This document shows, piece by piece, positions 1 to 64,000 of a stretch of DNA of 64,000 bases (positions within the stretch are counted from its first letter, which is position 1; each line of letters begins with the position of its first letter). The position numbers were made by a program, and so were the translations under genes. A model generated the notes under the pieces. That model was not told where the DNA came from. It worked only from the letters and a program-made list of their open reading frames with translations, and searched no databases. Source of the DNA: Rothia sp. (in: high G+C Gram-positive bacteria) (GTDB lineage: Bacteria; Actinomycetota; Actinomycetes; Actinomycetales; Micrococcaceae); the NCBI GenBank assembly GCA_030524105.1, contig JAUNHE010000003.1:124001-188000 (forward strand), read 5' to 3'.

Positions 1-341
1 TGGCAAACCCGGTCTTTAAGCTCTGCATAGGTATATTGCAGGCTGTCTCCCGGCTCTCCTTCAAAGAGGATGGCTACCCGCTGGCCAAGCCCGGCTTCAA
101 CGTGACGGTCTAGGGCGTTATAGCAGGCGTTGAGCTGGCCATCAGCAAACCAACGGGCAAAAGGTGGGTTGGACCAGTCGAGGGTCTGAGTAAAGTCCTT
201 ATGCCAGGTGAGTAGCTCTTTGGCTTGGTTGGCCCAGAACTGGGGGCCCTGTTCCTTGGCTAGATCGTAGAGGCTTGCTTGTGCATTGGCTTGAGCAGCA
301 AAATCTGCTGACGGGGCAAAAGTTTGCTGGGTATCGGACAT
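1..341 (-). CDS. acs: Acetyl-CoA synthetase, N-terminal part (cut by window edge)
   Basis: Reading leftwards from the ATG at 341, an open frame runs off the window start (113 codons seen). It begins MSDTQQTF and contains QFWANQAKELLTW and, further on, the run PPFARWFADGQLNACYNALDRH. This is the family-typical N-terminal ACAS_N segment of AMP-forming acetyl-CoA synthetase, which makes acetyl-CoA from acetate, ATP and CoA in the cytoplasm. An AAAGGGTG ribosome site lies upstream on the minus strand. The adenylate-forming catalytic domain lies outside the window. It is divergent from nth, an arrangement I also recall near the M. tuberculosis acs/nth region. The family call is firm; the activity rests on residues not visible here. 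Confidence 0.9.
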   Translation of the reverse strand, partial: MSDTQQTFAPSADFAAQANAQASLYDLAKEQGPQFWANQAKELLTWHKDFTQTLDWSNPPFARWFADGQLNACYNALDRHVEAGLGQRVAILFEGEPGDSLQYTYAELKDRVC

Positions 342-374
342 ACTCGTCACCCTTTCTTGGTGCCTGGACGCGGC

Positions 375-442
375 GATGTGATAGTCGCCATAATAATGAG
401 GTTGTTAAAACCCTAAATGAATTTGCCGGTATCTGTCACATC
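375..442. promoter_or_regulatory. Divergent acs/nth control region with CRP-like half-sites
   Basis: The 157 bp between acs and nth contain GATGTGA (375-381) and its exact reverse complement TCACATC (436-442), 54 bp apart. A GGCGA/TCGCC hairpin (372-376/385-389) runs directly into a CATAAT -10-like hexamer (389-394). TGTGA/TCACA are half-sites of CRP/GlxR-type regulators, which are known to control acetate genes in Actinobacteria. The spacing is too wide for one dimer, so this could be two degenerate sites or chance. Confidence 0.3.
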
Positions 443-498
443 GTGGCCAGCAAGACACGAAAAATTAAGCAAAACAATCAGCAGGTAGGCTTAGAAGA

Positions 499-1371
499 GT
501 GAGCACAGTAGAAGAGTCAGATAGCCTGCCAGATAAATTGGCCCGTCTAGGGGCTGTGCCCCCGGCGCAGGCTCAGGCGGCGGCCCAAAAGGGCAGGCAA
601 ACGGCCTTAGCTGACCAAGAGCGGGCCAGAAAAATATTGCGTTTACTAGGTAAAACCTATCCTTATGCGGTGGCTGAGCTGGATTTTGCTAGCCCCTATC
701 AGCTTCTGGTTGCTACCGTCTTATCTGCTCAAACCACGGACGTTCGGGTTAATTCGGTAACTCCTACCCTCTTTGCCGCCTACCCAGAACCTCAGGATCT
801 AGCTCAAGCTCAACCGCAGGAACTTGAAAAAATTATTAAACCTCTGGGCTTTTACCGTACAAAAACACGCAATATTATTCAGCTTGCCCAAGAACTCCTC
901 ATTCGCCACGATGGCCTTGTCCCTAGCAGCCTGGCAGAGTTAACCGCCCTGTCCGGGGTAGGGAGAAAAACAGCTTTTGTGGTGCTGGGTAATGCCTTTG
1001 ATCAGCCGGGTATTACCGTCGATACTCACGTCAAAAGGTTAGCTCTTCGCCTGCAATGGACGACATCTAAGGATCCGGTTAAGATAGAAAGGGACCTTGA
1101 GCAGCTTTTTTTGCCCAAGGATTGGACCCTTCTTTCTCACCGGCTGATCTATCATGGCCGCCGGATCTGCCATGCCCGCAAGCCTGCCTGCGGCGCCTGT
1201 CCTATAGCCGATCTCTGTCCTAGCTACGGCAGTGGGGAAACAGAGCCGGACAAGGCTGAAAAACTGCTTAAATATGAGTTAGCTCCTGGCCGTGAAGACC
1301 TGCACAAGCGGCTTTTACAGGGAGCGAGCCGGGCTCAACTCCGTCAGGAGGGCTGGAACCTTGGAGCTTAA
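499..1371 (+). CDS. nth: Endonuclease III (DNA glycosylase/AP lyase)
   Basis: A base-excision repair enzyme that removes oxidised pyrimidines and nicks the abasic site. The helix-hairpin-helix LSGVGRKTA carries the catalytic lysine (K157), followed by the essential aspartate in ITVDTHVKR (D175). A C-terminal iron-sulfur ligand set has the exact spacing C-x6-C-x2-C-x5-C (C224, C231, C234, C240). At 290 residues it is longer than the roughly 210-residue E. coli enzyme, with about 40 extra N-terminal residues and a C-terminal extension. The start is GTG at 499. The NUDIX gene begins inside its last codons, suggesting translational coupling. The identification is very secure. Confidence 0.95.
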   Translation: MSTVEESDSLPDKLARLGAVPPAQAQAAAQKGRQTALADQERARKILRLLGKTYPYAVAELDFASPYQLLVATVLSAQTTDVRVNSVTPTLFAAYPEPQDLAQAQPQELEKIIKPLGFYRTKTRNIIQLAQELLIRHDGLVPSSLAELTALSGVGRKTAFVVLGNAFDQPGITVDTHVKRLALRLQWTTSKDPVKIERDLEQLFLPKDWTLLSHRLIYHGRRICHARKPACGACPIADLCPSYGSGETEPDKAEKLLKYELAPGREDLHKRLLQGASRAQLRQEGWNLGA

Positions 1372-2104
1372 AGCTCACGATCACCCGGCCTACCTTGCGC
1401 TCAAAAAACTGGCGCAGGAGAGTCAGCTGCTCTCGCAGCAGCTGACCGATCGCCTACAGTTTGGTTTAGCCTTGAGGGATCCGCAGGAGGCAGCCGTGCT
1501 CATCCTCTTTGGCCCCCTTAAAGAGCAGGGACCTGCTCAAGAAAAACTCCAGCAAGGTGCTGACACGGACCTAGACCTGCTTATTGTTGTTAGGGCCAGA
1601 ACGCTTAGACAACATGCTGGGCAGCCGGCCTTTCCCGGCGGCAAGATAGATGGTGAAGACTATCGGACGGCAGCCAAGACCGGGCAGCCCGTAGCCTATG
1701 TGGCAGCCTTAAGAGAGGCCGTGGAAGAGACCGGCTTGGACCCATCGGGGGTAGAGATTCTGGGTTCTTTGAAGAGACTTCCCCTACTGGCAAGTAATTT
1801 TATGGTGACCCCCGTACTGGCTTGGTGGTCTAAAAACTCGGCAGTTGCTGTCCAGGATCAGCAAGAATCCTCCCAGGTGCTGAGGGTCCCCGTGGCAGAG
1901 CTCCTTGATCCCGCTCACCGGCACCTTGTTGAGATTACTCGCAAAAACCGTAACCGTAACTCGGTGGCTTTCACTCTTGGTCCGCCTGAGAAACCAGTGG
2001 TGATCTGGGGTTTTACTGCCACTATCCTGGATTTGCTCTTTCAGCACCTAGGCTGGGAGAAACCCTGGAACAAACAGGACATCAGAAAGCTTCCGGACTG
2101 GTGA
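1361..2104 (+). CDS. NUDIX hydrolase, CoA pyrophosphatase-like
   Basis: The protein contains FPGGKIDGED and, after an insertion of about ten residues relative to the usual spacing, REAVEETGL. Together these form the Nudix box (G...REUxEExGU) that binds divalent metal for diphosphate cleavage. The FPGGK context and full-domain architecture fit the NUDT7/8-type CoA pyrophosphatases. I choose TTG at 1361: a perfect AGGAGG lies at 1346-1351, nine bases upstream, and the product is then 247 residues. An ATG at 1292 would overlap nth by 80 bp with no ribosome site. The start overlaps the end of nth by 11 bp and the 3' end overlaps the convergent polymerase gene by 23 bp. The substrate is inferred, not shown. 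Confidence 0.85.
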   Translation: MELKAHDHPAYLALKKLAQESQLLSQQLTDRLQFGLALRDPQEAAVLILFGPLKEQGPAQEKLQQGADTDLDLLIVVRARTLRQHAGQPAFPGGKIDGEDYRTAAKTGQPVAYVAALREAVEETGLDPSGVEILGSLKRLPLLASNFMVTPVLAWWSKNSAVAVQDQQESSQVLRVPVAELLDPAHRHLVEITRKNRNRNSVAFTLGPPEKPVVIWGFTATILDLLFQHLGWEKPWNKQDIRKLPDW

Positions 2105-3908
2105 GCCCTGAGCTGGCCTTGGCATAGCTGGTTGTCATGCTTGTTGTGACAGGAAACTCCACCTCGGTCTGGCCAAAAATAAGGTGAGCAGCCTCCTGGG
2201 CTGAAGCTTGAATAATGCTGGCACACAGTTCTGCTTCCTCCTGGGGGCCATAGATCATAATTTCGTCGTGTAGAAAATAGACAAGCTGGGAAGTCAGCCT
2301 GCCCTTATTCTTTCCGCTTGTTCTTAGTTTGTGCCGGATGAGAGCCATCCAGCACAGGGCCCATTCGGCAGCCGTACCCTGTACCACAAAATTTCGGGTG
2401 AAGCGGCCAAAGCTACGAGCTGCCCTGATTGCGGTCCGTTCCTGTGTGGCGCTGCCTTGCTGGCCCTGAATTTTAAACCATTCCGCTGAAGGGGCAGGAG
2501 AGGTTCTGCCCAGGTAGGTTGTTACCTGTCCGCCACGCTGGCCGATAGCGCTAGCCTGCTCGGTAAAGGCAAGGGCCTGTGGAAAGAGCTGACGAAGGTG
2601 GGGCAGAAGCCGGCCTGAATCTCCGGTGGTTGCCCCGTACATGGCTCCTAACATCGCCAGTTTAGCCTGTTTGCGGCTGCTCAGTTCAGAACCGGTTCGC
2701 TGGCCCAACTGGGCAATTCCTAGGTAGAGATCGCTACCGCGACCGGCTAGAGCCAGCTTTCTATCTGAGCTCATGGCCGCAAGTATTCTGGGCTCCAGCT
2801 GCTGGGCGTCCGAGATGGTCAGCAGCATTCCTGGTTCGGCCGTAATAGCTTGCCGAAGGTCCTTGGGAATCTGCATAGCCCCACCACCGTGGGCACCCCA
2901 ACGGCCACTGACCACCCCACCTACCTCATAGGCGGGATAGAAACGATTATTGTCAACCCATTCGTCCAGCCAGTTCCAGCCATTAGCACTGTAGAGGCGG
3001 GCAAGCTTTTTGTACTCAAGGATAGGTTCAATCAGGGCTCTGCGCTCTGCCTGAAGCTGCTGGTTTTCCTCTGCCCAGGCCAGCAGCTCCCACTGGCGGG
3101 TGCTTGCTACCGATATGCCTGCCCTGTGCATGGCTTTGAGGAGCTCACTGGGGGAATCGGGGTTGAGCCTGCTGCTGCCCAGTTGTTTTTGGATGATGCC
3201 GGCCAGCTCAGCTAGGCGGGCCGGACGCTGGTACTGGGCTGGTCGGGGGCCCAAGGCCTCTTCCAGGATTTTTTCATGGATCTGTCGGTTCCAGGGCAGG
3301 CCATGATGCTGCATTTCTGCAGCGATTATTCCTCCGCTAGATTCTGCTGCAAGGAGCAAGCGAAACCGCTGAGGGTAGGCTGCTGTGGCAAGAGCAGCTA
3401 GTTGGGCCCGGAATTCTTGATGGAGCTGGCCTGTACTATGAATTTTGAGCTGCTGGGAGTCGGGGGCGTAAGAATTCTGTTCAAATAGGGAGCTCTGGCC
3501 GGGAATTGTGGGTGGTGGCTTGGCTTGCTCAGGGGTTTTCTCTGTCAGCAGGTCCAGTTGCGGGCTATAGCTGATCTTATTTTGGGCTCGGCTGGCTGCC
3601 GTTTTAAGAATGCGTTGGGCTAGACGGAGGTCGTGGCAGCGGGAGGGGGAGTAGCCTTGTTGGAGCAGAACTGGCATGATAATACGGGAGTCTTCCCAAA
3701 CCCAGCGAATCTTGCTTCTGCTATTGCTGGCTTCAAGATCCCGCACAAAGTTACCCAGGTTTTTAAGCTGGATACTGCGCTGGTTAACAAATCCTGAATC
3801 CCCGTAGGTAGCCCCTTCCCATAAGGCGGGAAGACCGGACTTGGCCACGGGGGCTGAATCTGCTGCCCCTAAGAGGATGTACATAGATTCATTATGGCTG
3901 ATAGGCAA
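2082..3908 (-). CDS. Family A DNA polymerase-like (bifunctional 3'-5' exonuclease/DNA polymerase)
   Basis: A protein of about 608 residues with all three family A polymerase motifs in order: motif A SDAQQLEPRILAAMS (catalytic Asp), the motif B helix RKQAKLAMLGAMYG and motif C FLHDEIMI. The N-terminal ~170 residues are a degenerate 3'-5' exonuclease-like domain, and there is no 5' nuclease domain. This matches a standalone actinobacterial family of 550-600 residues distinct from full-length PolA, whose role is poorly known and presumed to be repair synthesis. The start is TTG at 3908, with GAAGG about ten bases upstream; an internal ATG at 3884 (MYILLG) is a reasonable alternative with a weaker site. 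The C-terminus overlaps the NUDIX gene tail-to-tail. Confidence 0.88.
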   Translation of the reverse strand: MPISHNESMYILLGAADSAPVAKSGLPALWEGATYGDSGFVNQRSIQLKNLGNFVRDLEASNSRSKIRWVWEDSRIIMPVLLQQGYSPSRCHDLRLAQRILKTAASRAQNKISYSPQLDLLTEKTPEQAKPPPTIPGQSSLFEQNSYAPDSQQLKIHSTGQLHQEFRAQLAALATAAYPQRFRLLLAAESSGGIIAAEMQHHGLPWNRQIHEKILEEALGPRPAQYQRPARLAELAGIIQKQLGSSRLNPDSPSELLKAMHRAGISVASTRQWELLAWAEENQQLQAERRALIEPILEYKKLARLYSANGWNWLDEWVDNNRFYPAYEVGGVVSGRWGAHGGGAMQIPKDLRQAITAEPGMLLTISDAQQLEPRILAAMSSDRKLALAGRGSDLYLGIAQLGQRTGSELSSRKQAKLAMLGAMYGATTGDSGRLLPHLRQLFPQALAFTEQASAIGQRGGQVTTYLGRTSPAPSAEWFKIQGQQGSATQERTAIRAARSFGRFTRNFVVQGTAAEWALCWMALIRHKLRTSGKNKGRLTSQLVYFLHDEIMIYGPQEEAELCASIIQASAQEAAHLIFGQTEVEFPVTTSMTTSYAKASSGLTSPEAF

Positions 3909-3925
3909 GTCCTACACCTTCACCG

Positions 3926-3982
3926 TGTGGATAGCCGGTCATCTTCTGTCTTTGTCCCTACTGGCTGGCAGATTTATCCACA
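3926..3982. promoter_or_regulatory. DnaA boxes upstream of tadA
   Basis: A perfect DnaA box TTATCCACA lies at 3974-3982, with a one-mismatch box in the opposite orientation (TGTGGATAG, 3926-3934). Both sit in the divergent gap between the polymerase gene and tadA. No AT-rich unwinding region or dnaA/dnaN genes accompany them, so this is not an origin. They could be regulatory or titration sites. Confidence 0.45.
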
Positions 3983-4065
3983 GCTAGAATCAAATACCCC
4001 TTGAGCCTTCCTTCTTGCTGTCCAATGGGTGCAGCAGGAATCTTAAAAGCCGTAGAGGAGTAAGT

Positions 4066-5352
4066 ATGCAGCAGATTTATCGGGTAGCTGCTAGAAATCA
4101 GCACGAGTCGGCTAGGCTTATTGTCCTGGACGAGGCTGCCGATCTTAAGGACTGCCCCCAACAAGCACAGGTGCAAAAAACTGCTCAGAGGGCTAAGGAA
4201 CTCTATTTTCAGGCTGAGGCTCAGCAGCTACTGGCAGGGGCTGATCTGGCTGATCCTCAGGCAGCGGTAGAAGCTTTAATTGCTGTCGCCCAGCAGGAGA
4301 GCAGCAATCATTTAGACCCGGTTCAGGAGTCCTTGGCCCAGGAGAGTCTGCACGCAGATCTTTTTGGTTTAGGTCCTCTGGAGGTCTTGCTGGACCAGCC
4401 TGGGATAAGCGATATTTTTGTTAACGACATTGACCAGGTTTGGTTTGAGGCTGCCGGCCGTTTGCAGCGGGCCCCTATCCGTTTTGCCCATCAGCAGCAG
4501 CTGCGGGCACTGGCCTGCCGGCTTATTACTGCCGCCGGTGGTCGGCTAGATGACGCCTGTCCTGCTGCTGATGTCCAGAATAGTAGGGGGCATCGTATTC
4601 ATGCTGTTTTACCGCCGCTAAGCCGGGGGTCGGTTTTTCTTTCCATTCGGATTCAGCCTCAGCAGCGGCCTCGTCTGGCTGATTTGCAGCAGCTGGGTAT
4701 GTTTGAGGAGCAGGTGGCTGAGCTGCTGAGGTTTATCCTCGCCCAGCGAAAGAACTTTTTGATTTCTGGTGGCACCGGTACCGGTAAAACTACCCTGCTT
4801 AATGCCCTGCTGGGTGAATGTGCTGCGGATGAGCGAATTATTACGATTGAGGATTCTGCTGAGTTGGCACCTGATCATGCCCATGTTTTGAGCTTGCAGA
4901 CCCGCCTTGCCAATGCCGAGGGTTTGGGGCAGGTGGGCTTGGCGGATCTGATTCGGCAGGCTTTACGGATGCGTCCTAGCCGTCTGGTTTTGGGTGAATG
5001 CCGGGGTGCTGAGGTGGTGGATATGCTGACTGCTATGAATACCGGTCACTGCGGTAGTGGTGGGACGGTGCACGCTAATTCTGTTGCTTCTGTTCCTGCC
5101 CGCCTGTACGCCATGGGGGCTCTTGCCGGTTTGTCTGCTACTGCCACGGCCTTACAGGCTGCGTCGGCCCTGGATTATCTTGTTCACATTGAGCGTCAGG
5201 ACGGTCGGCGTTATCTTGCTGAACTTGCCGGTTTGGTTTTTGAGCGGGGGCGGTTGAGGACTCGGCGTTTATGCTGGTCTTCTGCCGCTGACTGTAGGAT
5301 GCAGTGGACTGATGCGGGGCTTAAGCTGAGGCGTCTGGTGGAGGGAGGCTAA
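4066..5352 (+). CDS. tadA: TadA/CpaF family secretion ATPase
   Basis: The motor ATPase of a Tad (Flp) type IVc pilus assembly system, working at the cytoplasmic face. Walker A is SGGTGTGKTTLLNALL (about residue 233), followed by the aspartate box TIEDSAEL, Walker B-like LVLGECRGAEVVDML and the His-containing NTGHCGSGGTVHANS typical of VirB11/TadA ATPases. I choose ATG 4066 (428 residues) because GAGGAG at 4055-4060 is five bases upstream. It heads a tight run (2 bp to tadB, 0 bp to tadC). The family version found next to a helicase is the actinobacterial 'helicase/secretion neighbourhood' ATPase. The usual upstream CpaE/Ssd-like ATPase gene is absent here. Confidence 0.93.
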   Translation: MQQIYRVAARNQHESARLIVLDEAADLKDCPQQAQVQKTAQRAKELYFQAEAQQLLAGADLADPQAAVEALIAVAQQESSNHLDPVQESLAQESLHADLFGLGPLEVLLDQPGISDIFVNDIDQVWFEAAGRLQRAPIRFAHQQQLRALACRLITAAGGRLDDACPAADVQNSRGHRIHAVLPPLSRGSVFLSIRIQPQQRPRLADLQQLGMFEEQVAELLRFILAQRKNFLISGGTGTGKTTLLNALLGECAADERIITIEDSAELAPDHAHVLSLQTRLANAEGLGQVGLADLIRQALRMRPSRLVLGECRGAEVVDMLTAMNTGHCGSGGTVHANSVASVPARLYAMGALAGLSATATALQAASALDYLVHIERQDGRRYLAELAGLVFERGRLRTRRLCWSSAADCRMQWTDAGLKLRRLVEGG

Positions 5353-5354
5353 GG

Positions 5355-6014
5355 GTGGTTTTATGGCTGAGGGATAAGCCCAGTATTGACGAGATGGAGC
5401 TATGGCCTGATTTAGTCTGGCGTATGTCCGCCCTCTTGCGGGCAGGCTCTAGCCCAGCAGCAGTTTTTACTAGATTGGCCCTTGAACTGCCACTTCCTGA
5501 GCCTGCTAAGGATCCTGTGGAAAGGTTGCTGGCTGCTGCTGACCGGGCTGCCTTCTTGCAGGCCCGGCAGGACGTTGAGTTTGTGATGGCTGGGTGTGCC
5601 CGCCAGGCCCGGGCCGGTTTACCGGTGGGGCAGGCCTTATCGGATATGCAGGTGAGGCGGTTACATTCTCGAAAGCGCCTTGCTGAGTTAGCTGCCTGCT
5701 GGCGGGTCAGCGAGGTGACCGGCGCCCCTCTGATTGATGTTCTTGAGCGCCTGGCTCACTACTATGAAAACGATATTGATCTTTACCAGGCCCGGCAGAG
5801 CGCTATGTCTGGGCCTAAAAGTACCGCCCATCTTTTGTCCTGGTTGCCTTTGTTGGGTCTGGGCTTAGGCCTGCTCATGGGAACTAATCCCTTGGGGGTC
5901 CTCTGCGGTTCTGCCTTGGGCGCTTTGGCTGCTGTTTTTGGGTTGGCTTTAGCCTGCGCTGGGAGGATGTGGACTGGGCGGCTGGTGAAGTTAGCAGAGC
6001 GGGGGCAGCTTTAG
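5355..6014 (+). CDS. tadB: TadB-like inner-membrane platform protein
   Basis: A 219-residue type II secretion F-domain protein. The N-terminal ~150 residues form the cytoplasmic helical domain (LVWRMSALLRAGSSP, then VSEVTGAPLIDVLERLA, the conserved T2SF signature). Two predicted membrane helices follow near the C-terminus (LLSWLPLLGLGLGLLMG and LCGSALGALAAVFGLALA). The GTG start at 5355 has GGGAGG about seven bases upstream. It is short compared with classical TadB (about 320 residues) but normal for the reduced actinobacterial cluster. It presumably pairs with the next gene to form the platform contacted by TadA. Confidence 0.82.
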   Translation: MVLWLRDKPSIDEMELWPDLVWRMSALLRAGSSPAAVFTRLALELPLPEPAKDPVERLLAAADRAAFLQARQDVEFVMAGCARQARAGLPVGQALSDMQVRRLHSRKRLAELAACWRVSEVTGAPLIDVLERLAHYYENDIDLYQARQSAMSGPKSTAHLLSWLPLLGLGLGLLMGTNPLGVLCGSALGALAAVFGLALACAGRMWTGRLVKLAERGQL

Positions 6015-6506
6015 ATGTTCTCACGCTTGCCATCTTGCCTCCTGCCCCAGAAAACTCTGGATGAGCCGGTATTTGTTTCTGCTGCTATTTATTTGGACTT
6101 ATTCAGTGCCCAGCTTCAGGCTGGTTTAGGTTTGATTGCCTGCCTGGAAAATTTAGCTTTGGTAGATGGGGGACGATTTGGTCCAGAATTTTCTTGTGTG
6201 GCTGCCCGATTACGAGCTGGAGCTAGCTGGGACCAGGCTTGGCAGCTGGGGGAGCTGGCTGCTGAGCTGATTCCTGTGCGCGATGCGGTGGGTTTTATGC
6301 TGGATACAGGGGCGCCGGCAGCTAATTTTTTGGGGATTTTGGCGCAGCGGCAGCGTAGAAATGAGTATCGACAGGCAGAGAAGGCCGCTGCTCGCCTGAG
6401 CGTTAAATTGGTCTTGCCCTTAGGCCTGTGTTCTTTGCCGGCTTTTATTTGCCTGGGTGTTATTCCGGTTCTTTTGGGGCTTATTCCGGGAATTATGGGC
6501 TCCTAG
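6015..6506 (+). CDS. tadC: TadC-like platform protein
   Basis: A 163-residue T2SF-type membrane protein whose ATG directly follows the tadB stop codon, so the two are almost certainly co-translated. It has the cytoplasmic motif LDLFSAQLQAGLGLIACLENLAL and the characteristic C-terminal segment VLPLGLCSLPAFICLGVIPVLLGLIPG, which matches the conserved TadC ending with its membrane helix. It is the second platform subunit of the pilus machine. There is no obvious independent ribosome site. Confidence 0.82.
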   Translation: MFSRLPSCLLPQKTLDEPVFVSAAIYLDLFSAQLQAGLGLIACLENLALVDGGRFGPEFSCVAARLRAGASWDQAWQLGELAAELIPVRDAVGFMLDTGAPAANFLGILAQRQRRNEYRQAEKAAARLSVKLVLPLGLCSLPAFICLGVIPVLLGLIPGIMGS

Positions 6507-6531
6507 GCTTTTGGGGGGTAAGCCCTTGTGC

Positions 6532-6574
6532 ACAGGGGCCGTTTTAAGGGGGTGAGGGCCTGGACTTATCCACA
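6532..6574. promoter_or_regulatory. Near-palindrome and DnaA box between tadC and the pilin gene
   Basis: An 18-bp near-perfect palindrome GCCCTTGTGCACAGGGGC (6532-6549, one mismatched pair) is followed by a perfect DnaA box TTATCCACA (6566-6574). The ~200 bp gap separates the platform genes from the pilin gene and probably holds the pilin promoter. No terminator-type T-run follows the palindrome. Confidence 0.4.
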
Positions 6575-6711
6575 GATTTTTGTTTTTAGCTACCGGATTG
6601 GTCCCCAAGGGAGATAGTAGAAAAGAGGGTCATTCCTCAGCTAAGCCCGTTAGGTGGCCTGCAGCTCTTGCGGGCCGGGGATCTGTATTTATTAGGAGAA
6701 AGGGGATTAAA

Positions 6712-6936
6712 ATGCCAGATGTGAAGGGGAAGGAACTCTGCTCTTTAGAGGATAAGGAGTGTCTACAGGTAGATTTGCTTGAGGACCGGCAGGCGGGAGC
6801 CAGCACGGCAGAGTACGGGATTGTTATGTTGGCAGCGGTAGGTTTTGCTGGTTTGCTGGTGGTTATCCTCAAGTCCGATGAGGTACGCGGCTTACTGCTT
6901 GATCTTATTCGTAATGCGCTTTCGCTAGCTGGGTAG
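6712..6936 (+). CDS. Flp-like prepilin, DUF4244 family
   Basis: A 74-residue protein. A hydrophilic ~32-residue leader rich in charged residues is followed by GASTAEYGIVMLAAVGFAGLL. The Gly, then Glu-Tyr at +5/+6 within the start of a hydrophobic helix, is the class IVb (Flp) prepilin processing pattern. I choose ATG 6712, preceded by AGGAGAAAGGGG at 6694-6705. It is the likely major pilin polymerised by TadABC. The leader peptidase (TadV) is not in the window. The family name DUF4244 is from memory; the pilin reading is inferred from motif and position. Confidence 0.82.
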   Translation: MPDVKGKELCSLEDKECLQVDLLEDRQAGASTAEYGIVMLAAVGFAGLLVVILKSDEVRGLLLDLIRNALSLAG

Positions 6937-6986
6937 CTTCTTGGGCCGGCGCTTAAAGGCGTCGGCCACATGCTTGATCTAATGCG

Positions 6987-7355
6987 ATGTTAAGTGTTAC
7001 CGATACGAATAAAAAGGGCTGTGAGGGAGCTGTTACAGCAGAGTTTGCGGTTATTCTTCCGGCTGTTGTTTTTATGCTGGCCTTACTCTTGGGGGCAGCA
7101 GCTACCGGGATCTGCCAGCTGCAGCTAGAAGAAGCAGCTAGGGTAGCAGCCAGGGCTGCGGCCCGGGGGGAAGCACAGGCTACTATTCGTGGTCTTACTG
7201 GCCAGATTGATCCTGATATTAGGGTTTCTGTCTTAGAGCAGAGCGGTTGCTGTCTTCAGATACAAACGCAGCGGCAGGCTCCGGGACTTATTGGGGCAAT
7301 GACCGGGTGGCAGCTGAGCGCTCAGGCTTCGGTTCCCTTAGAGAGCCTAGAATGA
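6987..7355 (+). CDS. tadE: TadE-like pseudopilin
   Basis: 122 residues with GAVTAEFAVILPAVVFMLALLLGAA, the TadE signature: a Glu five residues after the cleavable Gly-type junction, then one long membrane helix. The rest is an extracytoplasmic domain with two cysteines (SGCCLQI). It lies between the Flp-like gene and the next TadE/G-like gene, whose ATG overlaps this stop codon (ATGA). It is a likely minor pilin. No strong ribosome site precedes ATG 6987. Confidence 0.8.
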   Translation: MLSVTDTNKKGCEGAVTAEFAVILPAVVFMLALLLGAAATGICQLQLEEAARVAARAAARGEAQATIRGLTGQIDPDIRVSVLEQSGCCLQIQTQRQAPGLIGAMTGWQLSAQASVPLESLE

Positions 7356-7735
7356 TTGGGGTTGCAGTGGATTCTGACCGGGAGCGCGGTTCTGGGACTG
7401 TTCTGGCCCTGGGGCTGATACTGGCTGTACTGGTCTTATGCGTTCTTGTATTAGGGCTTGTGGCTGCTCTTACGGCCAAGCAGCGCGCTACTTTAGCGGC
7501 CGATCTTAGTGCCCTGGCAGCAGCTGATGCTGCCCGGGGCAGAATCAGTGGCCAACCCTGTGAGCTGGCGGCCAAGGTTGCCCGGGACAATGGGGCGGAG
7601 CTACTTGCTTGTGCTAGCCCTGATCGGGATGGGATCGTTCTGGATGTTCGGGTACGGGCAAAAATAGGGGGGCCGCTTGACTTTTTGGGTTATGCTGAGG
7701 CAATTTCCCGGGCCGGTCCACCACCGCTGACTTAG
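7352..7735 (+). CDS. TadE/TadG-like protein of the helicase/secretion neighbourhood
   Basis: A 127-residue protein starting at ATG 7352, which overlaps the TadE stop by four bases. After a short charged leader, GSGTVLALGLILAVLVLCVLVLGLV forms one membrane helix, followed by a small extracytoplasmic Ala-rich domain (AADLSALAAADAARG) typical of Tad-associated Rv3655c-like proteins. An upstream in-frame start at 7247 would only add residues overlapping tadE. The 3' end overlaps the helicase gene by four bases, tail-to-tail. Confidence 0.75.
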   Translation: MIGVAVDSDRERGSGTVLALGLILAVLVLCVLVLGLVAALTAKQRATLAADLSALAAADAARGRISGQPCELAAKVARDNGAELLACASPDRDGIVLDVRVRAKIGGPLDFLGYAEAISRAGPPPLT

Positions 7736-10101
7736 GGGGCTGAGCTGCTGCCGGCAGCGATGATGAGCTTGAGTAGCTTTTGAGCGGCTTCTTTTGCCAG
7801 GGGCTCATTGCGGCTACCGCAGCGTGGTGACTGGACGCAGGAGGGGCAACCCTGGCTGCAGCGGCAGCTGGCTATGTTTTTGAGGGTGGCAGGGAACCAG
7901 CTCAGGGCGGCTTCAAAGCCGCGTTCGGCAAAACCGGCTCCGCCTTGCTGGCCGTCATAGACAAAGATCGTGGGTAGACCGGTGTCCTTATGGGAGGGGG
8001 TAGAAAGCCCGCCAATATCCCAGTGGTCGCAGGTAGCAAACAAGGGTAGCAGTCCGATAGCTGCGTGCTCTGCTGCATGGAGGGCTCCGGCAAGGTCCTT
8101 GTCTTCGATTCCAGCCTCAGCGACATGCTGTTGTGGAACTGCCAGCCAAAAGGCCTTGGTGCGTAAATTCTGTGCTGGCAGTTCCAGGCTTTCTTCACCC
8201 AGGTTCTCTTGGCCGGGTAAGGATTTTCTTTGAAAGGAGACTACTTGGGTTCGTACCTTGACTTGGCCAAAGCACAGCTGAACCGGCCCCCAGTCTAGGC
8301 TGCGTTCTGTGGTGAGGATGCTGATATCTGTTAGGTCCCTGGCCTGGGTATAGTAGGTGGGGCGGACCTTTCGCAGGCTAATGACTGCCTCTGCTAGGTC
8401 TAACTCCTCTACTAGGTAACTTTGGCCCTGATGGGTGTAGATAGCTCCGGGGTGGCCTTGGTGGAGGGCTTGGCTGCTGTCCATGCTGCCGATCACTGCT
8501 CCACTTGCCAGGTCAACAAGTTCTAAAATTTTGCCCGCCCCAGACCGTAAATCTACAAGTTGGCTGGCAGATTCTGTGCCAGTCCAAAACCAGCCGGTGG
8601 CCCGCTGCCTGAGGTAGCCCTGCCTGCCTAACCTGTGCAGCAAGTCCGGGGTGCTGGGGCCAAATAGTTTGATTTCTTCTTCTCTTAAGGGCAGTTCAGC
8701 TGCTGCGGCACAGAGGTGTGGGGAGAGCAGATAGGGGTTATGTGGATCAAACACATTGGCTTCTACGAGGGTAAAGATATCTTCTGGATGGTGCACCAGA
8801 TAGTTATCTAGGGGGTCCTGGCCTGCTACGAAAACCGCTAAGCTAGCTTGGCCACTACGTCCGGCCCGGCCTATCTGCTGGAAAAAAGATGCTCGACTAC
8901 CGGGCCAGCCGGCTACGATAACAGCCTCAAGCCCCGATATATCTATGCCCAGTTCCAGGGCAGAGGTAGCAACCATGCCTAGAATTTTTCCTGAGCGTAG
9001 GTCGGCCTCAAGCTGGCGGCGTTCCTGGGGTAAAAAGCCGGCGCGGTAGGCTTGAACCCGTTGAGAATAGGAGGGTTTAATTCTTTCCAGATGCTGTTGG
9101 GCCAGCTGGGCTAGGGCTTCTGCTGCGCGGCGGGACTTAACAAAAACAATACTAGACTGATCTGCACTGACTAAGCTGGCTAGCATACGGGCACTGTCTG
9201 TTAAGGCCGATCCCACCGAGGCTTGCTGCTGCTGCTCTTGCTCGTTAAGGCTGGCCCCAGGTTCCCAGAGTAGGATGTGCTTTTCCCCGCGGGGGGAGGT
9301 GTCCTGGGTTAAGGCCTGGACATCTTGTGGCTGAACACCCAGTAAATGGGCAAAGGATTGTGCCGGTTCTGCTGAGGTGGCAGAGGCTGCAATAAAGACT
9401 GGATCTACCCCGTAGTGTCGGCATATTCTGCGTAAACGACGTAGCAGCAGGGCGCAGTGGGCCCCAAAAACACCCCTGTAGTGGTGGACCTCATCCAGGA
9501 TGACAAAGGCTAGATTCCGTAAAAACCTGCGCCATTGGCTGTGCTGACTGAGCAAACTAAAGTGCAGCATGTCGGGGTTGGTGAGTATAAAGTTACTGTG
9601 TTGACGAATCCAGGCCCGTTCTTCTGTGGGGGTATCGCCATCGTAGCTTGCTGGGATCAGCCCGGTGAGTTTCAGTTTATGGAGGGCAGTGAGCTGGTCG
9701 GCAGCTAGGGCCTTGGTAGGGCAGAGGTAGAGAACGCTAGCTTGATCACGAACGATAGCGTTGAGGCTGGGCAGCAGGTAGGCCAGGGATTTGCCGGAGG
9801 CTGTACCGCTGGCCATGATCAGGTGGGTTTTATCCTGGCTCAGGTAGCTTTTTTGTGCTTGTTCTGCCAGCTGAACCTGGTGCCGGTAGGGTTCTTTAAT
9901 GCCTTGGGCTTTGAAGCTAGCTAGGAGATCAGCTTCAAGCCAGCTGGGCCAGGAGGCATACTGGGCTGCTTGGGACAAGCTGCTCTGCAGGTGAAGGAGC
10001 TGGGCTGGTTGGGGGCCAAATCCTAGCTGGTTCGTTTTGCTCTGGGCCTGATCTTCTTGTCTCTGGTCAAGGCCAGGTTTTTGGGGTGGATTCTGCTGCA
10101 C
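7732..10101 (-). CDS. DEAD/DEAH-box helicase with C-terminal DUF1998/zinc-binding domain
   Basis: 789 residues. The helicase motifs are in order: Walker A ASGTASGKS (about residue 98), II LDEVHHYRG (about 201), III AASAT and VI QQIGRAGRSGQ (about 412). The last ~190 residues hold an MrfA-like DUF1998 region with the cysteine set CRCSQGCPSCVQSPRC (about 745-765), which probably binds a metal. This is the helicase that conventionally neighbours actinobacterial Tad clusters; a role in mitomycin-type DNA repair is known for relatives. The GTG start at 10101 lacks a clear ribosome site and lies inside a perfect inverted repeat, so the true start may be further downstream. Confidence 0.9.
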   Translation of the reverse strand: MQQNPPQKPGLDQRQEDQAQSKTNQLGFGPQPAQLLHLQSSLSQAAQYASWPSWLEADLLASFKAQGIKEPYRHQVQLAEQAQKSYLSQDKTHLIMASGTASGKSLAYLLPSLNAIVRDQASVLYLCPTKALAADQLTALHKLKLTGLIPASYDGDTPTEERAWIRQHSNFILTNPDMLHFSLLSQHSQWRRFLRNLAFVILDEVHHYRGVFGAHCALLLRRLRRICRHYGVDPVFIAASATSAEPAQSFAHLLGVQPQDVQALTQDTSPRGEKHILLWEPGASLNEQEQQQQASVGSALTDSARMLASLVSADQSSIVFVKSRRAAEALAQLAQQHLERIKPSYSQRVQAYRAGFLPQERRQLEADLRSGKILGMVATSALELGIDISGLEAVIVAGWPGSRASFFQQIGRAGRSGQASLAVFVAGQDPLDNYLVHHPEDIFTLVEANVFDPHNPYLLSPHLCAAAAELPLREEEIKLFGPSTPDLLHRLGRQGYLRQRATGWFWTGTESASQLVDLRSGAGKILELVDLASGAVIGSMDSSQALHQGHPGAIYTHQGQSYLVEELDLAEAVISLRKVRPTYYTQARDLTDISILTTERSLDWGPVQLCFGQVKVRTQVVSFQRKSLPGQENLGEESLELPAQNLRTKAFWLAVPQQHVAEAGIEDKDLAGALHAAEHAAIGLLPLFATCDHWDIGGLSTPSHKDTGLPTIFVYDGQQGGAGFAERGFEAALSWFPATLKNIASCRCSQGCPSCVQSPRCGSRNEPLAKEAAQKLLKLIIAAGSSSAP

Positions 10102-10121
10102 AAGACTATTGTGCAGCAGAA
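10091..10121. promoter_or_regulatory. Perfect 12-bp inverted repeat at the helicase start
   Basis: TTCTGCTGCACA (10091-10102) is mirrored exactly by TGTGCAGCAGAA (10110-10121) with a 7-base spacer. The left arm contains the assigned GTG start codon of the helicase. It lies in the divergent gap to the PPOX-family gene and could be a LexA-unlike operator, or an RNA hairpin occluding helicase translation. Confidence 0.5.
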
Positions 10122-10170
10122 CACTCTTACTGCGCGCTAATCTTCGCTCAAAGCTATCTTTGCTGGGATA

Positions 10171-10626
10171 ATGGGTGCTATGTCTAGCATGAAGATGAAT
10201 ATAAGGGCTGAAGGTAGCGGGCAGGAGTCCGCCCCGTCACCTATAACGGTATTAACGGACCAGCAATGCTGGCAGCTGGCCCAGCAGACTAGCTTTGCTA
10301 GGCTGGGCACCTATAGCCAAGGCGAAATTTTTATTACTCCCCTGAACATCGTTGCTGATGACAGCAAGATTTTCTTTCGAACCGCCGCTGGTTCTAAACT
10401 AACCCAGTTGCAGCTGGAGGAACGGGTAACCCTCGAATTTGACAAGGCTGAGGGTGGAAGCGCCTACTCGGTTAACATTTTTGGGACAGCCCGGCTCCTG
10501 ACGGACAGTAAGGACCTTGCCTATGCACAGTCCCTGCCGCTTACCCCCTGGGTGCATACGGAGAAGATCGAGTTTGTGGAGATTACCCCTCTGCGGATGA
10601 CTGGACGTAGGTTCAACCTGGGCTAG
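10171..10626 (+). CDS. Pyridoxamine 5'-phosphate oxidase-fold protein (PPOX/NimA-like)
   Basis: A 151-residue split-barrel flavin/cofactor-binding protein. Conserved elements are [17 protein letters not shown], then [27 protein letters not shown] and the C-terminal [14 protein letters not shown], the pattern of the 'PPOX class/nitroimidazole resistance-like' family. A GATAAT hexamer at 10167-10172 would place transcription start close to ATG 10180 (MSSMKMN), so a leaderless start there is possible. The substrate is unknown. It is a paralogue of the gene at 13680, 3 kb away. The next gene is trhO, 20 bp downstream on the same strand. Confidence 0.78.
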
Positions 10627-10646
10627 AAAGAGCTAGAATAGAAGCC

Positions 10647-11510
10647 GTGGCTCAAGAAAAAATTATTTTATACTACTGTTTTGCCCCGGTGGCGGATCCT
10701 ACCGCTCTGATGCTTTGGCAGCGGGCTCTTTGCGAAAAGCTGGGCTTGACTGGTCGGATTATTCTTTCTAAGCACGGTATTAATGGGACCCTTGGTGGCC
10801 AGATTTCCGCCCTTAAAGAGTACGGTAAAACGACCCGCCAGTATCCGGGCTTTAGCCGTTTAGAGCTTAAGTGGTCTGAAGGTTCGGCAGCGGATTTTCC
10901 CCGTCTTTCCGTTAAGGTGCGCGATGAGTTGGTTGCCTTTGGTGCCGCTGATGAGCTCCTTGTTGACCAGGACGGAGTGGTCGGTGGCGGTGTTCACCTG
11001 AAGCCCGAAGAGGTGAATGACCTAGTTGCCCAGCGGGCAGATGAAGTGGTCTTCTTTGACGGCAGGAACGCTTTTGAAGCTAAGATCGGTAAATTTAAGA
11101 ATGCCGTGGTGCCGGATGTACGTACCACACATGACTTTCTTGCTGAGCTTGAGTCCGGCAAATATGATCAGCTTAAGGATAGGCCGGTTATTACCTACTG
11201 TACCGGTGGCATTCGCTGCGAGATTCTTTCTGTCCTCATGAAAAACCGCGGTTTTAAAGAGGTCTATCAAATTGATGGAGGTATTGTTCGTTACGGTCAA
11301 AAGTACGGGGATTCGGGGCTTTGGGAGGGCTCCATGTACATTTTTGATCAGCGGATGCATCTAGAGTTTTCGCCGGAGACAGTAACGATTGGCCGCTGTG
11401 AGCACTGCGGTGCCCCCTCCAATAAATTCGAGAACCTTGACCGTGAGGGCCAGCGAGACCTGGTTTTGCTCTGCCCTGCCTGCGCTGACGCTGCTGTTGG
11501 GGCGGCCTAG
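10647..11510 (+). CDS. trhO: tRNA uridine(34) hydroxylase, rhodanese family
   Basis: 287 residues. An N-terminal acylphosphatase-like domain ([14 protein letters not shown]) is followed by a rhodanese domain with [10 protein letters not shown] and the catalytic cysteine loop [11 protein letters not shown]. At the C-terminus is a Cys-rich zinc-like tail ([12 protein letters not shown]...LLCPACAD). This matches YceA/TrhO, which hydroxylates U34 of tRNAs in an oxygen-dependent, prephenate-independent route. Start is GTG 10647. It probably forms an operon with the PPOX-like gene before it. The family assignment is strong; the biochemical role comes from characterised relatives. Confidence 0.88.
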
Positions 11511-11566
11511 CTTTTTGAGGTTTGGCAGAGGCCGCCGGTCACTGTGAGGTCAAGTTTTAGCCTGGC

Positions 11567-11594
11567 GCTGTTTGCTGTGCACGGGGCAAACAGC
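11567..11594. terminator. Hairpin between trhO and the small minus-strand gene
   Basis: GCTGTTTGC (11567-11575) pairs perfectly with GCAAACAGC (11586-11594) across a 10-base loop. It lies between two convergent genes, as expected for a shared terminator, but neither side has a T-run, so Rho-independent termination would be weak. Confidence 0.45.
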
Positions 11595-11608
11595 ATATGG
11601 ATAGGGAA

Positions 11609-11761
11609 TTAGGCTGCTTCTTCTGCCGCTAGATCTGCCTGCAATTTAGCGATGATGTCCTGGATTACTTCAGTTGAGAACCCTGCGGTACCTGAGTCAA
11701 GTTTTGCCTGCCAATCGGCAATGGACTGTTGTAGATTTTCTATTTTTTGAGGATCTGCCAT
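11609..11761 (-). CDS. Small 50-residue protein, unknown
   Basis: An uninterrupted 51-codon frame begins at ATG 11761 and encodes MADPQKIENLQQSIADWQAK followed by LDSGTAGFSTEVIQDIIAKL and QADLAAEEAA. It looks like two soluble amphipathic helices with a Gly-Ser-Thr turn, acidic, with no membrane segment. Codon use resembles its neighbours. A TACACT -10-like hexamer ends six bases before the ATG, so the transcript would be leaderless, and a 7-2-7 palindrome sits 31-46 bp upstream. I do not recognise a family. The support is the promoter spacing, the plausible amino-acid composition and the terminator-like hairpin just downstream. Confidence 0.6.
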   Translation of the reverse strand: MADPQKIENLQQSIADWQAKLDSGTAGFSTEVIQDIIAKLQADLAAEEAA

Positions 11762-11791
11762 GCCTCAAGTGTACGCGATGTAACCCAGAGA

Positions 11792-11807
11792 ATTACCAGG
11801 TGGTAAT
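11792..11807. promoter_or_regulatory. Operator-like palindrome ATTACCA-GG-TGGTAAT
   Basis: A perfect 7+2+7 palindrome lies where the -35 region of the small gene ending at 11609 would be, and upstream of the divergent methyltransferase promoter. Its size and symmetry fit a dimeric repressor. The cognate regulator is unknown. Confidence 0.5.
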
Positions 11808-11889
11808 CATTTTTAGCATTTTTTATATTTTGTCTGCTGCTCGTAGGTAAATGTCAAATTTTGCTTAATAATAAGCCCGGCTTACCCTT

Positions 11890-11918
11890 TTGGCTAGTTA
11901 TTTTGCATATTTTATACT
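11890..11918 (+). promoter_or_regulatory. Sigma-70-type promoter for the methyltransferase gene
   Basis: TTGGCT (11890-11895), a 17-bp spacer and TATACT (11913-11918) form a good housekeeping promoter. Transcription would start near 11925, leaving about 95 bases of leader before ATG 12020. That leader contains a short GGGCCTG/CAGGCTC hairpin (11961-11978). Confidence 0.6.
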
Positions 11919-12019
11919 TGTATTCGAAAGTATCTTTTGGGGGCGAAAAAAGCGGGTACAGGGCCTGTTTTCAGGCTCCTTAGCTGGGTAAGCCCGGCAG
12001 ATGTGTAAGAATAAACAGG

Positions 12020-13675
12020 ATGAATGGTGCAGTTCTACCCCAGTTCTCTTTGCTACAAAAAGTCCCGGTCAGTGATGATCCAGCCGCTTTGGCAGATCTT
12101 GCTGGGCGTTTAAGGGCTCTTGGCTACTGCTATGACGGTATTCAAGACCTACTTGGCCAGGATTTTCTTTCACGGCTAGCTCCAGAGCATATGGCGGCAG
12201 GACGCTGGGCTAGCAGGAGAATCAGCCAGAGCAGCCAGGCCAGTAGAGAGCAGAAAAATCTGGCTCTCACCATAGGATTCTTTATCCTTGGCCTGTCCTA
12301 CACTGCTACTGAGCTGGATGAGGCCCTCGGGGCGGGGGCAAGTCAGCTCCTAGCCCACCTAAAGCTGAGCCAACCTAGCCAGGGAGAAAATCGGGAGCCA
12401 GCCTACCGTTCGTCCATCGATCTGCGCCCTTACGCTAGCGACCGGGGCGGGCAGTTCTGGATAGGGTCGGATCTAGGGGCCCAGCAGAGCTCGGGGGTCT
12501 TAGCTAAAGATTATGTCTTAGGGATTAGCCAGGCTTCGCTCACTTTAGCCCAGTACATAGAACGTAGTCCGGTGGCTACTGCCCTAGATCTGGGCTGCGG
12601 CTGCGGTATCCAGATCTTTCACCTTCTTGACCACGTAAAAACCGTTACTGCTACAGATATTTCTGAGCGTGCCCTAGCCTTTACTCGCTTTAATCTGCTT
12701 CTTAATGCCGATCAGCTTAAGCTAGATCCCCAAAACTTAGCAGAGAGGGTAATTCTTAAACAGGGCTCCCTCCTTGAACCGGTAGCTGGGCAAAGCTTTG
12801 ACCTCATTGTTTCTAACCCTCCCTTTGTTATTACGCCCCGTCAGAGCCAAGAAAAGATCCAGGATCGTTATGTCTATCGGGATGCTGGGATGGTGGGGGA
12901 CGAGCTGCTAGCTAACCTGGTAGGGCAGCTTCCGCAGCATCTTAAGGCCGGCGGTAGAGCCCAGCTTTTGGGTAACTGGGAAATCTACTCTTCGGGGCAG
13001 CAAGGCAGTTGGTCGGACAGGCTGGAAGGCTGGCTTTGCCCTTCCACTGAGGCTTGGGTGATCCAGCGCCAGCAGGTCACTACCCAGGACTACGCCCAAA
13101 CCTGGTTGCAGGACTCAAGCCAGCAAAAAGACCCGGCAGGATTCGAAGCTGCTTTTGCCGCCTATCTGGATGACTTTACCCAACGTCAGGTAGGGGCTAT
13201 TGGGTTTGGTCTGCTCTGGCTGCGTAGGCAAGCCCTGCCAGATCGGGGCAGGCTCCTTCGGCGTTTTGAAGAAATAACACACCCGCTTGAGCAGCCTCTT
13301 GCCCCGGCCATTACGGCTCAGCTGGCTGCCTACGACAGGCTAAACCGCCTGACGGATCAAGAACTAAGCCAGTGCCACCTGCTGGTTGCTGCAGACGTGA
13401 GCGAGGAACGACACGCTCTTCCCGGCGCTGCTGACCCGGCCATTATTCTCTTACGGCAGGGCTCAGGTTTACGTAGGGTCCTGCAGGTGGGAACCCAGAC
13501 AGCAGGTTTTGTTGCTGCCTGTGACGGCCAGCTCAGTGTAGGCCAAATCTGTGGGGCCTTAAAGGCCCTGCTAGAGCAGCAGGGCCAAGAGTTTGATCAG
13601 GCTGATCTTCTACATCACATTCGGCAACTTATTGAAGAGGGATTCCTGCTGTTTGCCACAGAAACACTAGACTGA
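12020..13675 (+). CDS. Large SAM-dependent methyltransferase (HemK-like core)
   Basis: 551 residues. An N-terminal ~130-residue helical domain is followed by a Rossmann methyltransferase core with motif I ALDLGCGCGIQ (about 187-197), acidic loop TATDISERAL and the NPPF catalytic loop (265-268), which in relatives methylates amides or exocyclic amines (HemK, RsmC, RlmG). The C-terminal ~120 residues look like a winged-helix-type domain (DGQLSVGQICGALKALL). This three-part actinobacterial family (which I recall as DUF7059/DUF7782-flanked) is conserved near topA. The substrate is not known; a ribosomal or tRNA target is inference. The downstream PPOX gene starts four bases after its stop. Confidence 0.8.
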   Translation: MNGAVLPQFSLLQKVPVSDDPAALADLAGRLRALGYCYDGIQDLLGQDFLSRLAPEHMAAGRWASRRISQSSQASREQKNLALTIGFFILGLSYTATELDEALGAGASQLLAHLKLSQPSQGENREPAYRSSIDLRPYASDRGGQFWIGSDLGAQQSSGVLAKDYVLGISQASLTLAQYIERSPVATALDLGCGCGIQIFHLLDHVKTVTATDISERALAFTRFNLLLNADQLKLDPQNLAERVILKQGSLLEPVAGQSFDLIVSNPPFVITPRQSQEKIQDRYVYRDAGMVGDELLANLVGQLPQHLKAGGRAQLLGNWEIYSSGQQGSWSDRLEGWLCPSTEAWVIQRQQVTTQDYAQTWLQDSSQQKDPAGFEAAFAAYLDDFTQRQVGAIGFGLLWLRRQALPDRGRLLRRFEEITHPLEQPLAPAITAQLAAYDRLNRLTDQELSQCHLLVAADVSEERHALPGAADPAIILLRQGSGLRRVLQVGTQTAGFVAACDGQLSVGQICGALKALLEQQGQEFDQADLLHHIRQLIEEGFLLFATETLD

Positions 13676-13679
13676 CAGC

Positions 13680-14111
13680 ATGCCGGCAAGAAAGAGCACA
13701 CCCTTACAGGCAGTACCTAGTCCCGTAACTGAACTTGACCCAAAAACCTGCCAGAGCATACTGACCAGCCAGAGCATCGGTCGCATGGCGCTGACCCAAG
13801 GCAATACGGTAGATATTATTGTGGTCCGTTACGTGCTAACTGCTGGAAAAATATACTTTCAAAGTAATCCCAGCGATATTTTTTCTTCCATTGTGGTGAG
13901 CCGTCAGGTTGTCTTTGAAGTAGACCGGGCTCAAGAGGCTTGTATACAATCGGTTATTGTTCAGGGCAGCGCACACTGGTACCCTTACGATCCGGATATT
14001 GACCCGCTGCTGCTTAAGCAGGCCCGGGTAGCCTCTGGCCACACCATGCAGTGGGTGGAAATAGTACCCCATACGATGAGCGGTCGGGAGCTGACTATTA
14101 AGACTGAGTAA
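13680..14111 (+). CDS. Second PPOX-fold (NimA-like) protein
   Basis: 143 residues. It shares with the gene at 10171 the N-terminal pattern (CQSILTSQSIGRMALTQGN versus [19 protein letters not shown]), the central FxSNPSDIFSSI region in place of AAGSKL, and the ending VEIVPHTMSGREL versus [13 protein letters not shown]. Both are split-barrel cofactor-binding proteins. It starts four bases after the methyltransferase stop and is probably co-transcribed. Function is unknown; the family includes F420- and FMN-dependent reductases and heme-binding proteins. Confidence 0.72.
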   Translation: MPARKSTPLQAVPSPVTELDPKTCQSILTSQSIGRMALTQGNTVDIIVVRYVLTAGKIYFQSNPSDIFSSIVVSRQVVFEVDRAQEACIQSVIVQGSAHWYPYDPDIDPLLLKQARVASGHTMQWVEIVPHTMSGRELTIKTE

Positions 14112-14283
14112 GTTTGGGCAAACACTGCCCCGGTCATAAAGCGGGAGGTTTCTGAAGACCTTGGGCCCTGCCTTTGTTTATCCATAAAACTGTGCCCGCC
14201 TTCTGGTATTGTGTGCCAAACTAGGCAAGTGCGCTATTCTTGAGCGTAAAAGGCCAGCAGAAATCTGTACTTCAAGGAGCAAA

Positions 14284-17043
14284 GTGCCCACCCAGGCGAA
14301 GAACAAAACGGCGTCCGGCAAGTCACTACTTATTGTTGAGTCACCCTCAAAGGTTAAGACTATTAGTGGCTATCTAGGTTCCAGCTTTGACGTGGAATCA
14401 TCCATGGGTCATATTCGTGACCTACCGCAGCCTTCCGAGCTGCCGGACGAGCTTAAGAAATCTGCAGTGGGTAAATTTGCTGTTGATCTTGACCACAATT
14501 TTGAGCCCTACTATGTTGTTAACCCGGATAAAAAAAAGAAGGTCACTGAGCTCCGGCGTAAGCTTAAAGATTCTGATGCCCTCTACCTGGCAACCGATGG
14601 CGATCGGGAGGGTGAAGCTATAGCCTGGCATCTCTTGCAGGTACTTAAACCCAAGGTTCCGGTCTACCGCTTAACTTTTCCGGAAATCACCAAAGAAGCG
14701 GTTGATAGGGCCTTTGACCGCTTGCGCGATATCGACCAGGATCTGGTTGATGCCCAAGAAACTCGCCGGGTGCTGGACAGGCTGTATGGCTACGAAATTT
14801 CACCGGTTTTATGGCGAAAGGTTTCCCGCGGGCTTTCCGCCGGTAGGGTTCAGTCGGTGGCTACCCGCCTGGTTGTTGAACGAGAGCGTGAACGCATGGC
14901 CTTTCGCTCAGCCCACTACTGGGACCTGACCGCTACCTTCATCACAGCGGACAAGCAGAGCTTTAATGCCAAGCTCAGTTCGGTTGACGGGCTTCGGGTG
15001 GCTAGCGGTAAAGATTTTGGGGATCAAGGCAGCCTCAAACCCGGTGCAGCTGGCAAAGTTGTGCACCTGGACCAAGAGGCAGCCCAGGAGCTAGCCAACC
15101 AGCTCAAAGGGGCTGACTTTAGCGTCAGCTCTGTGGAGACTAAACCTTATACCCGCCGTCCAGCGGCGCCCTTTACCACCTCCACCCTGCAGCAGGAGGC
15201 TGCTAGAAAACTACGGTTTTCTTCGCGCTCTACTATGCAGGTGGCGCAACGTCTTTACGAAAACGGTTACATCACCTATATGCGTACGGACTCGCTCACC
15301 TTATCCGATCAGGCCTTGAATGCCGCCCGCCGGCAGGCTCGAGAGCTTTACGGAGATGACTACGTTCCCGCATCTAGCCGCCGCTATCTCTCCAAGTCTA
15401 AGAATGCTCAGGAAGCCCACGAAGCAATCCGGCCAGCCGGTGATTCCTTCCGCACCCCGGAGCAGGTCAAGGATGCCCTCAGCAGCGATGAATTTAAGCT
15501 CTATGAGCTTATTTGGAAGCGGACTGTTGCCTCCCAGATGGCCGATGCTAAGGGTTCTACGGCCAGCATTAAACTGGGAGCCACCTCACAGGCGGGCCAG
15601 TATAGTGAATTTTCTGCTTCAGGAACGGTCATTACTTTTCGAGGTTTCTTGGCTGCCTATGAAGAAGGCAGCGATGCCTCAGGTAGTGAAGACCAAGATT
15701 CTTTGGCCGATAAGCGTCTTCCCGCCCTCAAGCAGGCAGATCGGCTGACAAGCCAAGATATTAAAGCCGGCGGCCACGAGACCACAGCCCCGCCGCGCTA
15801 TACCGAGGCTTCTCTGGTTAAGGTCTTAGACGAACTCGGTATAGGTAGACCTTCCACCTACGCTGCCGTGATTTCCACCATTATGGATCGGGGCTACGTC
15901 AATAACCGCTCGGGTTCTTTAGTGCCTTCCTGGACCGCCTTTTCTGTTGTCCGCCTGCTCGAAGAGCATTTTGACCGCTACGTAGACTATGAGTTCACTG
16001 CCGAGATGGAAGAGGACTTAGATAGGATCGCCCGCGGTGAAGAAAAACGCAGCGATTGGTTACACAACTTCTACTTTGGGAGCACAGATAAGGAGGGCCT
16101 CAAACCTATTGTTGACCACCTGGGAGACATTGACGCCCGGGCCATTAACTCCATAGAAATTGCTGACGGCATTAACCTCAGAGTGGGCAAATTTGGGCCC
16201 TACCTAGAAACTGGGGGGCAACTGGACCCAGAAACCGGTGAACTAAAGGATCCTATTAGGGCTAACGTTCCCCAGGATCTGGCCCCGGACGAGCTGACCG
16301 CCAGTAAGGCTGCCCAGCTGATTGAACAGGGTAAACAGGACGGGCGGCAGCTGGGAGTAGACCCGGTAACGGGACACACCATCTTAGGACGGGACGGTAG
16401 GTTTGGCCCCTACGTTACGGAACTACTACCCGAGTTGACCGAAGACGAGATTCAAGCCTGGTACGACGCACAACCTACCGAGTACTACAAAAACGGGAGG
16501 GCAAAACCCAAAAAAAAGCCGGTTCAAGCCAAACCTCGTACCGCTTCCCTCTTTAAAAATATGGACCTGGCAAGTATTACCCTAGAAGAGGCCCTGCAGC
16601 TACTGAGCCTGCCTCGGCTGGTTGGTAAGGATCCCGATGGCCAAGAAATTACCGCCCAGAACGGCCGCTTTGGCCCTTATCTTAAGCGCGGAAGCGATTC
16701 GCGCTCGCTCACGAGTGAAGAAGAAATCTTTAGTATTACCCTGGAAGAAGCGCTTGCTATTTATGCTCAGCCTAAACAGCGGGGGCGAGCTGCCGCTAAA
16801 CCGGCGCTGGCAGAGCTAGGGCAGGATCCCGTTTCAGAGAAAAAAATTCTTATTAAGGACGGTAGATTCGGCCCCTATATCACCGACGGAATCACCAATA
16901 TTACTATTCCACGCGGTGAAACGGTTGAGTCTATTAACTTTGACAGAGCGGTAGAGCTCCTGGCCCAGAAGAGGGAAAAGGGGCCGGCCCAGCGTAAAAA
17001 GTCGGCTGCCAAAAAACCAGCTGCCTCCAAAACGTCCGGCTAG
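14284..17043 (+). CDS. topA: DNA topoisomerase I
   Basis: Type IA topoisomerase that relaxes negative supercoils. The N-terminal Toprim domain has LIVESPSKVKTI and the acidic LYLATDGDREGEAIAWHLL. The active-site tyrosine is Y332 in YITYMRTDSLTLS. The C-terminal third carries repeated GRFGPY modules (four copies seen) and ends in a Lys/Ala-rich tail (KKSAAKKPAASKT), typical of actinobacterial TopA. I choose GTG 14284 (919 residues) because AAGGAG lies at 14274-14279; an in-frame GTG at 14209 would add 25 unconserved residues. A TTATCCATA near-DnaA box lies upstream at about 14179. Confidence 0.95.
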   Translation: MPTQAKNKTASGKSLLIVESPSKVKTISGYLGSSFDVESSMGHIRDLPQPSELPDELKKSAVGKFAVDLDHNFEPYYVVNPDKKKKVTELRRKLKDSDALYLATDGDREGEAIAWHLLQVLKPKVPVYRLTFPEITKEAVDRAFDRLRDIDQDLVDAQETRRVLDRLYGYEISPVLWRKVSRGLSAGRVQSVATRLVVERERERMAFRSAHYWDLTATFITADKQSFNAKLSSVDGLRVASGKDFGDQGSLKPGAAGKVVHLDQEAAQELANQLKGADFSVSSVETKPYTRRPAAPFTTSTLQQEAARKLRFSSRSTMQVAQRLYENGYITYMRTDSLTLSDQALNAARRQARELYGDDYVPASSRRYLSKSKNAQEAHEAIRPAGDSFRTPEQVKDALSSDEFKLYELIWKRTVASQMADAKGSTASIKLGATSQAGQYSEFSASGTVITFRGFLAAYEEGSDASGSEDQDSLADKRLPALKQADRLTSQDIKAGGHETTAPPRYTEASLVKVLDELGIGRPSTYAAVISTIMDRGYVNNRSGSLVPSWTAFSVVRLLEEHFDRYVDYEFTAEMEEDLDRIARGEEKRSDWLHNFYFGSTDKEGLKPIVDHLGDIDARAINSIEIADGINLRVGKFGPYLETGGQLDPETGELKDPIRANVPQDLAPDELTASKAAQLIEQGKQDGRQLGVDPVTGHTILGRDGRFGPYVTELLPELTEDEIQAWYDAQPTEYYKNGRAKPKKKPVQAKPRTASLFKNMDLASITLEEALQLLSLPRLVGKDPDGQEITAQNGRFGPYLKRGSDSRSLTSEEEIFSITLEEALAIYAQPKQRGRAAAKPALAELGQDPVSEKKILIKDGRFGPYITDGITNITIPRGETVESINFDRAVELLAQKREKGPAQRKKSAAKKPAASKTSG

Positions 17044-17094
17044 AGCCCCGGGGTTAAGCTAGCAGGCCGGTAGACAAGGACTAGTGAAGGTACG

Positions 17095-17889
17095 ATGCAG
17101 AATCTAGCTAAGAAACCGATTGAAGTTGCCCTTTCCTCCTCCTGCCTTTTTCCGCCCAGTATTGAGCAAACCTTTGCTCTTGCCCTAGAACTTGGCTACG
17201 ACAGCGTTGAAGTGATGATTACTGGAAACGCTATCTCACAAGAGCCCTATGACCTCTTGGAATTGGTGCAGAAGTACCAGCTTGCAATCTCTGCCATCCA
17301 TGCCCCCACTCTCTTGCTGACTCAGCAGGTTTGGGGCCGGGCCTGGAACAAGATGCAGATGGCGGCTAAATTGACCCAGCAGGTTGGGGCCAAGACCATT
17401 GTTGCCCATCCTCCTTTTCGGTGGCAGCAAAGATATAGCAAGAATTTTGTTGCCGGTGTGCGGGAGATTTCTCAGCAGGAAGGAGTCAAAATTGCTGTTG
17501 AGAACATGTATCCCTGGACTTTTGCCGGGCGGCAGATCCAAATGTACACCCCGCACTGGGACCCCACGCGCTTTGACTATGACTGGATTACCTGGGATTT
17601 TTCGCATGCGGCAGCTGCCGGAGTTGACTCGCTGGAATATATACAAAAAATTGGTTCTCGTTTGGGTCACGTTCATTTGACGGATGGCAGGGGAGATTCT
17701 TTGATGGATGAGCACCTCATTCCCGGTTACGGTAAGCAGCCGGTGGCTCAGTCCCTGCAGTATTTAGCGGCCCGGGGTTTTGAGGGTGTTGTTTGCGCTG
17801 AAATATCGACAAAAGGCAAGAGTGCCAACGAACGTCGTGAAATGCTTAAACAAACACTGGACTTTGCCCATCAACACTTGGGCAGGTAA
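17095..17889 (+). CDS. Sugar phosphate isomerase/epimerase-like TIM-barrel protein
   Basis: 264 residues with the AP-endonuclease-2-type TIM barrel pattern: LALELGYDSVEVMI, then AISAIHAPT, TIVAHPPFRW, IAVENMYPW, a Trp-Asp-Phe-Ser-His segment and LGHVHLTDGRGDSLMDEHLIPGYG. Conserved His/Glu/Asp residues on the barrel strands are the presumed metal ligands. It is the probable equivalent of M. tuberculosis Rv0498, which also lies next to proC. The actual substrate is unknown. ATG 17095 has a weak ribosome site (AGTGAAGG). Confidence 0.8.
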   Translation: MQNLAKKPIEVALSSSCLFPPSIEQTFALALELGYDSVEVMITGNAISQEPYDLLELVQKYQLAISAIHAPTLLLTQQVWGRAWNKMQMAAKLTQQVGAKTIVAHPPFRWQQRYSKNFVAGVREISQQEGVKIAVENMYPWTFAGRQIQMYTPHWDPTRFDYDWITWDFSHAAAAGVDSLEYIQKIGSRLGHVHLTDGRGDSLMDEHLIPGYGKQPVAQSLQYLAARGFEGVVCAEISTKGKSANERREMLKQTLDFAHQHLGR

Positions 17890-17952
17890 GCGGCCTAGCC
17901 TATCGTGAGGGTGGTTAATTGTTAAGGGATAAGGGGTTTCGGAGGTATTGCC

Positions 17953-18822
17953 ATGACGGATAAAGCTACCCATTCTGCTACAAAACCGCTGGCTTTTATC
18001 GGCAGCGGTTCGATGAATACGGCTATTGTGGCCGGTATTTTAGCCGGAGGTTGGCCAGCGGAACTGCTGCGGGCTACGGTGGCTAGCGAGGCTGGTTTAG
18101 CAAGGCTGCGTCAAAACCTAGGGCAGGCTGCAGACCGTATGTTTTTGGCCAGCCTAGAAAGTTCTGCTGGGGCTAATCGGGAGGCAGCGGCCGGGGCTGC
18201 AGCCCTGCTGATAGGGGTGAAGCCTTATCGCATCCTTGAGCTAGCAGCTGAGCTCAGGCAGGATCTTGCTGAGGATACTCTGGTTATTTCCTTAGCTGCT
18301 GGGGTCTCGCTTGTCAGCTTACAAGAAGCTTTTGGCCCGCAGCAGGCGGTGATCCGCTGTATGCCTAATACGCCGGCCAAGGTGGGCAAGGGGGTCCTTG
18401 CTTATGCTTGCGGTAGCCGGGTTAGCCCCGATCAGGCTCAGCTAGCGGCCCATATTTTGGGTTCGGTTGGTCAGGCTCTTCCCTTAGCTGAGCAGCAGTT
18501 TGATGCGGTGACTGCCCTGTCTGGCTCTGGCCCGGCCTATGTTTTTTTGCTGGCAGAAACCATGGCCCAAGCTGCCATTAAGCTTGGTTTAGAACCTGAG
18601 ACTGCCTATCGGGTAGCTGGAGCAACGGTTGCTGGTGCCGGCTATCTTTTGGAAGAGAACCCTGATCCGGCTAGCTTAAGGCGGGCCGTGACCAGTCCCG
18701 GTGGTACGACGGAACAGGCTATTCTTTCTTTTGAGCGGGACGATTTAGCTGGCGTGACCCTGCGGGCTATGCAGGCCTGTGCGCAGAAGTCTGCCGAAAT
18801 GAGTAAGCTTTATCGCCGGTAA
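17953..18822 (+). CDS. proC: Pyrroline-5-carboxylate reductase
   Basis: Catalyses the last step of proline synthesis, NAD(P)H-dependent reduction of pyrroline-5-carboxylate. 289 residues with the nucleotide-binding FIGSGSMNTAIVAGIL, CMPNTPAKVGKG, the P5CR signature ALSGSGPAYVFLLAETMAQAA and the C-terminal AVTSPGGTTEQAI. ATG 17953 is preceded by GGAGG. It sits 63 bp after the isomerase gene and is followed by a strong terminator. Confidence 0.95.
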   Translation: MTDKATHSATKPLAFIGSGSMNTAIVAGILAGGWPAELLRATVASEAGLARLRQNLGQAADRMFLASLESSAGANREAAAGAAALLIGVKPYRILELAAELRQDLAEDTLVISLAAGVSLVSLQEAFGPQQAVIRCMPNTPAKVGKGVLAYACGSRVSPDQAQLAAHILGSVGQALPLAEQQFDAVTALSGSGPAYVFLLAETMAQAAIKLGLEPETAYRVAGATVAGAGYLLEENPDPASLRRAVTSPGGTTEQAILSFERDDLAGVTLRAMQACAQKSAEMSKLYRR

Positions 18823-18861
18823 ACTCTGCCCTAATCTTTGCTGAGACAAGAATGCTTAAAC

Positions 18862-18897
18862 AAAAACTCCGACTGTAGGGAATCAGCCGGAGTTTTT
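18862..18897. terminator. Rho-independent terminator after proC
   Basis: AAAAACTCCG (18862-18871) and CGGAGTTTTT (18888-18897) form a 10-bp stem with A-run and T-run flanks, so it can act in both directions. It lies 40 bp after the proC stop. Confidence 0.85.
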
Positions 18898-19176
18898 GAA
18901 CACTTAATGCCTATACAGCATACTGTGTTGCAGTCCAGTTATTGCAACCATCGATTTAGGGGAAACCGATTTGTATAGTTGTATTAACTAAACCGTTTTG
19001 AACGGGTTCGCAATCCGTTCAGTAATCACTCGCACCTTTAGAGGTATCTACAGTCTATGCTGAAAACTGGTCTTATGACAACTTAAAGCAGCAAACTGTC
19101 GCAAAAAATTTCAGGGACAAAAATCAATTATGCCCACAAATCTATTAATTGTCCCCTGACTAGTGTAAATGTATTT
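18898..19176. other. AT-rich gap between proC and ktrA, no gene seen
   Basis: Both neighbouring genes end here. The only structure is CCGTT (18993-18997), AACGG (19001-19005) and CCGTT (19015-19019), where the middle arm can pair with either flank. Short ATG frames exist (longest about 23 codons), but none has a ribosome site or recognisable product. The GGTTCG tract at 19005-19010 resembles a tRNA T-loop, but no tRNA can be folded around it. Confidence 0.5.
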
Positions 19177-19845
19177 CTAGGGCCGGGATGCAAATCTTTC
19201 TATGAGGTCTACTTGGCCAGAGACAATAAGTAAATCTCGGGAAGTTACTTTTGTCTCAGGAGTAGCATATGTGAAATCTTCACCCGGAGATTTCACCCCC
19301 ACTATTGAAACACCATATTTGCCACGGACATCTGACTCTGCCAGCGTAAATCCTTGGGTTTCTTTTGGTGGGCGCATTTTAACTATTGCAAAATCATCAT
19401 CGAATTCAATGTAATCCAGAAGTCGGCCAGAGATCAGGTGGGCAGCCCGGCGGCCGGCATCTGCTTCGGGAAAAATGACCTGGTGGGCCCCGATACGGGA
19501 GAGAATCTTACCGTGGGCAGGGGAGAGAGCCTTGGACCAAATTCTTTCAATGCCTAGGTCTACCAGATTGGCTGTGATGAGGACGGAGGCTTCTACAGAG
19601 GTTCCCACGCCAACTACTGCTGCTGTAAACTCTTCGGCTCCTAGTTGGCGCAGGGCATCCATGTCTGTAGCATCGGCTTCTACAACGTGTGTCAGTAAGC
19701 CGGACCATTTTTGAACCAGAATAGGATCTTTTTCTACAGCCAGTACTTCGTTATTGCGGCGTTTAAGCTGGGCTGCTGTGGAGGCGCCAAAGCGGCCTAA
19801 GCCAATCACCATAACGGGTGCATTGTGGGTAATACGGTTAGCCAA
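19177..19845 (-). CDS. ktrA: KtrA/TrkA-type potassium uptake regulatory subunit (RCK)
   Basis: A cytoplasmic RCK ring subunit that gates the K+ channel-like KtrB. It has an N-terminal nucleotide-binding fold VMVIGLGRFGASTAAQLKRRN with an acidic end to strand 2 (LAVEKD) and VVGVGTSVEASVL, then a TrkA_C domain. I choose TTG 19845 (222 residues, the usual KtrA length), with GAAAGG seven bases upstream. This TTG overlaps the last codons of ktrB, giving translational coupling. A longer frame to 19938 would overlap ktrB by 100 bp and encode non-family sequence. Confidence 0.9.
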   Translation of the reverse strand: MANRITHNAPVMVIGLGRFGASTAAQLKRRNNEVLAVEKDPILVQKWSGLLTHVVEADATDMDALRQLGAEEFTAAVVGVGTSVEASVLITANLVDLGIERIWSKALSPAHGKILSRIGAHQVIFPEADAGRRAAHLISGRLLDYIEFDDDFAIVKMRPPKETQGFTLAESDVRGKYGVSIVGVKSPGEDFTYATPETKVTSRDLLIVSGQVDLIERFASRP

Positions 19846-21214
19846 TGATGGGCCTTTCTTCTGGGAATCTGTAGAGTCTGCGGCGCGAACGCAGGGCAAG
19901 GCCGGTTGCCACGGTAATGATGCCGATCCGTCCAACAAACATGAGCCCCGCTAAGATATAGATGCAGGAGGGGGGCAGGCTTGCGGCTAGGCCTACGGAC
20001 AGTCCGCAGGTTGCGTAGGCAGAAATAGATTCAAAAAGTACCTTATCCAGGCTCTCACCGCTGATAAAGATGATGGCCGCTGTTCCGACAAAAACAATGG
20101 TAGCGCTCATCATAATGACCGATATGGCGATACGCAGCACCGAATCTGGAATGGTCCTGTTAAAAGCCATGACAAACTGATCTCCTCGGGTCTCAGCAAC
20201 GATGGCTAAAAACACTACGGTAATAGTGGTGATTTTGATGCCACCGGCCGTTGAGGCGGAACCACCACCTATGAACATGAGGAGATTGGTCAGCAGCAAA
20301 GTGATGGGATTGGTGTGGTTCATATCTACCAGATTAAAACCGCCGGACCTGGTCATCATAGAGGCAAAAAAGGAGTTAAGCAGTTTATCGCCCCAGGAGA
20401 GCTGGCCAATGGTCTCTGGATTTTGCCATTCAAACAAGCCCCACAAAAAGGTGCCCATCAAGAGCAGGGCCAAGGTTCCAATCATGGTCATCTTGGTGGT
20501 TAGATTCCACTGTCTGATTTTAAAGGGATGCTGGCGGATGACAAGAATAACAGGAAACCCCAGGGAACCAATGAAGACACCCAGGCAGATGGGCAGAAGT
20601 ATCCAAATGTCGTGGCCGTAGGGAACTAGACCGTCTGAGTGTGGGGTAAAACCCGCGTTGTTAAAGGCCGATACGGCATAGAAAATTCCGTGCCAGATGC
20701 TCTGGCCCAAACTCTCACCGAGGAGCAAAAAGCGGGGGATAAGGATCAGGGCAATGCTTGTTTCAAAGGCGATGGAAGTGATTGCTACGGTCCGTAAGAC
20801 AGAACCTAACTCACCCAATTTGCCGAGGTTAAGTGCCTCTTGGGTAATCATCCGGGATCTTAAGCCCAGCTTGCGTCCTACGGCCAGGGCCAGTAGAGAG
20901 GTCATGGTCAGGGTTCCCAGGCCGCCAATTTGGAAGGCGATCAGAATCATCAGCTGACCAAAAAAAGACCACTGCACAGCGGTAGATACAGTGGTCAGTC
21001 CCGTGACGGTTACCGCCGAGGTAGCCGTAAAAATGGCATGGTGCAACTGAACGGCCTGGCCGTTGGCAGAAGAAATGGGTAACCAGAGGATAAAGGTAAA
21101 AAAGCTGATCACAGCTATAAAGGCAAAGATAGCAATACGGGAGGTGGAGGCACCAAAGGTGCGGTTAAAAAAGTCCTTAAAACTAGCGGCTAACCTGCGG
21201 GCCTGTTCTTGCAT
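19838..21214 (-). CDS. ktrB: TrkH-family potassium uptake membrane protein (KtrB)
   Basis: 458 residues with about ten membrane segments and the four pore-loop repeats of the SKT superfamily (for example SAVTVTGLTTV, SAFNNAGFTPHS, TRSGGFNLVDM, SAYATCGLSVGL, each with the central filter glycine). It conducts K+ with KtrA. ATG 21214 is preceded by GGAGG at seven bases. The pair is typically involved in osmotic and pH homeostasis. Confidence 0.93.
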   Translation of the reverse strand: MQEQARRLAASFKDFFNRTFGASTSRIAIFAFIAVISFFTFILWLPISSANGQAVQLHHAIFTATSAVTVTGLTTVSTAVQWSFFGQLMILIAFQIGGLGTLTMTSLLALAVGRKLGLRSRMITQEALNLGKLGELGSVLRTVAITSIAFETSIALILIPRFLLLGESLGQSIWHGIFYAVSAFNNAGFTPHSDGLVPYGHDIWILLPICLGVFIGSLGFPVILVIRQHPFKIRQWNLTTKMTMIGTLALLLMGTFLWGLFEWQNPETIGQLSWGDKLLNSFFASMMTRSGGFNLVDMNHTNPITLLLTNLLMFIGGGSASTAGGIKITTITVVFLAIVAETRGDQFVMAFNRTIPDSVLRIAISVIMMSATIVFVGTAAIIFISGESLDKVLFESISAYATCGLSVGLAASLPPSCIYILAGLMFVGRIGIITVATGLALRSRRRLYRFPEERPIIG

Positions 21215-21393
21215 GGCTTCACCTCCAAACTGCTCTTTAAGCTTACTTTTCCGGGAGACTTCTTGGGTAAAACCCGGTGCTGGCTTTATAAAGCTTAGTC
21301 CTTGGACAAGTTTTGCAATAGATACCTTGAATTTGGGCGTGGTGTGTCTATGATGGGCTGTGATGGAAGTTACCAGTAGGGGGTGGGCTTAAC

Positions 21394-22602
21394 ATGAGCC
21401 CGGTAGAACAATGTGTGCCGGTAGCAACGATGGTGCTGTGGGATCCGATCTTAACTGACTATTATTTTGCTAGCTATCATCCTATGCACCCTAGCCGTCT
21501 GGACGCTACTGCCCGGCTGGCAGCCGATCTGGGAATCTTTGATTTACCGCAGGTCAGCTTAGAATACCCTGCTGTTGCCAGCGATCAGCAGCTTGCCCTG
21601 GTTCATGACCCTGCCTACATTCGGGATGTCCGTGCTATCAGCGAGAACCCTCAGCTGACTATCCCCGGCTGCGGTATAGGGACGGAGGACACCCCCGCAT
21701 ATGCTGGTATTCACGAGGCAAGTGCCCGCCTGGTGGGGGCCAGCTTGCAGGCTGCCCAAAGTATTGTGGACGGTTCTGCGCTGCACGCGGTTAATTTTGC
21801 CGGTGGCATGCATCATGCTGCTCGCGCAAAGGCTAGCGGTTTTTGTGTCTACAATGACTGCGCTGCGGCTATCCAATATTTTTTGGACCAGGGTTTAGAG
21901 CGGGTTGCCTATATAGATATTGATGCCCACCACGGAGACGGAACACAAAGTATTTTTTGGAATGATGCCAGGGTACTCACTATTTCTTTACACGAAAGCG
22001 GCATGAGCCTTTTTCCCGGCACCGGTTTTAGTAATGAATCGGGTCCGGCGGGTCTAGCTGCCGGCACCGCCGTTAATGTTGCCCTGCCGGCATCGGTGAG
22101 TGATAGTGCTTGGATTAGGGCTTTTGATGCAGTGGTTCCGGCTGTTTTGGGGCAGTTTGAGCCTCAGGTTATTGTTAGCCAGCACGGCTGCGATTCCCAT
22201 TACCAAGATGATATGAGCCACATGGCTATTAGTATTGAGGCCCAGCGGGAGTTGGCAGCCCATATTTCTGTCTTGGCTAGGGATCTTTGCCAGCAGCGCT
22301 GGCTTGCTACCGGTGGTGGGGGTTATTCCATCCATAATGCGGTACCGCGTAGCTGGGCTCACCTGCTGGCTATTGCTGCAGGAGCTCCGCTGGATCCTAG
22401 GCTGGCTACTCCTAAAAGTTGGCAGGCATATATGCTAGACAAGTACGGGGTGAAGGCTCCTCAGTCCATGGGAGATGGGGCCGATATCTGGTGGCGGTCC
22501 TGGGAGGTTGGCTTTGACCCTGCCGATGAAACGGACAGGACTGTTATGGCAACCCGCAAGGAGGTCTTCCCCCACTGGGGGTTGGATCCCTGGTACGACT
22601 GA
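21394..22602 (+). CDS. acuC: Acetoin utilization protein AcuC (histone deacetylase family)
   Basis: A class I/II-type zinc deacetylase of 402 residues. Catalytic elements are AGGMHHAARAKASGFCVYND, IDIDAHHGDGTQ (Asp/His zinc ligands and catalytic His pair), SQHGCDSHYQDDMSHM (third ligand) and ATGGGGYS (transition-state Tyr). In relatives it deacetylates acetyl-CoA synthetase or acetoin-pathway proteins, so the acs gene at the window start could be a target, but that is inference. The AP-rich first ~15 residues may not be part of the fold; a GTG at about 21409 is a possible alternative start. Confidence 0.88.
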   Translation: MSPVEQCVPVATMVLWDPILTDYYFASYHPMHPSRLDATARLAADLGIFDLPQVSLEYPAVASDQQLALVHDPAYIRDVRAISENPQLTIPGCGIGTEDTPAYAGIHEASARLVGASLQAAQSIVDGSALHAVNFAGGMHHAARAKASGFCVYNDCAAAIQYFLDQGLERVAYIDIDAHHGDGTQSIFWNDARVLTISLHESGMSLFPGTGFSNESGPAGLAAGTAVNVALPASVSDSAWIRAFDAVVPAVLGQFEPQVIVSQHGCDSHYQDDMSHMAISIEAQRELAAHISVLARDLCQQRWLATGGGGYSIHNAVPRSWAHLLAIAAGAPLDPRLATPKSWQAYMLDKYGVKAPQSMGDGADIWWRSWEVGFDPADETDRTVMATRKEVFPHWGLDPWYD

Positions 22603-22747
22603 GCCGGCTCTGCTCTGTAGCTGGGATCGGCCCACAGAAACCCAATTATGTCTGGTAAATATAAACTTACAAAATATAATCCCTGGGCTATATGGCCAGC
22701 TACCTGCCGGTTTTAAGGGCCTGTAGTTTTGGGGGAGGCAGGCTTGT

Positions 22748-22767
22748 TAAATACAGGTAAATACAGG
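22748..22767. repeat. Tandem 10-bp direct repeat upstream of the ArsR gene
   Basis: TAAATACAGG occurs twice back to back (22748-22757 and 22758-22767), placing identical sequence on the same helical face. It lies 54 bp before the ArsR start and downstream of a TATAAT hexamer (22675-22680), consistent with an activator or sensor site. Confidence 0.55.
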
Positions 22768-22810
22768 AGTTTTTGAAGTGTCCTATCATGCGTTTGTGCG
22801 TATATATGTA

Positions 22811-22826
22811 ATCATGGATGCATGAT
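22811..22826. promoter_or_regulatory. Palindrome ATCATG-GATG-CATGAT overlapping the ArsR start
   Basis: Perfect 6-bp arms with a 4-bp centre overlap the ATG at 22822. A further ATCATGCG occurs at 22785-22792. Position and symmetry suggest autorepression, as is common for ArsR-type regulators, but the sequence is not a known metal-sensor box. Confidence 0.4.
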
Positions 22827-23553
22827 AGATGATGTTTTTGCCGTGATTGCTGATCCCACTCGCCGCCAGATTCTTAAGGCGCTTTCCCAGCAGCGCCGGC
22901 CCGTGGGTGAACTCGTTGAAGAGTTGGGTGTCAGCCAACCAACCGTCTCCAAACATTTAAAGGTTTTGCGGGGCGCTGAACTTGTTGAAACAGAAGCAGT
23001 GGGCCAAAAACGTTTTTATTCTCTGACTCCCGCTCCTCTGGGCAAGGTTGAAGCCTGGATCAGCTCCCTGACCAGTGCCTGCCCGCCCTATGATCAGCAG
23101 CAAGAGCGGGATTCTCAGGCAGAAGTAAGCGAAGAAAAAGAGGAAGAAAAAACAGCTTGCCAGCAAGAAGACCCCGCTGCCACAGGGGAAGCGGTTGGGG
23201 CGGAGCAGGCTAAGCAGCAGCCTGAGCCTAAGCCTAAGCCAGAGCCTGAGCCAGAGCAGTCAGAGCCGCTGGAAAAAGAAGAGGAGGCAGTGGCTGATGA
23301 TGCCGGGCATAAGGAGGTAGAATCAGAAGATGTTACTGGGCAGATGGGCCAAGAAGAACACAAGCAGGTGGAAGCACAGGCCTCAGGATCGTCTTTGACT
23401 CAGGCTGGGTCACTAGAATCTGAACAGCAGCCGCAGCCGGTTCCTTCTCCTTTACCGGCCGTGACTGATCAGCAGGTTCAGCACCATAATCCAGAAGAAC
23501 CTCGGGGACTGCTAGCGACCTTGACCCGCTGGGGTCGTCGGCGTAACCGTTAA
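22822..23553 (+). CDS. ArsR-type winged-helix regulator with long acidic tail
   Basis: Residues 1-85 form a canonical ArsR fold: DPTRRQILKALSQQRRPVGELVEELG, then the recognition helix SQPTVSKHLKVLRGAELV and wing GQKRFYSLTP. No cysteine pair of a metal site is present. The remaining ~155 residues are low-complexity, rich in E, Q, P and K (EPKPKPEPEPEQSEP), ending in a basic, aromatic patch (TLTRWGRRRNR). There is no ribosome site, so translation is probably leaderless or weak. The next gene, a GntR-type regulator, lies 49 bp downstream on the same strand and also has a long tail. The ligand is unknown. Confidence 0.8.
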   Translation: MIDDVFAVIADPTRRQILKALSQQRRPVGELVEELGVSQPTVSKHLKVLRGAELVETEAVGQKRFYSLTPAPLGKVEAWISSLTSACPPYDQQQERDSQAEVSEEKEEEKTACQQEDPAATGEAVGAEQAKQQPEPKPKPEPEPEQSEPLEKEEEAVADDAGHKEVESEDVTGQMGQEEHKQVEAQASGSSLTQAGSLESEQQPQPVPSPLPAVTDQQVQHHNPEEPRGLLATLTRWGRRRNR

Positions 23554-23602
23554 CTGACCGGCACATAAATAAACCTTTGTGAAGGGCGATTGGAATTTCT
23601 CC

Positions 23603-25615
23603 ATGTCTGTAGACCGTAAAATTCTCCACTGGCTTGAGACCGAAATTTTTGAAGGCAACATAGCTTTAGGGCAGGATTTACCCAATGATCGCAGGATTGC
23701 GGCTACCATCAGGTCTAGCCACAATAGTACCCGCGAGGCACTTAAGCGACTAGAAGCCATGGGGGTTCTGCGCCTCTATGAAGGTAAACGTAAAACAATC
23801 ATTCCGCAGCTCTTAGAAGAGCCCGCCAACTCTGTTGCACCGGCCTTAAGGCTTCACATGGCCCAGGCTCGCCACCCGGTTCGGGACATGATTCAGGTGC
23901 GCATCATGATTGAGTCCTGGGCGGTTTTACATGCCGACTGCCAGCATCCTAGCATGCAAGAACTAGCCGATTTGTTAGCAGGCATGAAGGCCAACGGGGT
24001 TATTCCTAGCGAGTTCCACCAGCATGAAGTGAATTTTCACATTGCGCTGACCAAACTATCTGGCAACCACCTGCTTACCGGTCTGATGACAGCCATGAGT
24101 GATTCCATCCACGAGTACCTCCTTTCTTTGCTGGGTAAGGTTCCTCTCTGGAGTGCGACTGCTACCCGGCTCTTGGCAGAGTATCAGGCTATCTACGATG
24201 CCCTGAGCTCTGGGGATAAAGAGCTTGCCCGACAACTGGTGGTGGCCAACATCGAACAGCAGTACCAGGATGCCGGGATAGATCTAGACCAAGAAACCGG
24301 CGCGGCTAACGAGATGCCCGGTGCCCTGGCAGCAGCCTCACTGGAACCGGTGGATATTGATGCCGATGACCTGGTTCCAGATGAATGGGAGGAATCCGTT
24401 TCGCCGGAGGTCATTTCTGCCCTAGAGAAGATTACCGGGCATGAGGTTAAAAGCTCCGGTTTTACCAAGAGTCAGCGTCCTGGCCAGTCTTCCTTGCAGG
24501 AGGCGGAACCTGCCGCTACCTCTAGACAGCAGCAGGTTGGGCCAGAAGATCAGCTAGCAGGCCAGGGGGAGCAGGAAGAGCTACGGCAGCAGCCCAGGCA
24601 GCCGCAGGGCATGCAACCTCCTATTTCTCTAGCCCAGGCCCAAGCCCAGCAGGCAAAAAAACAGCCGATACCCCAGTCAGATAGGAATACACTCAGGGCT
24701 CCTGGGCTAGCACCGGCCAGCAGCAGGAGGCGCCGCGGCACCGTCAGCTCACCGGTTCATGCCACCGTCATTAAACCTATTAACCGTTCCGCCGGCCTTA
24801 AGGCTAGGGATGGGTCCGGCCAGGACCAAGACCTAAGCCCTTCTGAAACTGAAGAGAGGACCTATCGGCGGCAGGCAAATCAGGGCCCTGATCTTGCCGA
24901 GCATGATCAGCTAAGCCAGCAGGAAGAGCAGGCAAGTAGGGGCCAGCCAGCAACAGGTTCAAATCCGCCTGTCTCGCAGCCTCTGACCGGCTGGCAGGGC
25001 CAGAGCCAGCAGACTCAGGCAGCTTATAGCGGCCAGACCGACCAGGGGGCCTTGCCTCCTGAAGACCGGCGCAATTTTTTGAGCAAATGGTTAGGTTTTA
25101 ACCGCCCAGAAGAGCGAGCGCAATCCTTCGACCTAGAACCGGTTATCATTCAGGCAGAAAAACCCTTGACCGATCAGGACAGGCTGGACTACGAGTTCGG
25201 CACAGGTCAAACTCATGAAACAGCTCATAGTGACCAGCAGGAGCTGGACTATCAGCAGCCGGCAGAGCAAGATAGCGCTTTAGCTGATCAAACACAGGCC
25301 CAGCAGCAGAGCCAGCAGGCTGCTATTGACAAGCACGAGTTTGCCCGCCAGCAGCGTCTTGCCGCCTTAACCGCGGGGGCTGCCCCGGCTGGGCAGGGCC
25401 CGTCTCAGCAGCAGACTCCCTGGGCAGCCCAGGCAGACAAGGACCGGCCAGAAAAAGAGGCAGAAGGTATCCGGCAAGAAGCTGAAGAAGAAGCCCCGGC
25501 CCAAGAGCAAGCAGCTCAAGCTACTGCGGACCAGCCTCTTCAAGAGCCAGAGCAGCCTGCCCAGAAGGCGCATTCCATCAACAAAAATATTCCCAAGAAA
25601 AAGAAAAAAAGCTAG
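23603..25615 (+). CDS. GntR/FCD-family regulator with ~430-residue disordered tail
   Basis: Residues 1-75 are a GntR winged helix (GQDLPNDRRIAATIRSS, then STREALKRLEAMGVLRLY). Residues 95-215 are an all-helical FCD effector domain (VRDMIQVRIMIESWAVLHA, HEVNFHIALTKLSGN, ARQLVVANIEQQYQDAG). The last ~430 residues are Q/E/A/P-rich and apparently disordered, with an isolated amphipathic, basic-aromatic stretch NFLSKWLGFNRPEERA (about 490-505) and a polylysine C-terminus (PKKKKKS). FCD members usually bind organic acids. ATG 23603 fits the family; an in-frame GTG at 23579 is the alternative. The tail is several times longer than in typical GntR proteins. Confidence 0.8.
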   Translation: MSVDRKILHWLETEIFEGNIALGQDLPNDRRIAATIRSSHNSTREALKRLEAMGVLRLYEGKRKTIIPQLLEEPANSVAPALRLHMAQARHPVRDMIQVRIMIESWAVLHADCQHPSMQELADLLAGMKANGVIPSEFHQHEVNFHIALTKLSGNHLLTGLMTAMSDSIHEYLLSLLGKVPLWSATATRLLAEYQAIYDALSSGDKELARQLVVANIEQQYQDAGIDLDQETGAANEMPGALAAASLEPVDIDADDLVPDEWEESVSPEVISALEKITGHEVKSSGFTKSQRPGQSSLQEAEPAATSRQQQVGPEDQLAGQGEQEELRQQPRQPQGMQPPISLAQAQAQQAKKQPIPQSDRNTLRAPGLAPASSRRRRGTVSSPVHATVIKPINRSAGLKARDGSGQDQDLSPSETEERTYRRQANQGPDLAEHDQLSQQEEQASRGQPATGSNPPVSQPLTGWQGQSQQTQAAYSGQTDQGALPPEDRRNFLSKWLGFNRPEERAQSFDLEPVIIQAEKPLTDQDRLDYEFGTGQTHETAHSDQQELDYQQPAEQDSALADQTQAQQQSQQAAIDKHEFARQQRLAALTAGAAPAGQGPSQQQTPWAAQADKDRPEKEAEGIRQEAEEEAPAQEQAAQATADQPLQEPEQPAQKAHSINKNIPKKKKKS

Positions 25616-25755
25616 GGCAAAAACTAAGTGGCTGGCGCCCAGGGCTCCCTTCCTGCTCTGTAAGCTGCCCCTGAAAGAGAAAAACCTCTCATTAAGACAG
25701 CTGGATGCGGAAAATTTGCGCTTTGCTTGTAATCTATACAGAGAGCGTTTTATAA

Positions 25756-25783
25756 CCGTTCAGGCACCCTTGTGCCTGAACGG
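25756..25783. terminator. Perfect 12-bp hairpin upstream of the bS22 promoter
   Basis: CCGTTCAGGCAC (25756-25767) pairs with GTGCCTGAACGG (25772-25783) across a CCTT loop. It is followed by GTTTGTG rather than a T-run. It could terminate read-through from the GntR gene 140 bp upstream, or be an operator next to the -35 box at 25786. Confidence 0.5.
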
Positions 25784-25785
25784 GT

Positions 25786-25813
25786 TTGTGCAAAGCGTTT
25801 ATACCGGTATAAA
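25786..25813 (+). promoter_or_regulatory. bS22 promoter with a perfect 16-bp palindrome over the -10 box
   Basis: TTGTGC (25786-25791), a 16-bp spacer and TATAAA (25808-25813) form a sigma-70-type promoter. The -10 box is the right half of the perfect palindrome TTTATACCGGTATAAA (25798-25813), so a dimeric protein binding there would block the promoter. Confidence 0.6.
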
Positions 25814-25819
25814 CTGCTC

Positions 25820-25863
25820 ACCCGGCATAGCTACTCATCCCTGTTCGGTGGATGTGGCCGGGT
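25820..25863 (+). promoter_or_regulatory. Nested stem in the bS22 5' leader
   Basis: ACCCGGC (25820-25826) pairs with GCCGGGT (25857-25863), and inside it CATCC (25836-25840) pairs with GGATG (25850-25854). This folds the first ~45 bases of the predicted transcript and ends 14 bases before the GAGGTG ribosome site. It is compatible with a translational control element. Confidence 0.45.
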
Positions 25864-25889
25864 ATTAATTGTTAAGTGAGGTGAATCCT

Positions 25890-25988
25890 ATGGGTTCAGT
25901 TATCAAAAAGCGTCGCAAGCGCATGTCGAAAAAAAAGCACCGCAAGTTGCTTCGGAAGACCCGGCACCAGCGTCGTAACAAGAAGTAA
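25890..25988 (+). CDS. 30S ribosomal protein bS22 (AURKAIP1/COX24 domain)
   Basis: A 32-residue, extremely basic protein, [20 protein letters not shown] followed by [12 protein letters not shown]. This matches the actinobacterial AURKAIP1/COX24-domain peptide identified structurally as bS22 in mycobacterial ribosomes (Rv0500B in M. tuberculosis, near proC). ATG 25890 has GAGGTG about eight bases upstream. A terminator follows directly. It is easily missed because of its size. Confidence 0.9.
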
Positions 25989-26006
25989 ATTCTTGAGTAT
26001 ATCAAC

Positions 26007-26046
26007 GAGCCCCGAGCCCAGTAGTATGGGTACGGGGCTCGATGTT
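26007..26046 (+). terminator. Terminator after bS22
   Basis: GAGCCCCG (26007-26014) pairs with CGGGGCTC (26033-26040) and is followed by GATGTTTT. It lies 18 bp after the bS22 stop, supporting a short monocistronic transcript. Confidence 0.75.
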
Positions 26047-26064
26047 TTAGCTAAACTGGTAGTT

Positions 26065-26352
26065 ATGGCTGTAGAACAGAAAAAACCGGATCTTAAACTC
26101 CTGACCAAGACAGGCTGCCACCTGTGTCAGGACGCCCGCCAGGTGCTTGACCGGGTAACGGCAGAGTGCTCGCTGGATTACCGGGAGCTTGATATTGATC
26201 AGGATCCTCTGCTGCAAGCCCGCTATAAGAACGAAATTCCGGTTGTTCTCTTAGAGGACCGAGTAGTAGATTTTTGGCAGATTAATCCCAAACGTCTACG
26301 TAAGGTGCTGTTGGCCTGGCAGCACAAAAACCGGGAAGCTGGGAATGTATAA
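26065..26352 (+). CDS. Glutaredoxin-family thiol protein
   Basis: 95 residues with the redox motif CHLC (KTGCHLCQDARQVLDRV) and the cis-proline segment NEIPVVLLEDRVV, i.e. the glutaredoxin-like DUF836-type thioredoxin fold found near bS22 in Actinobacteria (compare Rv0508). I choose ATG 26065 because the upstream terminator hairpin occupies any longer frame. A TAAACT hexamer ends seven bases before this ATG, consistent with a leaderless transcript. The partner protein is unknown. Confidence 0.85.
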   Translation: MAVEQKKPDLKLLTKTGCHLCQDARQVLDRVTAECSLDYRELDIDQDPLLQARYKNEIPVVLLEDRVVDFWQINPKRLRKVLLAWQHKNREAGNV

Positions 26353-26374
26353 GCTAATTTGAGAGACTGGAACA

Positions 26375-27058
26375 ATGACTTCATCTGCAATGGTAAAAGT
26401 GCACCTCATGCGCCACGGGGAAGTAGAAAACCCACAGCGCATTGTCTACGGGAGGCTACCTCATTTTCACCTAAGCCAGCGTGGCCAGCATATGGTCCAG
26501 CTCAGCGCCCAAACCTTTAAAGACTGGGCGGATGGGGGCGCTCAACTGGTTTACCTAGCCTGTTCACCCCTGACGCGAACCAGGGAGTCAGCCCAGCCCA
26601 TCAGCCAGGCTTTGGACCTGCAAGCCCAGCCAGATCCGCGGCTGATCGAAGCAGCTAATCATTTTGAAGGTCTACATGTGGACGCCGGCCAGCTGCTGCG
26701 CCAGCCTAGGCACTGGGCTAAACTTTACAACCCGCTGCGCCCTTCCTGGGGGGAACCCTACCGGGAACAAGTTGAGCGTATGGTGCAGGCAATCCGATCG
26801 GCAGCCCAGCAGGCCTACCGGTTAGCTGGGCCTGGCGCAGAGGCTATCTTGGTTTCGCATCAGCTGCCTATTTGGTTAGCCCGCCTGAGCGCTCAGGGCC
26901 GCTTTCTACCGCATGACCCGCGCAGTAGAGAATGTAACCTAGCCTCGATCACAAGCTTTGAATTTACTGAGCTGGATGGCCAGACTCGGCCCACGATCTC
27001 CTACTGCGAGCCGGCAGCTAGCCTTTACTCAGGAGTTATTCAACTTCCTGGATCCTAA
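26375..27058 (+). CDS. Histidine phosphatase (phosphoglycerate mutase-like)
   Basis: 227 residues. The catalytic RHG motif is in HLMRHGEVENPQRIVYGRLP, with a second arginine at SPLTRTRESAQ and the late histidine in LVSHQLPIWLAR. This branch-1 acid phosphatase family is broad; in this gene context (just before tlpA/ccdA/resB) it is conserved in Actinobacteria (compare Rv0525), but its substrate is not known. The stop is close to the tlpA start, suggesting one operon through ccsB. Confidence 0.85.
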   Translation: MTSSAMVKVHLMRHGEVENPQRIVYGRLPHFHLSQRGQHMVQLSAQTFKDWADGGAQLVYLACSPLTRTRESAQPISQALDLQAQPDPRLIEAANHFEGLHVDAGQLLRQPRHWAKLYNPLRPSWGEPYREQVERMVQAIRSAAQQAYRLAGPGAEAILVSHQLPIWLARLSAQGRFLPHDPRSRECNLASITSFEFTELDGQTRPTISYCEPAASLYSGVIQLPGS

Positions 27059-27091
27059 ACTTTGTACCTGCCTATCCACCGAAAGGTCTCT

Positions 27092-27715
27092 ATGCCTGAA
27101 CCTGAATCAAGACCGGCTCTTTGGTCTAGACTTTCGCGCCAACAGTTCTTTTTACTGACGGGCCTAGCCAGTCTAGGCCTGCTAACGGGGTGTTCGGATT
27201 CTGGAGACTCCTTAGCCCAGCAGGCCGATGAGGCCGACTCTAAGGGCTACATCGCCGGAGACGGTTCTGTCAGCGAATACAGCCAAGACCAGCGTAGCCA
27301 GCCGGTTAGCTTTAGCGGAACCCTCTTTGATGGTTCCAGTCTTGACGCCCAGTCCTTGCGGGGTAAACCGGTTTTACTGAACTTCTGGTACGCCGGCTGT
27401 GCCCCCTGCCGGGCAGAAGCGCCAGACCTAGTAGAGCTCTACCAAAAATACGGTAGCCAGGTAGCCTTCTACGGAGTTAACGTTCGTGATGAGGCCGGAA
27501 CCGCCCAAGCTTTTGAACGCACCTTCAAGGTGGAGTACCCCAGTTTTAAAGATAGTGACGGCAGCGTCCTCTACGGGCTTTCCTCCTTTGTGCCGGCCCA
27601 GGCCGTACCCACCACCCTGCTGCTAGACAAAGAGGGCAGGGTTGCTGCCAGAATTCTGGGCCAGATTGATCCTTCCATTCTTAAGACCATTCTCGAAGAG
27701 CAGATCCGTGCATAG
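27092..27715 (+). CDS. TlpA/ResA-like lipoprotein thiol-disulfide reductase
   Basis: 207 residues. The N-terminal signal has the lipobox LLTGC (FLLTGLASLGLLTGCSDSG), so it is a membrane-anchored lipoprotein facing out. The thioredoxin-fold domain carries WYAGCAPCRAEAP (CAPC active site). It presumably reduces apocytochrome c heme-binding cysteines. ATG 27092 has GAAAGG five bases upstream; earlier in-frame starts give a non-signal N-terminus. It overlaps the ccdA start. Confidence 0.92.
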   Translation: MPEPESRPALWSRLSRQQFFLLTGLASLGLLTGCSDSGDSLAQQADEADSKGYIAGDGSVSEYSQDQRSQPVSFSGTLFDGSSLDAQSLRGKPVLLNFWYAGCAPCRAEAPDLVELYQKYGSQVAFYGVNVRDEAGTAQAFERTFKVEYPSFKDSDGSVLYGLSSFVPAQAVPTTLLLDKEGRVAARILGQIDPSILKTILEEQIRA

Positions 27716-28451
27716 CATTGGTGAGATTGTTAGCAGCGGTTCCCTGTGGCTTTCCCTTCCGCTGGCAGCCCTGGCCGGACTAGTCTCCTTTGCCTCTCCC
27801 TGTGTCCTGCCGCTTGTACCGGGTTATCTGGGCTACGTTACGGGTTTGTCCAGCGCACCGGAAAGAAGAACTAGCCGTACCCTACTAGGGATTGCACTCT
27901 TTGTGCTGGGATTTACCTTTATCTTTGTTCTCATGAGCGTAGTGCTGGCCCAGCTAGGCGCCTCTGCCTGGCTGCGAGGCCAAAGCTGGGTGCAGCTAGT
28001 GCTGGGTTTGCTGGTGCTAGCCCTGGGCCTGGTCTTCATGGGACGCTTCTCCTGGCTACAGCGGGAACAAAAAATACACGCCAGGCCAGCACCGGGACTC
28101 TGGGGAGCGCCGATCCTAGGAATTACCTTTGGCCTAGGCTGGGCTCCCTGTATTGGGCCTACCTTTGCTGCGGTGCAGGCTCTGGTCTACCTAGAGGGGG
28201 CAAGCAGCACCAAAGCAATCGTACTCACCTCAGCCTACTGCCTAGGTTTGGGGCTGCCCTTCATGCTGCTGGCCCTGGCAATTTCACGGGGGGCCGGCCG
28301 CTTACGCTGGGTCAAGGAGCACCAGCAGCTGCTGCAAAAAACAGGAGGCCTGATCTTGATCCTCATTGGTCTTTTGCTAGCTACCGGAGCCTGGAACTCC
28401 ATCATCTCCTGGGTCCAGGCCACCCTGCCGACCTACCAACTACCCATCTAA
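27708..28451 (+). CDS. ccdA: Cytochrome c biogenesis protein CcdA
   Basis: 247 residues, six predicted membrane helices. It has the paired cysteine motifs FASPCVLPLVPGYLGYVTGL and LGWAPCIGPTFAAVQ that carry electrons from cytoplasmic thioredoxin across the membrane to TlpA/ResA. I choose GTG 27708, overlapping the tlpA stop by eight bases with GAAGAG upstream. An ATG at 27642 lies inside tlpA without a ribosome site. Confidence 0.93.
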   Translation: MHSIGEIVSSGSLWLSLPLAALAGLVSFASPCVLPLVPGYLGYVTGLSSAPERRTSRTLLGIALFVLGFTFIFVLMSVVLAQLGASAWLRGQSWVQLVLGLLVLALGLVFMGRFSWLQREQKIHARPAPGLWGAPILGITFGLGWAPCIGPTFAAVQALVYLEGASSTKAIVLTSAYCLGLGLPFMLLALAISRGAGRLRWVKEHQQLLQKTGGLILILIGLLLATGAWNSIISWVQATLPTYQLPI

Positions 28452-28470
28452 GAAACTAGGATTGATCACA

Positions 28471-30081
28471 GTGGCAAGCCATACCAAGAATGCCCCCGCC
28501 TTAGGGTTTGTCGGCATGCTCCGTTGGGCCTGGACGCAGCTCACCAAAATGAATACGGCACTTTTTCTGCTGCTGCTGCTGGCAGTCGCAGCGGTCCCGG
28601 GTTCAATCTTTCCCCAGCGCATTCAAGACCCTAGTAAGGTGAGCGACTACATTGAAGCTCACCCCACCTGGGGTCCGCTTGCAGATAAACTGCAGCTTTT
28701 TGATGTTTTTAGCTCAGTCTGGTTTGCCGCTATCTACCTGCTCCTTTTTATTTCCCTCATCGGCTGCGTCATTCCCCGGAGCAAGCAGCATGCCCAGGCG
28801 CTCAGACGGCCCCCGGCACGGACACCCAAAAACTTAGACCGGCTACCGGTCTACCGCAGTCTCAGCATCAAGGGAGCTAAGGACCAGCTCAGCAGCCAGG
28901 ACACTCTTGCCGATGCGGCCCGCATTCTTAAAAAGCGCGGCTACCGGGTTGAAATCCGGCAAGAAGAGCAAGGCGGCTCTGTGGGAGCCGAACGCGGTTA
29001 CCTGCGCGAAATAGGTAACCTGGTCTTCCACGTAGCCATGATCGCCATTCTGCTAGGGGTTGGGATCGGCTCCCTCTACGGCTATAAGGGCCAAAAAATT
29101 TTAGTTGAAGATGAGACTTTTGTTAACTCTTTGCTGAGCTACGATTCTTTTACTCCCGGTAGTAACTACAATCCCGACTGGCTACAGCCTTTTAAAGTAA
29201 CTTTAGATCGCTTTACGGTGGAGTACGACCGGCAAGAGAACTCACCAACCTACGGTGACGACCTAGACTACACGGCAGAACTGACAGTCGATGAATCCGG
29301 CCAGCAACGCTCAGAGACCCTCAAGGTTAATGCCCCGGTTTCCTTTGCTGCCACCAACCTTTACCTGCTTGGTAACGGCTACGCCCCCATTATTAAGGTA
29401 GAAAACGCTGACGGTAGCCTGGCCTACCAAGGCCCCGTGGTTGGGCTTAGTGTTGATAATAAGTACACGTCATCGGTGGTTATTAAAGTTCCTGATGCCC
29501 AGCCGGACCAGCTGGGTTTTGTGGGCATGTTTTTGCCCACCCGGGACGAAACAGCCCTAGGGGCCCCGGTCTCTATTGACTCTGCCCCCATCAACCCCGC
29601 CCTGATCTTAGAGTCTTATCAAGGAGACCTGGGACTTGATGATGGAAGCCCCCAAAACGTCTATGTCTTAGATACGGCTAATATGACCAGGCTTAACAGC
29701 ATGGCCCAGGGCAACGGTATTGTGCTGACCCCGGAAAACAATAAGGTCACCCTGCCCGATGGACACGGCAGCATCACCTTTGAGGGTTATAAACGCTACG
29801 TCGGACTAGAGGTACAGTATGATCCAGGAAAAGGCTTGGTGCTCTGGTCCTTCATCCTTGCCTTCCTAGGCTTGATCCTTTCTCTTTTTGTACCCCGGCG
29901 ACGGGTCTGGGTGCGGGTACTTGCACAAGACACAGGTCAAGAGGAGAAAACCCTCTTGGTGGAGTACGGACTGCTAGCCCGGGGAGAAGACCCCCGCATT
30001 AACGAGGAAGCAGATAAGCTGACGGACCTCTTTGCCCAAAGCTGGGGGCTAGAATTAGGGGAAGCGTCAACAGCTTCTTAA
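28471..30081 (+). CDS. resB: ResB, cytochrome c synthesis protein
   Basis: 536 residues. ResB/Ccs1 topology: early helices (MNTALFLLLLLAVAAVPGSIFPQ, AIYLLLFISLIGCVIP), a third helix (LVFHVAMIAILLGVGIGSLYGYKG), a large extracytoplasmic domain and a final helix (VLWSFILAFLGLILSLFVP). With CcsB it forms the system II heme-delivery and ligation complex. GTG 28471 has AGGA nine bases upstream; a TTG at 28462 is the alternative. Confidence 0.92.
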   Translation: MASHTKNAPALGFVGMLRWAWTQLTKMNTALFLLLLLAVAAVPGSIFPQRIQDPSKVSDYIEAHPTWGPLADKLQLFDVFSSVWFAAIYLLLFISLIGCVIPRSKQHAQALRRPPARTPKNLDRLPVYRSLSIKGAKDQLSSQDTLADAARILKKRGYRVEIRQEEQGGSVGAERGYLREIGNLVFHVAMIAILLGVGIGSLYGYKGQKILVEDETFVNSLLSYDSFTPGSNYNPDWLQPFKVTLDRFTVEYDRQENSPTYGDDLDYTAELTVDESGQQRSETLKVNAPVSFAATNLYLLGNGYAPIIKVENADGSLAYQGPVVGLSVDNKYTSSVVIKVPDAQPDQLGFVGMFLPTRDETALGAPVSIDSAPINPALILESYQGDLGLDDGSPQNVYVLDTANMTRLNSMAQGNGIVLTPENNKVTLPDGHGSITFEGYKRYVGLEVQYDPGKGLVLWSFILAFLGLILSLFVPRRRVWVRVLAQDTGQEEKTLLVEYGLLARGEDPRINEEADKLTDLFAQSWGLELGEASTAS

Positions 30082-30119
30082 AAATTGAGCACACGATTCT
30101 CTAAGGCGTAAGGAAACGA

Positions 30120-31211
30120 ATGATAAATCAAGCGCTCGCCCAATGGAGCGACCTGTTCATGTACCTGGCAGCTATCAGCTATACCCTTGCCTTTCTCGCT
30201 TTTACCTGGGACGTTGCCTCCCATTCGCGCACTACTGCCCGCTTGGAAGGCCGGCAGGCTAGCTCAGACTCCCGGGACAAGGAACCGGTAGCAGCAACTG
30301 CTGCCAGCCATCAGGGGGCGGGATCGGTTCGTTTGGCCAGCGCTGAACAAGGCACGGGCGCTCGCGGGATGGCCTACCAGCAGACTGCCCAGGCTCAGTT
30401 AGCTGAACACGTTGCCGATCCATCGATGCGGTGGGGTAGCCGGTCAGAGCAAAGTCGCCCCGCGGCCCGGGTGGCGGTAGCCATGCTGGTTATTGGCCTA
30501 ATCATTCATGCCGGCGCTGTTCTCTGCCGCGGCCTGGCTGCTCAGCGGGTGCCCTGGGGCAATATGTATGAGTTTTGCACCACCGGGGCTTTTGTGGTTA
30601 CGCTCATTTACCTGATCACTATTATTTTTCGTGATCTACGCTTTGTGGGCATGCTGGTCAGTGGACTGGCTGTCATTATGATGTGTGCTGCTACCATTGC
30701 TTTTCCGACTCCGGTGGGGCACCTTAAGCCTGCCTTGCAGTCCTATTGGCTGGTTATTCACGTTTCTATTGCTGTTCTTGCCTCCGCTGTCTTCACCATT
30801 ACCTTTGCTATGGCTCTCTTGCAGCTTCTGCAAACCCGACGGGAGAAAGAGATCCTGGCCGGTAAGGACGGAGGTTTTGCCTTCCTCCGGCTGGTACCTT
30901 CGGCCCAGGCCTTAGAGAACTTTGCCTTCCGGCTTAATGCGGTTGGTTTTGTTCTGTGGACTTTTACCCTGGCTGCCGGGGCTATCTGGGCTGAGAAGGC
31001 CTGGGGTCGCTACTGGGGTTGGGACACTAAAGAGGTGTGGACCTTTGTTATCTGGGTAGTCTATGCCGCCTACCTGCATGCTCGGGCAACCATGGGCTGG
31101 TCAGGCCCCCGGTCTGCCTGGTTATCTATCATTGGTTACCTGTGCATTATCTTTAATTTCACGGTGATTAATATCTTCTTCTCCGGTCTGCACAGTTATT
31201 CCGGTCTTTAA
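30120..31211 (+). CDS. ccsB: CcsB/CcsA-type heme exporter and cytochrome c synthase subunit
   Basis: 363 residues with the tryptophan-rich signature WGRYWGWDTKEVWTFVIWVVYAAYLH and flanking histidines of the HemCcsA family (system II, ResC). A hydrophilic ~85-residue stretch after the first helix (SSDSRDKEPVAAT...) is an insertion often seen in Actinobacteria. ATG 30120 follows AAGGAAA. It completes the TlpA-CcdA-ResB-CcsB set. Its end overlaps the next, convergent gene by four bases. Confidence 0.93.
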   Translation: MINQALAQWSDLFMYLAAISYTLAFLAFTWDVASHSRTTARLEGRQASSDSRDKEPVAATAASHQGAGSVRLASAEQGTGARGMAYQQTAQAQLAEHVADPSMRWGSRSEQSRPAARVAVAMLVIGLIIHAGAVLCRGLAAQRVPWGNMYEFCTTGAFVVTLIYLITIIFRDLRFVGMLVSGLAVIMMCAATIAFPTPVGHLKPALQSYWLVIHVSIAVLASAVFTITFAMALLQLLQTRREKEILAGKDGGFAFLRLVPSAQALENFAFRLNAVGFVLWTFTLAAGAIWAEKAWGRYWGWDTKEVWTFVIWVVYAAYLHARATMGWSGPRSAWLSIIGYLCIIFNFTVINIFFSGLHSYSGL

Positions 31212-31603
31212 GGCTTTTCCTGGTCCTTTGGGTCAGCTTCCCCTTGATCCTCAGGGGGTTCTGTCTCCTCTTTATCCTTGGGAGACTTTTCCTGGTTCTT
31301 TTGGCTCTGGGCTTGACGTCGTGACCGAGCTTCTAAATACCGCAGGTAGTCTTCGTCGTCATCCGGTGCCTGCGGTCCGGGATGGGTGAGGACGGGGCCA
31401 AAACTTGAGATCGGTTTATGTTTACCAAAAATTAGCCACAGGAGGGCGCCGGCTAGGGGAAAGAGCACAATGGCCAGTGCCCAGAGGGGCTTGGGCAGGG
31501 CTTTAACCTGGTCCTGCTCGGTCCGCAGACAGTCGATCAGGGCATAGATAATAACCCCTAGGAGGAAGGCTGCCGTTCCGATGATTAATATTGCTCTAGC
31601 CAT
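31208..31603 (-). CDS. PLDc_N domain small membrane protein
   Basis: 131 residues. Two helices (AILIIGTAAFLLGVIIYALIDC and LWALAIVLFPLAGALLWLIFG) enclose the conserved Leu-Pro-Lys-Pro-Leu-Trp segment of the phospholipase D N-terminal (PLDc_N) domain. The ~65-residue C-terminal tail is charged and K/E/P/Q-rich (QKNQEKSPKDKEETEPPED). No catalytic PLD domain is present. The role is unknown. Confidence 0.8.
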   Translation of the reverse strand: MARAILIIGTAAFLLGVIIYALIDCLRTEQDQVKALPKPLWALAIVLFPLAGALLWLIFGKHKPISSFGPVLTHPGPQAPDDDEDYLRYLEARSRRQAQSQKNQEKSPKDKEETEPPEDQGEADPKDQEKP

Positions 31604-31727
31604 GCTTATATTTTTTCATGGATACTCCTTTTCTGGGCAGCACACTCGCTGATAGCTATAAAAGTAGCCGCGATGGCTGAGTTTTCTAGCCCAGGCAAAA
31701 GCAAGCTAATTTAGCTAGACTGGTACA

Positions 31728-32015
31728 GTGAATTTGCTGAAGTACTCCCTGCTGCGTCTGGGCCTCATGCTGGCTGTCTTTGTTCTCTGCTACTGGCTCG
31801 GTATTGGACTGATTTTTTCTGGCCTGTTTGCCATCTTGCTAGCCTTTGCCGTAGCTTATTTGGCTTTTCCTGGCCTGCACCTGGCTGCCGGGGCGGACTT
31901 ACGTAAGTTGCTGGGCAGCATCAAGGTCCGTAAGAACCGGGTGGAGGAAGAAAACCGTGAGATTGAAGACCAATACGTTGATGCACAAAGGCGTCAGGAA
32001 GGTAGCGATCTCTAA
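31728..32015 (+). CDS. DUF4229 small membrane protein
   Basis: 95 residues: MNLLKYSLLRLGLMLAVFVL opens the first of two membrane helices, and a charged cytoplasmic tail follows (RKNRVEEENREIEDQYVD). This is the arrangement of the DUF4229 family, found beside menaquinone genes in Actinobacteria. The GTG start follows a TAGACT -10-like hexamer by six bases, so the mRNA may be leaderless. No function is known. Confidence 0.8.
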   Translation: MNLLKYSLLRLGLMLAVFVLCYWLGIGLIFSGLFAILLAFAVAYLAFPGLHLAAGADLRKLLGSIKVRKNRVEEENREIEDQYVDAQRRQEGSDL

Positions 32016-32021
32016 ATCTGG

Positions 32022-32894
32022 CTAGGCTAGCAGCACAGCCAAGGTGACCAGCAGGCTGTAGGTTAAGGACAGCAGACCAGCCTGCTTGAGGACCGGGATC
32101 AGTGCCTTGCCGTCAGCACCGGAGAGGACCAGCCGAGAAGACTTAATAGCCGGAAGCAATAAGAGCAGGGTAAGGGCAAACCAGGTATTGGTTGGGATCA
32201 AGAGCGCCGTCAGGGCCAGGGCTGCCAGCAGTTCAGCGGCATAGACCTGGCGTGCTAGCCTGTCGCCCAGTCTGACTGCCAGAGTACGTTTACCAACCTG
32301 AGCGTCACTGGGAATATCCCGAATATTATTGGCCATGAGCAGGGCGCAGGAGAAGAGCCCCAGGGCTACAGCAAAGACGGTACTGGTCAGATTAATATAA
32401 CCGGCCTGGGTATAGAGGGTTCCCCAGGTTGCTACCAGGCCAAAAAAGATAAAGACAAACAGATCCCCTAAACCGCGGTAGCCGTAAGGATTCTTACCCC
32501 CGGTGTAACCCCAGGCAGCAAGCAGGGCGGCAGCGCCTAGCAGCACTAGCCAGTACTGGCCCGAAAGGGTCAGTAAAGCCGCTCCAGCCAGCATAGCTCC
32601 AGCAAAACAGCCCAAGGCGGCGTACTTTACCTTGGCCGGTTCAACAAGGCCAGAACCCACTAGCCGTAAGGGGCCCACCCGGTTTGTATCGCTACCTTTA
32701 ATGCCGTCTGAATAATCGTTGGCATAGTTGACACCGAGCTGCAAAAAGACTGCAACCAGAAGGGCTAAGCAGGCTCGAAGGGGAGAAAAACGGTCTAGGT
32801 CAAAAGCAGCGGCGGAACCAGCAATGACGGGGGCAAAGGCTAAGGGAAGCGTGCGAAGTCGAGCCCCTGCAATCCACTGAGCCGCTGTAGCCAC
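32022..32894 (-). CDS. menA: 1,4-dihydroxy-2-naphthoate polyprenyltransferase
   Basis: An integral membrane UbiA-family enzyme that attaches the polyprenyl chain to dihydroxynaphthoate. The first Asp-rich motif is NYANDYSDGIKGSDT and the second ANNIRDIPSDAQVGKRTLAVRLG. 290 residues, about eight or nine helices. The GTG start at 32894 has GAGG nine bases upstream. It is the first member of the menA-menE-menB run on this strand reading from the right. Confidence 0.93.
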   Translation of the reverse strand: MATAAQWIAGARLRTLPLAFAPVIAGSAAAFDLDRFSPLRACLALLVAVFLQLGVNYANDYSDGIKGSDTNRVGPLRLVGSGLVEPAKVKYAALGCFAGAMLAGAALLTLSGQYWLVLLGAAALLAAWGYTGGKNPYGYRGLGDLFVFIFFGLVATWGTLYTQAGYINLTSTVFAVALGLFSCALLMANNIRDIPSDAQVGKRTLAVRLGDRLARQVYAAELLAALALTALLIPTNTWFALTLLLLLPAIKSSRLVLSGADGKALIPVLKQAGLLSLTYSLLVTLAVLLA

Positions 32895-32939
32895 GATAAG
32901 GTCCTCACCTGTCGAGAATAAAGGTCGAACCCTATTGTG

Positions 32940-34193
32940 TCATATCTTAGGCTGGGTGATGCCCTGACCGGGCAAAGCGAGTAGCTCTTTGAGGGCAGCC
33001 CGGTCGGTTTTGCCGGTAGCTAAAGTTGGAAAATCCCAAAAATATTTAAGAAGCTTAGGCCGCTGCGGACTGGGTAGCCCAGCCAGGAGCTGAGCAAGGT
33101 CCTGGCTGACCTGAGTCTGGTCAGCCTCGGGGCTAAGGCAAACAGCTGCTGCCAGCAGGTTACCCCAGCGGTCATCCGCTAGGCCACAAACATAGGCCTC
33201 CTGCACCTGAGGATGGGACTCTAAAAGGCTGGCCACAGGGCCGGCAGCAATTTTTAAGCCACCAGAAATAATGACGTCATCCAGCCTGCCCAAAACCTGT
33301 AGGCGCCCGGAAGATAAACTGCCCAGATCATCGCTGCGGTACCAGCGCCGATTCTGACGGTCAACAAAAAAATGTTGTTGGCTGCCCCATTCGTCGCCGA
33401 CATAGCCTAGGGCTAGCTGTTCTCCACCTAGCCAGATCCGGCCGACAGTAGCTAGCTGTGAAGCTGGGCCGAAGGCTGGCAAGCTGGGGGTTAGCTCCTG
33501 GGCATCGAGCGGTTGGCAGGCCAGCTGAATGCCCTCCAAGGCCAGGCCATCGTAGACGCAGCCACCGGCCGTTTCGGTACTACCGTAGGTGGTCACTACC
33601 CTGATACCGGCTGCACGGGCCCGGGCCAGCAGGGACCTGCTAGCAGGAGCTCCACCCAGGAGAACAGCCTTAAAGCTCCTGAGCGCCTCCAGGCTATCCC
33701 GGTAAAACTCACCCGCTTGCAGGAGCTTGTAGAGCTGGGTTGGTACCAGAGAAAGCATTCGCTGCCGGCCCGTTAGCTGCTGGGTCTTGGCTAAAAAGTC
33801 TTGCTGACTGAAGGAGGAGCCTTCAGAGACTGAGGAAGTCAGCAGGGGGCTGGTGCCGGCATAAACAGAACGGGCTAGAACCTGTAAACCTGCAATGTAA
33901 TAGGTAGGTAAGGCTAGCAGCCACTGCGGACGGTCCAGCCCTAATCTGGCATGCAGGGCCTGCGCTGAGCTTAAAAGTGCCCGGGAACTGAGCGCGGTCT
34001 GCTTGGCTTGACCGGTTGACCCGGAGGTCTTTAAAACCAGGGCCGCTCCGGGGCCGGGTTTACCAAGGAGGGTTTCAAGCTGGCTGAGCAGCTGGGTGCT
34101 AGAGACCCGATCAGCCGGACCCAGCCTGATAGCCTGTGCAGGAATGTGCTTTGGGGCCGGGCAGGGGGTTAGCGAGGTGAAATCAAGTGTCAT
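32940..34193 (-). CDS. menE: o-succinylbenzoate-CoA ligase
   Basis: An AMP-forming ligase of 417 residues. It has the P-loop LVLKTSGSTGQAKQ, the TTYGSTETAGG adenine motif, YRSDDLG and the hinge GRLDDVIISGGLKI, with a C-terminal lysine in KTDRAAL. It activates o-succinylbenzoate with CoA before MenB. The short length is normal for actinobacterial MenE. ATG 34193. Confidence 0.92.
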   Translation of the reverse strand: MTLDFTSLTPCPAPKHIPAQAIRLGPADRVSSTQLLSQLETLLGKPGPGAALVLKTSGSTGQAKQTALSSRALLSSAQALHARLGLDRPQWLLALPTYYIAGLQVLARSVYAGTSPLLTSSVSEGSSFSQQDFLAKTQQLTGRQRMLSLVPTQLYKLLQAGEFYRDSLEALRSFKAVLLGGAPASRSLLARARAAGIRVVTTYGSTETAGGCVYDGLALEGIQLACQPLDAQELTPSLPAFGPASQLATVGRIWLGGEQLALGYVGDEWGSQQHFFVDRQNRRWYRSDDLGSLSSGRLQVLGRLDDVIISGGLKIAAGPVASLLESHPQVQEAYVCGLADDRWGNLLAAAVCLSPEADQTQVSQDLAQLLAGLPSPQRPKLLKYFWDFPTLATGKTDRAALKELLALPGQGITQPKI

Positions 34194-34226
34194 GCTTGAA
34201 CTTTTGCCCCTGGGTAAGGGGTCCTT

Positions 34227-35180
34227 TTAGAAGTAGTAAGGGTAGTTTTGCCACTGGGGAGCGCGCTTTTGTAAAAAGGCATCTCTACCTTCGATTGCCT
34301 CGTCGGTCATATAGGCTAGCCGGGTGGCTTCTCCAGCAAAAATCTGCTGGCCTACCATGCCGTCGTCGGGAAGGTTAAAGGCAAATTTGAGCATACGAAT
34401 AGCCTGGGGAGATTGGCCGGCGATGTGGGCAGCATATTCTAAGCCTTTTTTCTCTAGTTGGCTGTGGGGAACCACCTCGTTCACTGCTCCCATTTCGTAC
34501 ATACGGTGGGCATCGTATTCTTTGGCTAAGAAAAAGATTTCTCGAGCAAACTTCTGCCCCACCTGCCTAGCTAGGAGGGCGGAACCGTAGCCGGCGTCAA
34601 AAGAACCTACGGTAGCATCTGTCTGCTTAAACCTGCCGTACTCGGCAGAGGCAAGGGTTAAGTCTGCTACCACGTGCAGGGAGTGACCGCCACCGGCAGC
34701 CCAGCCATTGACCAAGGCTATGACTACTTTGGGCATAGCCCGAATGAGCCGTTGCACCTCAAGAATGTGCAAGCGGCCGGCCCGGGCCCGGTCGATGCTA
34801 GCTGCCTCATCCCCACTGGCATAGCGGTAGCCATCTCTGCCTCGGATGCGCTGGTCGCCTCCTGAGCAGAAGGCCCAGCCGCCGTCACGTGCAGAGGGGC
34901 CGTTGCCGGTTAGCAGCACGGTAGCAACATCGGGGCTCATGCGGGTATGGTCAAGGGCCTGGTAGAGCTCGTCAACAGTAGCGGGCCTAAAGGCATTGCG
35001 CACTTCGGGCCGGTTAAAGGCAATCCGAACGGCGGGAAGATCGCTGACAATGGCTCCCGCTTCATCGCGTTGCACCTGCCGGTGGTAGGTGATGTCTTTG
35101 AGCTGCGTAAATCCCTCTACCAGTCGCCAGGACAGGGGGTCAAAAATATCCGATACCTGCTCGGGGAGTGCCTTAGTCAT
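34227..35180 (-). CDS. menB: 1,4-dihydroxy-2-naphthoyl-CoA synthase
   Basis: A crotonase-fold enzyme that closes the naphthoate ring. 317 residues with RIAFNRPEVRNAFRP, the oxyanion and active-site stretch FCSGGDQRIRG, VIALVNGWAAGGGHSLHVVADL and TVGSFDAGYGSALLARQVG, all MenB-specific. It ends in the conserved QNYPYYF-type tail. It is immediately upstream of menE on the same strand. Confidence 0.95.
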   Translation of the reverse strand: MTKALPEQVSDIFDPLSWRLVEGFTQLKDITYHRQVQRDEAGAIVSDLPAVRIAFNRPEVRNAFRPATVDELYQALDHTRMSPDVATVLLTGNGPSARDGGWAFCSGGDQRIRGRDGYRYASGDEAASIDRARAGRLHILEVQRLIRAMPKVVIALVNGWAAGGGHSLHVVADLTLASAEYGRFKQTDATVGSFDAGYGSALLARQVGQKFAREIFFLAKEYDAHRMYEMGAVNEVVPHSQLEKKGLEYAAHIAGQSPQAIRMLKFAFNLPDDGMVGQQIFAGEATRLAYMTDEAIEGRDAFLQKRAPQWQNYPYYF

Positions 35181-35199
35181 GTTTTGATTCTACCCAGTT

Positions 35200-36693
35200 C
35201 TAACTCTTGCTTTTAAGGGCGGCTAGCGTGGCAGCAAATTCTTGCTCGATTTGTGGGTTTGGCTTATAGGTCAGGAGGGAGACCAGGAAAGCTAGGAGTA
35301 GGTTAATGATAAACCCGGGCACGATCTCGTACATGCTTTCAGAAAGTGCTGGAATATTACCCCAGATGAAGACCGTGATGGTGGCTGCGATGAGGCCGGC
35401 GATAGCTCCCCAGTTGGTTAGTTTGGGCCAATAGAGACTTAAAAGCACGAGGGGGCCAAAGGCGGCACCAAATCCTGCCCAGGCAAAGGCAACTAGGCCA
35501 AGGATGGAATTGTCCGGGTTCCAGGCAAGTCCGGCTGCAATAAGGGCTACCAGTAGAACGCCGATGCGGCCCATCCATAAGCCGTGCCAGTCATTAAGGC
35601 GCTTTTGGCTGATAACACCGTAGAGGTCTTCGGCTAAAGCTGAGGAACAGACCACTAGCTGGGAGGAAAGAGTGGACATAATTGCGGCCAGAACCGCAGC
35701 AAGAACAAAACCAGAAACAAAGGGGTGTAGCAGGATCTGTGAGAGGTCTAAGAAAACCGACTCGGCAGAGACGGTGTCGGTCAGCTGGGCTTCGGGGTGG
35801 TCCTGAAAGTAGGCAATACCAATAAGTCCTGCTGAACAGGCACCTACAACGGTGAGCAGCATCCAGCTAATACCAATTCTGCGAGCCTGTACGGTGTCCT
35901 TTGCAGAACGGATACCCATAAAGCGCACAATAATATGAGGCTGACCAAAATAGCCCAAACCCCAGGCTGCTGTCGAAATAATGCCGAGCAGGGAGGTGCC
36001 GGCAAAGAGGGATAGGGCTGTTGGGTTGACATCGCTGATAGTTTGCACGGCAGCTGCGGGCCCACCCACATAGCCTAAGGCCATGATTGGCAGTACCAGC
36101 AGGGCCGCTAGCATCAGTAAACCCTGAACAACATCGGTATAAGAGGCGCCTAGGAAGCCACCAAAGAGGGTGTAGAGCACGGTAACAGAGGCCAGCAAAA
36201 GCATGCCCCAGTGGTACTCCAGCCCAAATGAGGACTGGAAGAATTTGCCGCCGGCTACCATGCCTGAGGAAGCGTAAAAGGTGAAGAAAACAAGGGTGAT
36301 CAGGGAAGTGAGTATGCGCAGTAGTTTGGTGTTATCGCGCAGTCTATTGTGAAAAAAGACGGGGATGGTAGCCGAATTTTTTGATATTTCGGTATAGGTT
36401 CGTAGCCGGGGAGCAACAATCTTCCAGTTGGTCCAGGCTCCTATTGTTAAGCCGATGGCCATCCACGCTTCGGCTAGTCCCGAGATGTAGAGGGCCCCGG
36501 GTAGGCCCATGAGCAGCCAGCCGGACATGTCGGACGCTCCGGCGGAAAGAGCCGCTGTAGCGGGGGAGAGAGAACGCCCGCCCAGGATGTAATCGTCCAG
36601 GTTACTATTCTTTTTTCTAGCCCAGAGGCCAATCCAAATCATGGCTGCGAAATAGATGGCTAGTGCCGCAAGCTGGTAGCTAGTGTTGCTCAT
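35200..36693 (-). CDS. putP: Sodium/proline symporter
   Basis: A 497-residue SSS-family transporter with about 13 helices. PutP-type features are DYILGGRSLSPATAALSAGASDMSGWLLMG, GYFGQPHIIVRFM and VLAAIMSTLSSQLVVCSSALAEDLY. It takes up proline with Na+. It may share the transcript with menB, 19 bp downstream. The ribosome site GGGGGAAA precedes ATG 36693. Confidence 0.9.
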   Translation of the reverse strand: MSNTSYQLAALAIYFAAMIWIGLWARKKNSNLDDYILGGRSLSPATAALSAGASDMSGWLLMGLPGALYISGLAEAWMAIGLTIGAWTNWKIVAPRLRTYTEISKNSATIPVFFHNRLRDNTKLLRILTSLITLVFFTFYASSGMVAGGKFFQSSFGLEYHWGMLLLASVTVLYTLFGGFLGASYTDVVQGLLMLAALLVLPIMALGYVGGPAAAVQTISDVNPTALSLFAGTSLLGIISTAAWGLGYFGQPHIIVRFMGIRSAKDTVQARRIGISWMLLTVVGACSAGLIGIAYFQDHPEAQLTDTVSAESVFLDLSQILLHPFVSGFVLAAVLAAIMSTLSSQLVVCSSALAEDLYGVISQKRLNDWHGLWMGRIGVLLVALIAAGLAWNPDNSILGLVAFAWAGFGAAFGPLVLLSLYWPKLTNWGAIAGLIAATITVFIWGNIPALSESMYEIVPGFIINLLLAFLVSLLTYKPNPQIEQEFAATLAALKSKS

Positions 36694-36821
36694 GAATGTT
36701 TCCCCCGGTCCCGGCCAAGATTGTATGTGACTTTCGTTATAATACTGCCTTGACTCTAAGCTATCTAGTCAGCCTGTCCTAAGGCCGCAATCTTTTTACT
36801 AAGAATAGCTTCACTGTGCTG

Positions 36822-37835
36822 TTAAGTATCTCTTGTCTTTTTGTGTCCTAGCTGACGCTGCTGGCCCGTGGCTGGGTTTGCCAGCACCTGCAGCATGGCG
36901 GTGTGGCTAGAAATGCTGATAGCGGACCGGTTGGTTTTCCAGACCAGAACCGCACCGGAGACGGTAATGAGAACAATACCTAGATAGGCCGGCCACGGTA
37001 AGAGTTGCCCCATCATCAAAATGCCAATCAAGGCGCCATTGACGGGATCTAAGCTAAAGAGAACACCAATAACAGCGGCAGAGGTGAGTTTGCCGGCAAT
37101 AGCATCGGCAGAATAGGCCAGGGCAACGCCTAAGGTTCCGGCCGCAAAAATACGAAGCCAACCGCTGCTATCGACAGCGCCGGCAGCCGGTAGTGACCAA
37201 GGAAGTAGGAGGATAGCTGCCAAAGTAACGGAGAGGGTGAGGCCCTTGAGGCCGGCAAGAGCTGGGGAGCCGCCCACCATTCGTGCCGATAAAAAGGTGT
37301 AGCCTGCCATACAGCAGGCGCTTAAGGCTGCCCAAAGGTAACCTTGGAGCTGATGGGATTCTATGGTTGGGCCCGTAATAAGAATGACCCCCAGGAGGGC
37401 TCCTAAAGAGAGGAGGGAGTCCTGCCAGCGCCGGATCCCCACTAAAGAAATAACAAAGGCACCCAGGTATTCGATGGTTACGGCAATCCCCAAGGGAATA
37501 TATTTGACGGCGTTAAAATAGCCCAGCGTCATGAGCACAACAACAAAGCCGTAGATAAGAACCTGGGGCCAGTCATATTTTTTTAGTGCGGCGGGATTGG
37601 GCCGTACAAAAATGAGTAAAATTATGGCTGCGCAACCCATCCGCAAACCCGCCACGGCCATGGGGGAGAACTGATCAAAGAGCTCGGAGACTAAGGCGGT
37701 AGAAGACTGGATGCCCAGCGAACCAAGCATGACCAAGATAAAGGCTGCCGTACCGCGGTGGGCGGCGGGAACCTTAGCGGCAAGGGCCGTTAAGGATAGC
37801 TGTTCTTTAAGCACAAGATCCTTCCTCTGAGACAT
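36822..37835 (-). CDS. EamA/RhtA-type DMT exporter
   Basis: A 337-residue membrane protein with ten helices in two EamA repeats (for example AFILVMLGSLGIQSSTALVSEL, IEYLGAFVISLVG, GVLFSLDPVNGALIGILMMG). It is closest to the RhtA group that exports threonine/homoserine. The first ~25 and last ~35 residues are hydrophilic. The substrate is inferred only from family. Confidence 0.82.
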   Translation of the reverse strand: MSQRKDLVLKEQLSLTALAAKVPAAHRGTAAFILVMLGSLGIQSSTALVSELFDQFSPMAVAGLRMGCAAIILLIFVRPNPAALKKYDWPQVLIYGFVVVLMTLGYFNAVKYIPLGIAVTIEYLGAFVISLVGIRRWQDSLLSLGALLGVILITGPTIESHQLQGYLWAALSACCMAGYTFLSARMVGGSPALAGLKGLTLSVTLAAILLLPWSLPAAGAVDSSGWLRIFAAGTLGVALAYSADAIAGKLTSAAVIGVLFSLDPVNGALIGILMMGQLLPWPAYLGIVLITVSGAVLVWKTNRSAISISSHTAMLQVLANPATGQQRQLGHKKTRDT

Positions 37836-37889
37836 AAAAACGAGGTTTGTTCACAAGGCTCCTGGCCCGCCTGCTAACTGCATCTGCCT

Positions 37890-38855
37890 CTAGCCTTTTG
37901 AACAAGCCTTAACGTACCAGTCCTGTCTACTTATAGTAGCTGGATCAAAGACTTCTAGCATCTGCTGGGCTGTTTGGGGTAGGTGCCAGCCCGGAGACCT
38001 AAAAATTGGTTTTAAGGGTATAGAAGCGGAGATGAGTCGCATCACCTCTGGCAGACCCACCCCCTGCTGCCTTAGTTGGGCTAAAGTTACGGCCCCGTCT
38101 CGTTTGGCCAGACGCTGCCCTTGCTGGTTGAGGGCCAGGGGAACGTGGGCGTAGTGGATGGGCCGGTAGCCTAAAAGTTGGCCTAGGTAAGCCTGACGCG
38201 GTGCCGAAGAGAGCAGATCATGGCCACGGACTACTTGATTGATCCCCTGCCAGTGGTCATCGAGAACAACGGCGAGGTTATAGGCGGGTTTTCCGTCTTT
38301 ACGCAGGAGCACAAAGTCGTCTACCCGGCCGCGGTAGGTGCCCTGAAAATAATCCTTGACGCTCAGAGATGCGGCTGTGGTTTTGAGTCGAATTGCTGCC
38401 GGCAGCTGGCCCTGTAGCTGCTGCCTTTGCTGCTGGCTTAGATTTCTGCAGTTTCCCGGGTAGGAACCCGGAGCTGTGTGTGGGGCAGAACCGGCAGCTT
38501 GGATCTCTTTTCTGGTGCAGTAGCAGGGGTAGGTTAGGCCCCGGGCGGTCAGCTCAGCTACCGTCTTGTGGTAGGCAGCCAGGCGGCTTGACTGATAGAG
38601 GACGGGCCCGTCCCAATCCAGGCCAAGACTGGCTAGGTCCCTTAACTGGCCCTGGGCTGCGCCCGGCTTAACCCGGTCTAAGTCTTCTATACGCAGCAGA
38701 AAGCGGCCACCCTGGTAGCGGGCAAAAAGCCAGGCAAGCAGGGCTGTACGCAGATTGCCTAGGTGCAGATCTCCGGACGGAGAGGGGGCGTAGCGGCCCA
38801 CCGGCAAGTTTGTATCTATATCTGTGGAAGAAGTAGTTGTGCTGGCAGTAGTCAC
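37890..38855 (-). CDS. gluQRS: Glutamyl-Q tRNA(Asp) synthetase
   Basis: A 321-residue GluRS-like catalytic core without an anticodon-binding domain. The class I motif is YAPSPSGDLHLGNLRTALLAWL, the zinc segment YPCYCTRKEI...YPGNCR and the KMSKS equivalent LAKRDGA. It glutamylates queuosine at position 34 of tRNA-Asp. The GTG start at 38855 leaves a Thr/Ser-rich N-terminal tail, so an internal start is possible. Confidence 0.92.
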   Translation of the reverse strand: MTTASTTTSSTDIDTNLPVGRYAPSPSGDLHLGNLRTALLAWLFARYQGGRFLLRIEDLDRVKPGAAQGQLRDLASLGLDWDGPVLYQSSRLAAYHKTVAELTARGLTYPCYCTRKEIQAAGSAPHTAPGSYPGNCRNLSQQQRQQLQGQLPAAIRLKTTAASLSVKDYFQGTYRGRVDDFVLLRKDGKPAYNLAVVLDDHWQGINQVVRGHDLLSSAPRQAYLGQLLGYRPIHYAHVPLALNQQGQRLAKRDGAVTLAQLRQQGVGLPEVMRLISASIPLKPIFRSPGWHLPQTAQQMLEVFDPATISRQDWYVKACSKG

Positions 38856-38986
38856 TCCACAATTTTAACCGTGACCAGTAATTACATGCAGGTAGAGGCA
38901 AGGGGCGCTATGAAAAATACCGCAACACTTCTGCCTTTCTTCGAAATACTGCCAAATGAGTACGGAAATTCGAGTACTTTTAATCT

Positions 38987-39898
38987 ATGGCACGTACACA
39001 TGAAATTTCAGACGGGGTCTATCTAATCGGTACGGATAACTATCGTTTAAACTCTGGGCTGATTGTTGGCGCAGATAAGGCTATGGTTATTGACACCGGT
39101 GCAGGCCCCCGGCAGGGCGCTGAAATTTTGCGTGCTGCCCGCCGTATTACCGAGCTTCCTTTTGTTGTGGTAGCTACCCACGCACATTTTGACCGCTTTA
39201 TGGGCAACGCTGTTTTTGAAGCCGACGGGGTTAAAGAATTCTGGGCTCATGCGCGCGCTGCGCGAGCGATTGAAAACTATGGAGACCGGCAGCGGGCCTA
39301 TGTTGAGGTTTTAGAACCTGAGATGGCTCATCGGCAAGGGCCCAACACTCAGATTGTGGTTCCTAACCGTTTCTTGCCCGGAGACGGCACCCGTGCTTCC
39401 TTTACCAGGGTTGAGCTTGGTTCCCGGGCCGTTACGCTCTTTTATTTGGGTTTGGCCCATACCGATTCAGATGTGCTGGTGGGGGTTGATGACGTTCTTT
39501 TTACCGGGGACATTTTAGAGCAGGGTAGCGACCCCGCGTTTGATGATTCCTATCCTGACCTGTGGGTGAGCACTCTTAAAGACCTTGAGGGCCTGGACCG
39601 TTACCGGATTTTTGTTCCTGGCCACGGAGCTCCGGTAGAGCGCTCTTTTATTGGCAGAATGGCTCAGACTATGCAGTCTGCTATAGATAGCATCCGGGCT
39701 TCTAGCCTTAACACTGCTGCCGGTCCAACCACAGCGGCTATGTATAAGCTGCCCTATTCGGGCGGCGCAACAAGAATTCTTTTGGATCGGCTCCATAGCT
39801 TGGCACAAAAGGAGAACTCCGGTAGCGGTTTATCGCAGGCCCGATTTGAGGATGAGCCTACCGGGCTTACCGGCCCCATTACCATCGGTAAAGGATAG
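38987..39898 (+). CDS. MBL-fold metallo-hydrolase with altered metal motif
   Basis: 303 residues. It has the beta-lactamase fold order: NSGLIVGADKAMVIDTGAG, ATHAHFDRFMGN, LGLAHTDSDVLVGVDDVLFTGDIL and FVPGHGAPV. The first metal motif reads HAHFDR where most relatives have HxHxDH, so the last histidine is replaced by Arg, which should affect the second metal site. The relatives known to me are quinoprotein-relay SoxH-like and cyclase-like hydrolases; the substrate is unknown. A TACTTT hexamer ends six bases before ATG 38987 (possible leaderless start). Confidence 0.85.
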   Translation: MARTHEISDGVYLIGTDNYRLNSGLIVGADKAMVIDTGAGPRQGAEILRAARRITELPFVVVATHAHFDRFMGNAVFEADGVKEFWAHARAARAIENYGDRQRAYVEVLEPEMAHRQGPNTQIVVPNRFLPGDGTRASFTRVELGSRAVTLFYLGLAHTDSDVLVGVDDVLFTGDILEQGSDPAFDDSYPDLWVSTLKDLEGLDRYRIFVPGHGAPVERSFIGRMAQTMQSAIDSIRASSLNTAAGPTTAAMYKLPYSGGATRILLDRLHSLAQKENSGSGLSQARFEDEPTGLTGPITIGKG

Positions 39899-39902
39899 TC
39901 TG

Positions 39903-41138
39903 CTAGTAGGTCCAGACTTTGGTATAGGCAGAGCGCACCTTATTTTGGCTTCTTAACAGGGCAATCTGTAGGGAGCAGGTGAAGGAAGCTACTGCCAGGA
40001 TCATACAGGTGGCGGCCATAATGGACCCACCGGGAATGGGATCGTAGTAGGTTACTAGATACAGGGCTAGGGAACAGAAGCCTAAGAAAAACCCTGCGAT
40101 GCTCATTAGCGGCACCAGAATAAAACCGGAGTAACGGGTGTTGGAGTTGTCCATCTCCTCTGAGCGCATGAACCGTAGCAGGGCCAGCCCAAGGACGGTC
40201 CACATGCTGGTGAGAATCAGGGAGCTGGCCACATCTACCGGTCGGTGCCAGCCGTTAATGATGGTGGAGAATCCTGCTGCCAGGGCAAAACTGCTGCCTA
40301 GAACAGCCACAATAGGGCGAAGCTTTTTGGGCGCCGCTAAAAAGAGGGCAGCCCCTGCTGCTGCGGCAAAGGTGGTATGCCCAGAAGGAGCAGAGTTAAT
40401 CATGGCTTCCTGGATACCGTAGTTGGGTTTAGTGATGACGTAGTTTTTGAGAATCTGGGTGCTAAGGTTAGCAGCCAGAGCAACAGCTATACCAATGATG
40501 GCGGGCACAAAACGATGTTTCCAGATCAGAACAAAGATGAGAGCGATGACGGCCAAAATTCCTGCCGTTGCGGGAACCAGGTCTAGCATACTGCGGGTTT
40601 GGCTCTGGAAGTTCATAAACTGGTAGGAGAATTCGTTAAAGGAGCTTTCGTCCAGGAGCTGGCCAATCCTGCTGCGGATAAAAAAGGTTAAGGCAGCAAT
40701 AAGCGCAGTGGCCAGGACAAGGAGGGCAAAGATGTGCTGTAGCATGGCCCAGACGGTAGGTCGGGTGCGGCGCATCTTCTCCAGGCGCTTGTTGTGGCCA
40801 AGTCCCTGTTCTGCTTCTAGTTCCCGTTGAGGAAAGGAAGTAGGGTCCGGCAGGATCGGGGGTTCTGTCTCTGGCAGAGCTTGGGGCAGCTGGCGGGTAG
40901 GGTTAAGCCTGTCTAGCGGGGCAGGTGTGGCCGGGCTAGGCTGCTCTAGGGGTAAAAGGACGGTTTTTTCCTGTGACCTGTCCTCTTCTCCTGCGGGGGG
41001 TGAAATAATCTGTGTTTCTTGTGTAGAGATATTTTCCGCCTTTGAACGCGCAGCGGTAGAGGGAAGATCCGGCAGAACCTGTGTTTTCTGCTTATCTTCC
41101 CCCAGAGCATAGGGCTGTTCGTCCATGTTGCTTTTCAT
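39903..41138 (-). CDS. PAP2-family membrane phosphatase
   Basis: 411 residues. The N-terminal ~130 residues are hydrophilic and P/Q/E-rich, followed by six helices containing the acid-phosphatase motifs NSAPSGHTTFAAAAGA and NGWHRPVDVASSLI (catalytic His, Arg and Asp). These enzymes dephosphorylate lipid phosphates such as undecaprenyl pyrophosphate. The long soluble N-terminus is unusual for the family and may mediate interaction. It ends five bases before the MBL gene stop (convergent). Confidence 0.85.
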   Translation of the reverse strand: MKSNMDEQPYALGEDKQKTQVLPDLPSTAARSKAENISTQETQIISPPAGEEDRSQEKTVLLPLEQPSPATPAPLDRLNPTRQLPQALPETEPPILPDPTSFPQRELEAEQGLGHNKRLEKMRRTRPTVWAMLQHIFALLVLATALIAALTFFIRSRIGQLLDESSFNEFSYQFMNFQSQTRSMLDLVPATAGILAVIALIFVLIWKHRFVPAIIGIAVALAANLSTQILKNYVITKPNYGIQEAMINSAPSGHTTFAAAAGAALFLAAPKKLRPIVAVLGSSFALAAGFSTIINGWHRPVDVASSLILTSMWTVLGLALLRFMRSEEMDNSNTRYSGFILVPLMSIAGFFLGFCSLALYLVTYYDPIPGGSIMAATCMILAVASFTCSLQIALLRSQNKVRSAYTKVWTY

Positions 41139-41302
41139 AGAACTATTGAGAACTGCCTTTCCAGGGCTGCGATTAATATCCGGGGATTGTTTGGATATTT
41201 CACCTATTGTTTCAGGAACTCTTGAGGTTTTCCTGTGAGGAAACCTGGCATCATCTTAGGGTATATTTTTATAAAAAACGAAGAAGGAGGCATGTTTGCC
41301 CG

Positions 41303-42355
41303 ATGAAGCCTATCAAGCTACCTCCTTTTTTTAGCGGCAAACCGCTGCCGGCACTGACAGATATTCTTTCACAGGCTCACCTTGTCAGCCTGCCTATGGT
41401 GACAACCTTTCGTGCTATTAGCCTGCGTGAGAGTTTGCTGATCCGAGGGCCAGCAGGTTGGGGCGAATTTTCACCCTTTTTAGAGTATGGTCCCAGGGAA
41501 TCTGCAGCCTGGCTTGCCGCTGCTCTTGAAGCGGCCTGGCTAGGTTTTCCCAAGTCAAAAAGGAATAGCCTTGCTGTCAATGCTAGCCTGCCTGCCGTTA
41601 AAGCTGAAGAGGTTAAAACCATTTTGGCAAGGTTTGATGGTGATCTTGCAGAAATAAAAGTAAAAGTTGCCCAGGTTGGTCAAACTTTAGCCGACGATAT
41701 AGCTCGGCTGCGTGAGGTACGGCGTTTATTTCCCCGGGCCCGTCTTAAGGTGGACGCCAATGCGGGCTGGAATTATCAGCAGGCCTTGCTGGCCTTAAGG
41801 GAATTAGAAGAGTTTAACCTGCTCTATATTGAACAGCCCGTTGCTTCTTTATCGGACATGGTTGCTTTGCGCCAGGCTATACGGCAGGAGGGCTTGCGGA
41901 CCCTTGTAGCAGCTGATGAGCTGGTACGTAAGGCTGAGGATCCTTTAGAGGTTGCCCGTAGGGGGGCTGCTGATGTGATTGTTGTTAAGGTGGCTCCCCT
42001 GGGGGGAGTTAGGCGGGCCAGCCAGATTGTGCAGCAGGCTGGCTTACCCGCGGTAGTCTCTTCGGCTTTAGAGACTTCGGTGGGCATCAGGGCAGGCTTA
42101 GCCTTGGCTAGTAGTTTGGATAGCTTGCCCTACGGCTGTGGGCTGGATACGGTTTCTTTGCTGGAGAAAGACGTTTGCCTGCCGTCCTTGAGGGCAGAGC
42201 AGGGCTGGCTGAGGCTAGGACAGGAGCCCCAGCCCCAGCCCCAGTTACTGCGGGCCTATCGGCCGGATCGAGAGCGCTGTGCTTGGTGGCAGCAGCGGCT
42301 GAAATTAACCTACACAGCTCTTGAGCAGATGATAGGGCAGGACGGGGACGGATAG
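41303..42355 (+). CDS. menC: o-succinylbenzoate synthase
   Basis: An enolase-superfamily enzyme of 350 residues that dehydrates SHCHC to o-succinylbenzoate. Ligands and acid/base residues are visible in order: AEIKVKVAQ (Lys), LKVDANAGW (Asp), YIEQPV (Glu), VAADELV (Asp) and VIVVKVAPLGG (Lys). I choose ATG 41303 with AAGGAGG at 41284-41290; the 12-base spacing is long, but earlier starts give a Lys/Arg-rich non-family N-terminus. In related genomes menC and menD lie close together; here an AT-rich block follows. Confidence 0.92.
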   Translation: MKPIKLPPFFSGKPLPALTDILSQAHLVSLPMVTTFRAISLRESLLIRGPAGWGEFSPFLEYGPRESAAWLAAALEAAWLGFPKSKRNSLAVNASLPAVKAEEVKTILARFDGDLAEIKVKVAQVGQTLADDIARLREVRRLFPRARLKVDANAGWNYQQALLALRELEEFNLLYIEQPVASLSDMVALRQAIRQEGLRTLVAADELVRKAEDPLEVARRGAADVIVVKVAPLGGVRRASQIVQQAGLPAVVSSALETSVGIRAGLALASSLDSLPYGCGLDTVSLLEKDVCLPSLRAEQGWLRLGQEPQPQPQLLRAYRPDRERCAWWQQRLKLTYTALEQMIGQDGDG

Positions 42356-42359
42356 AGAC

Positions 42360-42545
42360 TCAGTGCAGGTTTTTAATTTCTTTAAGAAATTCGTAGCAGA
42401 CAAGGAATATAACCGAAAATATGAGGGTGCCGAATACGTATATTGGTTCCATCCAGCCATCGCCAGATAGGAGTCCAATAACTTGAAGTAAGGCACAGTA
42501 AAACACCCAGACAATGAGTAGTTTTTTAATGTTGTTTTTAACCAT
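42360..42545 (-). CDS. Small two-helix membrane protein, unknown
   Basis: 61 residues: MVKNNIKKLL then two hydrophobic helices (LIVWVFYCALLQVIGLL and YVFGTLIFSVIFLVCYEF) and a short Lys-rich end. ATG 42545 has AAGGAAA seven bases upstream. Codons are much more AT-rich than in the neighbouring men genes, suggesting recent acquisition. I do not recognise a family. It ends four bases from the menC stop, convergent. Confidence 0.55.
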   Translation of the reverse strand: MVKNNIKKLLIVWVFYCALLQVIGLLSGDGWMEPIYVFGTLIFSVIFLVCYEFLKEIKNLH

Positions 42546-43533
42546 TTTTATTTCCTTGGTGGTCTAGATTGTAAAATTTCTACCGGCCTGATGGGGCAAG
42601 AGAGGGTGCGTCAGGCGGGTATTCAGCGGCAGTGCTGGCGTTTAGCTGCCTTGAAATAAGCTGGATTAAGCGGTGCTGAAGTGCAGAAATATTAATATAA
42701 TAGGTATGAACATGGGGTAATCTTCCGCTGTTGTTTAACGTGGTGATTAGAGGTTAAGTTGTCGCCTATTACGAGTAAAATTCTAGACTTTTTAAGTATA
42801 GATTTTAATGAACCACTTTTCTTTATTGCTTGAAATAGAAAATAATAATTACCATTTTTTAGCTAGGTTGTTGCCCTTTAAACATTTAATAAAAATCTGT
42901 TGTTTTTACCCGGAAAGTTATTTAAAGGGTTTAGCCAGAGGGCTTGCCGCCTGGAGAGCCCTGCCTGTAGAAAATGACTTACGCTGGCTTCTTCTGCTTG
43001 CTTGTTTTTCTGCTGCTAACCGTCTGCTGGCTTTATGGTTACCTGCTGGTGGGCAAAGTTTGGTTTGGGTGTAGCCGGTTATTCACGCTACGGCAGCTAT
43101 CGTTTTACCTAGTCAAGGCAGGATAGATTGTACGAAAACAAAATAGTGAAGTGAATAAAGAGGGTGGGTCAACCCTCCTTGCTGTTCAACTGAAAAGACA
43201 GATGCAGCTATGTTACATACGGTTCGTTGTGAATTTATGTGATTTATATCAACTTGTCTCAAACGGCTAAAAAATGTTTGACCAAGTAAGGGCTGGGCCG
43301 GCGATTGGATCCCTCAATATATGGGGTATTTATCGTTAGTCTTGGTGGCAAAAGCCCACAAAGAGGCCGGCAAATTTCTGGCCTGAGCCCAGTAGTATAT
43401 GTTATTGTTACAGGACGAAGAAATATTTTCTTTGTAAATTATTTAGCGTTCGAACCGATGCCGGTGTATCCCCGTAAGATCCGGTACGGATCGCTGATAT
43501 TCCCCGGTATCCTGACAGGAAAAAGAGGCTAAA
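42546..43533. other. AT-rich stretch between menC and menD without a confident gene
   Basis: Nearly 1 kb with base composition unlike the flanks. Visible signals: a TATAAT hexamer (42696-42701), a GCCTGA/TCAGGC stem (42586-42616) and a GAGGGT/ACCCTC hairpin (43160-43177) that may be a terminator. Two open frames (42808-43074 and 43305-43532) have poor ribosome sites and unconvincing products, so I leave them out. It may be decayed mobile or horizontally acquired DNA. Confidence 0.5.
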
Positions 43534-43695
43534 ATGTTCCTACTTCAGTCTTCCCCCAAGGCATCGAAAGCTCAATATGTAAGTAATCGAGCCATTAAAA
43601 ACTTTAAGCAAATATTCATGACTCCGGAGCTGACAGAAGAAGAGCGCTGGAATCTCTACTTTGATTATTCTGCAGTAACGTCAAAGGCAGAATAA
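43534..43695 (+). CDS. Small 53-residue protein, unknown
   Basis: The frame MFLLQSSPKASKAQYVSNRA, IKNFKQIFMTPELTEEERWN, LYFDYSAVTSKAE starts at ATG 43534 with AGAGG five to six bases upstream, and a good terminator follows the stop by five bases. The sequence is soluble and ends with an acidic helix; no family comes to mind. The combination of ribosome site, natural composition and terminator makes it likely to be real. It is AT-rich like the island around it. Confidence 0.55.
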   Translation: MFLLQSSPKASKAQYVSNRAIKNFKQIFMTPELTEEERWNLYFDYSAVTSKAE

Positions 43696-43700
43696 AAACT

Positions 43701-43730
43701 AAGGTCCCCGTCAAGTCTGGCTGGGACCTT
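43701..43730 (+). terminator. Terminator after the small gene, before menD
   Basis: AAGGTCCC (43701-43708) pairs with GGGACCTT (43723-43730), followed by TCCTTGTT. It separates the 53-residue gene from menD, which therefore needs its own promoter. Confidence 0.7.
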
Positions 43731-43844
43731 TCCTTGTTAGAGCGGTGAAGGGGCCCTGCTGTGTCCGGGGCCGGTGAGTAGACCCCACATCAGCAGTTAA
43801 TGATTGTTGGGACGGAAGGAGACTCCCGTACTAAGATAGAGCGT

Positions 43845-45524
43845 GTGAGTAATGCCCCAATGCCCAAATCTCTCCTAACTGCTATTTCTGTTCTAGATTC
43901 CCTCGTCCGTGCCGGTATGCGGCATCTTTTAATTTCTCCGGGATCTCGCAATGCTCCCTTAGCTTATGCAGCGGCTGCTCTTGACCGTGCCGGCGTCTTG
44001 ACTGCCCATGTCCGTATCGACGAACGTAGCGCTGCTTTTACAGCCTTGGGAATAGCTAAAACGATTGAAAAACCGGTGGGCATTGTGGTCACAAGCGGTA
44101 GTGCTGTTGGGGAACTCTTGCCGGCAGTGATGGAGGCCTATCACTCGGGCATACCCCTCGTTATTATCAGTGCCGATAGGCCGGGGTATCTGAGGGGCAC
44201 AGGGGCAAATCAAACCACAGACCAGGCCGGTATGCTCAGTAACTTTGTGCGTGCCCAGGCTGATCTAACTTCCTACCCAGAAGATGAAGCAGGCCAGCAA
44301 ACCCAGGATTTTTCTACTGCCTTGGCGGTAGCCTTTGGCCGTCGTAGCGATAACTGGAATTTTCCCTCGGGCCAGCCAGTTGGCCCCGTCCACCTCAATC
44401 TGGCTTTTGATACGCCGTTAAGCCCAAGCCCTCAGCTGGCTAGCTACTACCGGCGATGGGCGCAGACGCTCACAGACTTGGACCAGCCCCCGCTGGTTGC
44501 CTTAGGAGATGCAGACTGGGTGGACTGGCACCATCTGGATAGCGCTACTCTTCCAGAACGTAAGACTCTGGTGATTGCCGGCGATGGGGGCGGCCCCCTA
44601 GCCCAACGTTTTGCCCAAAAACACCGGCTGCCACTCTTGGCAGAACCATCCTCGGGGGCTCGCTTTTCACGCTATGCCATCAATGCCTACCGGGATTTGC
44701 TGCCTCATTGGCAGGGGGAAAAAATTGAGCGAGTGGTGCTTTTTGGCCACCCCACCCTGTCTAGATCAGTCACAGCCCTGCTTAATGACCCTAGCCTGGA
44801 GAAGGCACTGTATATGAAGCAGCAGGCTAGTTGGTTTGTGCCCGGACGCAGGCAAGAAAAAACCCTTGCTTCCCTGCTGGAGCTTGCTCAATTTGCTGGC
44901 CGCGGCAGCCAGGGTTGGCTGGAAGCCTGGCAAGAAGCTGGGGACAGGCGGCGGCAGGACTTGCTGGGTCAAGTAAAAAAATTCCGTGAGAGTGCTATTA
45001 ATGAAGGCAGGGCGGCAGGAATGTCTTTGGCCCTAGCCGCCTGGCAGCAGGCCGTGGCCAACCAGGAAATACTGGTGTGCGGTTCATCCAATATTATTCG
45101 GGATCTTGACCGTATTGCCCCGGCCAGTAATCAGGCTCCTCGTGTCTTTGCTTCTCGCGGTTTGGCCGGGATTGACGGCATGCTGGCAACAGCAGCCGGT
45201 GTTTCCTTAGCCAGTTTTAACCGCCGCGGTGGATCGGTAACACCGGTCCGGCTGCTCTGCGGCGATCTCACCTTTTTACACGATGCTATGTCTATGAACA
45301 TTGGTCCCCTTGAGCAGCTACCCTCCGTTAAAGTCGATGTTTTTGATGACGGAGGCGGGGGCATTTTTGCCGGTCTGGAACATGGCCAGCTGCTGGATCA
45401 GCCTGATTTTTCCCAGGACGTTAAGCGGTTTATGTCTACCCCCCATGCGGTAGACATAAAGAAACTGGCCCAAGTCTTTGCCGACAAGAGCGGCTTTGAG
45501 GTCAGGGTGCATTCTGGCAGCTAG
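43845..45524 (+). CDS. menD: SEPHCHC synthase (2-succinyl-5-enolpyruvyl-6-hydroxy-3-cyclohexene-1-carboxylate synthase)
   Basis: A ThDP-dependent enzyme of the menaquinone pathway joining isochorismate and 2-oxoglutarate. It has LLISPGSRNAPLAYA, HVRIDERSAAFTALGIAK (catalytic Glu), TSGSAVGELLPAVMEAYHSGIPLVIISADRP and the ThDP-binding GDLTFLHDAMSM...VDVFDDGGGGIF. The start is uncertain: GTG 43845 has a TAAGAT hexamer seven bases upstream (leaderless option), ATG 43860 gives the tightest family fit, and ATG 43800 would be the longest form. The stop codon lies in the middle of a 22-bp palindrome. Confidence 0.93.
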   Translation: MSNAPMPKSLLTAISVLDSLVRAGMRHLLISPGSRNAPLAYAAAALDRAGVLTAHVRIDERSAAFTALGIAKTIEKPVGIVVTSGSAVGELLPAVMEAYHSGIPLVIISADRPGYLRGTGANQTTDQAGMLSNFVRAQADLTSYPEDEAGQQTQDFSTALAVAFGRRSDNWNFPSGQPVGPVHLNLAFDTPLSPSPQLASYYRRWAQTLTDLDQPPLVALGDADWVDWHHLDSATLPERKTLVIAGDGGGPLAQRFAQKHRLPLLAEPSSGARFSRYAINAYRDLLPHWQGEKIERVVLFGHPTLSRSVTALLNDPSLEKALYMKQQASWFVPGRRQEKTLASLLELAQFAGRGSQGWLEAWQEAGDRRRQDLLGQVKKFRESAINEGRAAGMSLALAAWQQAVANQEILVCGSSNIIRDLDRIAPASNQAPRVFASRGLAGIDGMLATAAGVSLASFNRRGGSVTPVRLLCGDLTFLHDAMSMNIGPLEQLPSVKVDVFDDGGGGIFAGLEHGQLLDQPDFSQDVKRFMSTPHAVDIKKLAQVFADKSGFEVRVHSGS

Positions 45525-45533
45525 CTGCCAGAA
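45512..45533. terminator. Perfect 22-bp palindrome spanning the menD stop codon
   Basis: TTCTGGCAGCT and AGCTGCCAGAA form a spacer-less palindrome (RNA: 9-bp stem, CTAG loop) with the TAG stop at its centre. It lies between convergent menD and the ABC ATPase gene. There is no T-run, so it may be a weak bidirectional terminator or a 3'-end stabiliser. Confidence 0.45.
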
Positions 45534-45562
45534 GCCTGCCCCTGACACAAGGCTTACGGCCC

Positions 45563-46327
45563 TTAAGCTTTAAGGTTGACCTGGGCAGGATGCAGGATCC
45601 GTGCTAGAAAGTTTTGGGTCCTGGTTTGTTGAGGATTACCGATAACCTGGTGGGGGTGGCCTTCTTCAACGACCCGGCCAGCATCCATAAAAACAACCCA
45701 GTCCGCTATATCTCGGGCAAAGGACATCTCGTGGGTGACAACCACCATGGTCATACCTTCATTGGCCAGCTGGCGCATAATAGCCAGGACGTCCCCGACC
45801 GTTTCGGGGTCTAGGGCAGAGGTGGGTTCATCAAAGAGCATGAGCTGTGGATCCATGGACAGGGAGCGGGCAATAGCAACCCGTTGCTGCTGTCCTCCAG
45901 AAAGCTGGTGGGGGCGGCGTTGAGCTTGATCAGCCAGGCCCACCTTGGCTAAGTTTTCTAAGGCTTTAGCTTGGGCCTCTTCCTTGCTGCGTTTAAGGAC
46001 CTTGGTCTGGGCTATGGTGCAGTTTTCTTCTACGCTTAGGTGGGAAAAAAGATTAAACTGCTGGAAAACCATGCCCATCTTTTGGCGCATCCGGTTGCTA
46101 TCAACCCCGGGGCTGGTTACGTCAAATTCCCCTACTTGGATGCTGCCGCTATCGGGCTTTTCTAGCAGGTTAAGGCAGCGTAGCAGCGTTGACTTTCCTG
46201 AACCGGAGGGGCCAATCAGGCAGACCACCTGGCCCTGTAATACAGTAAGATCTATTCCTTGCAGAACCGGAACCTGCCCATAGGATTTATGAAGCTTGCT
46301 CACGGCAACTAGTGGTGCTGGTGTCAT
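45563..46327 (-). CDS. Amino-acid ABC importer, ATP-binding subunit (GlnQ type)
   Basis: 254 residues: Walker [18 protein letters not shown]-loop [10 protein letters not shown], signature [15 protein letters not shown], Walker [12 protein letters not shown] and switch His [10 protein letters not shown]. This is the polar amino-acid uptake family. The start overlaps the permease stop by four bases (ATGA), so it is the third gene of a three-gene operon read right to left: binding protein, permease, ATPase. Confidence 0.92.
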
Positions 46328-47142
46328 TTTTTATCCTTAGCAGGTTTCGGTCTTGCCGGGCCAAGAGAGCTTTTCTCTTCAAAGTAGCGGGCTAGCAGTC
46401 CTAGGGGGACGGTGATCAGCAGGTAGCAAAAACCTGCTACAACAAGGGGAGTGAGCCCAGCTTCTGCAGCGGAGAGGCCTTCTCTACCAAATTTTGCTAG
46501 TTCATACTGGTTTACCGTCATTCCCAGCAGGTAGACCAGGGAGGAATCTTTGGTTAAAAGGATCACCTCGTTGGTCAGCGGGGGCAGCACAATCCGGAAG
46601 GCCTGGGGTAGCACAATGCTGACCATGGCCCGGCTGTGGCTCATGCCTAGGCTCCTAGCCGCCTCATATTGGCCCGCTGCCACAGCCTGCAAACCTGCCC
46701 TGAGAACCTCGGCAATGTAGGCCGCTGCCACCATGCCCAAGGCCAGCATCACCGTGAGGTAACTGGGGAAACGTACCTGGAAGGCTAGCGGAATACCGTA
46801 ACCAAAGGCCAAAAAAACCACGAGGGCCGGTAACCCCCGAAAGAGCTCAATATAGCCAGTTGCCAACCAACGGTAAGGGGCTATGGAGGAGATTTTCATT
46901 AAGGCAAGAACCGTGCCCAGGGTAAGGCCTAGACAGAAGCCTAGGGCTGTGTAAATTAGGGTGTTTCGTAAGGCTACTGTGATGACCTCTGGAAACTGGT
47001 CTGCAATGATCTTAGGGTTAAAGACCTGCCGGTAAAGGGTTGCCCAGTCAGCAAAGGCAATGACCAGGACAAGGGCTAGGATCAGTAGACCGTACTGGGC
47101 CCACCGGGCATAGGTTTCTTTTCTAGGGGTAAGGGCGGCCAT
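46324..47142 (-). CDS. Amino-acid ABC importer, permease subunit
   Basis: 272 residues, five or six helices, His/Glu/Gln-type permease. It contains ALRNTLIYTALGFCLGLTLGT and the EAA loop EAARSLGMSHSRAMVSIVLPQAFRIVLPPL that contacts the ATPase. It has a basic C-terminal tail (RPKPAKDKK). ATG 47142 lies three bases after the binding-protein stop. Confidence 0.92.
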   Translation of the reverse strand: MAALTPRKETYARWAQYGLLILALVLVIAFADWATLYRQVFNPKIIADQFPEVITVALRNTLIYTALGFCLGLTLGTVLALMKISSIAPYRWLATGYIELFRGLPALVVFLAFGYGIPLAFQVRFPSYLTVMLALGMVAAAYIAEVLRAGLQAVAAGQYEAARSLGMSHSRAMVSIVLPQAFRIVLPPLTNEVILLTKDSSLVYLLGMTVNQYELAKFGREGLSAAEAGLTPLVVAGFCYLLITVPLGLLARYFEEKSSLGPARPKPAKDKK

Positions 47143-47145
47143 GAT

Positions 47146-47967
47146 CTATCTCTTTGTTAGGGTTGATTCCGTAGAGCTTGTTGGTTTTGAACTTTCTACC
47201 CCCAACCAGCGGGTTTGCAGCTCTGCTAACTTTCCGCTGTCTTTGAGGTCTTTGATGACGGTGTTGGCTAGTTCAAGCATGGCTGGGTTGGCCTGAGAAA
47301 CTGCTGCTGCCAATTGTTCACCGGTCTGGATTTCGCTAACAATTTTTAGCTGGCTATCTTGCGCCAGGGCTGCCGAGAGGATAGAGATATTGGCAACGAC
47401 TGCTTCAACCTGTCCTGTCTGTAGTGACTGGATCAGGAGCGAAGAGTCTTCGTATTGGACGAGGTCAGCTCCTTGCTCCTGGGCGTAGCTTTGCCCGGAG
47501 GTTGCCTGCTGGGCTCCAACTCGCCGTCCAGCAATATCATCTACCGAGTCTATGGAGGAATCCGCGCCAACTAAGAGGGCTAGGTTGTCATCAAGATAGG
47601 GGATGCTAAAGTCCATCTTGCTGCGGCGTTGGCTGCTGACAGTAATACCGGAGATAGCGATGTCGCACTGGCCGGTAATGAGGGAGGCTCCAGAGTCGAT
47701 GCCTTCAAAACCGGTGCTGGCCATATTGAGTTCTACCCCTAGCCGATCGGCCATGGCCTGAGCTATATCCGCGTCGAAACCAACGATACGTCCGTCCTGC
47801 TCAAATTCAAAGGGTCGGTAAGGGGGATTGGTGCACACCGTCAGCTGCCCTTCTTTAACCAGGTTGATGGACCCGTCCGGGTTGGTTCCGGCGGTGGATT
47901 GGCAGCTGACCAGGAAGGGGGTTAGCAGGAGGGTTAGCAGTATGAAAGATTGTCTAGCGCTGTACAT
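47146..47967 (-). CDS. Amino-acid ABC importer, substrate-binding lipoprotein
   Basis: 273 residues with a signal peptide and lipobox LVSC (LLLTPFLVSCQSTAG). The SBP family 3 signature is PPYRPFEFEQDGRIVGFDADIAQAMADRLG, followed by FEGIDSGASLITGQCDIAISGITV and GRRVGAQQATSGQSYA. It binds a polar amino acid; which one cannot be told. It is the first gene of the operon, and 210 bp of control region separates it from divergent menG. Confidence 0.92.
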   Translation of the reverse strand: MYSARQSFILLTLLLTPFLVSCQSTAGTNPDGSINLVKEGQLTVCTNPPYRPFEFEQDGRIVGFDADIAQAMADRLGVELNMASTGFEGIDSGASLITGQCDIAISGITVSSQRRSKMDFSIPYLDDNLALLVGADSSIDSVDDIAGRRVGAQQATSGQSYAQEQGADLVQYEDSSLLIQSLQTGQVEAVVANISILSAALAQDSQLKIVSEIQTGEQLAAAVSQANPAMLELANTVIKDLKDSGKLAELQTRWLGVESSKPTSSTESTLTKR

Positions 47968-48177
47968 AGCTATCCTTTATGGGCTGGATCAATCAGGCGG
48001 GCTTAGGGCAAGCGGGTAAGGGTGGCTTCTCACTCCTTGAGGGAGCAAGCCTTGAATTATGTAAAATTATGCATGACCATGTAAAACATTGCAAGTTCCT
48101 TAAAATCTAGCCAGCAGCGCTTGCTGCGACGTGAGCTTTTACAACGTGAGGTTTTAGAACAAACATGAAACAATGGC

Positions 48178-48879
48178 ATGGTGAATCGTGCAGATCTAAC
48201 TAAAAACTCCGCAGACATTGCACAGATGTTTGATCAGGTAGCCCAGCGCTATGACCTGATGAACGGTTTGCTCTCTTTAGGGCAGCACCTCTACTGGCGC
48301 CAGCAGACGGTTAAGGCCATGCAAGCTTGTGCCGGCCAGCGCATCCTAGATATTGCTGCCGGTACCGGACGATCCTCAGAACCCTTTGCCGACCTAGGGG
48401 CGGACGTTATTGCTGCCGATCTTTCCCCGGGCATGCTTGAGGTCGGGAGAAAACGCCGCCCCGACATCACCTTTATCCAGGCCGATGTAAGGGACCTGCC
48501 TTTTGCCGACCAAGAATTTGATGCAGTAACTATGTCCTACGGTTTACGGAACGTAGCTGACTACCGGCAAGGCCTGGCCGAGCTATACCGGGTCACCAAA
48601 CCAGGCGGGCGGCTTGTTGTGCTGGAATTTTCCACCCCCACCTTTAAGCCCTGGCGGCTGATCTACCAAAAATACCTGCTGTCAGCTATCCCACCCCTAG
48701 CCCGGCTGCTCTCTTCCAACCCAGAATCTTACGAATATTTGGCCGAATCTATTATGGCCTGGCCGGCACAGGACCGCCTGGCGCATATATTTGAAGAGGC
48801 CGGTTGGTCCGATGTAAAGTACCGCAACCTAAGTGGCGGTATCGTAGCCATACACCGCGGTTTTAAGCCCGGTAACTAA
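48178..48879 (+). CDS. menG: Demethylmenaquinone methyltransferase
   Basis: 233 residues, UbiE/MenG family. SAM motif I is ILDIAAGTGRSS and the family signatures are YDLMNGLLSLGQHLYWR and YGLRNVADYRQGLAELYRVTKPGGRL, both diagnostic of UbiE. It methylates demethylmenaquinone in the last step. It is followed after 28 bp by the polyprenyl synthase gene. ATG 48178 and GTG 48181 are adjacent start options. Confidence 0.94.
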   Translation: MVNRADLTKNSADIAQMFDQVAQRYDLMNGLLSLGQHLYWRQQTVKAMQACAGQRILDIAAGTGRSSEPFADLGADVIAADLSPGMLEVGRKRRPDITFIQADVRDLPFADQEFDAVTMSYGLRNVADYRQGLAELYRVTKPGGRLVVLEFSTPTFKPWRLIYQKYLLSAIPPLARLLSSNPESYEYLAESIMAWPAQDRLAHIFEEAGWSDVKYRNLSGGIVAIHRGFKPGN

Positions 48880-48907
48880 TTGACTAATCCTTGAGAGAAA
48901 GCGGATC

Positions 48908-49978
48908 GTGACTAATTCCCAGCAATCACTTCACCCTGGTTCCCTCGATGATTGGTTGGCAGATCTTGGCTCCAATCTGCCTGAGGGTTTTGAAATCCTT
49001 GCCCAGGATCAGGGGCTTGCTCAGGAAATCCTGCAATCACTAGCAGAGATAGAGCAGCGCCTGGGTCGAGCCGTTGCCCAAAGTTCCAAACTCGCCGATG
49101 TTGCCTCCCGTCACCTGCTTAACGCCGGTGGTAAACGGGTGAGGCCTCTGCTGACCCTCTTAGCTGCCGTCGCCGGTGGTGGCATCAATGACCGGGTGCT
49201 CGACGCCGCCGTTGTTGTTGAACTAACCCACCTGGCTACCCTGTACCACGATGACGTGATGGACGAGGCCCCCAAGCGCCGAGGAGTGGCCGCTGCCCAG
49301 AGCCTGTGGGGCAATTCAGTGGCTATTCTGACCGGAGACCTCATCTTCGCCAGGGCCTCCTTGCTGGTCTCAGAGCTAGGACAAAGGCCTATGGCCGTGC
49401 AGTCTATGACCTTTGAAAAACTAGTTTTAGGCCAGCTCTTTGAAACAACGGGGCCAGAGGCCGGTGAAGACCTCCTGAGCCACTACATCAAGGTGATAGA
49501 AGGCAAAACCGGTTCCCTCATCTCGGCGGCCGGCATGTACGGAACCATCCTCGCCGGAGCACCGGAGGCAACGATTCAAATGCTGGCTCGCTACGGCCAG
49601 CTGGTTGGTGTTGCCTTCCAGCTGGCAGACGACATCATCGATATTGCCAGCCCCAGCCAAACCTCCGGTAAAAGGCCGGGCACGGACCTACGTGAAGGCA
49701 TCCCAACCCTACCAACTATTCTTTTGGCCCAGCAGGCAGCGACCGGTGATCAACAAGCCCAAGACCTGCTAGAACGGGTCCAGGGAGATCTAAGCCAAGA
49801 CAGGGTGCTGGCAGAGCTGGTGGGAGATCTGGCAGCCCATCCAGTAACGGAGCGCTCCTGGCAGATTGCCTACGACTGGGCCGATAAGGCTATTGCTGCC
49901 TTGGACCCGCTACCGGATTCAACCGCCAAGGCTGCCCTCACCTCTTTTGCCCAGGCAGTAGTACACCGACAGGCCTAA
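48908..49978 (+). CDS. Long-chain polyprenyl diphosphate synthase (menaquinone side chain)
   Basis: 356 residues, trans-isoprenyl diphosphate synthase fold. The first Asp-rich motif is LYHDDVMDEAPKRRG and the second FQLADDIIDIAS, with GGKRVRPLL at the N-terminal side. It makes the isoprenoid tail for MenA; the chain length cannot be read directly. The gene follows menG as in M. tuberculosis (grcC1). The GTG start 48908 has a purine-rich site. The N-terminal ~45 residues are an extra acidic segment. Confidence 0.9.
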   Translation: MTNSQQSLHPGSLDDWLADLGSNLPEGFEILAQDQGLAQEILQSLAEIEQRLGRAVAQSSKLADVASRHLLNAGGKRVRPLLTLLAAVAGGGINDRVLDAAVVVELTHLATLYHDDVMDEAPKRRGVAAAQSLWGNSVAILTGDLIFARASLLVSELGQRPMAVQSMTFEKLVLGQLFETTGPEAGEDLLSHYIKVIEGKTGSLISAAGMYGTILAGAPEATIQMLARYGQLVGVAFQLADDIIDIASPSQTSGKRPGTDLREGIPTLPTILLAQQAATGDQQAQDLLERVQGDLSQDRVLAELVGDLAAHPVTERSWQIAYDWADKAIAALDPLPDSTAKAALTSFAQAVVHRQA

Positions 49979-50084
49979 GGATTCGGTCCGGCTAACTTAG
50001 CTGAGCTACTTTGAACAGGCTTGGCAGCGCACTGTCGAGCAGCCTGCGTTTCGGTATATGAGAAACTGCCCCAGAATTTTTGTT

Positions 50085-50161
50085 CCCGCTTAGCAAAAAA
50101 TCCTTGCAGCGGGTACAGTACAAAGTCTTAGTGATGCTTAGCCGGGGCAGCTAAAATCACT
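50085..50161 (+). promoter_or_regulatory. Two hairpins upstream of the NSS transporter gene
   Basis: CCCGCT/AGCGGG (50085-50090/50108-50113) is followed by a two-part stem AGTGAT...TTAGC (50130-50142) pairing with GCTAA...ATCACT (50150-50161). A TACAGT hexamer (50114-50119) lies between them. The gap of 227 bp holds no gene. The structure is a possible leader control element, but it matches no riboswitch I recognise. Confidence 0.35.
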
Positions 50162-50205
50162 GGCGCACATTCATATCCGAACATAATAAGCACGAGGTAA
50201 AGCTC

Positions 50206-51810
50206 ATGGCAGCGCAGGCTCAGGCTACAAAAAAACGCGAAAGTTTTTCTAGCCGAAAAGTTTTTATTCTGGCAGCAATTGGCTCAGCCGTTGGCCTTGG
50301 AAATATTTGGCGATTCCCCTACATCGCTTACGACAACGGCGGCGGCGCCTTTATGATCCCCTACCTCATCGCCCTGCTGACAGCCGGTTTGCCCTTCCTC
50401 TTCTTTGACTACGCTGTAGGGCACCGAGGCCGGGCCTCCTCACCGCTATCTTTCCGGCGCCTGAACCGAAAAACTGAGTTTATGGGCTGGTGGCACATGG
50501 CCATGAACGCGGTCATTGCCGTCTACTATGCGGCAATCCTGGCCTGGGCGGTACGTTACATGTTTTTCTCTTTTAACCACGCCTGGGGAGACAACCCCGA
50601 CGAATTCTTCAGCAGCAGCTTTTTGCAGGTGGGCGAACCCAAGCTTTCCTTAACCTTTGTACCCGGTGTCCTGCTACCCATGCTCCTGGTCTGGGGTGTA
50701 CTTCTTGTTGTCATGGCCCTGGGAGTGCAAAAAGGAGTAGGCCAGGCCAACGTCATCTTTATTCCTCTGCTGGTCATCATGTTTTTGGTCCTGGTTATCT
50801 ACTCGCTGACCCTGGACGGGGCCATGGAGGGCCTCAACGCCCTCTTCACCCCAGACTGGCATGCCCTAACCCAAGCTCAAGTGTGGGTGGCTGCCTACGG
50901 GCAGATCTTTTTCTCCCTCTCTATCGGCTTTGGCATTATGATTACCTACTCCTCCTATCTGAAGCCCAAGACAGACCTCACAGGTTCAGGAGCGGTTGTA
51001 GGTTTTGCTAATTCAGGTTTTGAACTGCTAGCCGGCATTGGCGTTTTTGCTGCCCTCGGCTTTATGGCTCAGGCTGCCGGCAGCCAGGTTTCAGAAGTAG
51101 CCACCTCCGGCATTGGCCTGGCCTTCATTGCCTTCCCCACCATTATTTCCCAGGCTCCGGCAGGAGCCCTGATCGGCCTGCTCTTCTTTGGATCCCTCCT
51201 TTTTGCCGGGTTTACCTCCATGATTTCCATTGTGGAAGTTATTGTTGCCGGTGTCCAAGATAAGTTTGGAATGGAACGGGTGCGGGCCACCTTGCTGGTA
51301 GGCCTACCCCTGGCCTTGGTTTCCATCCTGCTTCTACCAACAAGTTCCGGGCTCTACGTCTTAGATATCCTCGATAACTTTATTAACCAGTTTGGAATCC
51401 TGGCCGGTGGTCTGGTATCAATTATCATGCTGGCCTACCTGGTACGGGCCTTACCCGTGCTACGGGATCACCTGAACCAGCACGGATCCATTAAAGTTGG
51501 CCCCATCTGGATGCTACTTCTGGCAGTGGTTACCCCCCTCATCTTGGGTTACAGCCTGATTTCAACCTTTATTTCCCTAGTGCAGGAGCCCTATGAAGGT
51601 TATCCAGCCCAGCTGCTCAATATCTTTGGCTGGGGCATGGTGATCTTTATTCTGCTACTCTCCATCCTGATCTCATTCCTGCCCTGGTCCAAGCGTTCCC
51701 GGGCGGCCCTCAAACCACCGGCCCCTCCTGTTTCAGCCGGCAAAGTATTGCACGATTACCAGGACCCCTCTGTCCGCCAGGGGCAGAAGACACAGCGGGG
51801 GGAGGTTTAG
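50206..51810 (+). CDS. Sodium-dependent NSS-family amino-acid transporter (MetP-like)
   Basis: 534 residues, 12 helices. Conserved elements are IGSAVGLGNIWRFPYIAYDNGGGAFMIPYLIALL (Na+/substrate site in helix 1) and YSSYLKPKTDLTGSG. The gene is followed by a 36-residue small subunit, the arrangement of the MetPS/AlaP methionine-alanine importers first described in Corynebacterium. ATG 50206 with GAGG upstream. The substrate is inferred from this pairing. Confidence 0.9.
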   Translation: MAAQAQATKKRESFSSRKVFILAAIGSAVGLGNIWRFPYIAYDNGGGAFMIPYLIALLTAGLPFLFFDYAVGHRGRASSPLSFRRLNRKTEFMGWWHMAMNAVIAVYYAAILAWAVRYMFFSFNHAWGDNPDEFFSSSFLQVGEPKLSLTFVPGVLLPMLLVWGVLLVVMALGVQKGVGQANVIFIPLLVIMFLVLVIYSLTLDGAMEGLNALFTPDWHALTQAQVWVAAYGQIFFSLSIGFGIMITYSSYLKPKTDLTGSGAVVGFANSGFELLAGIGVFAALGFMAQAAGSQVSEVATSGIGLAFIAFPTIISQAPAGALIGLLFFGSLLFAGFTSMISIVEVIVAGVQDKFGMERVRATLLVGLPLALVSILLLPTSSGLYVLDILDNFINQFGILAGGLVSIIMLAYLVRALPVLRDHLNQHGSIKVGPIWMLLLAVVTPLILGYSLISTFISLVQEPYEGYPAQLLNIFGWGMVIFILLLSILISFLPWSKRSRAALKPPAPPVSAGKVLHDYQDPSVRQGQKTQRGEV

Positions 51811-51815
51811 ACGGC

Positions 51816-51926
51816 ATGCAAGCGGCAGCACTTTTGATGTTAGGCGTCTCTGCTCTGACCATCTGGGGTGGTCTGGTACTGGCTATTTTTAATCTTTCCA
51901 GGCACCCAGAAGAAGCAGAAGACTAG
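51816..51926 (+). CDS. NSS transporter small subunit (MetS-like)
   Basis: 36 residues: MQAAALLMLGVSALTIWGGL followed by VLAIFNLSRHPEEAED. One membrane helix and a short charged tail, the standard shape of the methionine/alanine-import NSS small subunit. ATG 51816 has GGAGG ten bases upstream and lies six bases after the transporter stop. It is probably needed for transporter function, as shown for MetS in Corynebacterium glutamicum. Confidence 0.85.
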   Translation: MQAAALLMLGVSALTIWGGLVLAIFNLSRHPEEAED

Positions 51927-51941
51927 AGCAGCAGTTAAAGC

Positions 51942-51980
51942 AAAAGCCCGGCCCCAGCAGAAACTGGAGCCGGGCTTTTT
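51942..51980. terminator. Strong terminator after the NSS operon
   Basis: AAAAGCCCGGC (51942-51952) pairs with GCCGGGCTTTTT (51969-51980), and inside it CCAG pairs with CTGG. The stem is GC-rich with a T-run on the plus side and a matching A-run on the other, so it can serve both the NSS operon and the convergent gene ending at 51988. Confidence 0.9.
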
Positions 51981-51987
51981 GGCTTCT

Positions 51988-53262
51988 CTAGAGGCCAAAA
52001 AAGCGGGAGAAGAAACCCTTCTTCTCTTTTTCTTGTGCTTTTTCCTGGCTGGCAGCCTGCTGCCTGTCCTGCTCTTCAGCTAGCAGATCGGGGGCAGAAC
52101 CGGCAACCCGGAAAGCAGCTGGCTCTGGATCCTGCTGCTGCTCTTGCGGCTGCGCTGGCCCATCGGCAATATGATCTGGGTCAATAGCAGAGGTTGTCAC
52201 CCGGCCAAATTCGGCGTCCTCCTGAGGATCCTGGTTAAAGGGCTGGTCCGAATCGGGGTAGACTCGCTCCGTAGAAACAACTCCAGCAACCTCACCGGAT
52301 TCTTGTAAGTCTGGCTTGGCTGGAACCTGCTGATCTAGGGGAGCAGGGCTGTCTTCAACAAAGTCCGGCAGCTGCTGCTCTGCTACTGTACTAGCCTGGC
52401 TCTGTTCTTCAGCACTGACCGGCTCAGGGGCAGCCTGCTGCAGGTCAGCATCCCGGTCTGCCTGCTGTCGTAAGGTGTCTTGGTAGGCAGCTTCGTCGGC
52501 GGCAATACGCTCCACCTCGCTGCGCTCGCTGGCAAACTTTTCTCGCACTGCCAGGGCCCGCTGTGCACAGCGGTTAAGCTCTTGGGAGTCAACTTCGGGC
52601 TGGGCAGCCTCAATACCGGATATTTTGCCTTGGTCAAACCAGAGCCGCAGGGCGCCGTCTGTTGCTGTAATGACGGCCGTGGCGTCAGTATCCCAGCTGA
52701 TGTGGGCTCCGCGTAGGCGGGCATAAGACTCTACCGCCCGTTGCTGGTTAACAATAATATTGTTCTTTAAAGACTCGGCCATGACCCTGCCCATACGGTT
52801 AACTGTAGGGGCCTCTAACTCTAAAGCTTCGCCCTCAACCAGAATCCAGGCCCGTACCCCCGCACCGGCAGCTACCGGATAGTGAGCATAAATGCCCGTC
52901 ATTGCTTTACTGGCCAGAGTGAGCCGCCGGGCCAGCCCTTCCGAGAGGATGAGTTCATCGCTGGTTAGCTCAGGAACACCCGCTTGAGCACCAGCTTCAC
53001 GGGCTTGAATAGCGGCTGATACCACGGAGTCGGGGAAGTGGCCAAGCTCTTGCCAGGACCAGATCCAGGATCCGCGGTTCTTTGACTCTGTGCCCAGCAG
53101 GTAGGGAGTCAAAGAAACGGAGCTATCAGACTGCAAGGTAAAGGACGGGGCCGAAAAGTCTACAGACCACTCGGAGTTACCGCTTAGTTCAGCAAGACGT
53201 GCCTGATACTCTGTGGAAATAAAGATCGATTCGTCAATCAGATCCTGAAATGATTTAGTCAT
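51988..53262 (-). CDS. DUF6882-like protein with acidic tail
   Basis: 424 residues from ATG 53262. The N-terminal ~230 residues contain FQDLIDESIFISTEYQARLA, WSVDFSAPSFTL, LLGTESKNRGSWIWSWQ, resembling the DUF6882 family as I remember it. The last ~170 residues are low-complexity, acidic and Q-rich, ending KEKKGFFSRFFGL, an amphipathic aromatic/basic patch. A TAGCCT hexamer ends seven bases before the ATG (leaderless option); longer in-frame starts give implausible Cys-rich sequence. It is divergent from an SseB-like gene. Function is unknown. Confidence 0.65.
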   Translation of the reverse strand: MTKSFQDLIDESIFISTEYQARLAELSGNSEWSVDFSAPSFTLQSDSSVSLTPYLLGTESKNRGSWIWSWQELGHFPDSVVSAAIQAREAGAQAGVPELTSDELILSEGLARRLTLASKAMTGIYAHYPVAAGAGVRAWILVEGEALELEAPTVNRMGRVMAESLKNNIIVNQQRAVESYARLRGAHISWDTDATAVITATDGALRLWFDQGKISGIEAAQPEVDSQELNRCAQRALAVREKFASERSEVERIAADEAAYQDTLRQQADRDADLQQAAPEPVSAEEQSQASTVAEQQLPDFVEDSPAPLDQQVPAKPDLQESGEVAGVVSTERVYPDSDQPFNQDPQEDAEFGRVTTSAIDPDHIADGPAQPQEQQQDPEPAAFRVAGSAPDLLAEEQDRQQAASQEKAQEKEKKGFFSRFFGL

Positions 53263-53430
53263 GCTGTTAAGGCTAGCAACCTTTGAGCTTGCAGTCCGGC
53301 TCATTTTCAGCAAAATGCAGATGCCGTGCAGGCAAGAAAGTCTACAGTTTACTGCTAACCCCTGGCATGCAACCATATAAGTGGGGCAAGAAAGCTGGGT
53401 TATGAGCTCAGCCCCCGGGCCTTATTGCAA

Positions 53431-53436
53431 TATAAT
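53431..53436 (+). promoter_or_regulatory. Consensus -10 box TATAAT in the divergent region
   Basis: TATAAT at 53431-53436 lies in the 244-bp gap between the DUF6882-like and SseB-like genes, 71 bp before the latter. No clear -35 hexamer stands at 16-18 bp, so it may need an activator. The gap holds no other recognised element. Confidence 0.4.
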
Positions 53437-53506
53437 GTATTATTCAATCTTCCTTACGCACCGCTATGGTTGGCGTCGAAGTGATTTTCATACTCAGGAA
53501 AGATAA

Positions 53507-54832
53507 ATGACTCAGAGTCCTCGATTCGTCCCCGCTGCGCGGCCGGTAAAAATCCAAGAAGCACTCCGTAACATCGGGGGCTGGCTGCTCGACACCGTTA
53601 AGGCAGAACCAGGCTGGAATGAGCTTGCCTTAGACATCAAGCCTTTGAGTAACGCGGTTTTTGTGCGTATTGTCGAAAGGCGCGGCGATCAAGAATTTGT
53701 TGGAAGCGTTGGCCCCCTTAAACAAGACTCCAGTGTCATCCTTGATATTGAAAACCTACAGCACGCCACCTACGACGAAGAGGAAGGGACCTGGTTTACT
53801 GCCACCGTTGTGATTGCGGCAACGCAATGGCCGGATCCCCAGTATCAGATTGGAGCCTCCTACAATCGGCAGGAAGAACCGCAGGACTGGGAAGGTGAAG
53901 GCAGGTTAACTGCCCGTGAGCTCAGGGATCACTTTGAAGAATTTCCCCGGGCACAGGAGCAGATACCTGACTGGGCCCGTACCCGCCTGGGTGGACGGCG
54001 TGGGCCAGAGCCGGATGCCGATGAGCAAGAATACGAAGTACCTAACCAATACCTGACGACAGCCTTAGAAGAAATCACCCCGGGAGTCCGTGAGGACCTC
54101 GGTGTTGTTAACGTCCTCCGGGCATCCTTAGGTGGGGACCTGCTGCTTGATATTTCAAACTCCACCCTGATTGCCGATGGAGACCAGCCGATTGGCCCCC
54201 AATCTACCATCCGCTATAAGGTGCTGCGTCTGCGCAATGGCATGCGGGCTCTGTGCGCCTTCTCCAGCTCCCAGTACGCCTACCAGGCTTACAGGGCAGA
54301 AAATGGCGACCAGGATGAGCCTACCCTGCTGCGGGAAATAGCTCTTAAGGTCTACATGGATTTTATGAGCGACGAGAGCTGCGAACTCGTTGTGATTGAC
54401 CCCGGCACTCCCCAGGAGACCTTTATTGAAAAACCGCAGGTGAGTTGGGTACTTTCCACCCCCCACAATGACGGCGCTAAACGCGCTCTGATGGCGGGTA
54501 ATATGCAGCAGCTACTAGCTTCGCTGGTGGCTCCTAGCGCTTTCCTGCTCATGGGAGTTAGACCCGGGACAGATACCCCCTTATTTGTTCCCTCCCAGGA
54601 CGATAAGAGCGAGCCGGATACCATGCTGGTCTTTACTTCTGCTGCAGAAATTGCTTCGGTGGATCCGGGCCTAGAGGTTCGTTCTGCCCCTGCTCTAGAC
54701 GTACTCAAATTTGCCAACCAGCTGGGGGCGGTGAGCGTCCGTATTAACGCTTCGAATCCTTCGGCAACCCTGCCTATTCAGCAAATTAGGGAACTGATCG
54801 CCATCGTAGAAGCCTCCCAGCAGAACGGCTAA
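53507..54832 (+). CDS. SseB-domain protein, two-part
   Basis: 441 residues. The N-terminal ~150 residues (GGWLLDTVKAEPGWNELALD, VFVRIVERRGDQEFVG) resemble a YezG/immunity-type fold. The C-terminal ~270 residues contain repeats of the SseB pattern: TALEEITPGVRED...LRNGMRALCAFSSSQYAYQA and LLASLVAPSAFLLMGV...TMLVFTSAAEIASVDP. SseB domains occur in actinobacterial proteins of unknown role and in some type III/VII-associated proteins. ATG 53507 is preceded by AGGAAAG. The domain calls are from pattern memory only. Function is unknown; a partner relation with the divergent gene is possible. Confidence 0.6.
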   Translation: MTQSPRFVPAARPVKIQEALRNIGGWLLDTVKAEPGWNELALDIKPLSNAVFVRIVERRGDQEFVGSVGPLKQDSSVILDIENLQHATYDEEEGTWFTATVVIAATQWPDPQYQIGASYNRQEEPQDWEGEGRLTARELRDHFEEFPRAQEQIPDWARTRLGGRRGPEPDADEQEYEVPNQYLTTALEEITPGVREDLGVVNVLRASLGGDLLLDISNSTLIADGDQPIGPQSTIRYKVLRLRNGMRALCAFSSSQYAYQAYRAENGDQDEPTLLREIALKVYMDFMSDESCELVVIDPGTPQETFIEKPQVSWVLSTPHNDGAKRALMAGNMQQLLASLVAPSAFLLMGVRPGTDTPLFVPSQDDKSEPDTMLVFTSAAEIASVDPGLEVRSAPALDVLKFANQLGAVSVRINASNPSATLPIQQIRELIAIVEASQQNG

Positions 54833-54865
54833 ACCCTACAAGAGGTCTTGATCCTTGAATAGCCC

Positions 54866-54900
54866 AGAGGGCCGGCAGTAGCAACTACTGCCGGCCCTCT
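54866..54900. terminator. Perfect 16-bp hairpin between the SseB gene and katA
   Basis: AGAGGGCCGGCAGTAG (54866-54881) and CTACTGCCGGCCCTCT (54885-54900) form a perfect stem with a CAA loop, placed between two convergent genes. There is no T-run, but the stem is very stable. A bidirectional terminator is the likely role. Confidence 0.75.
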
Positions 54901-54945
54901 GGTTGGGTAAAAACCCTTAAGAAGGCTTGTCTACCAGGAACTATT

Positions 54946-56421
54946 TTAGTTGGCTTCCGCTAGCGCCTGGCGCACTCGAGCCCCTAGTTCCTCATGAACA
55001 GAATCCCAGTATTTAAGGGCACGCTCACGGATTTCATCCGAAACAACGGCCCCCACGTGGCCGGCAATGTTAGAAACAAGGCGGGCACGCTGCTCATCGT
55101 CCATGGTTTCAGCATAGAGGGTGCGAGCCTGACCAAAATCGTCGTCCTCTGCATGCAGAGTGTAGGCTGCCCGCACTAATTCGCCGTCAGCTTCCCAGGA
55201 TCCTTCGCCGGCCCGCTCAGCATCAGCGTGGGGGCCACCCAAGCTGTTGGGAGCATAGGTGGGGGTGTGCGGATCGTTAAAGTTGTAGCGCATGGCACCG
55301 TCGATGCTGTAATTGTTAACGGGAGCATTTTTAGCCTGGTTAACGGGGAGCTGGGCAAAGTTTGTGCCAACCCGGTAGCGGTGTGCGTCAGGGTAAGAGA
55401 AGATTCGTCCCATGAGCATCTTGTCGGGGGAAGCGGCAATACCGGGCACAAAGTTTGAGGGTGAGAAGGCAGCCTGCTCCACCTCAGCAAAGAAATTATT
55501 GGGGTTTTCGTTGAGGACCATCTTACCCACCTTGATCAGCGGGTAGTCAGCATGAGGCCAGACCTTGGTTAGATCAAAAGGATTAAAACGGTAGGTCTTG
55601 GCGTCTTCGTAGGGCATAACCTGCACGTATAGGGTCCAGCTGGGGAAGTCACCCTCGGCAATGGCCCGGTGGAGGTCTTCACGATGGACATCGGCATTTT
55701 CACCGGCTAGGCGATCAGCCTCTTCCTGAGTGAGATAGTCAATGCCCTGGTCAGTCTTGAAGTGGTACTTGATCCAAAAACGCTGGCCCTCCTTGTTGAT
55801 CCACTGGTAGGTGTGGGATCCAAAACCATCCATGTTCCGGAAGGTCTTGGGCAGGCCACGATCACCCATCAGCCAGGTGACCTGGTGTGCAGATTCGGTG
55901 CGCAGGCTCCAGAAATCCCATTGCATGTCGTGGGAGCGCAGACCGGTCTGGGGGTTACGTTTCTGCGAGTGGATAAAGTCCGGGAACTTAATGGTGTCGC
56001 GAATAAAGAAGATAGGGGTGTTGTTCCCTACCAGATCGTAGTTGCCTTCGGTGGTGTAAAACTTGATGGCAAAGCCACGTGGGTCGCGCCAGGTGTCGGG
56101 GGAACCTTGTTCACCGGCAACGGTTGAAAAACGGATAGCAAGATCGGTCTTTACCCCGGGCTGAAAGAGGGCTGCCTTGGTATAGGCGGAGACATCCTCC
56201 GTTGTCTCAAAGTAGCCAAAAGCACCGGTACCCTTGGCGTGCACTACGCGTTCGGGAACACGCTCGCGGTTAAACTGGGCTAGCTTCTCGACGGTGTAGG
56301 CGTCGTGTAGAACAATAGGGCCGTCGGGGCCAACGGTGAGTGAGTCGTTATCGGACGCCACTGGAGCACCGCTGGTAGTGGTAGTAAAACTACCGGGTTT
56401 GATCGGTTGATGAGCAACCAT
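54946..56421 (-). CDS. katA: Heme catalase (monofunctional)
   Basis: 491 residues, clade of small-subunit catalases. Catalytic His61 is in [11 protein letters not shown], Asn134 in [14 protein letters not shown], and the proximal heme tyrosine in [17 protein letters not shown] 56421 has AGGAG a few bases upstream. It degrades hydrogen peroxide. It lies directly downstream of a fur-family gene on the same strand, an order typical of FurA-controlled peroxidases in Actinobacteria. Confidence 0.97.
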
Positions 56422-56448
56422 AATTCATCTCCTGTTCGGTGTGATGGT

Positions 56449-56464
56449 GTAGCTAATAAGCTAC
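56449..56464. promoter_or_regulatory. Palindrome in the fur-katA gap
   Basis: GTAGCT-AATA-AGCTAC lies 28-43 bp before the katA start. Perfect 6-bp arms. It does not resemble the usual Fur or PerR box and may be an operator or an RNA hairpin in the katA leader. Confidence 0.35.
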
Positions 56465-56561
56465 GGTTCTTGCCAGCTGAGCCCGGCTTAGCTGAGCCCA
56501 GGGGCAAAATCTGTGGGGATATTCAGTTAGGAAGGGTAGTGGCCTGTAGGAGCTGGCTCTC

Positions 56562-57062
56562 TTACTTTTCTGCAGCAAATTCCTTACTCTGCGCTGCTGC
56601 CAGCTCGGCCTCTTGGTGGGTTTGACAATCGGTGCAGATACCCTGGTAGAGCACGTCTGCAGCCAGTAGAGCCATACCGTGCAGCTGGCTGGGGTGTAGG
56701 CAGGGGGCCTTCCCCTGGGGGCAGTCCACATCTTCGATCTTGCCGCAGCGGACACAATAGGCGTGGTGATGATTGTCTTCTGGCTGGCTCTCGTACCGGG
56801 CTGGGCTGGAAGGGGACCCAAAACGACGGAGCATGCCAATACTTACCAGGTCCGTGAGGACAACATAAACTGACTGGACCGTAATGGTGGGAATTTCTTG
56901 GCGCACGGCAGTTGCAATGGTTTCAGCGGTGGAGTGGGGGTTAGCCTGAACAGCGTTGAGAACAGCCAGGCGCTGTTTGGTGACCCTTCGGCCTTGGTTG
57001 CGTAGGGTCTTGATCCAGTTTTCTTTAAGTTCTGGCGGCCCTTCGTAGCTGTGCTGGCTCAT
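56562..57062 (-). CDS. fur: Fur-family metalloregulator (FurA/PerR-like)
   Basis: 166 residues. A winged-helix region (LRNQGRRVTKQRLAVLNAVQANPHSTAETIA, TITVQSVYVVLTDLVSIGMLRRFG) is followed by the metal/dimer domain with DNHHHAYCVRCGKIEDVDCPQG and a CxxC near the end (GICTDCQ). The HHHAYC and paired cysteines fit a structural zinc site plus a regulatory site. Because katA follows on the same strand, it most probably represses katA in response to iron or peroxide. ATG 57062 with GGAGG. Confidence 0.9.
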   Translation of the reverse strand: MSQHSYEGPPELKENWIKTLRNQGRRVTKQRLAVLNAVQANPHSTAETIATAVRQEIPTITVQSVYVVLTDLVSIGMLRRFGSPSSPARYESQPEDNHHHAYCVRCGKIEDVDCPQGKAPCLHPSQLHGMALLAADVLYQGICTDCQTHQEAELAAAQSKEFAAEK

Positions 57063-57103
57063 GCCACCTCCTGTCTTGCTCTCGGATTTGACCTGCTCAT
57101 AGC

Positions 57104-57126
57104 TTATTTTGATTTACTCAGAATAA
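57104..57126. promoter_or_regulatory. Fur-box-like inverted repeat upstream of fur
   Basis: TTATTTTGA-TTTAC-TCAGAATAA is a 9-5-9 inverted repeat with a single mismatch, 42-64 bp before the fur start. The AT-rich symmetry fits Fur/PerR operators and suggests autoregulation of fur-katA. Confidence 0.5.
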
Positions 57127-57791
57127 CAAGCCCCAGTTCTGCTGGAGGAGCTGGGGTAGGCCCGGGTTGCAAAAATTTTTTAAAACTTTCCATTTTTGCG
57201 TCATAATCTGGCTCTGACCTTCTCTTTAATGGTGAGCACCTGTGAGTGCTGCTTATCTGCAAGGGCTGCTAGCTTACCACCCAGGAATGCTCCTGATCGC
57301 ACCGGTGGTTGGGGCTAGTTTGATGAAGTATTGTTGCTTTTTCTTTGCAGATTTTGCGTAATAAAGGAGTTAAATAAATAGGGTATTTAACTTCAAAGGT
57401 AAAGAAATAGGGAATAAGGTTCTAGCGAGCTAAGGCTGTTGCTCTGCTTCAAGAGCTGATGTGGAATAGGGTGTGCTTTCGCAGGCATAATTCTTAGGGG
57501 GTTACCACATTACTGGCCTCTCACTAGGGAGGGGTCTGCCAGTCCGTTGGAACTTGGGGGGTTCGCAAGGCCTATAGTATAAAAGCGGGGCTCATTAATG
57601 TAAATAGTTAATGGGCCCCGCCTTAGTTAAGCTCTGCACTAAAGACGGATTTCATTTTATGATGTATATTGATAGGTATATAAGATAGTTTAAAACTTTC
57701 TATTGAAAATTTTATTTACCGTACAAGATATTATCAATGTTTTATCAGGTTGACGCAGGTTCGCCCTGCCCGAAATTCAGGAAAATCCGTC
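57127..57791. other. Long gap between fur and the sigma-fusion gene
   Basis: About 660 bp with no recognisable gene. It contains a CCCCAG/CTGGGG hairpin (57131-57156), an AT-rich 8-7-8 palindrome GTTAAATA/TATTTAAC (57369-57391), a nested CTGGC/GCCAG stem near 57508-57534, a TATAGT/TATAAAA promoter-like tract (57574-57584) and the strong hairpin at 57585-57621. The dense structure suggests long leaders or a small RNA. Confidence 0.45.
57585..57621 (-). terminator. Strong hairpin, terminator in minus-strand orientation
   Basis: GCGGGGCTCATTAA (57585-57598) and TTAATGGGCCCCGC (57608-57621) form a 14-bp stem with one G-U pair. Read on the minus strand it is followed by TTTTATA, as in a Rho-independent terminator. 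In the plus direction it lies immediately after a -10-like TATAGTATAAAA, so it could instead form the 5' end of the sigma-gene transcript. Confidence 0.6.
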
Positions 57792-59711
57792 ATGCAAACG
57801 CAACATACGCTGACAGGTTCCGATCGAACCGATGAAGCTCTGCTGCAGGCAGTGCGAGAAGGTAATCTTGAATCATTTGGCGATCTTTACGAACGCTACT
57901 ATCCCAGGGCTAGGGCCATTGCAGCAGGACACACTGGAGATCAAGATCGCCTGGACGACATGGTCTCGGAAGCCTTTGCCCGAATTCTCCAGGCCCTTAA
58001 AAACGGTAAGGGACCACGTTCTTATATGGGGGCCTACCTGGCAACTACGATTGCTCACCTGGCCGGTGAGTACGGCATGCTGGCAGAACGGGAAATTCCT
58101 AGCCAAGCCGACCATATGGAATCAATGGAGTCTTTGGATGAGACCGTCCTGAAGCTTCACGGCTCGGCAGAAGCGATCACTGCTTTTACCTCCCTTCCTG
58201 AGCGTTGGCAAAAAGTTTTATGGCTAACGGAGATTGAAGCAAAAAAACCCCGTGAAGTTGCGGCGGATATGAATCTCACGGCCAATGCTGTTTCGGCGCT
58301 TGCGGTGCGGGCACGCGAAAGTCTTAAAGAAGGATTTTTAAGGGCTCACCAGAGTTCACCGGCCACGGCTGACTGTGACCGTTATCATGCTTATATTAGC
58401 CCTTATGTGCGGGGGTCTCTGAGTGCAAAACGGGCCCAGGCTCTTCAGGCCCATATGGAAGATTGCCGCTACTGCACCACCGACTATTTGTCCCTGGCGG
58501 GCATTAATAAATCTATGCGCAGCTGGATTTTTCCGGTTTTGGCTGGGTTAACGGTCTTTAGTACCGATGGCGCTGCCCTCCTGTCTCCAGCGAGCCTTGC
58601 TGCCGCCGGGCTAGGTACGGCTTCTGTTGCTGCGGGAGCTTCCTCGCAGGCTGCCGCTGGAACGGGCTTTAGCTTGTTTTCCCCCAAAAGCTGGGGCGGA
58701 GCCAGTAAGGTGATGGCTGGCGCTGCGGCGGCAACAACCGCTGCGGTGGCGGTTGCCGGCGGAGTGTTCTTTACAGATGCCCAACGCGAACGCACCTCTG
58801 TTTCGGACAAGCAGGAGCAAAGCTCGGTCACGGAGCAGGTCCAGGATAAAAAAACGTCGGCCAGCTCGGCCCCTCAGCAGACACCCTCCCAAGCTTTGGG
58901 GGCGGAATACAATAAATTTACCGATACCACCTGGATGAATGAACAGGCAGCCCTGGCCGGTATTGCTAGTCCGTCAAGCTCAGCAGAGGACCAACAGCCT
59001 GGGCAGGATATTCCCTTGGCTAGCTCACCAACTCCAGGGGCCGCTACTAGTTCTTTGGCAGAGGCCAGCGCCACCTCGACCGATGCTGTACTGCTTGACC
59101 CTACCGGAGCGGCCAGCCCCTCTCATCTTATGGTGGGTGAAATGGACCCTAGTCCCTTAATAAATCGGACTGACCCTGCCGATGGTTCAGGTCAAACTAG
59201 TAGCCAGGAGGCCGCTGCCGAGCCCGTCCAGTCCCTGGTCTCTACCGAGTTCAGGTCTGTTGAGCCCAGCCAACCTTCCCCAACAAGTCAACCTAGTCGG
59301 GGAGCTGAACCTAGCCAAACCCTTAGTCCTAGCCCATCGACTCAGCCCAGCCCGAGCCTTAGTCCTAGCTCGTCAGAGGCCCAGCCAAGGATGACGCAAC
59401 CAGCAGCTAGCCCAGAGCCCAGCCAGTCAGCTCCCCAGCAGGCTGACCCGGTCAAAGTTCCTGGCTGGTATGGCTCACAAACTTTTATGGACTGGCTAGC
59501 CAGCATCCCCTGGAATGATTTTGGCCGCCCCAGCTCGGAGGTGGCCAGCAATAGACTGTGCTGGATTAGCTACTACAGCGCAGACGGACGCTACCAAGAA
59601 TTAGCCTCCTACTACCTTCCGGCGGTGTTTTTAGATTCACCCTACACCCGATATACTTTGGCAGGAATCATGGGGTGGCAGCAGGCCATCAGTATCCAGT
59701 GCCAGCAGTAA
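57792..59711 (+). CDS. ECF sigma factor fused to zinc-finger anti-sigma-like region, membrane segments and extracellular tail
   Basis: 639 residues from ATG 57792 (AGGA nine bases upstream). Residues 14-72 are sigma-2 (LLQAVREGNLESFGDLYERYYPRARAIA, DDMVSEAFARIL). Residues 130-186 are sigma-4 (LPERWQKVLWLTEIEAKKPREVA). Residues 195-230 carry a ZAS-like zinc motif with H221-x3-C225-x2-C228 (QAHMEDCRYC). Hydrophobic segments follow (WIFPVLAGLTVFSTDGAALL; VMAGAAAATTAAVAVAGGVFF), then a ~230-residue Ser/Pro/Thr-rich stretch and a compact Trp/Tyr-rich C-terminal region (GWYGSQTFMDWLASIPW...TLAGIMGWQQA). Such fusions are known in actinobacterial ECF groups. htpX starts ten bases after the stop. Membrane tethering and signal-dependent release are inference. 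Confidence 0.85.
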   Translation: MQTQHTLTGSDRTDEALLQAVREGNLESFGDLYERYYPRARAIAAGHTGDQDRLDDMVSEAFARILQALKNGKGPRSYMGAYLATTIAHLAGEYGMLAEREIPSQADHMESMESLDETVLKLHGSAEAITAFTSLPERWQKVLWLTEIEAKKPREVAADMNLTANAVSALAVRARESLKEGFLRAHQSSPATADCDRYHAYISPYVRGSLSAKRAQALQAHMEDCRYCTTDYLSLAGINKSMRSWIFPVLAGLTVFSTDGAALLSPASLAAAGLGTASVAAGASSQAAAGTGFSLFSPKSWGGASKVMAGAAAATTAAVAVAGGVFFTDAQRERTSVSDKQEQSSVTEQVQDKKTSASSAPQQTPSQALGAEYNKFTDTTWMNEQAALAGIASPSSSAEDQQPGQDIPLASSPTPGAATSSLAEASATSTDAVLLDPTGAASPSHLMVGEMDPSPLINRTDPADGSGQTSSQEAAAEPVQSLVSTEFRSVEPSQPSPTSQPSRGAEPSQTLSPSPSTQPSPSLSPSSSEAQPRMTQPAASPEPSQSAPQQADPVKVPGWYGSQTFMDWLASIPWNDFGRPSSEVASNRLCWISYYSADGRYQELASYYLPAVFLDSPYTRYTLAGIMGWQQAISIQCQQ

Positions 59712-59721
59712 AGGATAAAAT

Positions 59722-60615
59722 ATGCACAGCCATCATAATGGGCTAAAAACTGCTCTGCTTATGGGGTCCATGCTAGGCTTTTTGGCAATTGTTGGGGCTC
59801 TTATAGCAGGCATGACCGGTAAGAGCTTTTTTATTTGGCTCTTTGCCTTATTTGGAGTCGCTACGGTAGCCTACACCTACTGGAATTCAGATAAGCTGGC
59901 CATTCGCTCCATGAATGCCTATCCTGTCACCGCTCAGGAGGTCCCGGGCCTCTACCGGATTGTTGAGGAACTATCCCAAAAGGCCGGCCAGCCTATGCCC
60001 CGCCTCTATGTTGCTCCCACTTTAACTCCTAACGCTTTTGCCACGGGGCGTAACCCCCAGCATGCGGCTGTCTGCTGTACGGAAGGTATTTTGCAGCTTC
60101 TGGATGAGAGGCAAATGCGGGCAGTGCTTGGCCATGAGCTCATGCACGTCTACAATCGAGACATTCTTATTGGCTCTATAGCTGCGGCGATAGCCTCAAT
60201 CATCACTTCTCTTGCGCAGTATCTCAGTTTTGCTGGAATCTTTGGCGGAAACCGTAACAATGGAGCCGGCAATATTCTTGGGACTGTTCTGCTGGCCTTT
60301 CTAGCACCCCTGGCGGCTTCACTGGTGCAGATGGCTATCAGCCGAACCAGAGAATTTGATGCAGATCAAGACGGAGCTGAGCTAACCCAGGACCCGCTGG
60401 CCCTGGCTTCTGCCCTAGCAGCCTTAGACGCCGGAATTGACAGTAGACCTCTGGTAACGGAGGATCAGCGGGTGGCTTCCACGGCTTCTATGATGATCGC
60501 CAATCCTTTTGGCAGACTAAAGCTAGACCGGGTTAACCTTTTTGCCACTCACCCACCCATGCAGGAGCGGATTGCCCGGCTTAAAAAGCAGGCAGAGCGC
60601 CTGGGACAGCTTTAG
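59722..60615 (+). CDS. htpX: HtpX zinc membrane metalloprotease
   Basis: An M48-family membrane protease of 297 residues. Two N-terminal helices are followed by the zinc motif HELMH (138-142), helices at about 150-175 and 190-205, and the third ligand in SRTREFDADQDGA. It cleaves misfolded membrane proteins facing the cytoplasm. AAGGA lies six bases before ATG 59722. It is ten bases downstream of the sigma-fusion gene and almost certainly shares its transcript, which makes it a candidate for processing that protein. Confidence 0.93.
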   Translation: MHSHHNGLKTALLMGSMLGFLAIVGALIAGMTGKSFFIWLFALFGVATVAYTYWNSDKLAIRSMNAYPVTAQEVPGLYRIVEELSQKAGQPMPRLYVAPTLTPNAFATGRNPQHAAVCCTEGILQLLDERQMRAVLGHELMHVYNRDILIGSIAAAIASIITSLAQYLSFAGIFGGNRNNGAGNILGTVLLAFLAPLAASLVQMAISRTREFDADQDGAELTQDPLALASALAALDAGIDSRPLVTEDQRVASTASMMIANPFGRLKLDRVNLFATHPPMQERIARLKKQAERLGQL

Positions 60616-60641
60616 TTCTGCTGGTTTTCTGTGGAGCTGCT

Positions 60642-61133
60642 TTAACGGTAGTTGACAAATTGCAGGTCCACTTCTAGGTCCGCTCCCTTTAGCAGGCTAA
60701 TAACCTGCTGAAGGTCGTCACGAGACTTAGAGGATACCCGCAGCTCGTCTCCTTGAATGTTTGCTTTAACTCCTTTTGGACCTTCCTCCCGGATCATTTT
60801 GGATATTTTTTTGGCCTGATCCTGGGCGATACCCTCTTTTATCTGTGCTTCAATCCGGTATTCCTTACCCGAGGCGTAGGGCTGGCCGGCATCAAGGGAC
60901 TTGAGGGAAATACCTCGTTTGACAAGTTTTGACTGAAAGACATCGAGGACAGCCAGGACTCGCTCTTGGGAGTTAGCCTTCATGAGAATGGCATCTGAAG
61001 AAAAATCAATGGAGGCCCCTACACCGCGGAAGTCGTAACGCTGGGAAACTTCTTTACTGGCCTGGTTAAGGGCATTAGATACCTCTTGTTTATCGACTTT
61101 TGAAACAATGTCAAAGGATGATTCGCTTGCCAC
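60642..61133 (-). CDS. YajQ-family nucleotide-binding protein
   Basis: 163 residues, DUF520: [39 protein letters not shown], and [11 protein letters not shown]-like [23 protein letters not shown]. Members bind cyclic-di-GMP or other nucleotides and influence transcription; the role in Actinobacteria is unclear. It lies convergent with htpX, as in M. tuberculosis (Rv0566c). Confidence 0.93.
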
Positions 61134-61416
61134 GATGGCTCCTAAAGCTTGGGGCAGGGGAGCAGATCCTGCCAGGATGATCAGACTTTCTTGGGATTTA
61201 TCTCAAAAAATTACTGTCCTGACCAGCTCTGGGGGAGCCGGCTAGGGTGAGGACGCTGTCAATAAACCCCATTGCTAGCGTACAGGTTTGCGCCTTGTCC
61301 CGCTTAAAACTTGGGCAGGAATAGTTAAATCTTCTGGGCAGGCTAGGAGCAAATCGTTACCTGGGCGTGATCTGATGATCAGCTTTTGTACATGTGGCCG
61401 GCGCAGAATGGAAGCT

Positions 61417-61668
61417 ATGACGGTAAAACAGGAGCTTTTCTCAGTCCAGCCAGAGCAGGGGCCATCTCTTAGCCTCCTTGATTTGGGCTCTGGGCTATAC
61501 GGGAGCGAAGTGCGAACGCGTTTTCAGGGAATCCGGGCCAATATTCTGCAAGAAATGCGCAGTGGCATGTGTACACCGGATCAGGCCTACACCTATTTGG
61601 AGCACTTTGAGCAGCGGCTTTTGCAGGAGCAAGAAGATCAGCTTCAGCCCAGCCATAAACGGATCTAG
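61417..61668 (+). CDS. Hypothetical protein, 83 residues
   Basis: A frame from ATG 61417 (GGAAG just upstream) encodes a soluble, acidic protein: MTVKQELFSVQPEQGPSLSL, then LLDLGSGLYGSEVRTRFQGI and an amphipathic C-terminal helix (TYLEHFEQRLLQEQEDQ). Upstream in-frame starts at 61408 and 61288 exist; the latter includes an implausible Cys-rich segment. No family is recognised. Its codon use is unremarkable, so it is a moderate-confidence gene. Confidence 0.5.
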   Translation: MTVKQELFSVQPEQGPSLSLLDLGSGLYGSEVRTRFQGIRANILQEMRSGMCTPDQAYTYLEHFEQRLLQEQEDQLQPSHKRI

Positions 61669-61790
61669 CCGGGTTTGAAGCAAAAGGGGAGTTGTTTTTG
61701 TCACAAATGGACGGTTGAGTTTTTATTTCCTACAAATCTTCGGTAATGTGGTCTCGTTCGCTACTGCGAATTATATCCGTATGGAATGAT

Positions 61791-61872
61791 GGCAGATTAC
61801 CCGAGCGGCCAAAGGGGGCTGACTGTAAATCAGCTGGCACTGCCTACGGGGGTTCGAATCCCTCATCTGCCA
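61791..61872 (+). tRNA. tRNA-Tyr (anticodon GTA)
   Basis: A class II tRNA with acceptor GGCAGAT/ATCTGCC and discriminator A. The anticodon stem CTGA...TCAG holds the loop CTGTAAA, giving anticodon GTA. A long variable arm follows, then the T-arm GAGGG/CCCCC region around GGTTCGAATCC. CCA is not encoded. It is followed by a terminator. Confidence 0.95.
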
Positions 61873-61880
61873 CCGGGACT

Positions 61881-61914
61881 ATCCCGGCCTGAGATAATCG
61901 GGCCGGGATTTTTT
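61881..61914 (+). terminator. Terminator after tRNA-Tyr
   Basis: ATCCCGGCC (61881-61889) pairs with GGCCGGGAT (61901-61909), followed directly by a run of six T. It is 8 bp after the tRNA. Confidence 0.92.
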
Positions 61915-61981
61915 GTGCAAAGATTCATCAAGAGAGAAACCGGGTTGGCAGGAGCTCTCTTGGGCAGGTAGGGTGTTGGGC

Positions 61982-62377
61982 ATGGCTACACTAGAGATTA
62001 CGCAGGAGAACCTAACTCAGACCGTGCAGGATAACGAGATCCTCTTCCTGGACTTCTGGGCGGATTGGTGCGGTCCCTGCAAGCAGTTTTCCCCCGTTTT
62101 TGAGCAGGCAGCAAAGAACAATCAAGACATTGTTTTTGGCAAGGTAGATACCGAAGATCAGCAGGAATTGGCTAGTGCCGCCGGCATCTCCTCGATTCCT
62201 ACCCTGATGGCTTTTCGAGAAGGAATCCTGGTTTTTTCACAGCCCGGAGCCCTCAATCAATCCCAATTTGATCAGGTTATCCAGGCGGTTCGGGACCTAG
62301 ATATGGATGAGGTTCGCCAGCAGGTTGCTCAGGCAGAAGCTGCCGAAAAAACTCAGGGGTCCCAGAGTGCAGACTAG
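61982..62377 (+). CDS. Thioredoxin
   Basis: 131 residues. It has FWADWCGPCKQFSPV (CGPC active site) and the cis-Pro segment ISSIPTLMAFREG. A ~20-residue acidic C-terminal extension follows the usual thioredoxin length. ATG 61982 fits the family N-terminus; earlier in-frame starts would run into the tRNA terminator. It reduces cytoplasmic disulfides. A terminator follows its stop. Confidence 0.93.
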   Translation: MATLEITQENLTQTVQDNEILFLDFWADWCGPCKQFSPVFEQAAKNNQDIVFGKVDTEDQQELASAAGISSIPTLMAFREGILVFSQPGALNQSQFDQVIQAVRDLDMDEVRQQVAQAEAAEKTQGSQSAD

Positions 62378-62404
62378 GCTCACTTCTTGCTGGAGCTTAC
62401 GGTA

Positions 62405-62430
62405 AAAGGCAGCTGGGGCGGGCTGCCTTT
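62405..62430 (+). terminator. Terminator after the thioredoxin gene
   Basis: AAAGGCAG (62405-62412) and CTGCCTTT (62423-62430) with a 10-base loop, followed by ACTTTATT. Confidence 0.75.
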
Positions 62431-62618
62431 ACTTTATTAGTCCCTTTCTTGCGGGCTTGGTTTGTGATTGTGGTTGAATACACCAGACATTTTCTCTCAG
62501 GAGTATTGAATATGGCTGCCGCAAGCTGGCTGCTAGCGGTAACCTGTGTAGAGTGCAGCCCGACGTAAGAATCCAAGAAAATTCTAGGCCAGCTAGACAG
62601 AAGCAGGGGGAGTTTGCT

Positions 62619-64000
62619 GTGCCTTCTTTGAAGGTAGGTAAGGGACGTCTGCCGGCTGCCCTGTTGGCCTTAGCCATTTTTATTCTCTACAGTTGCTACT
62701 CTTTTTTTCAGTACCGGCATTACATCACTCCATCCTGGGACCTGGGCATTTTTACCCAGCTTGCTAAGGCTTACTCCCAGGGGCAGCTACCCCCTATCGT
62801 GACGATCAAAGGGGAGGGCTTTAATCTCTGGGGGGATCATTTTCATCCCATCTTGATCCTTTTAGGGCCGCTCTACTGGCTTTTTCCTAGCCCGGCAACC
62901 TTGCTTTACCTGCAAAATGCCCTGCTGGCTCTCTCTGTTTACTTTTTTCATCGGTTTGGGCAGGCTATCCTTCCCGGCCTGGCAAACCTTGGGCTTACTG
63001 TAGCCTTTGCCTTAAGCTTTGGTATGCAAAATGCTGTGGCCGTGCAGTTCCATGAGGTGGCCTTTGCCCTTCCCTTTCTGCTGCTGTCCTTGGGTAATCT
63101 TGTTTTAGCTCGCTGGCAGCAGTCAGAAGAGGCTTTAAAGAGGGCCTGCCTTTGGTCACTACCGCTGGTCTTTGTTAAAGAGGATTTAGGGTTTACGGTT
63201 GCTATAGTTGGGCTGCTTGTTGTGGCTTTTAGCGGCTACTGTCATGAGCTAGGTGCCCTTCTTTTTCCTCTGGCGGAAACTAAGCCGGGCCCTGTTAAAG
63301 AGCGGATGAGGCTGCTGCTGCGGTCTTGGCGGGCTAGGCCCTTGCTTATGCTGGCAAGCTTCACGACGCTTTGGGGTGCGGGCTGGTCTGTGCTGGCTAT
63401 GAGGGTGGTGCTGCCTTTCTTTAATACGGCAGGGGTTTTTGACTATGCTGACCGGGTAGATCTTGCCGGGGCTCTGGCTGATCCGCTGCAGACTGCCGCA
63501 CTCTTTTTTTACCCCTGGGAAAAGTCTGCTAGCCTGGGTCTTTTGCTCTTGACCGGTGTGCTGGTTTGGGTTGTTTCCCCACTAGCTCTTCTTGCGCTGC
63601 CAACCATCAGCTGGCGTTTTCTATCCAGCAACAGTGGTTACTGGGAATCAAGCTGGCACTATTCCCTGGTTTTGATGCCGGTGGTTTTTTTGGCCCTGCT
63701 GGATCTGCTGGCTAGAGCTCGTGCTGCTGCCCTGCGCAGGCCTGCTGGTAGAGGGCAGTCGGCAGTGGCGGGCTATCTGATGCGGGTAAAAAACCGTTAT
63801 CAGCAGCAGGGTCATTGGGCGCTGCCGGCCTTAGCCCTACTGGTTACTGTCTGTTTGCTTCCTAGTCAGCCCCTGTGGCAGCTGACTGACCAGAATTTTG
63901 TCAGCTGGCAGGACTCCGCTAGCGATCGGAATAAACGACAGGTGCTTAAGCTGATTCCGTCCGGTTCAACGGTTGCCTCGGACCTTTCCCTGATCACCTA
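62619..64000 (+). CDS. DUF2079 membrane protein, N-terminal part (cut by window edge)
   Basis: 460 codons open from GTG 62619 (GGGGAG six bases upstream) to the window end. After a short basic start come LAIFILYSCYSFFQYRHYI, then the DUF2079 signature SWDLGIFTQLAKAYSQGQL and GDHFHPILILLGPLYWLFP, then many hydrophobic helices. DUF2079 proteins resemble GT-C-type membrane glycosyltransferases, but their substrate is unknown. The C-terminus lies outside the window. Confidence 0.85.
   Translation, partial: MPSLKVGKGRLPAALLALAIFILYSCYSFFQYRHYITPSWDLGIFTQLAKAYSQGQLPPIVTIKGEGFNLWGDHFHPILILLGPLYWLFPSPATLLYLQNALLALSVYFFHRFGQAILPGLANLGLTVAFALSFGMQNAVAVQFHEVAFALPFLLLSLGNLVLARWQQSEEALKRACLWSLPLVFVKEDLGFTVAIVGLLVVAFSGYCHELGALLFPLAETKPGPVKERMRLLLRSWRARPLLMLASFTTLWGAGWSVLAMRVVLPFFNTAGVFDYADRVDLAGALADPLQTAALFFYPWEKSASLGLLLLTGVLVWVVSPLALLALPTISWRFLSSNSGYWESSWHYSLVLMPVVFLALLDLLARARAAALRRPAGRGQSAVAGYLMRVKNRYQQQGHWALPALALLVTVCLLPSQPLWQLTDQNFVSWQDSASDRNKRQVLKLIPSGSTVASDLSLIT

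Follow-up and report, generated by a model that had tools for sequence, protein, structure and literature searches.

A candidate surface-sensing ECF sigma factor of Rothia that carries a zinc anti-sigma domain, a Ser/Pro-rich stalk and an orphan tip domain in one chain

Our analysis of a 64,000-nucleotide stretch of DNA (hereafter the window), positions 124001-188000 of a contig in a Rothia sp. genome of 2.19 Mb, identified one gene whose product joins an ECF sigma factor, a zinc anti-sigma domain, a predicted membrane helix, a Ser/Pro-rich stalk and a small C-terminal domain (CTD; Table 1). The best reading of this protein, to which we give a probability of about 0.58, is that of a surface-sensing, self-inhibited sigma factor that is freed by ordinary regulated proteolysis. 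The order of the domains, their conservation among relatives, a confident structure model of the tip domain and the presence of M50-family genes in the genome are direct observations.

Table 1. Features of the sigma factor locus, in positions of the window.
Feature	Position	Strand	Basis
Fused ECF sigma / anti-sigma / membrane / stalk / sensor-like protein gene, 639 aa	57792..59711	+	Open frame (ATG at 57792, stop ending at 59711); homologs in 20/35 Rothia genomes
Sigma region 2, residues 14-93	57831..58070	+	Pfam PF04542, residues 32-90; AlphaFold helices; Foldseek to sigmaE, AlgU, SigW
Sigma region 4, residues 114-187	58131..58352	+	Pfam PF08281, residues 129-178 (just under cut-off); TIGR02937 over 28-180; AlphaFold helices
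Fused zinc anti-sigma domain, residues 193-252, ligands C195/H221/C225/C228	58368..58547	+	Pfam zf-HC2; ligand conservation; AlphaFold helices
Predicted membrane helix, residues 307-325	58710..58766	+	Hydropathy peak 1.70; AlphaFold confidence low here
Ser/Pro-rich stalk, residues 335-555	58794..59456	+	Composition; PVEPxxP-type repeats in many relatives
CTD, residues 558-639, C590 and C637 a probable disulphide	59463..59708	+	Alignment; structure model; co-variation of the Cys pair
htpX, M48 membrane protease	59722..60615	+	NF002839 above cut-off; conserved block; action on the sigma protein hypothetical
Fur-family regulator, divergent neighbour	56562..57062	-	Pfam PF01475
Catalase	54946..56421	-	Pfam PF00199
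DUF520 protein, presumably YajQ	60642..61133	-	Pfam PF04461

In canonical ECF signalling, the sensor/anti-sigma factor and the sigma factor are separate proteins. Here, a one-protein signalling line would run from the cell surface to the promoter, and its topology, its disulphide, inhibition in cis, sensing and the cuts with their order would be as follows. On the cytoplasmic side, sigma regions 2 and 4 would be kept inactive by the fused zinc domain, and a single membrane helix would anchor the sigma and zinc parts. On the outer side, the long Ser/Pro-rich stalk would cross the cell wall and hold a small domain closed by a disulphide. A signal at this tip, perhaps damage or a ligand of the wall or surface, would lay open the stalk, or a stretch close to the membrane, to an initial cleavage; a protease of the site-2 type, usually a member of the M50 family, would next cut within the membrane; and cytosolic proteases would then strip the zinc domain to give a free sigma part. 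With sensor, anti-sigma factor and sigma factor in one chain, cause and effect could be traced in a single molecule. We favour regulated intramembrane proteolysis from the tip because two M50 loci are encoded elsewhere in the genome, because proteolytic activation has already been proposed for groups ECF48, ECF52 and ECF53, as described in a review of such factors (PMC8999054), and because a Streptomyces coelicolor strain in which SCO4117 is reduced to its sigma part is described as less affected than the deletion strain (PMC5826349).

The claim of an earlier reading, made from the sequence only, that a single 639-residue frame holds both sigma regions was borne out by profile and structure analyses, and a TTG upstream of the ATG would give an alternative product of 653 residues. 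The Pfam model Sigma70_r2 matched residues 32-90 above its cut-off (E 5e-8) and Sigma70_r4_2 matched residues 129-178 just under its own (E 2.6e-5; 24.2 bits, cut-off 25.7). The NCBIfam sigma70-ECF model (TIGR02937) gave 58.3 bits, above its cut-off of 42.9. The protein has sigma2 and sigma4 and no further sigma region, as expected of an ECF sigma factor. Directly after sigma4, zf-HC2 matched residues 195-228 above cut-off (E 1.5e-6), and the ZAS-like motif H221-x3-C225-x2-C228 of the sequence-only reading proved exact, with C195 now added as the fourth ligand. The four ligands are invariant among 13 aligned relatives. Each of the 20 Rothia rows in the alignment (19 and R. kristinae) reads CHCC, and so do 120 of 127 homologs overall, the remaining seven being six HHCC and one FHCC.

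An AlphaFold model of the full protein (mean pLDDT 67.8, pTM 0.41) placed mostly confident helices within residues 14-93 (sigma2), 114-187 (sigma4) and 193-252 (zinc domain), with poor confidence at residues 1-10, 100-123 and 252-345, the last of which includes the predicted membrane stretch. The best Foldseek matches were sigmaE, AlgU and SigW, each solved together with its anti-sigma factor; the whole-model TM-scores are low (about 0.2) because only the sigma parts align. A crude pattern for an ECF-type autoregulatory promoter, run on 14 upstream sequences, returned nothing convincing, its two loose matches both lying in the close pair L046/L047.

With E held below 1e-29, 20 of the 35 Rothia genomes yielded a homolog of the fusion, and with the zinc ligands CHCC in every Rothia row of the alignment, the fusion is not a product of chance. 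At 1e-3 the number of matching Rothia genomes rises to 23, but the additional matches are to ECFs that are broken or of another kind. When the sigma and zinc parts were searched as a profile, matches came from 97 of 295 genomes in the family at 1e-15 and from 100 of 296 in the class at 1e-25, counts that include some short ECFs without the extension. A domain scan of 50 homologs (the window protein, 7 from Rothia and 42 of 46 long named loci) found Sigma70_r2 in 50, Sigma70_r4_2 in 49 and zf-HC2 in 46, and a few of these proteins bear assorted external domains. The nearest sigma sequence is that of locus L033 (75% identity) and the nearest HtpX that of genome G002 (74%). In a quick sigma tree of 128 rows, Rothia and the genus g5 (Kocuria) form one clade (SH-aLRT 99) that sits inside Micrococcaceae, apart from a Streptomyces-like clade; finer placement is unsure owing to long branches (R. 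kristinae and one g5 protein) and a distant outgroup. A literature search found no publication on these Rothia/Kocuria fusion proteins, which an existing ECF group may cover.

Second ECF-like matches were seen at some loci. Two ECF-zinc fusion genes stand in tandem between fur and htpX in the g5 genomes G274 and G227 (L196, 2841-6921; L197, 3006-7489), a local duplication of the switch. At L025 (G021) and L026 (G008), positions 1501-2202 hold a second, diverged ECF-like match of 27-28% identity with an in-frame TAA, which is perhaps a broken paralog.

The hydrophobic segments expected from the sequence-only reading appeared as two hydropathy peaks over threshold in the window protein, at residues 307-325 (mean 1.70) and 246-264 (1.63). 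The latter is weaker and conserved, and only 307-325 has clearly higher counterparts in relatives: when the best peak after the zinc domain was taken in each of 27 Rothia and g5 proteins, all reached at least 1.70, the window protein being the lowest and its 26 relatives ranging from 1.82 to 2.72. One of two Streptomyces-like homologs scanned had no peak above 1.36. Flanking charges weakly favour an N-inside orientation (mean K+R of 1.15 before and 0.63 after the helix), and in the window protein they are reversed (2 before versus 3 after). This reversal, the low membrane peak, the low model confidence at that stretch, the Streptomyces-like homolog with no such peak and the lack of a convincing match to the upstream promoter pattern count against our favoured reading.

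Beyond the helix, the long Ser/Pro-rich and presumably external tail that had been proposed is evident in the composition of the stalk (30 Pro and 44 Ser in 225 residues), and it leads to an end domain that folds separately in the models. Stalk length varies from about 220 to 850 aa among Rothia proteins with an intact end, and the window protein's own stalk has no tandem repeats at score 30. Giant versions of about 1270 and 1155 aa are encoded at L042 (G017, 4917-8720) and L045 (G018, 5662-9126), with stalks made of PVEPELP- or PTDPVEP-type repeats and a length far from that of near-identical sigma relatives (L037, 654 aa).

The CTD, of about 85 aa, was modelled with a pLDDT of 89.5 and a pTM of 0.75, and searches of Pfam and the PDB with the window copy gave nothing significant. 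A CTD profile search of the 35 Rothia genomes matched the ECF locus only, in 18 of them, and the idea that the domain is shared with other surface proteins was rejected on this result. Both cysteines of the pair are present in 12 of 16 aligned CTDs, neither in 4, and in no case only one of the two. This all-or-none pattern is what would be expected of a disulphide, and hence of a location outside the cell, making a C590-C637 bond probable. Counting against our favoured reading are the 4 of 16 CTDs that lack the pair, R. kristinae, in which the CTD found no match, and the ends of g5 proteins, the 13 that were read differing from the Rothia CTD. The other ends that take the place of this domain in relatives offer a ready-made comparison for working out what is sensed outside.

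Two further observations concern these outer ends. In a set of eight g5 loci (L176-L181, L200, L201), the last 20-40 residues are short and Trp-rich in five (for example TWVWVPRSEW), and three of the eight tails have a close Cys pair; these tails stand where the Rothia proteins have their tip domain. At L036 (G016), the 3' end of the sigma gene has an apparent frameshift inside the CTD, and the profile accordingly matches one part of the domain in each of two frames.

Among the alternatives, we considered a redox release in cis, in which oxidants would drive the zinc out of its CHCC site, after which a disulphide would form and the zinc domain would let go of the sigma regions; the sigma part would then act while tethered or after later cleavage, and the outer domain would merely place or tune the protein. 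The ligand spacing of 26/4/3 is identical to that of RsrA (Cys11-His37-Cys41-Cys44), whose oxidative release is described as needing its N-terminal cysteine (PMC4960319), and that position is a cysteine here (CHCC rather than HHCC) and in the 120 CHCC homologs. The genes nearby also count in its favour, as the sigma gene of the window lies beside a Fur-family regulator and a catalase gene. In the 17 Rothia loci with both the sigma gene and htpX (the window apart), a Fur-family gene is directly upstream in all 17, with katA beside it in 14; of 15 other Micrococcaceae loci, 6 have katA in the fetched DNA. However, the fur block is equally present in 14 of 14 Rothia loci that have no sigma gene, with katA in 10 of them; of 11 g5 loci, no more than 4 showed katA and 9 showed fur; and 83 homolog loci outside Micrococcaceae show neither gene in the stretch examined (about 6 kb a side or less). 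Moreover, a purely structural zinc site would be compatible with four conserved ligands too, and RsrA itself is reported to react about 500-fold more slowly with peroxide than with diamide (PMC4960319). Redox release is an unlikely account of the protein, yet the strongest rival to our favoured reading.

Redox release and proteolytic release are not mutually exclusive. It is conceivable, if doubtful, that the protein is a two-input switch, in which a new tip that reads the wall or surface would be combined with a redox-capable CHCC lock, the first acting from outside by proteolysis and the second from inside by oxidation, and in which lineages would have swapped the tip and changed the stalk length while keeping the switch.

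A second alternative is that HtpX cuts the protein on its cytosolic or membrane side and so frees the sigma part, as the sequence-only reading had suggested of HtpX or another protease. As that reading had stated, htpX starts ten bases past the sigma-gene stop, and its product scored 429.3 bits against a cut-off of 412 for the HtpX equivalog NF002839, with a Pfam M48 match as well. The pairing is constant in Rothia and Kocuria. Among the 20 Rothia genomes that possess the sigma gene, 18 have htpX immediately after it in the same orientation, and the remaining two are unjudgeable, as L033 stops at the edge of its contig and the G030 locus is divided between two contigs. All 11 g5 loci that were fetched, out of 22 g5 genomes with a match, show this arrangement too. 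The expected pairing in more distant relatives did not hold up, as none of 98 homolog loci elsewhere has htpX adjacent. These comprise 15 other Micrococcaceae loci, in 3 of which htpX lies beyond katA-fur, and the 83 loci outside that family, where no htpX was found within the examined stretch.

The spacing and the history of the block also speak against a dedicated role of HtpX. Across 28 pairs (the window and 27 relatives), the gap between the two genes is under 50 nt in 7, as in the window, but 127-204 nt in 21, and at least 7 gaps, mostly from one close Rothia group, contain a stable hairpin with a T-run. Downstream, yajQ follows in all 17 of the Rothia loci with the sigma gene and SseB is present in 6; the 14 loci without the sigma gene have fur-htpX-yajQ in unchanged order, all with SseB. 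In an HtpX tree, which does not recover Rothia as one clade, these 14 loci fall in two groups that both keep htpX, and losses of the sigma gene in two Rothia groups are likely from this distribution. Since htpX is near-universal in Rothia (33 of 35 genomes, and 32 of 32 of good quality), its co-occurrence with the sigma gene is uninformative. The section on HtpX in PMC9263693 describes it as a factor of envelope quality control, with no mention there of sigma release. Given the block order without the sigma gene, the gaps and the outside loci, the adjacency favours HtpX little more than it favours Fur or YajQ. HtpX is probably a co-located stress gene and not a dedicated releasing protease, and release through it is distinctly unlikely; proteolytic release as such is in line with what is proposed for ECF48/52/53. 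The htpX block, being found also where the sigma gene is missing, is a caution against inferring function from adjacency.

Finally, it is highly improbable that release plays no part in controlling the sigma part, the protein instead acting at the membrane or being a surface protein with a relict sigma part, since conservation is strong in the sigma regions and at the zinc ligands (mean column identity among 13 relatives of 72% over residues 1-265, versus 40% in the CTD alignment), even though our analysis found no target promoters or regulon and the outer part evolves fast.

Elsewhere in the window, a tRNA-Tyr (GTA) at 61791-61874 is the sole tRNA and the sole Rfam match, and the G+C content dips to 0.493 at 40001-44000, compared with 0.52-0.56 in the remaining 4-kb steps.

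The surface-sensing sigma factor that we favour can be compared with several known systems. The closest in layout is ECF52, represented by SCO4117 of S. coelicolor, which is described as having the same order of ECF sigma factor, zinc domain, membrane region, Pro-rich extension and C-terminal external domain (PMC5826349). The window protein shares the proline-rich extension, its relatives have Pro-rich repeats, and the ligands are CHCC in 6 of 6 Streptomyces-like rows. These Streptomyces proteins are presumed orthologs, by family, NPCBM and TetR neighbour: they end in NPCBM (4 of 4 scanned, of 6 fetched), whereas the Rothia protein ends in an orphan domain, and a TetR gene is upstream in 3 of 3 such loci checked, as described for SCO4117/ECF52 (PMC5826349). 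In addition, stalk length varies widely in Rothia, and the two clades separate in the quick sigma tree. Membership of ECF52 by a carbohydrate-binding module was rejected, as no NPCBM was detected in the window CTD or in the 16 CTDs, the latter searched up to E 1.

Other likenesses are more general. ECF53 and ECF48, likened here by description, are ECF groups of actinobacteria in which a zinc finger at the C-terminus is combined with one or two membrane helices (PMC8999054). IutY of Pseudomonas putida (ECF243) also has sigma and anti-sigma in one chain and is described as being freed by Prc and RseP (PMC8999054), but it serves iron-starvation cell-surface signalling in a Gram-negative bacterium, and the likeness is one of description and not of sequence. 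RsrA and related ZAS anti-sigma factors share the CHCC ligands and their spacing (PMC4960319); RsrA is a separate 105-aa protein, whereas the Rothia zinc domain is fused and, by prediction, anchored. The overall architecture is of a known kind, in agreement with the statement in the sequence-only reading that ECF groups with fused anti-sigma regions exist in Actinobacteria, ECF48, ECF52 and ECF53 being such groups (PMC8999054). What is new here is the orphan tip domain, restricted to this protein in Rothia, together with the variation of the stalk that carries it.
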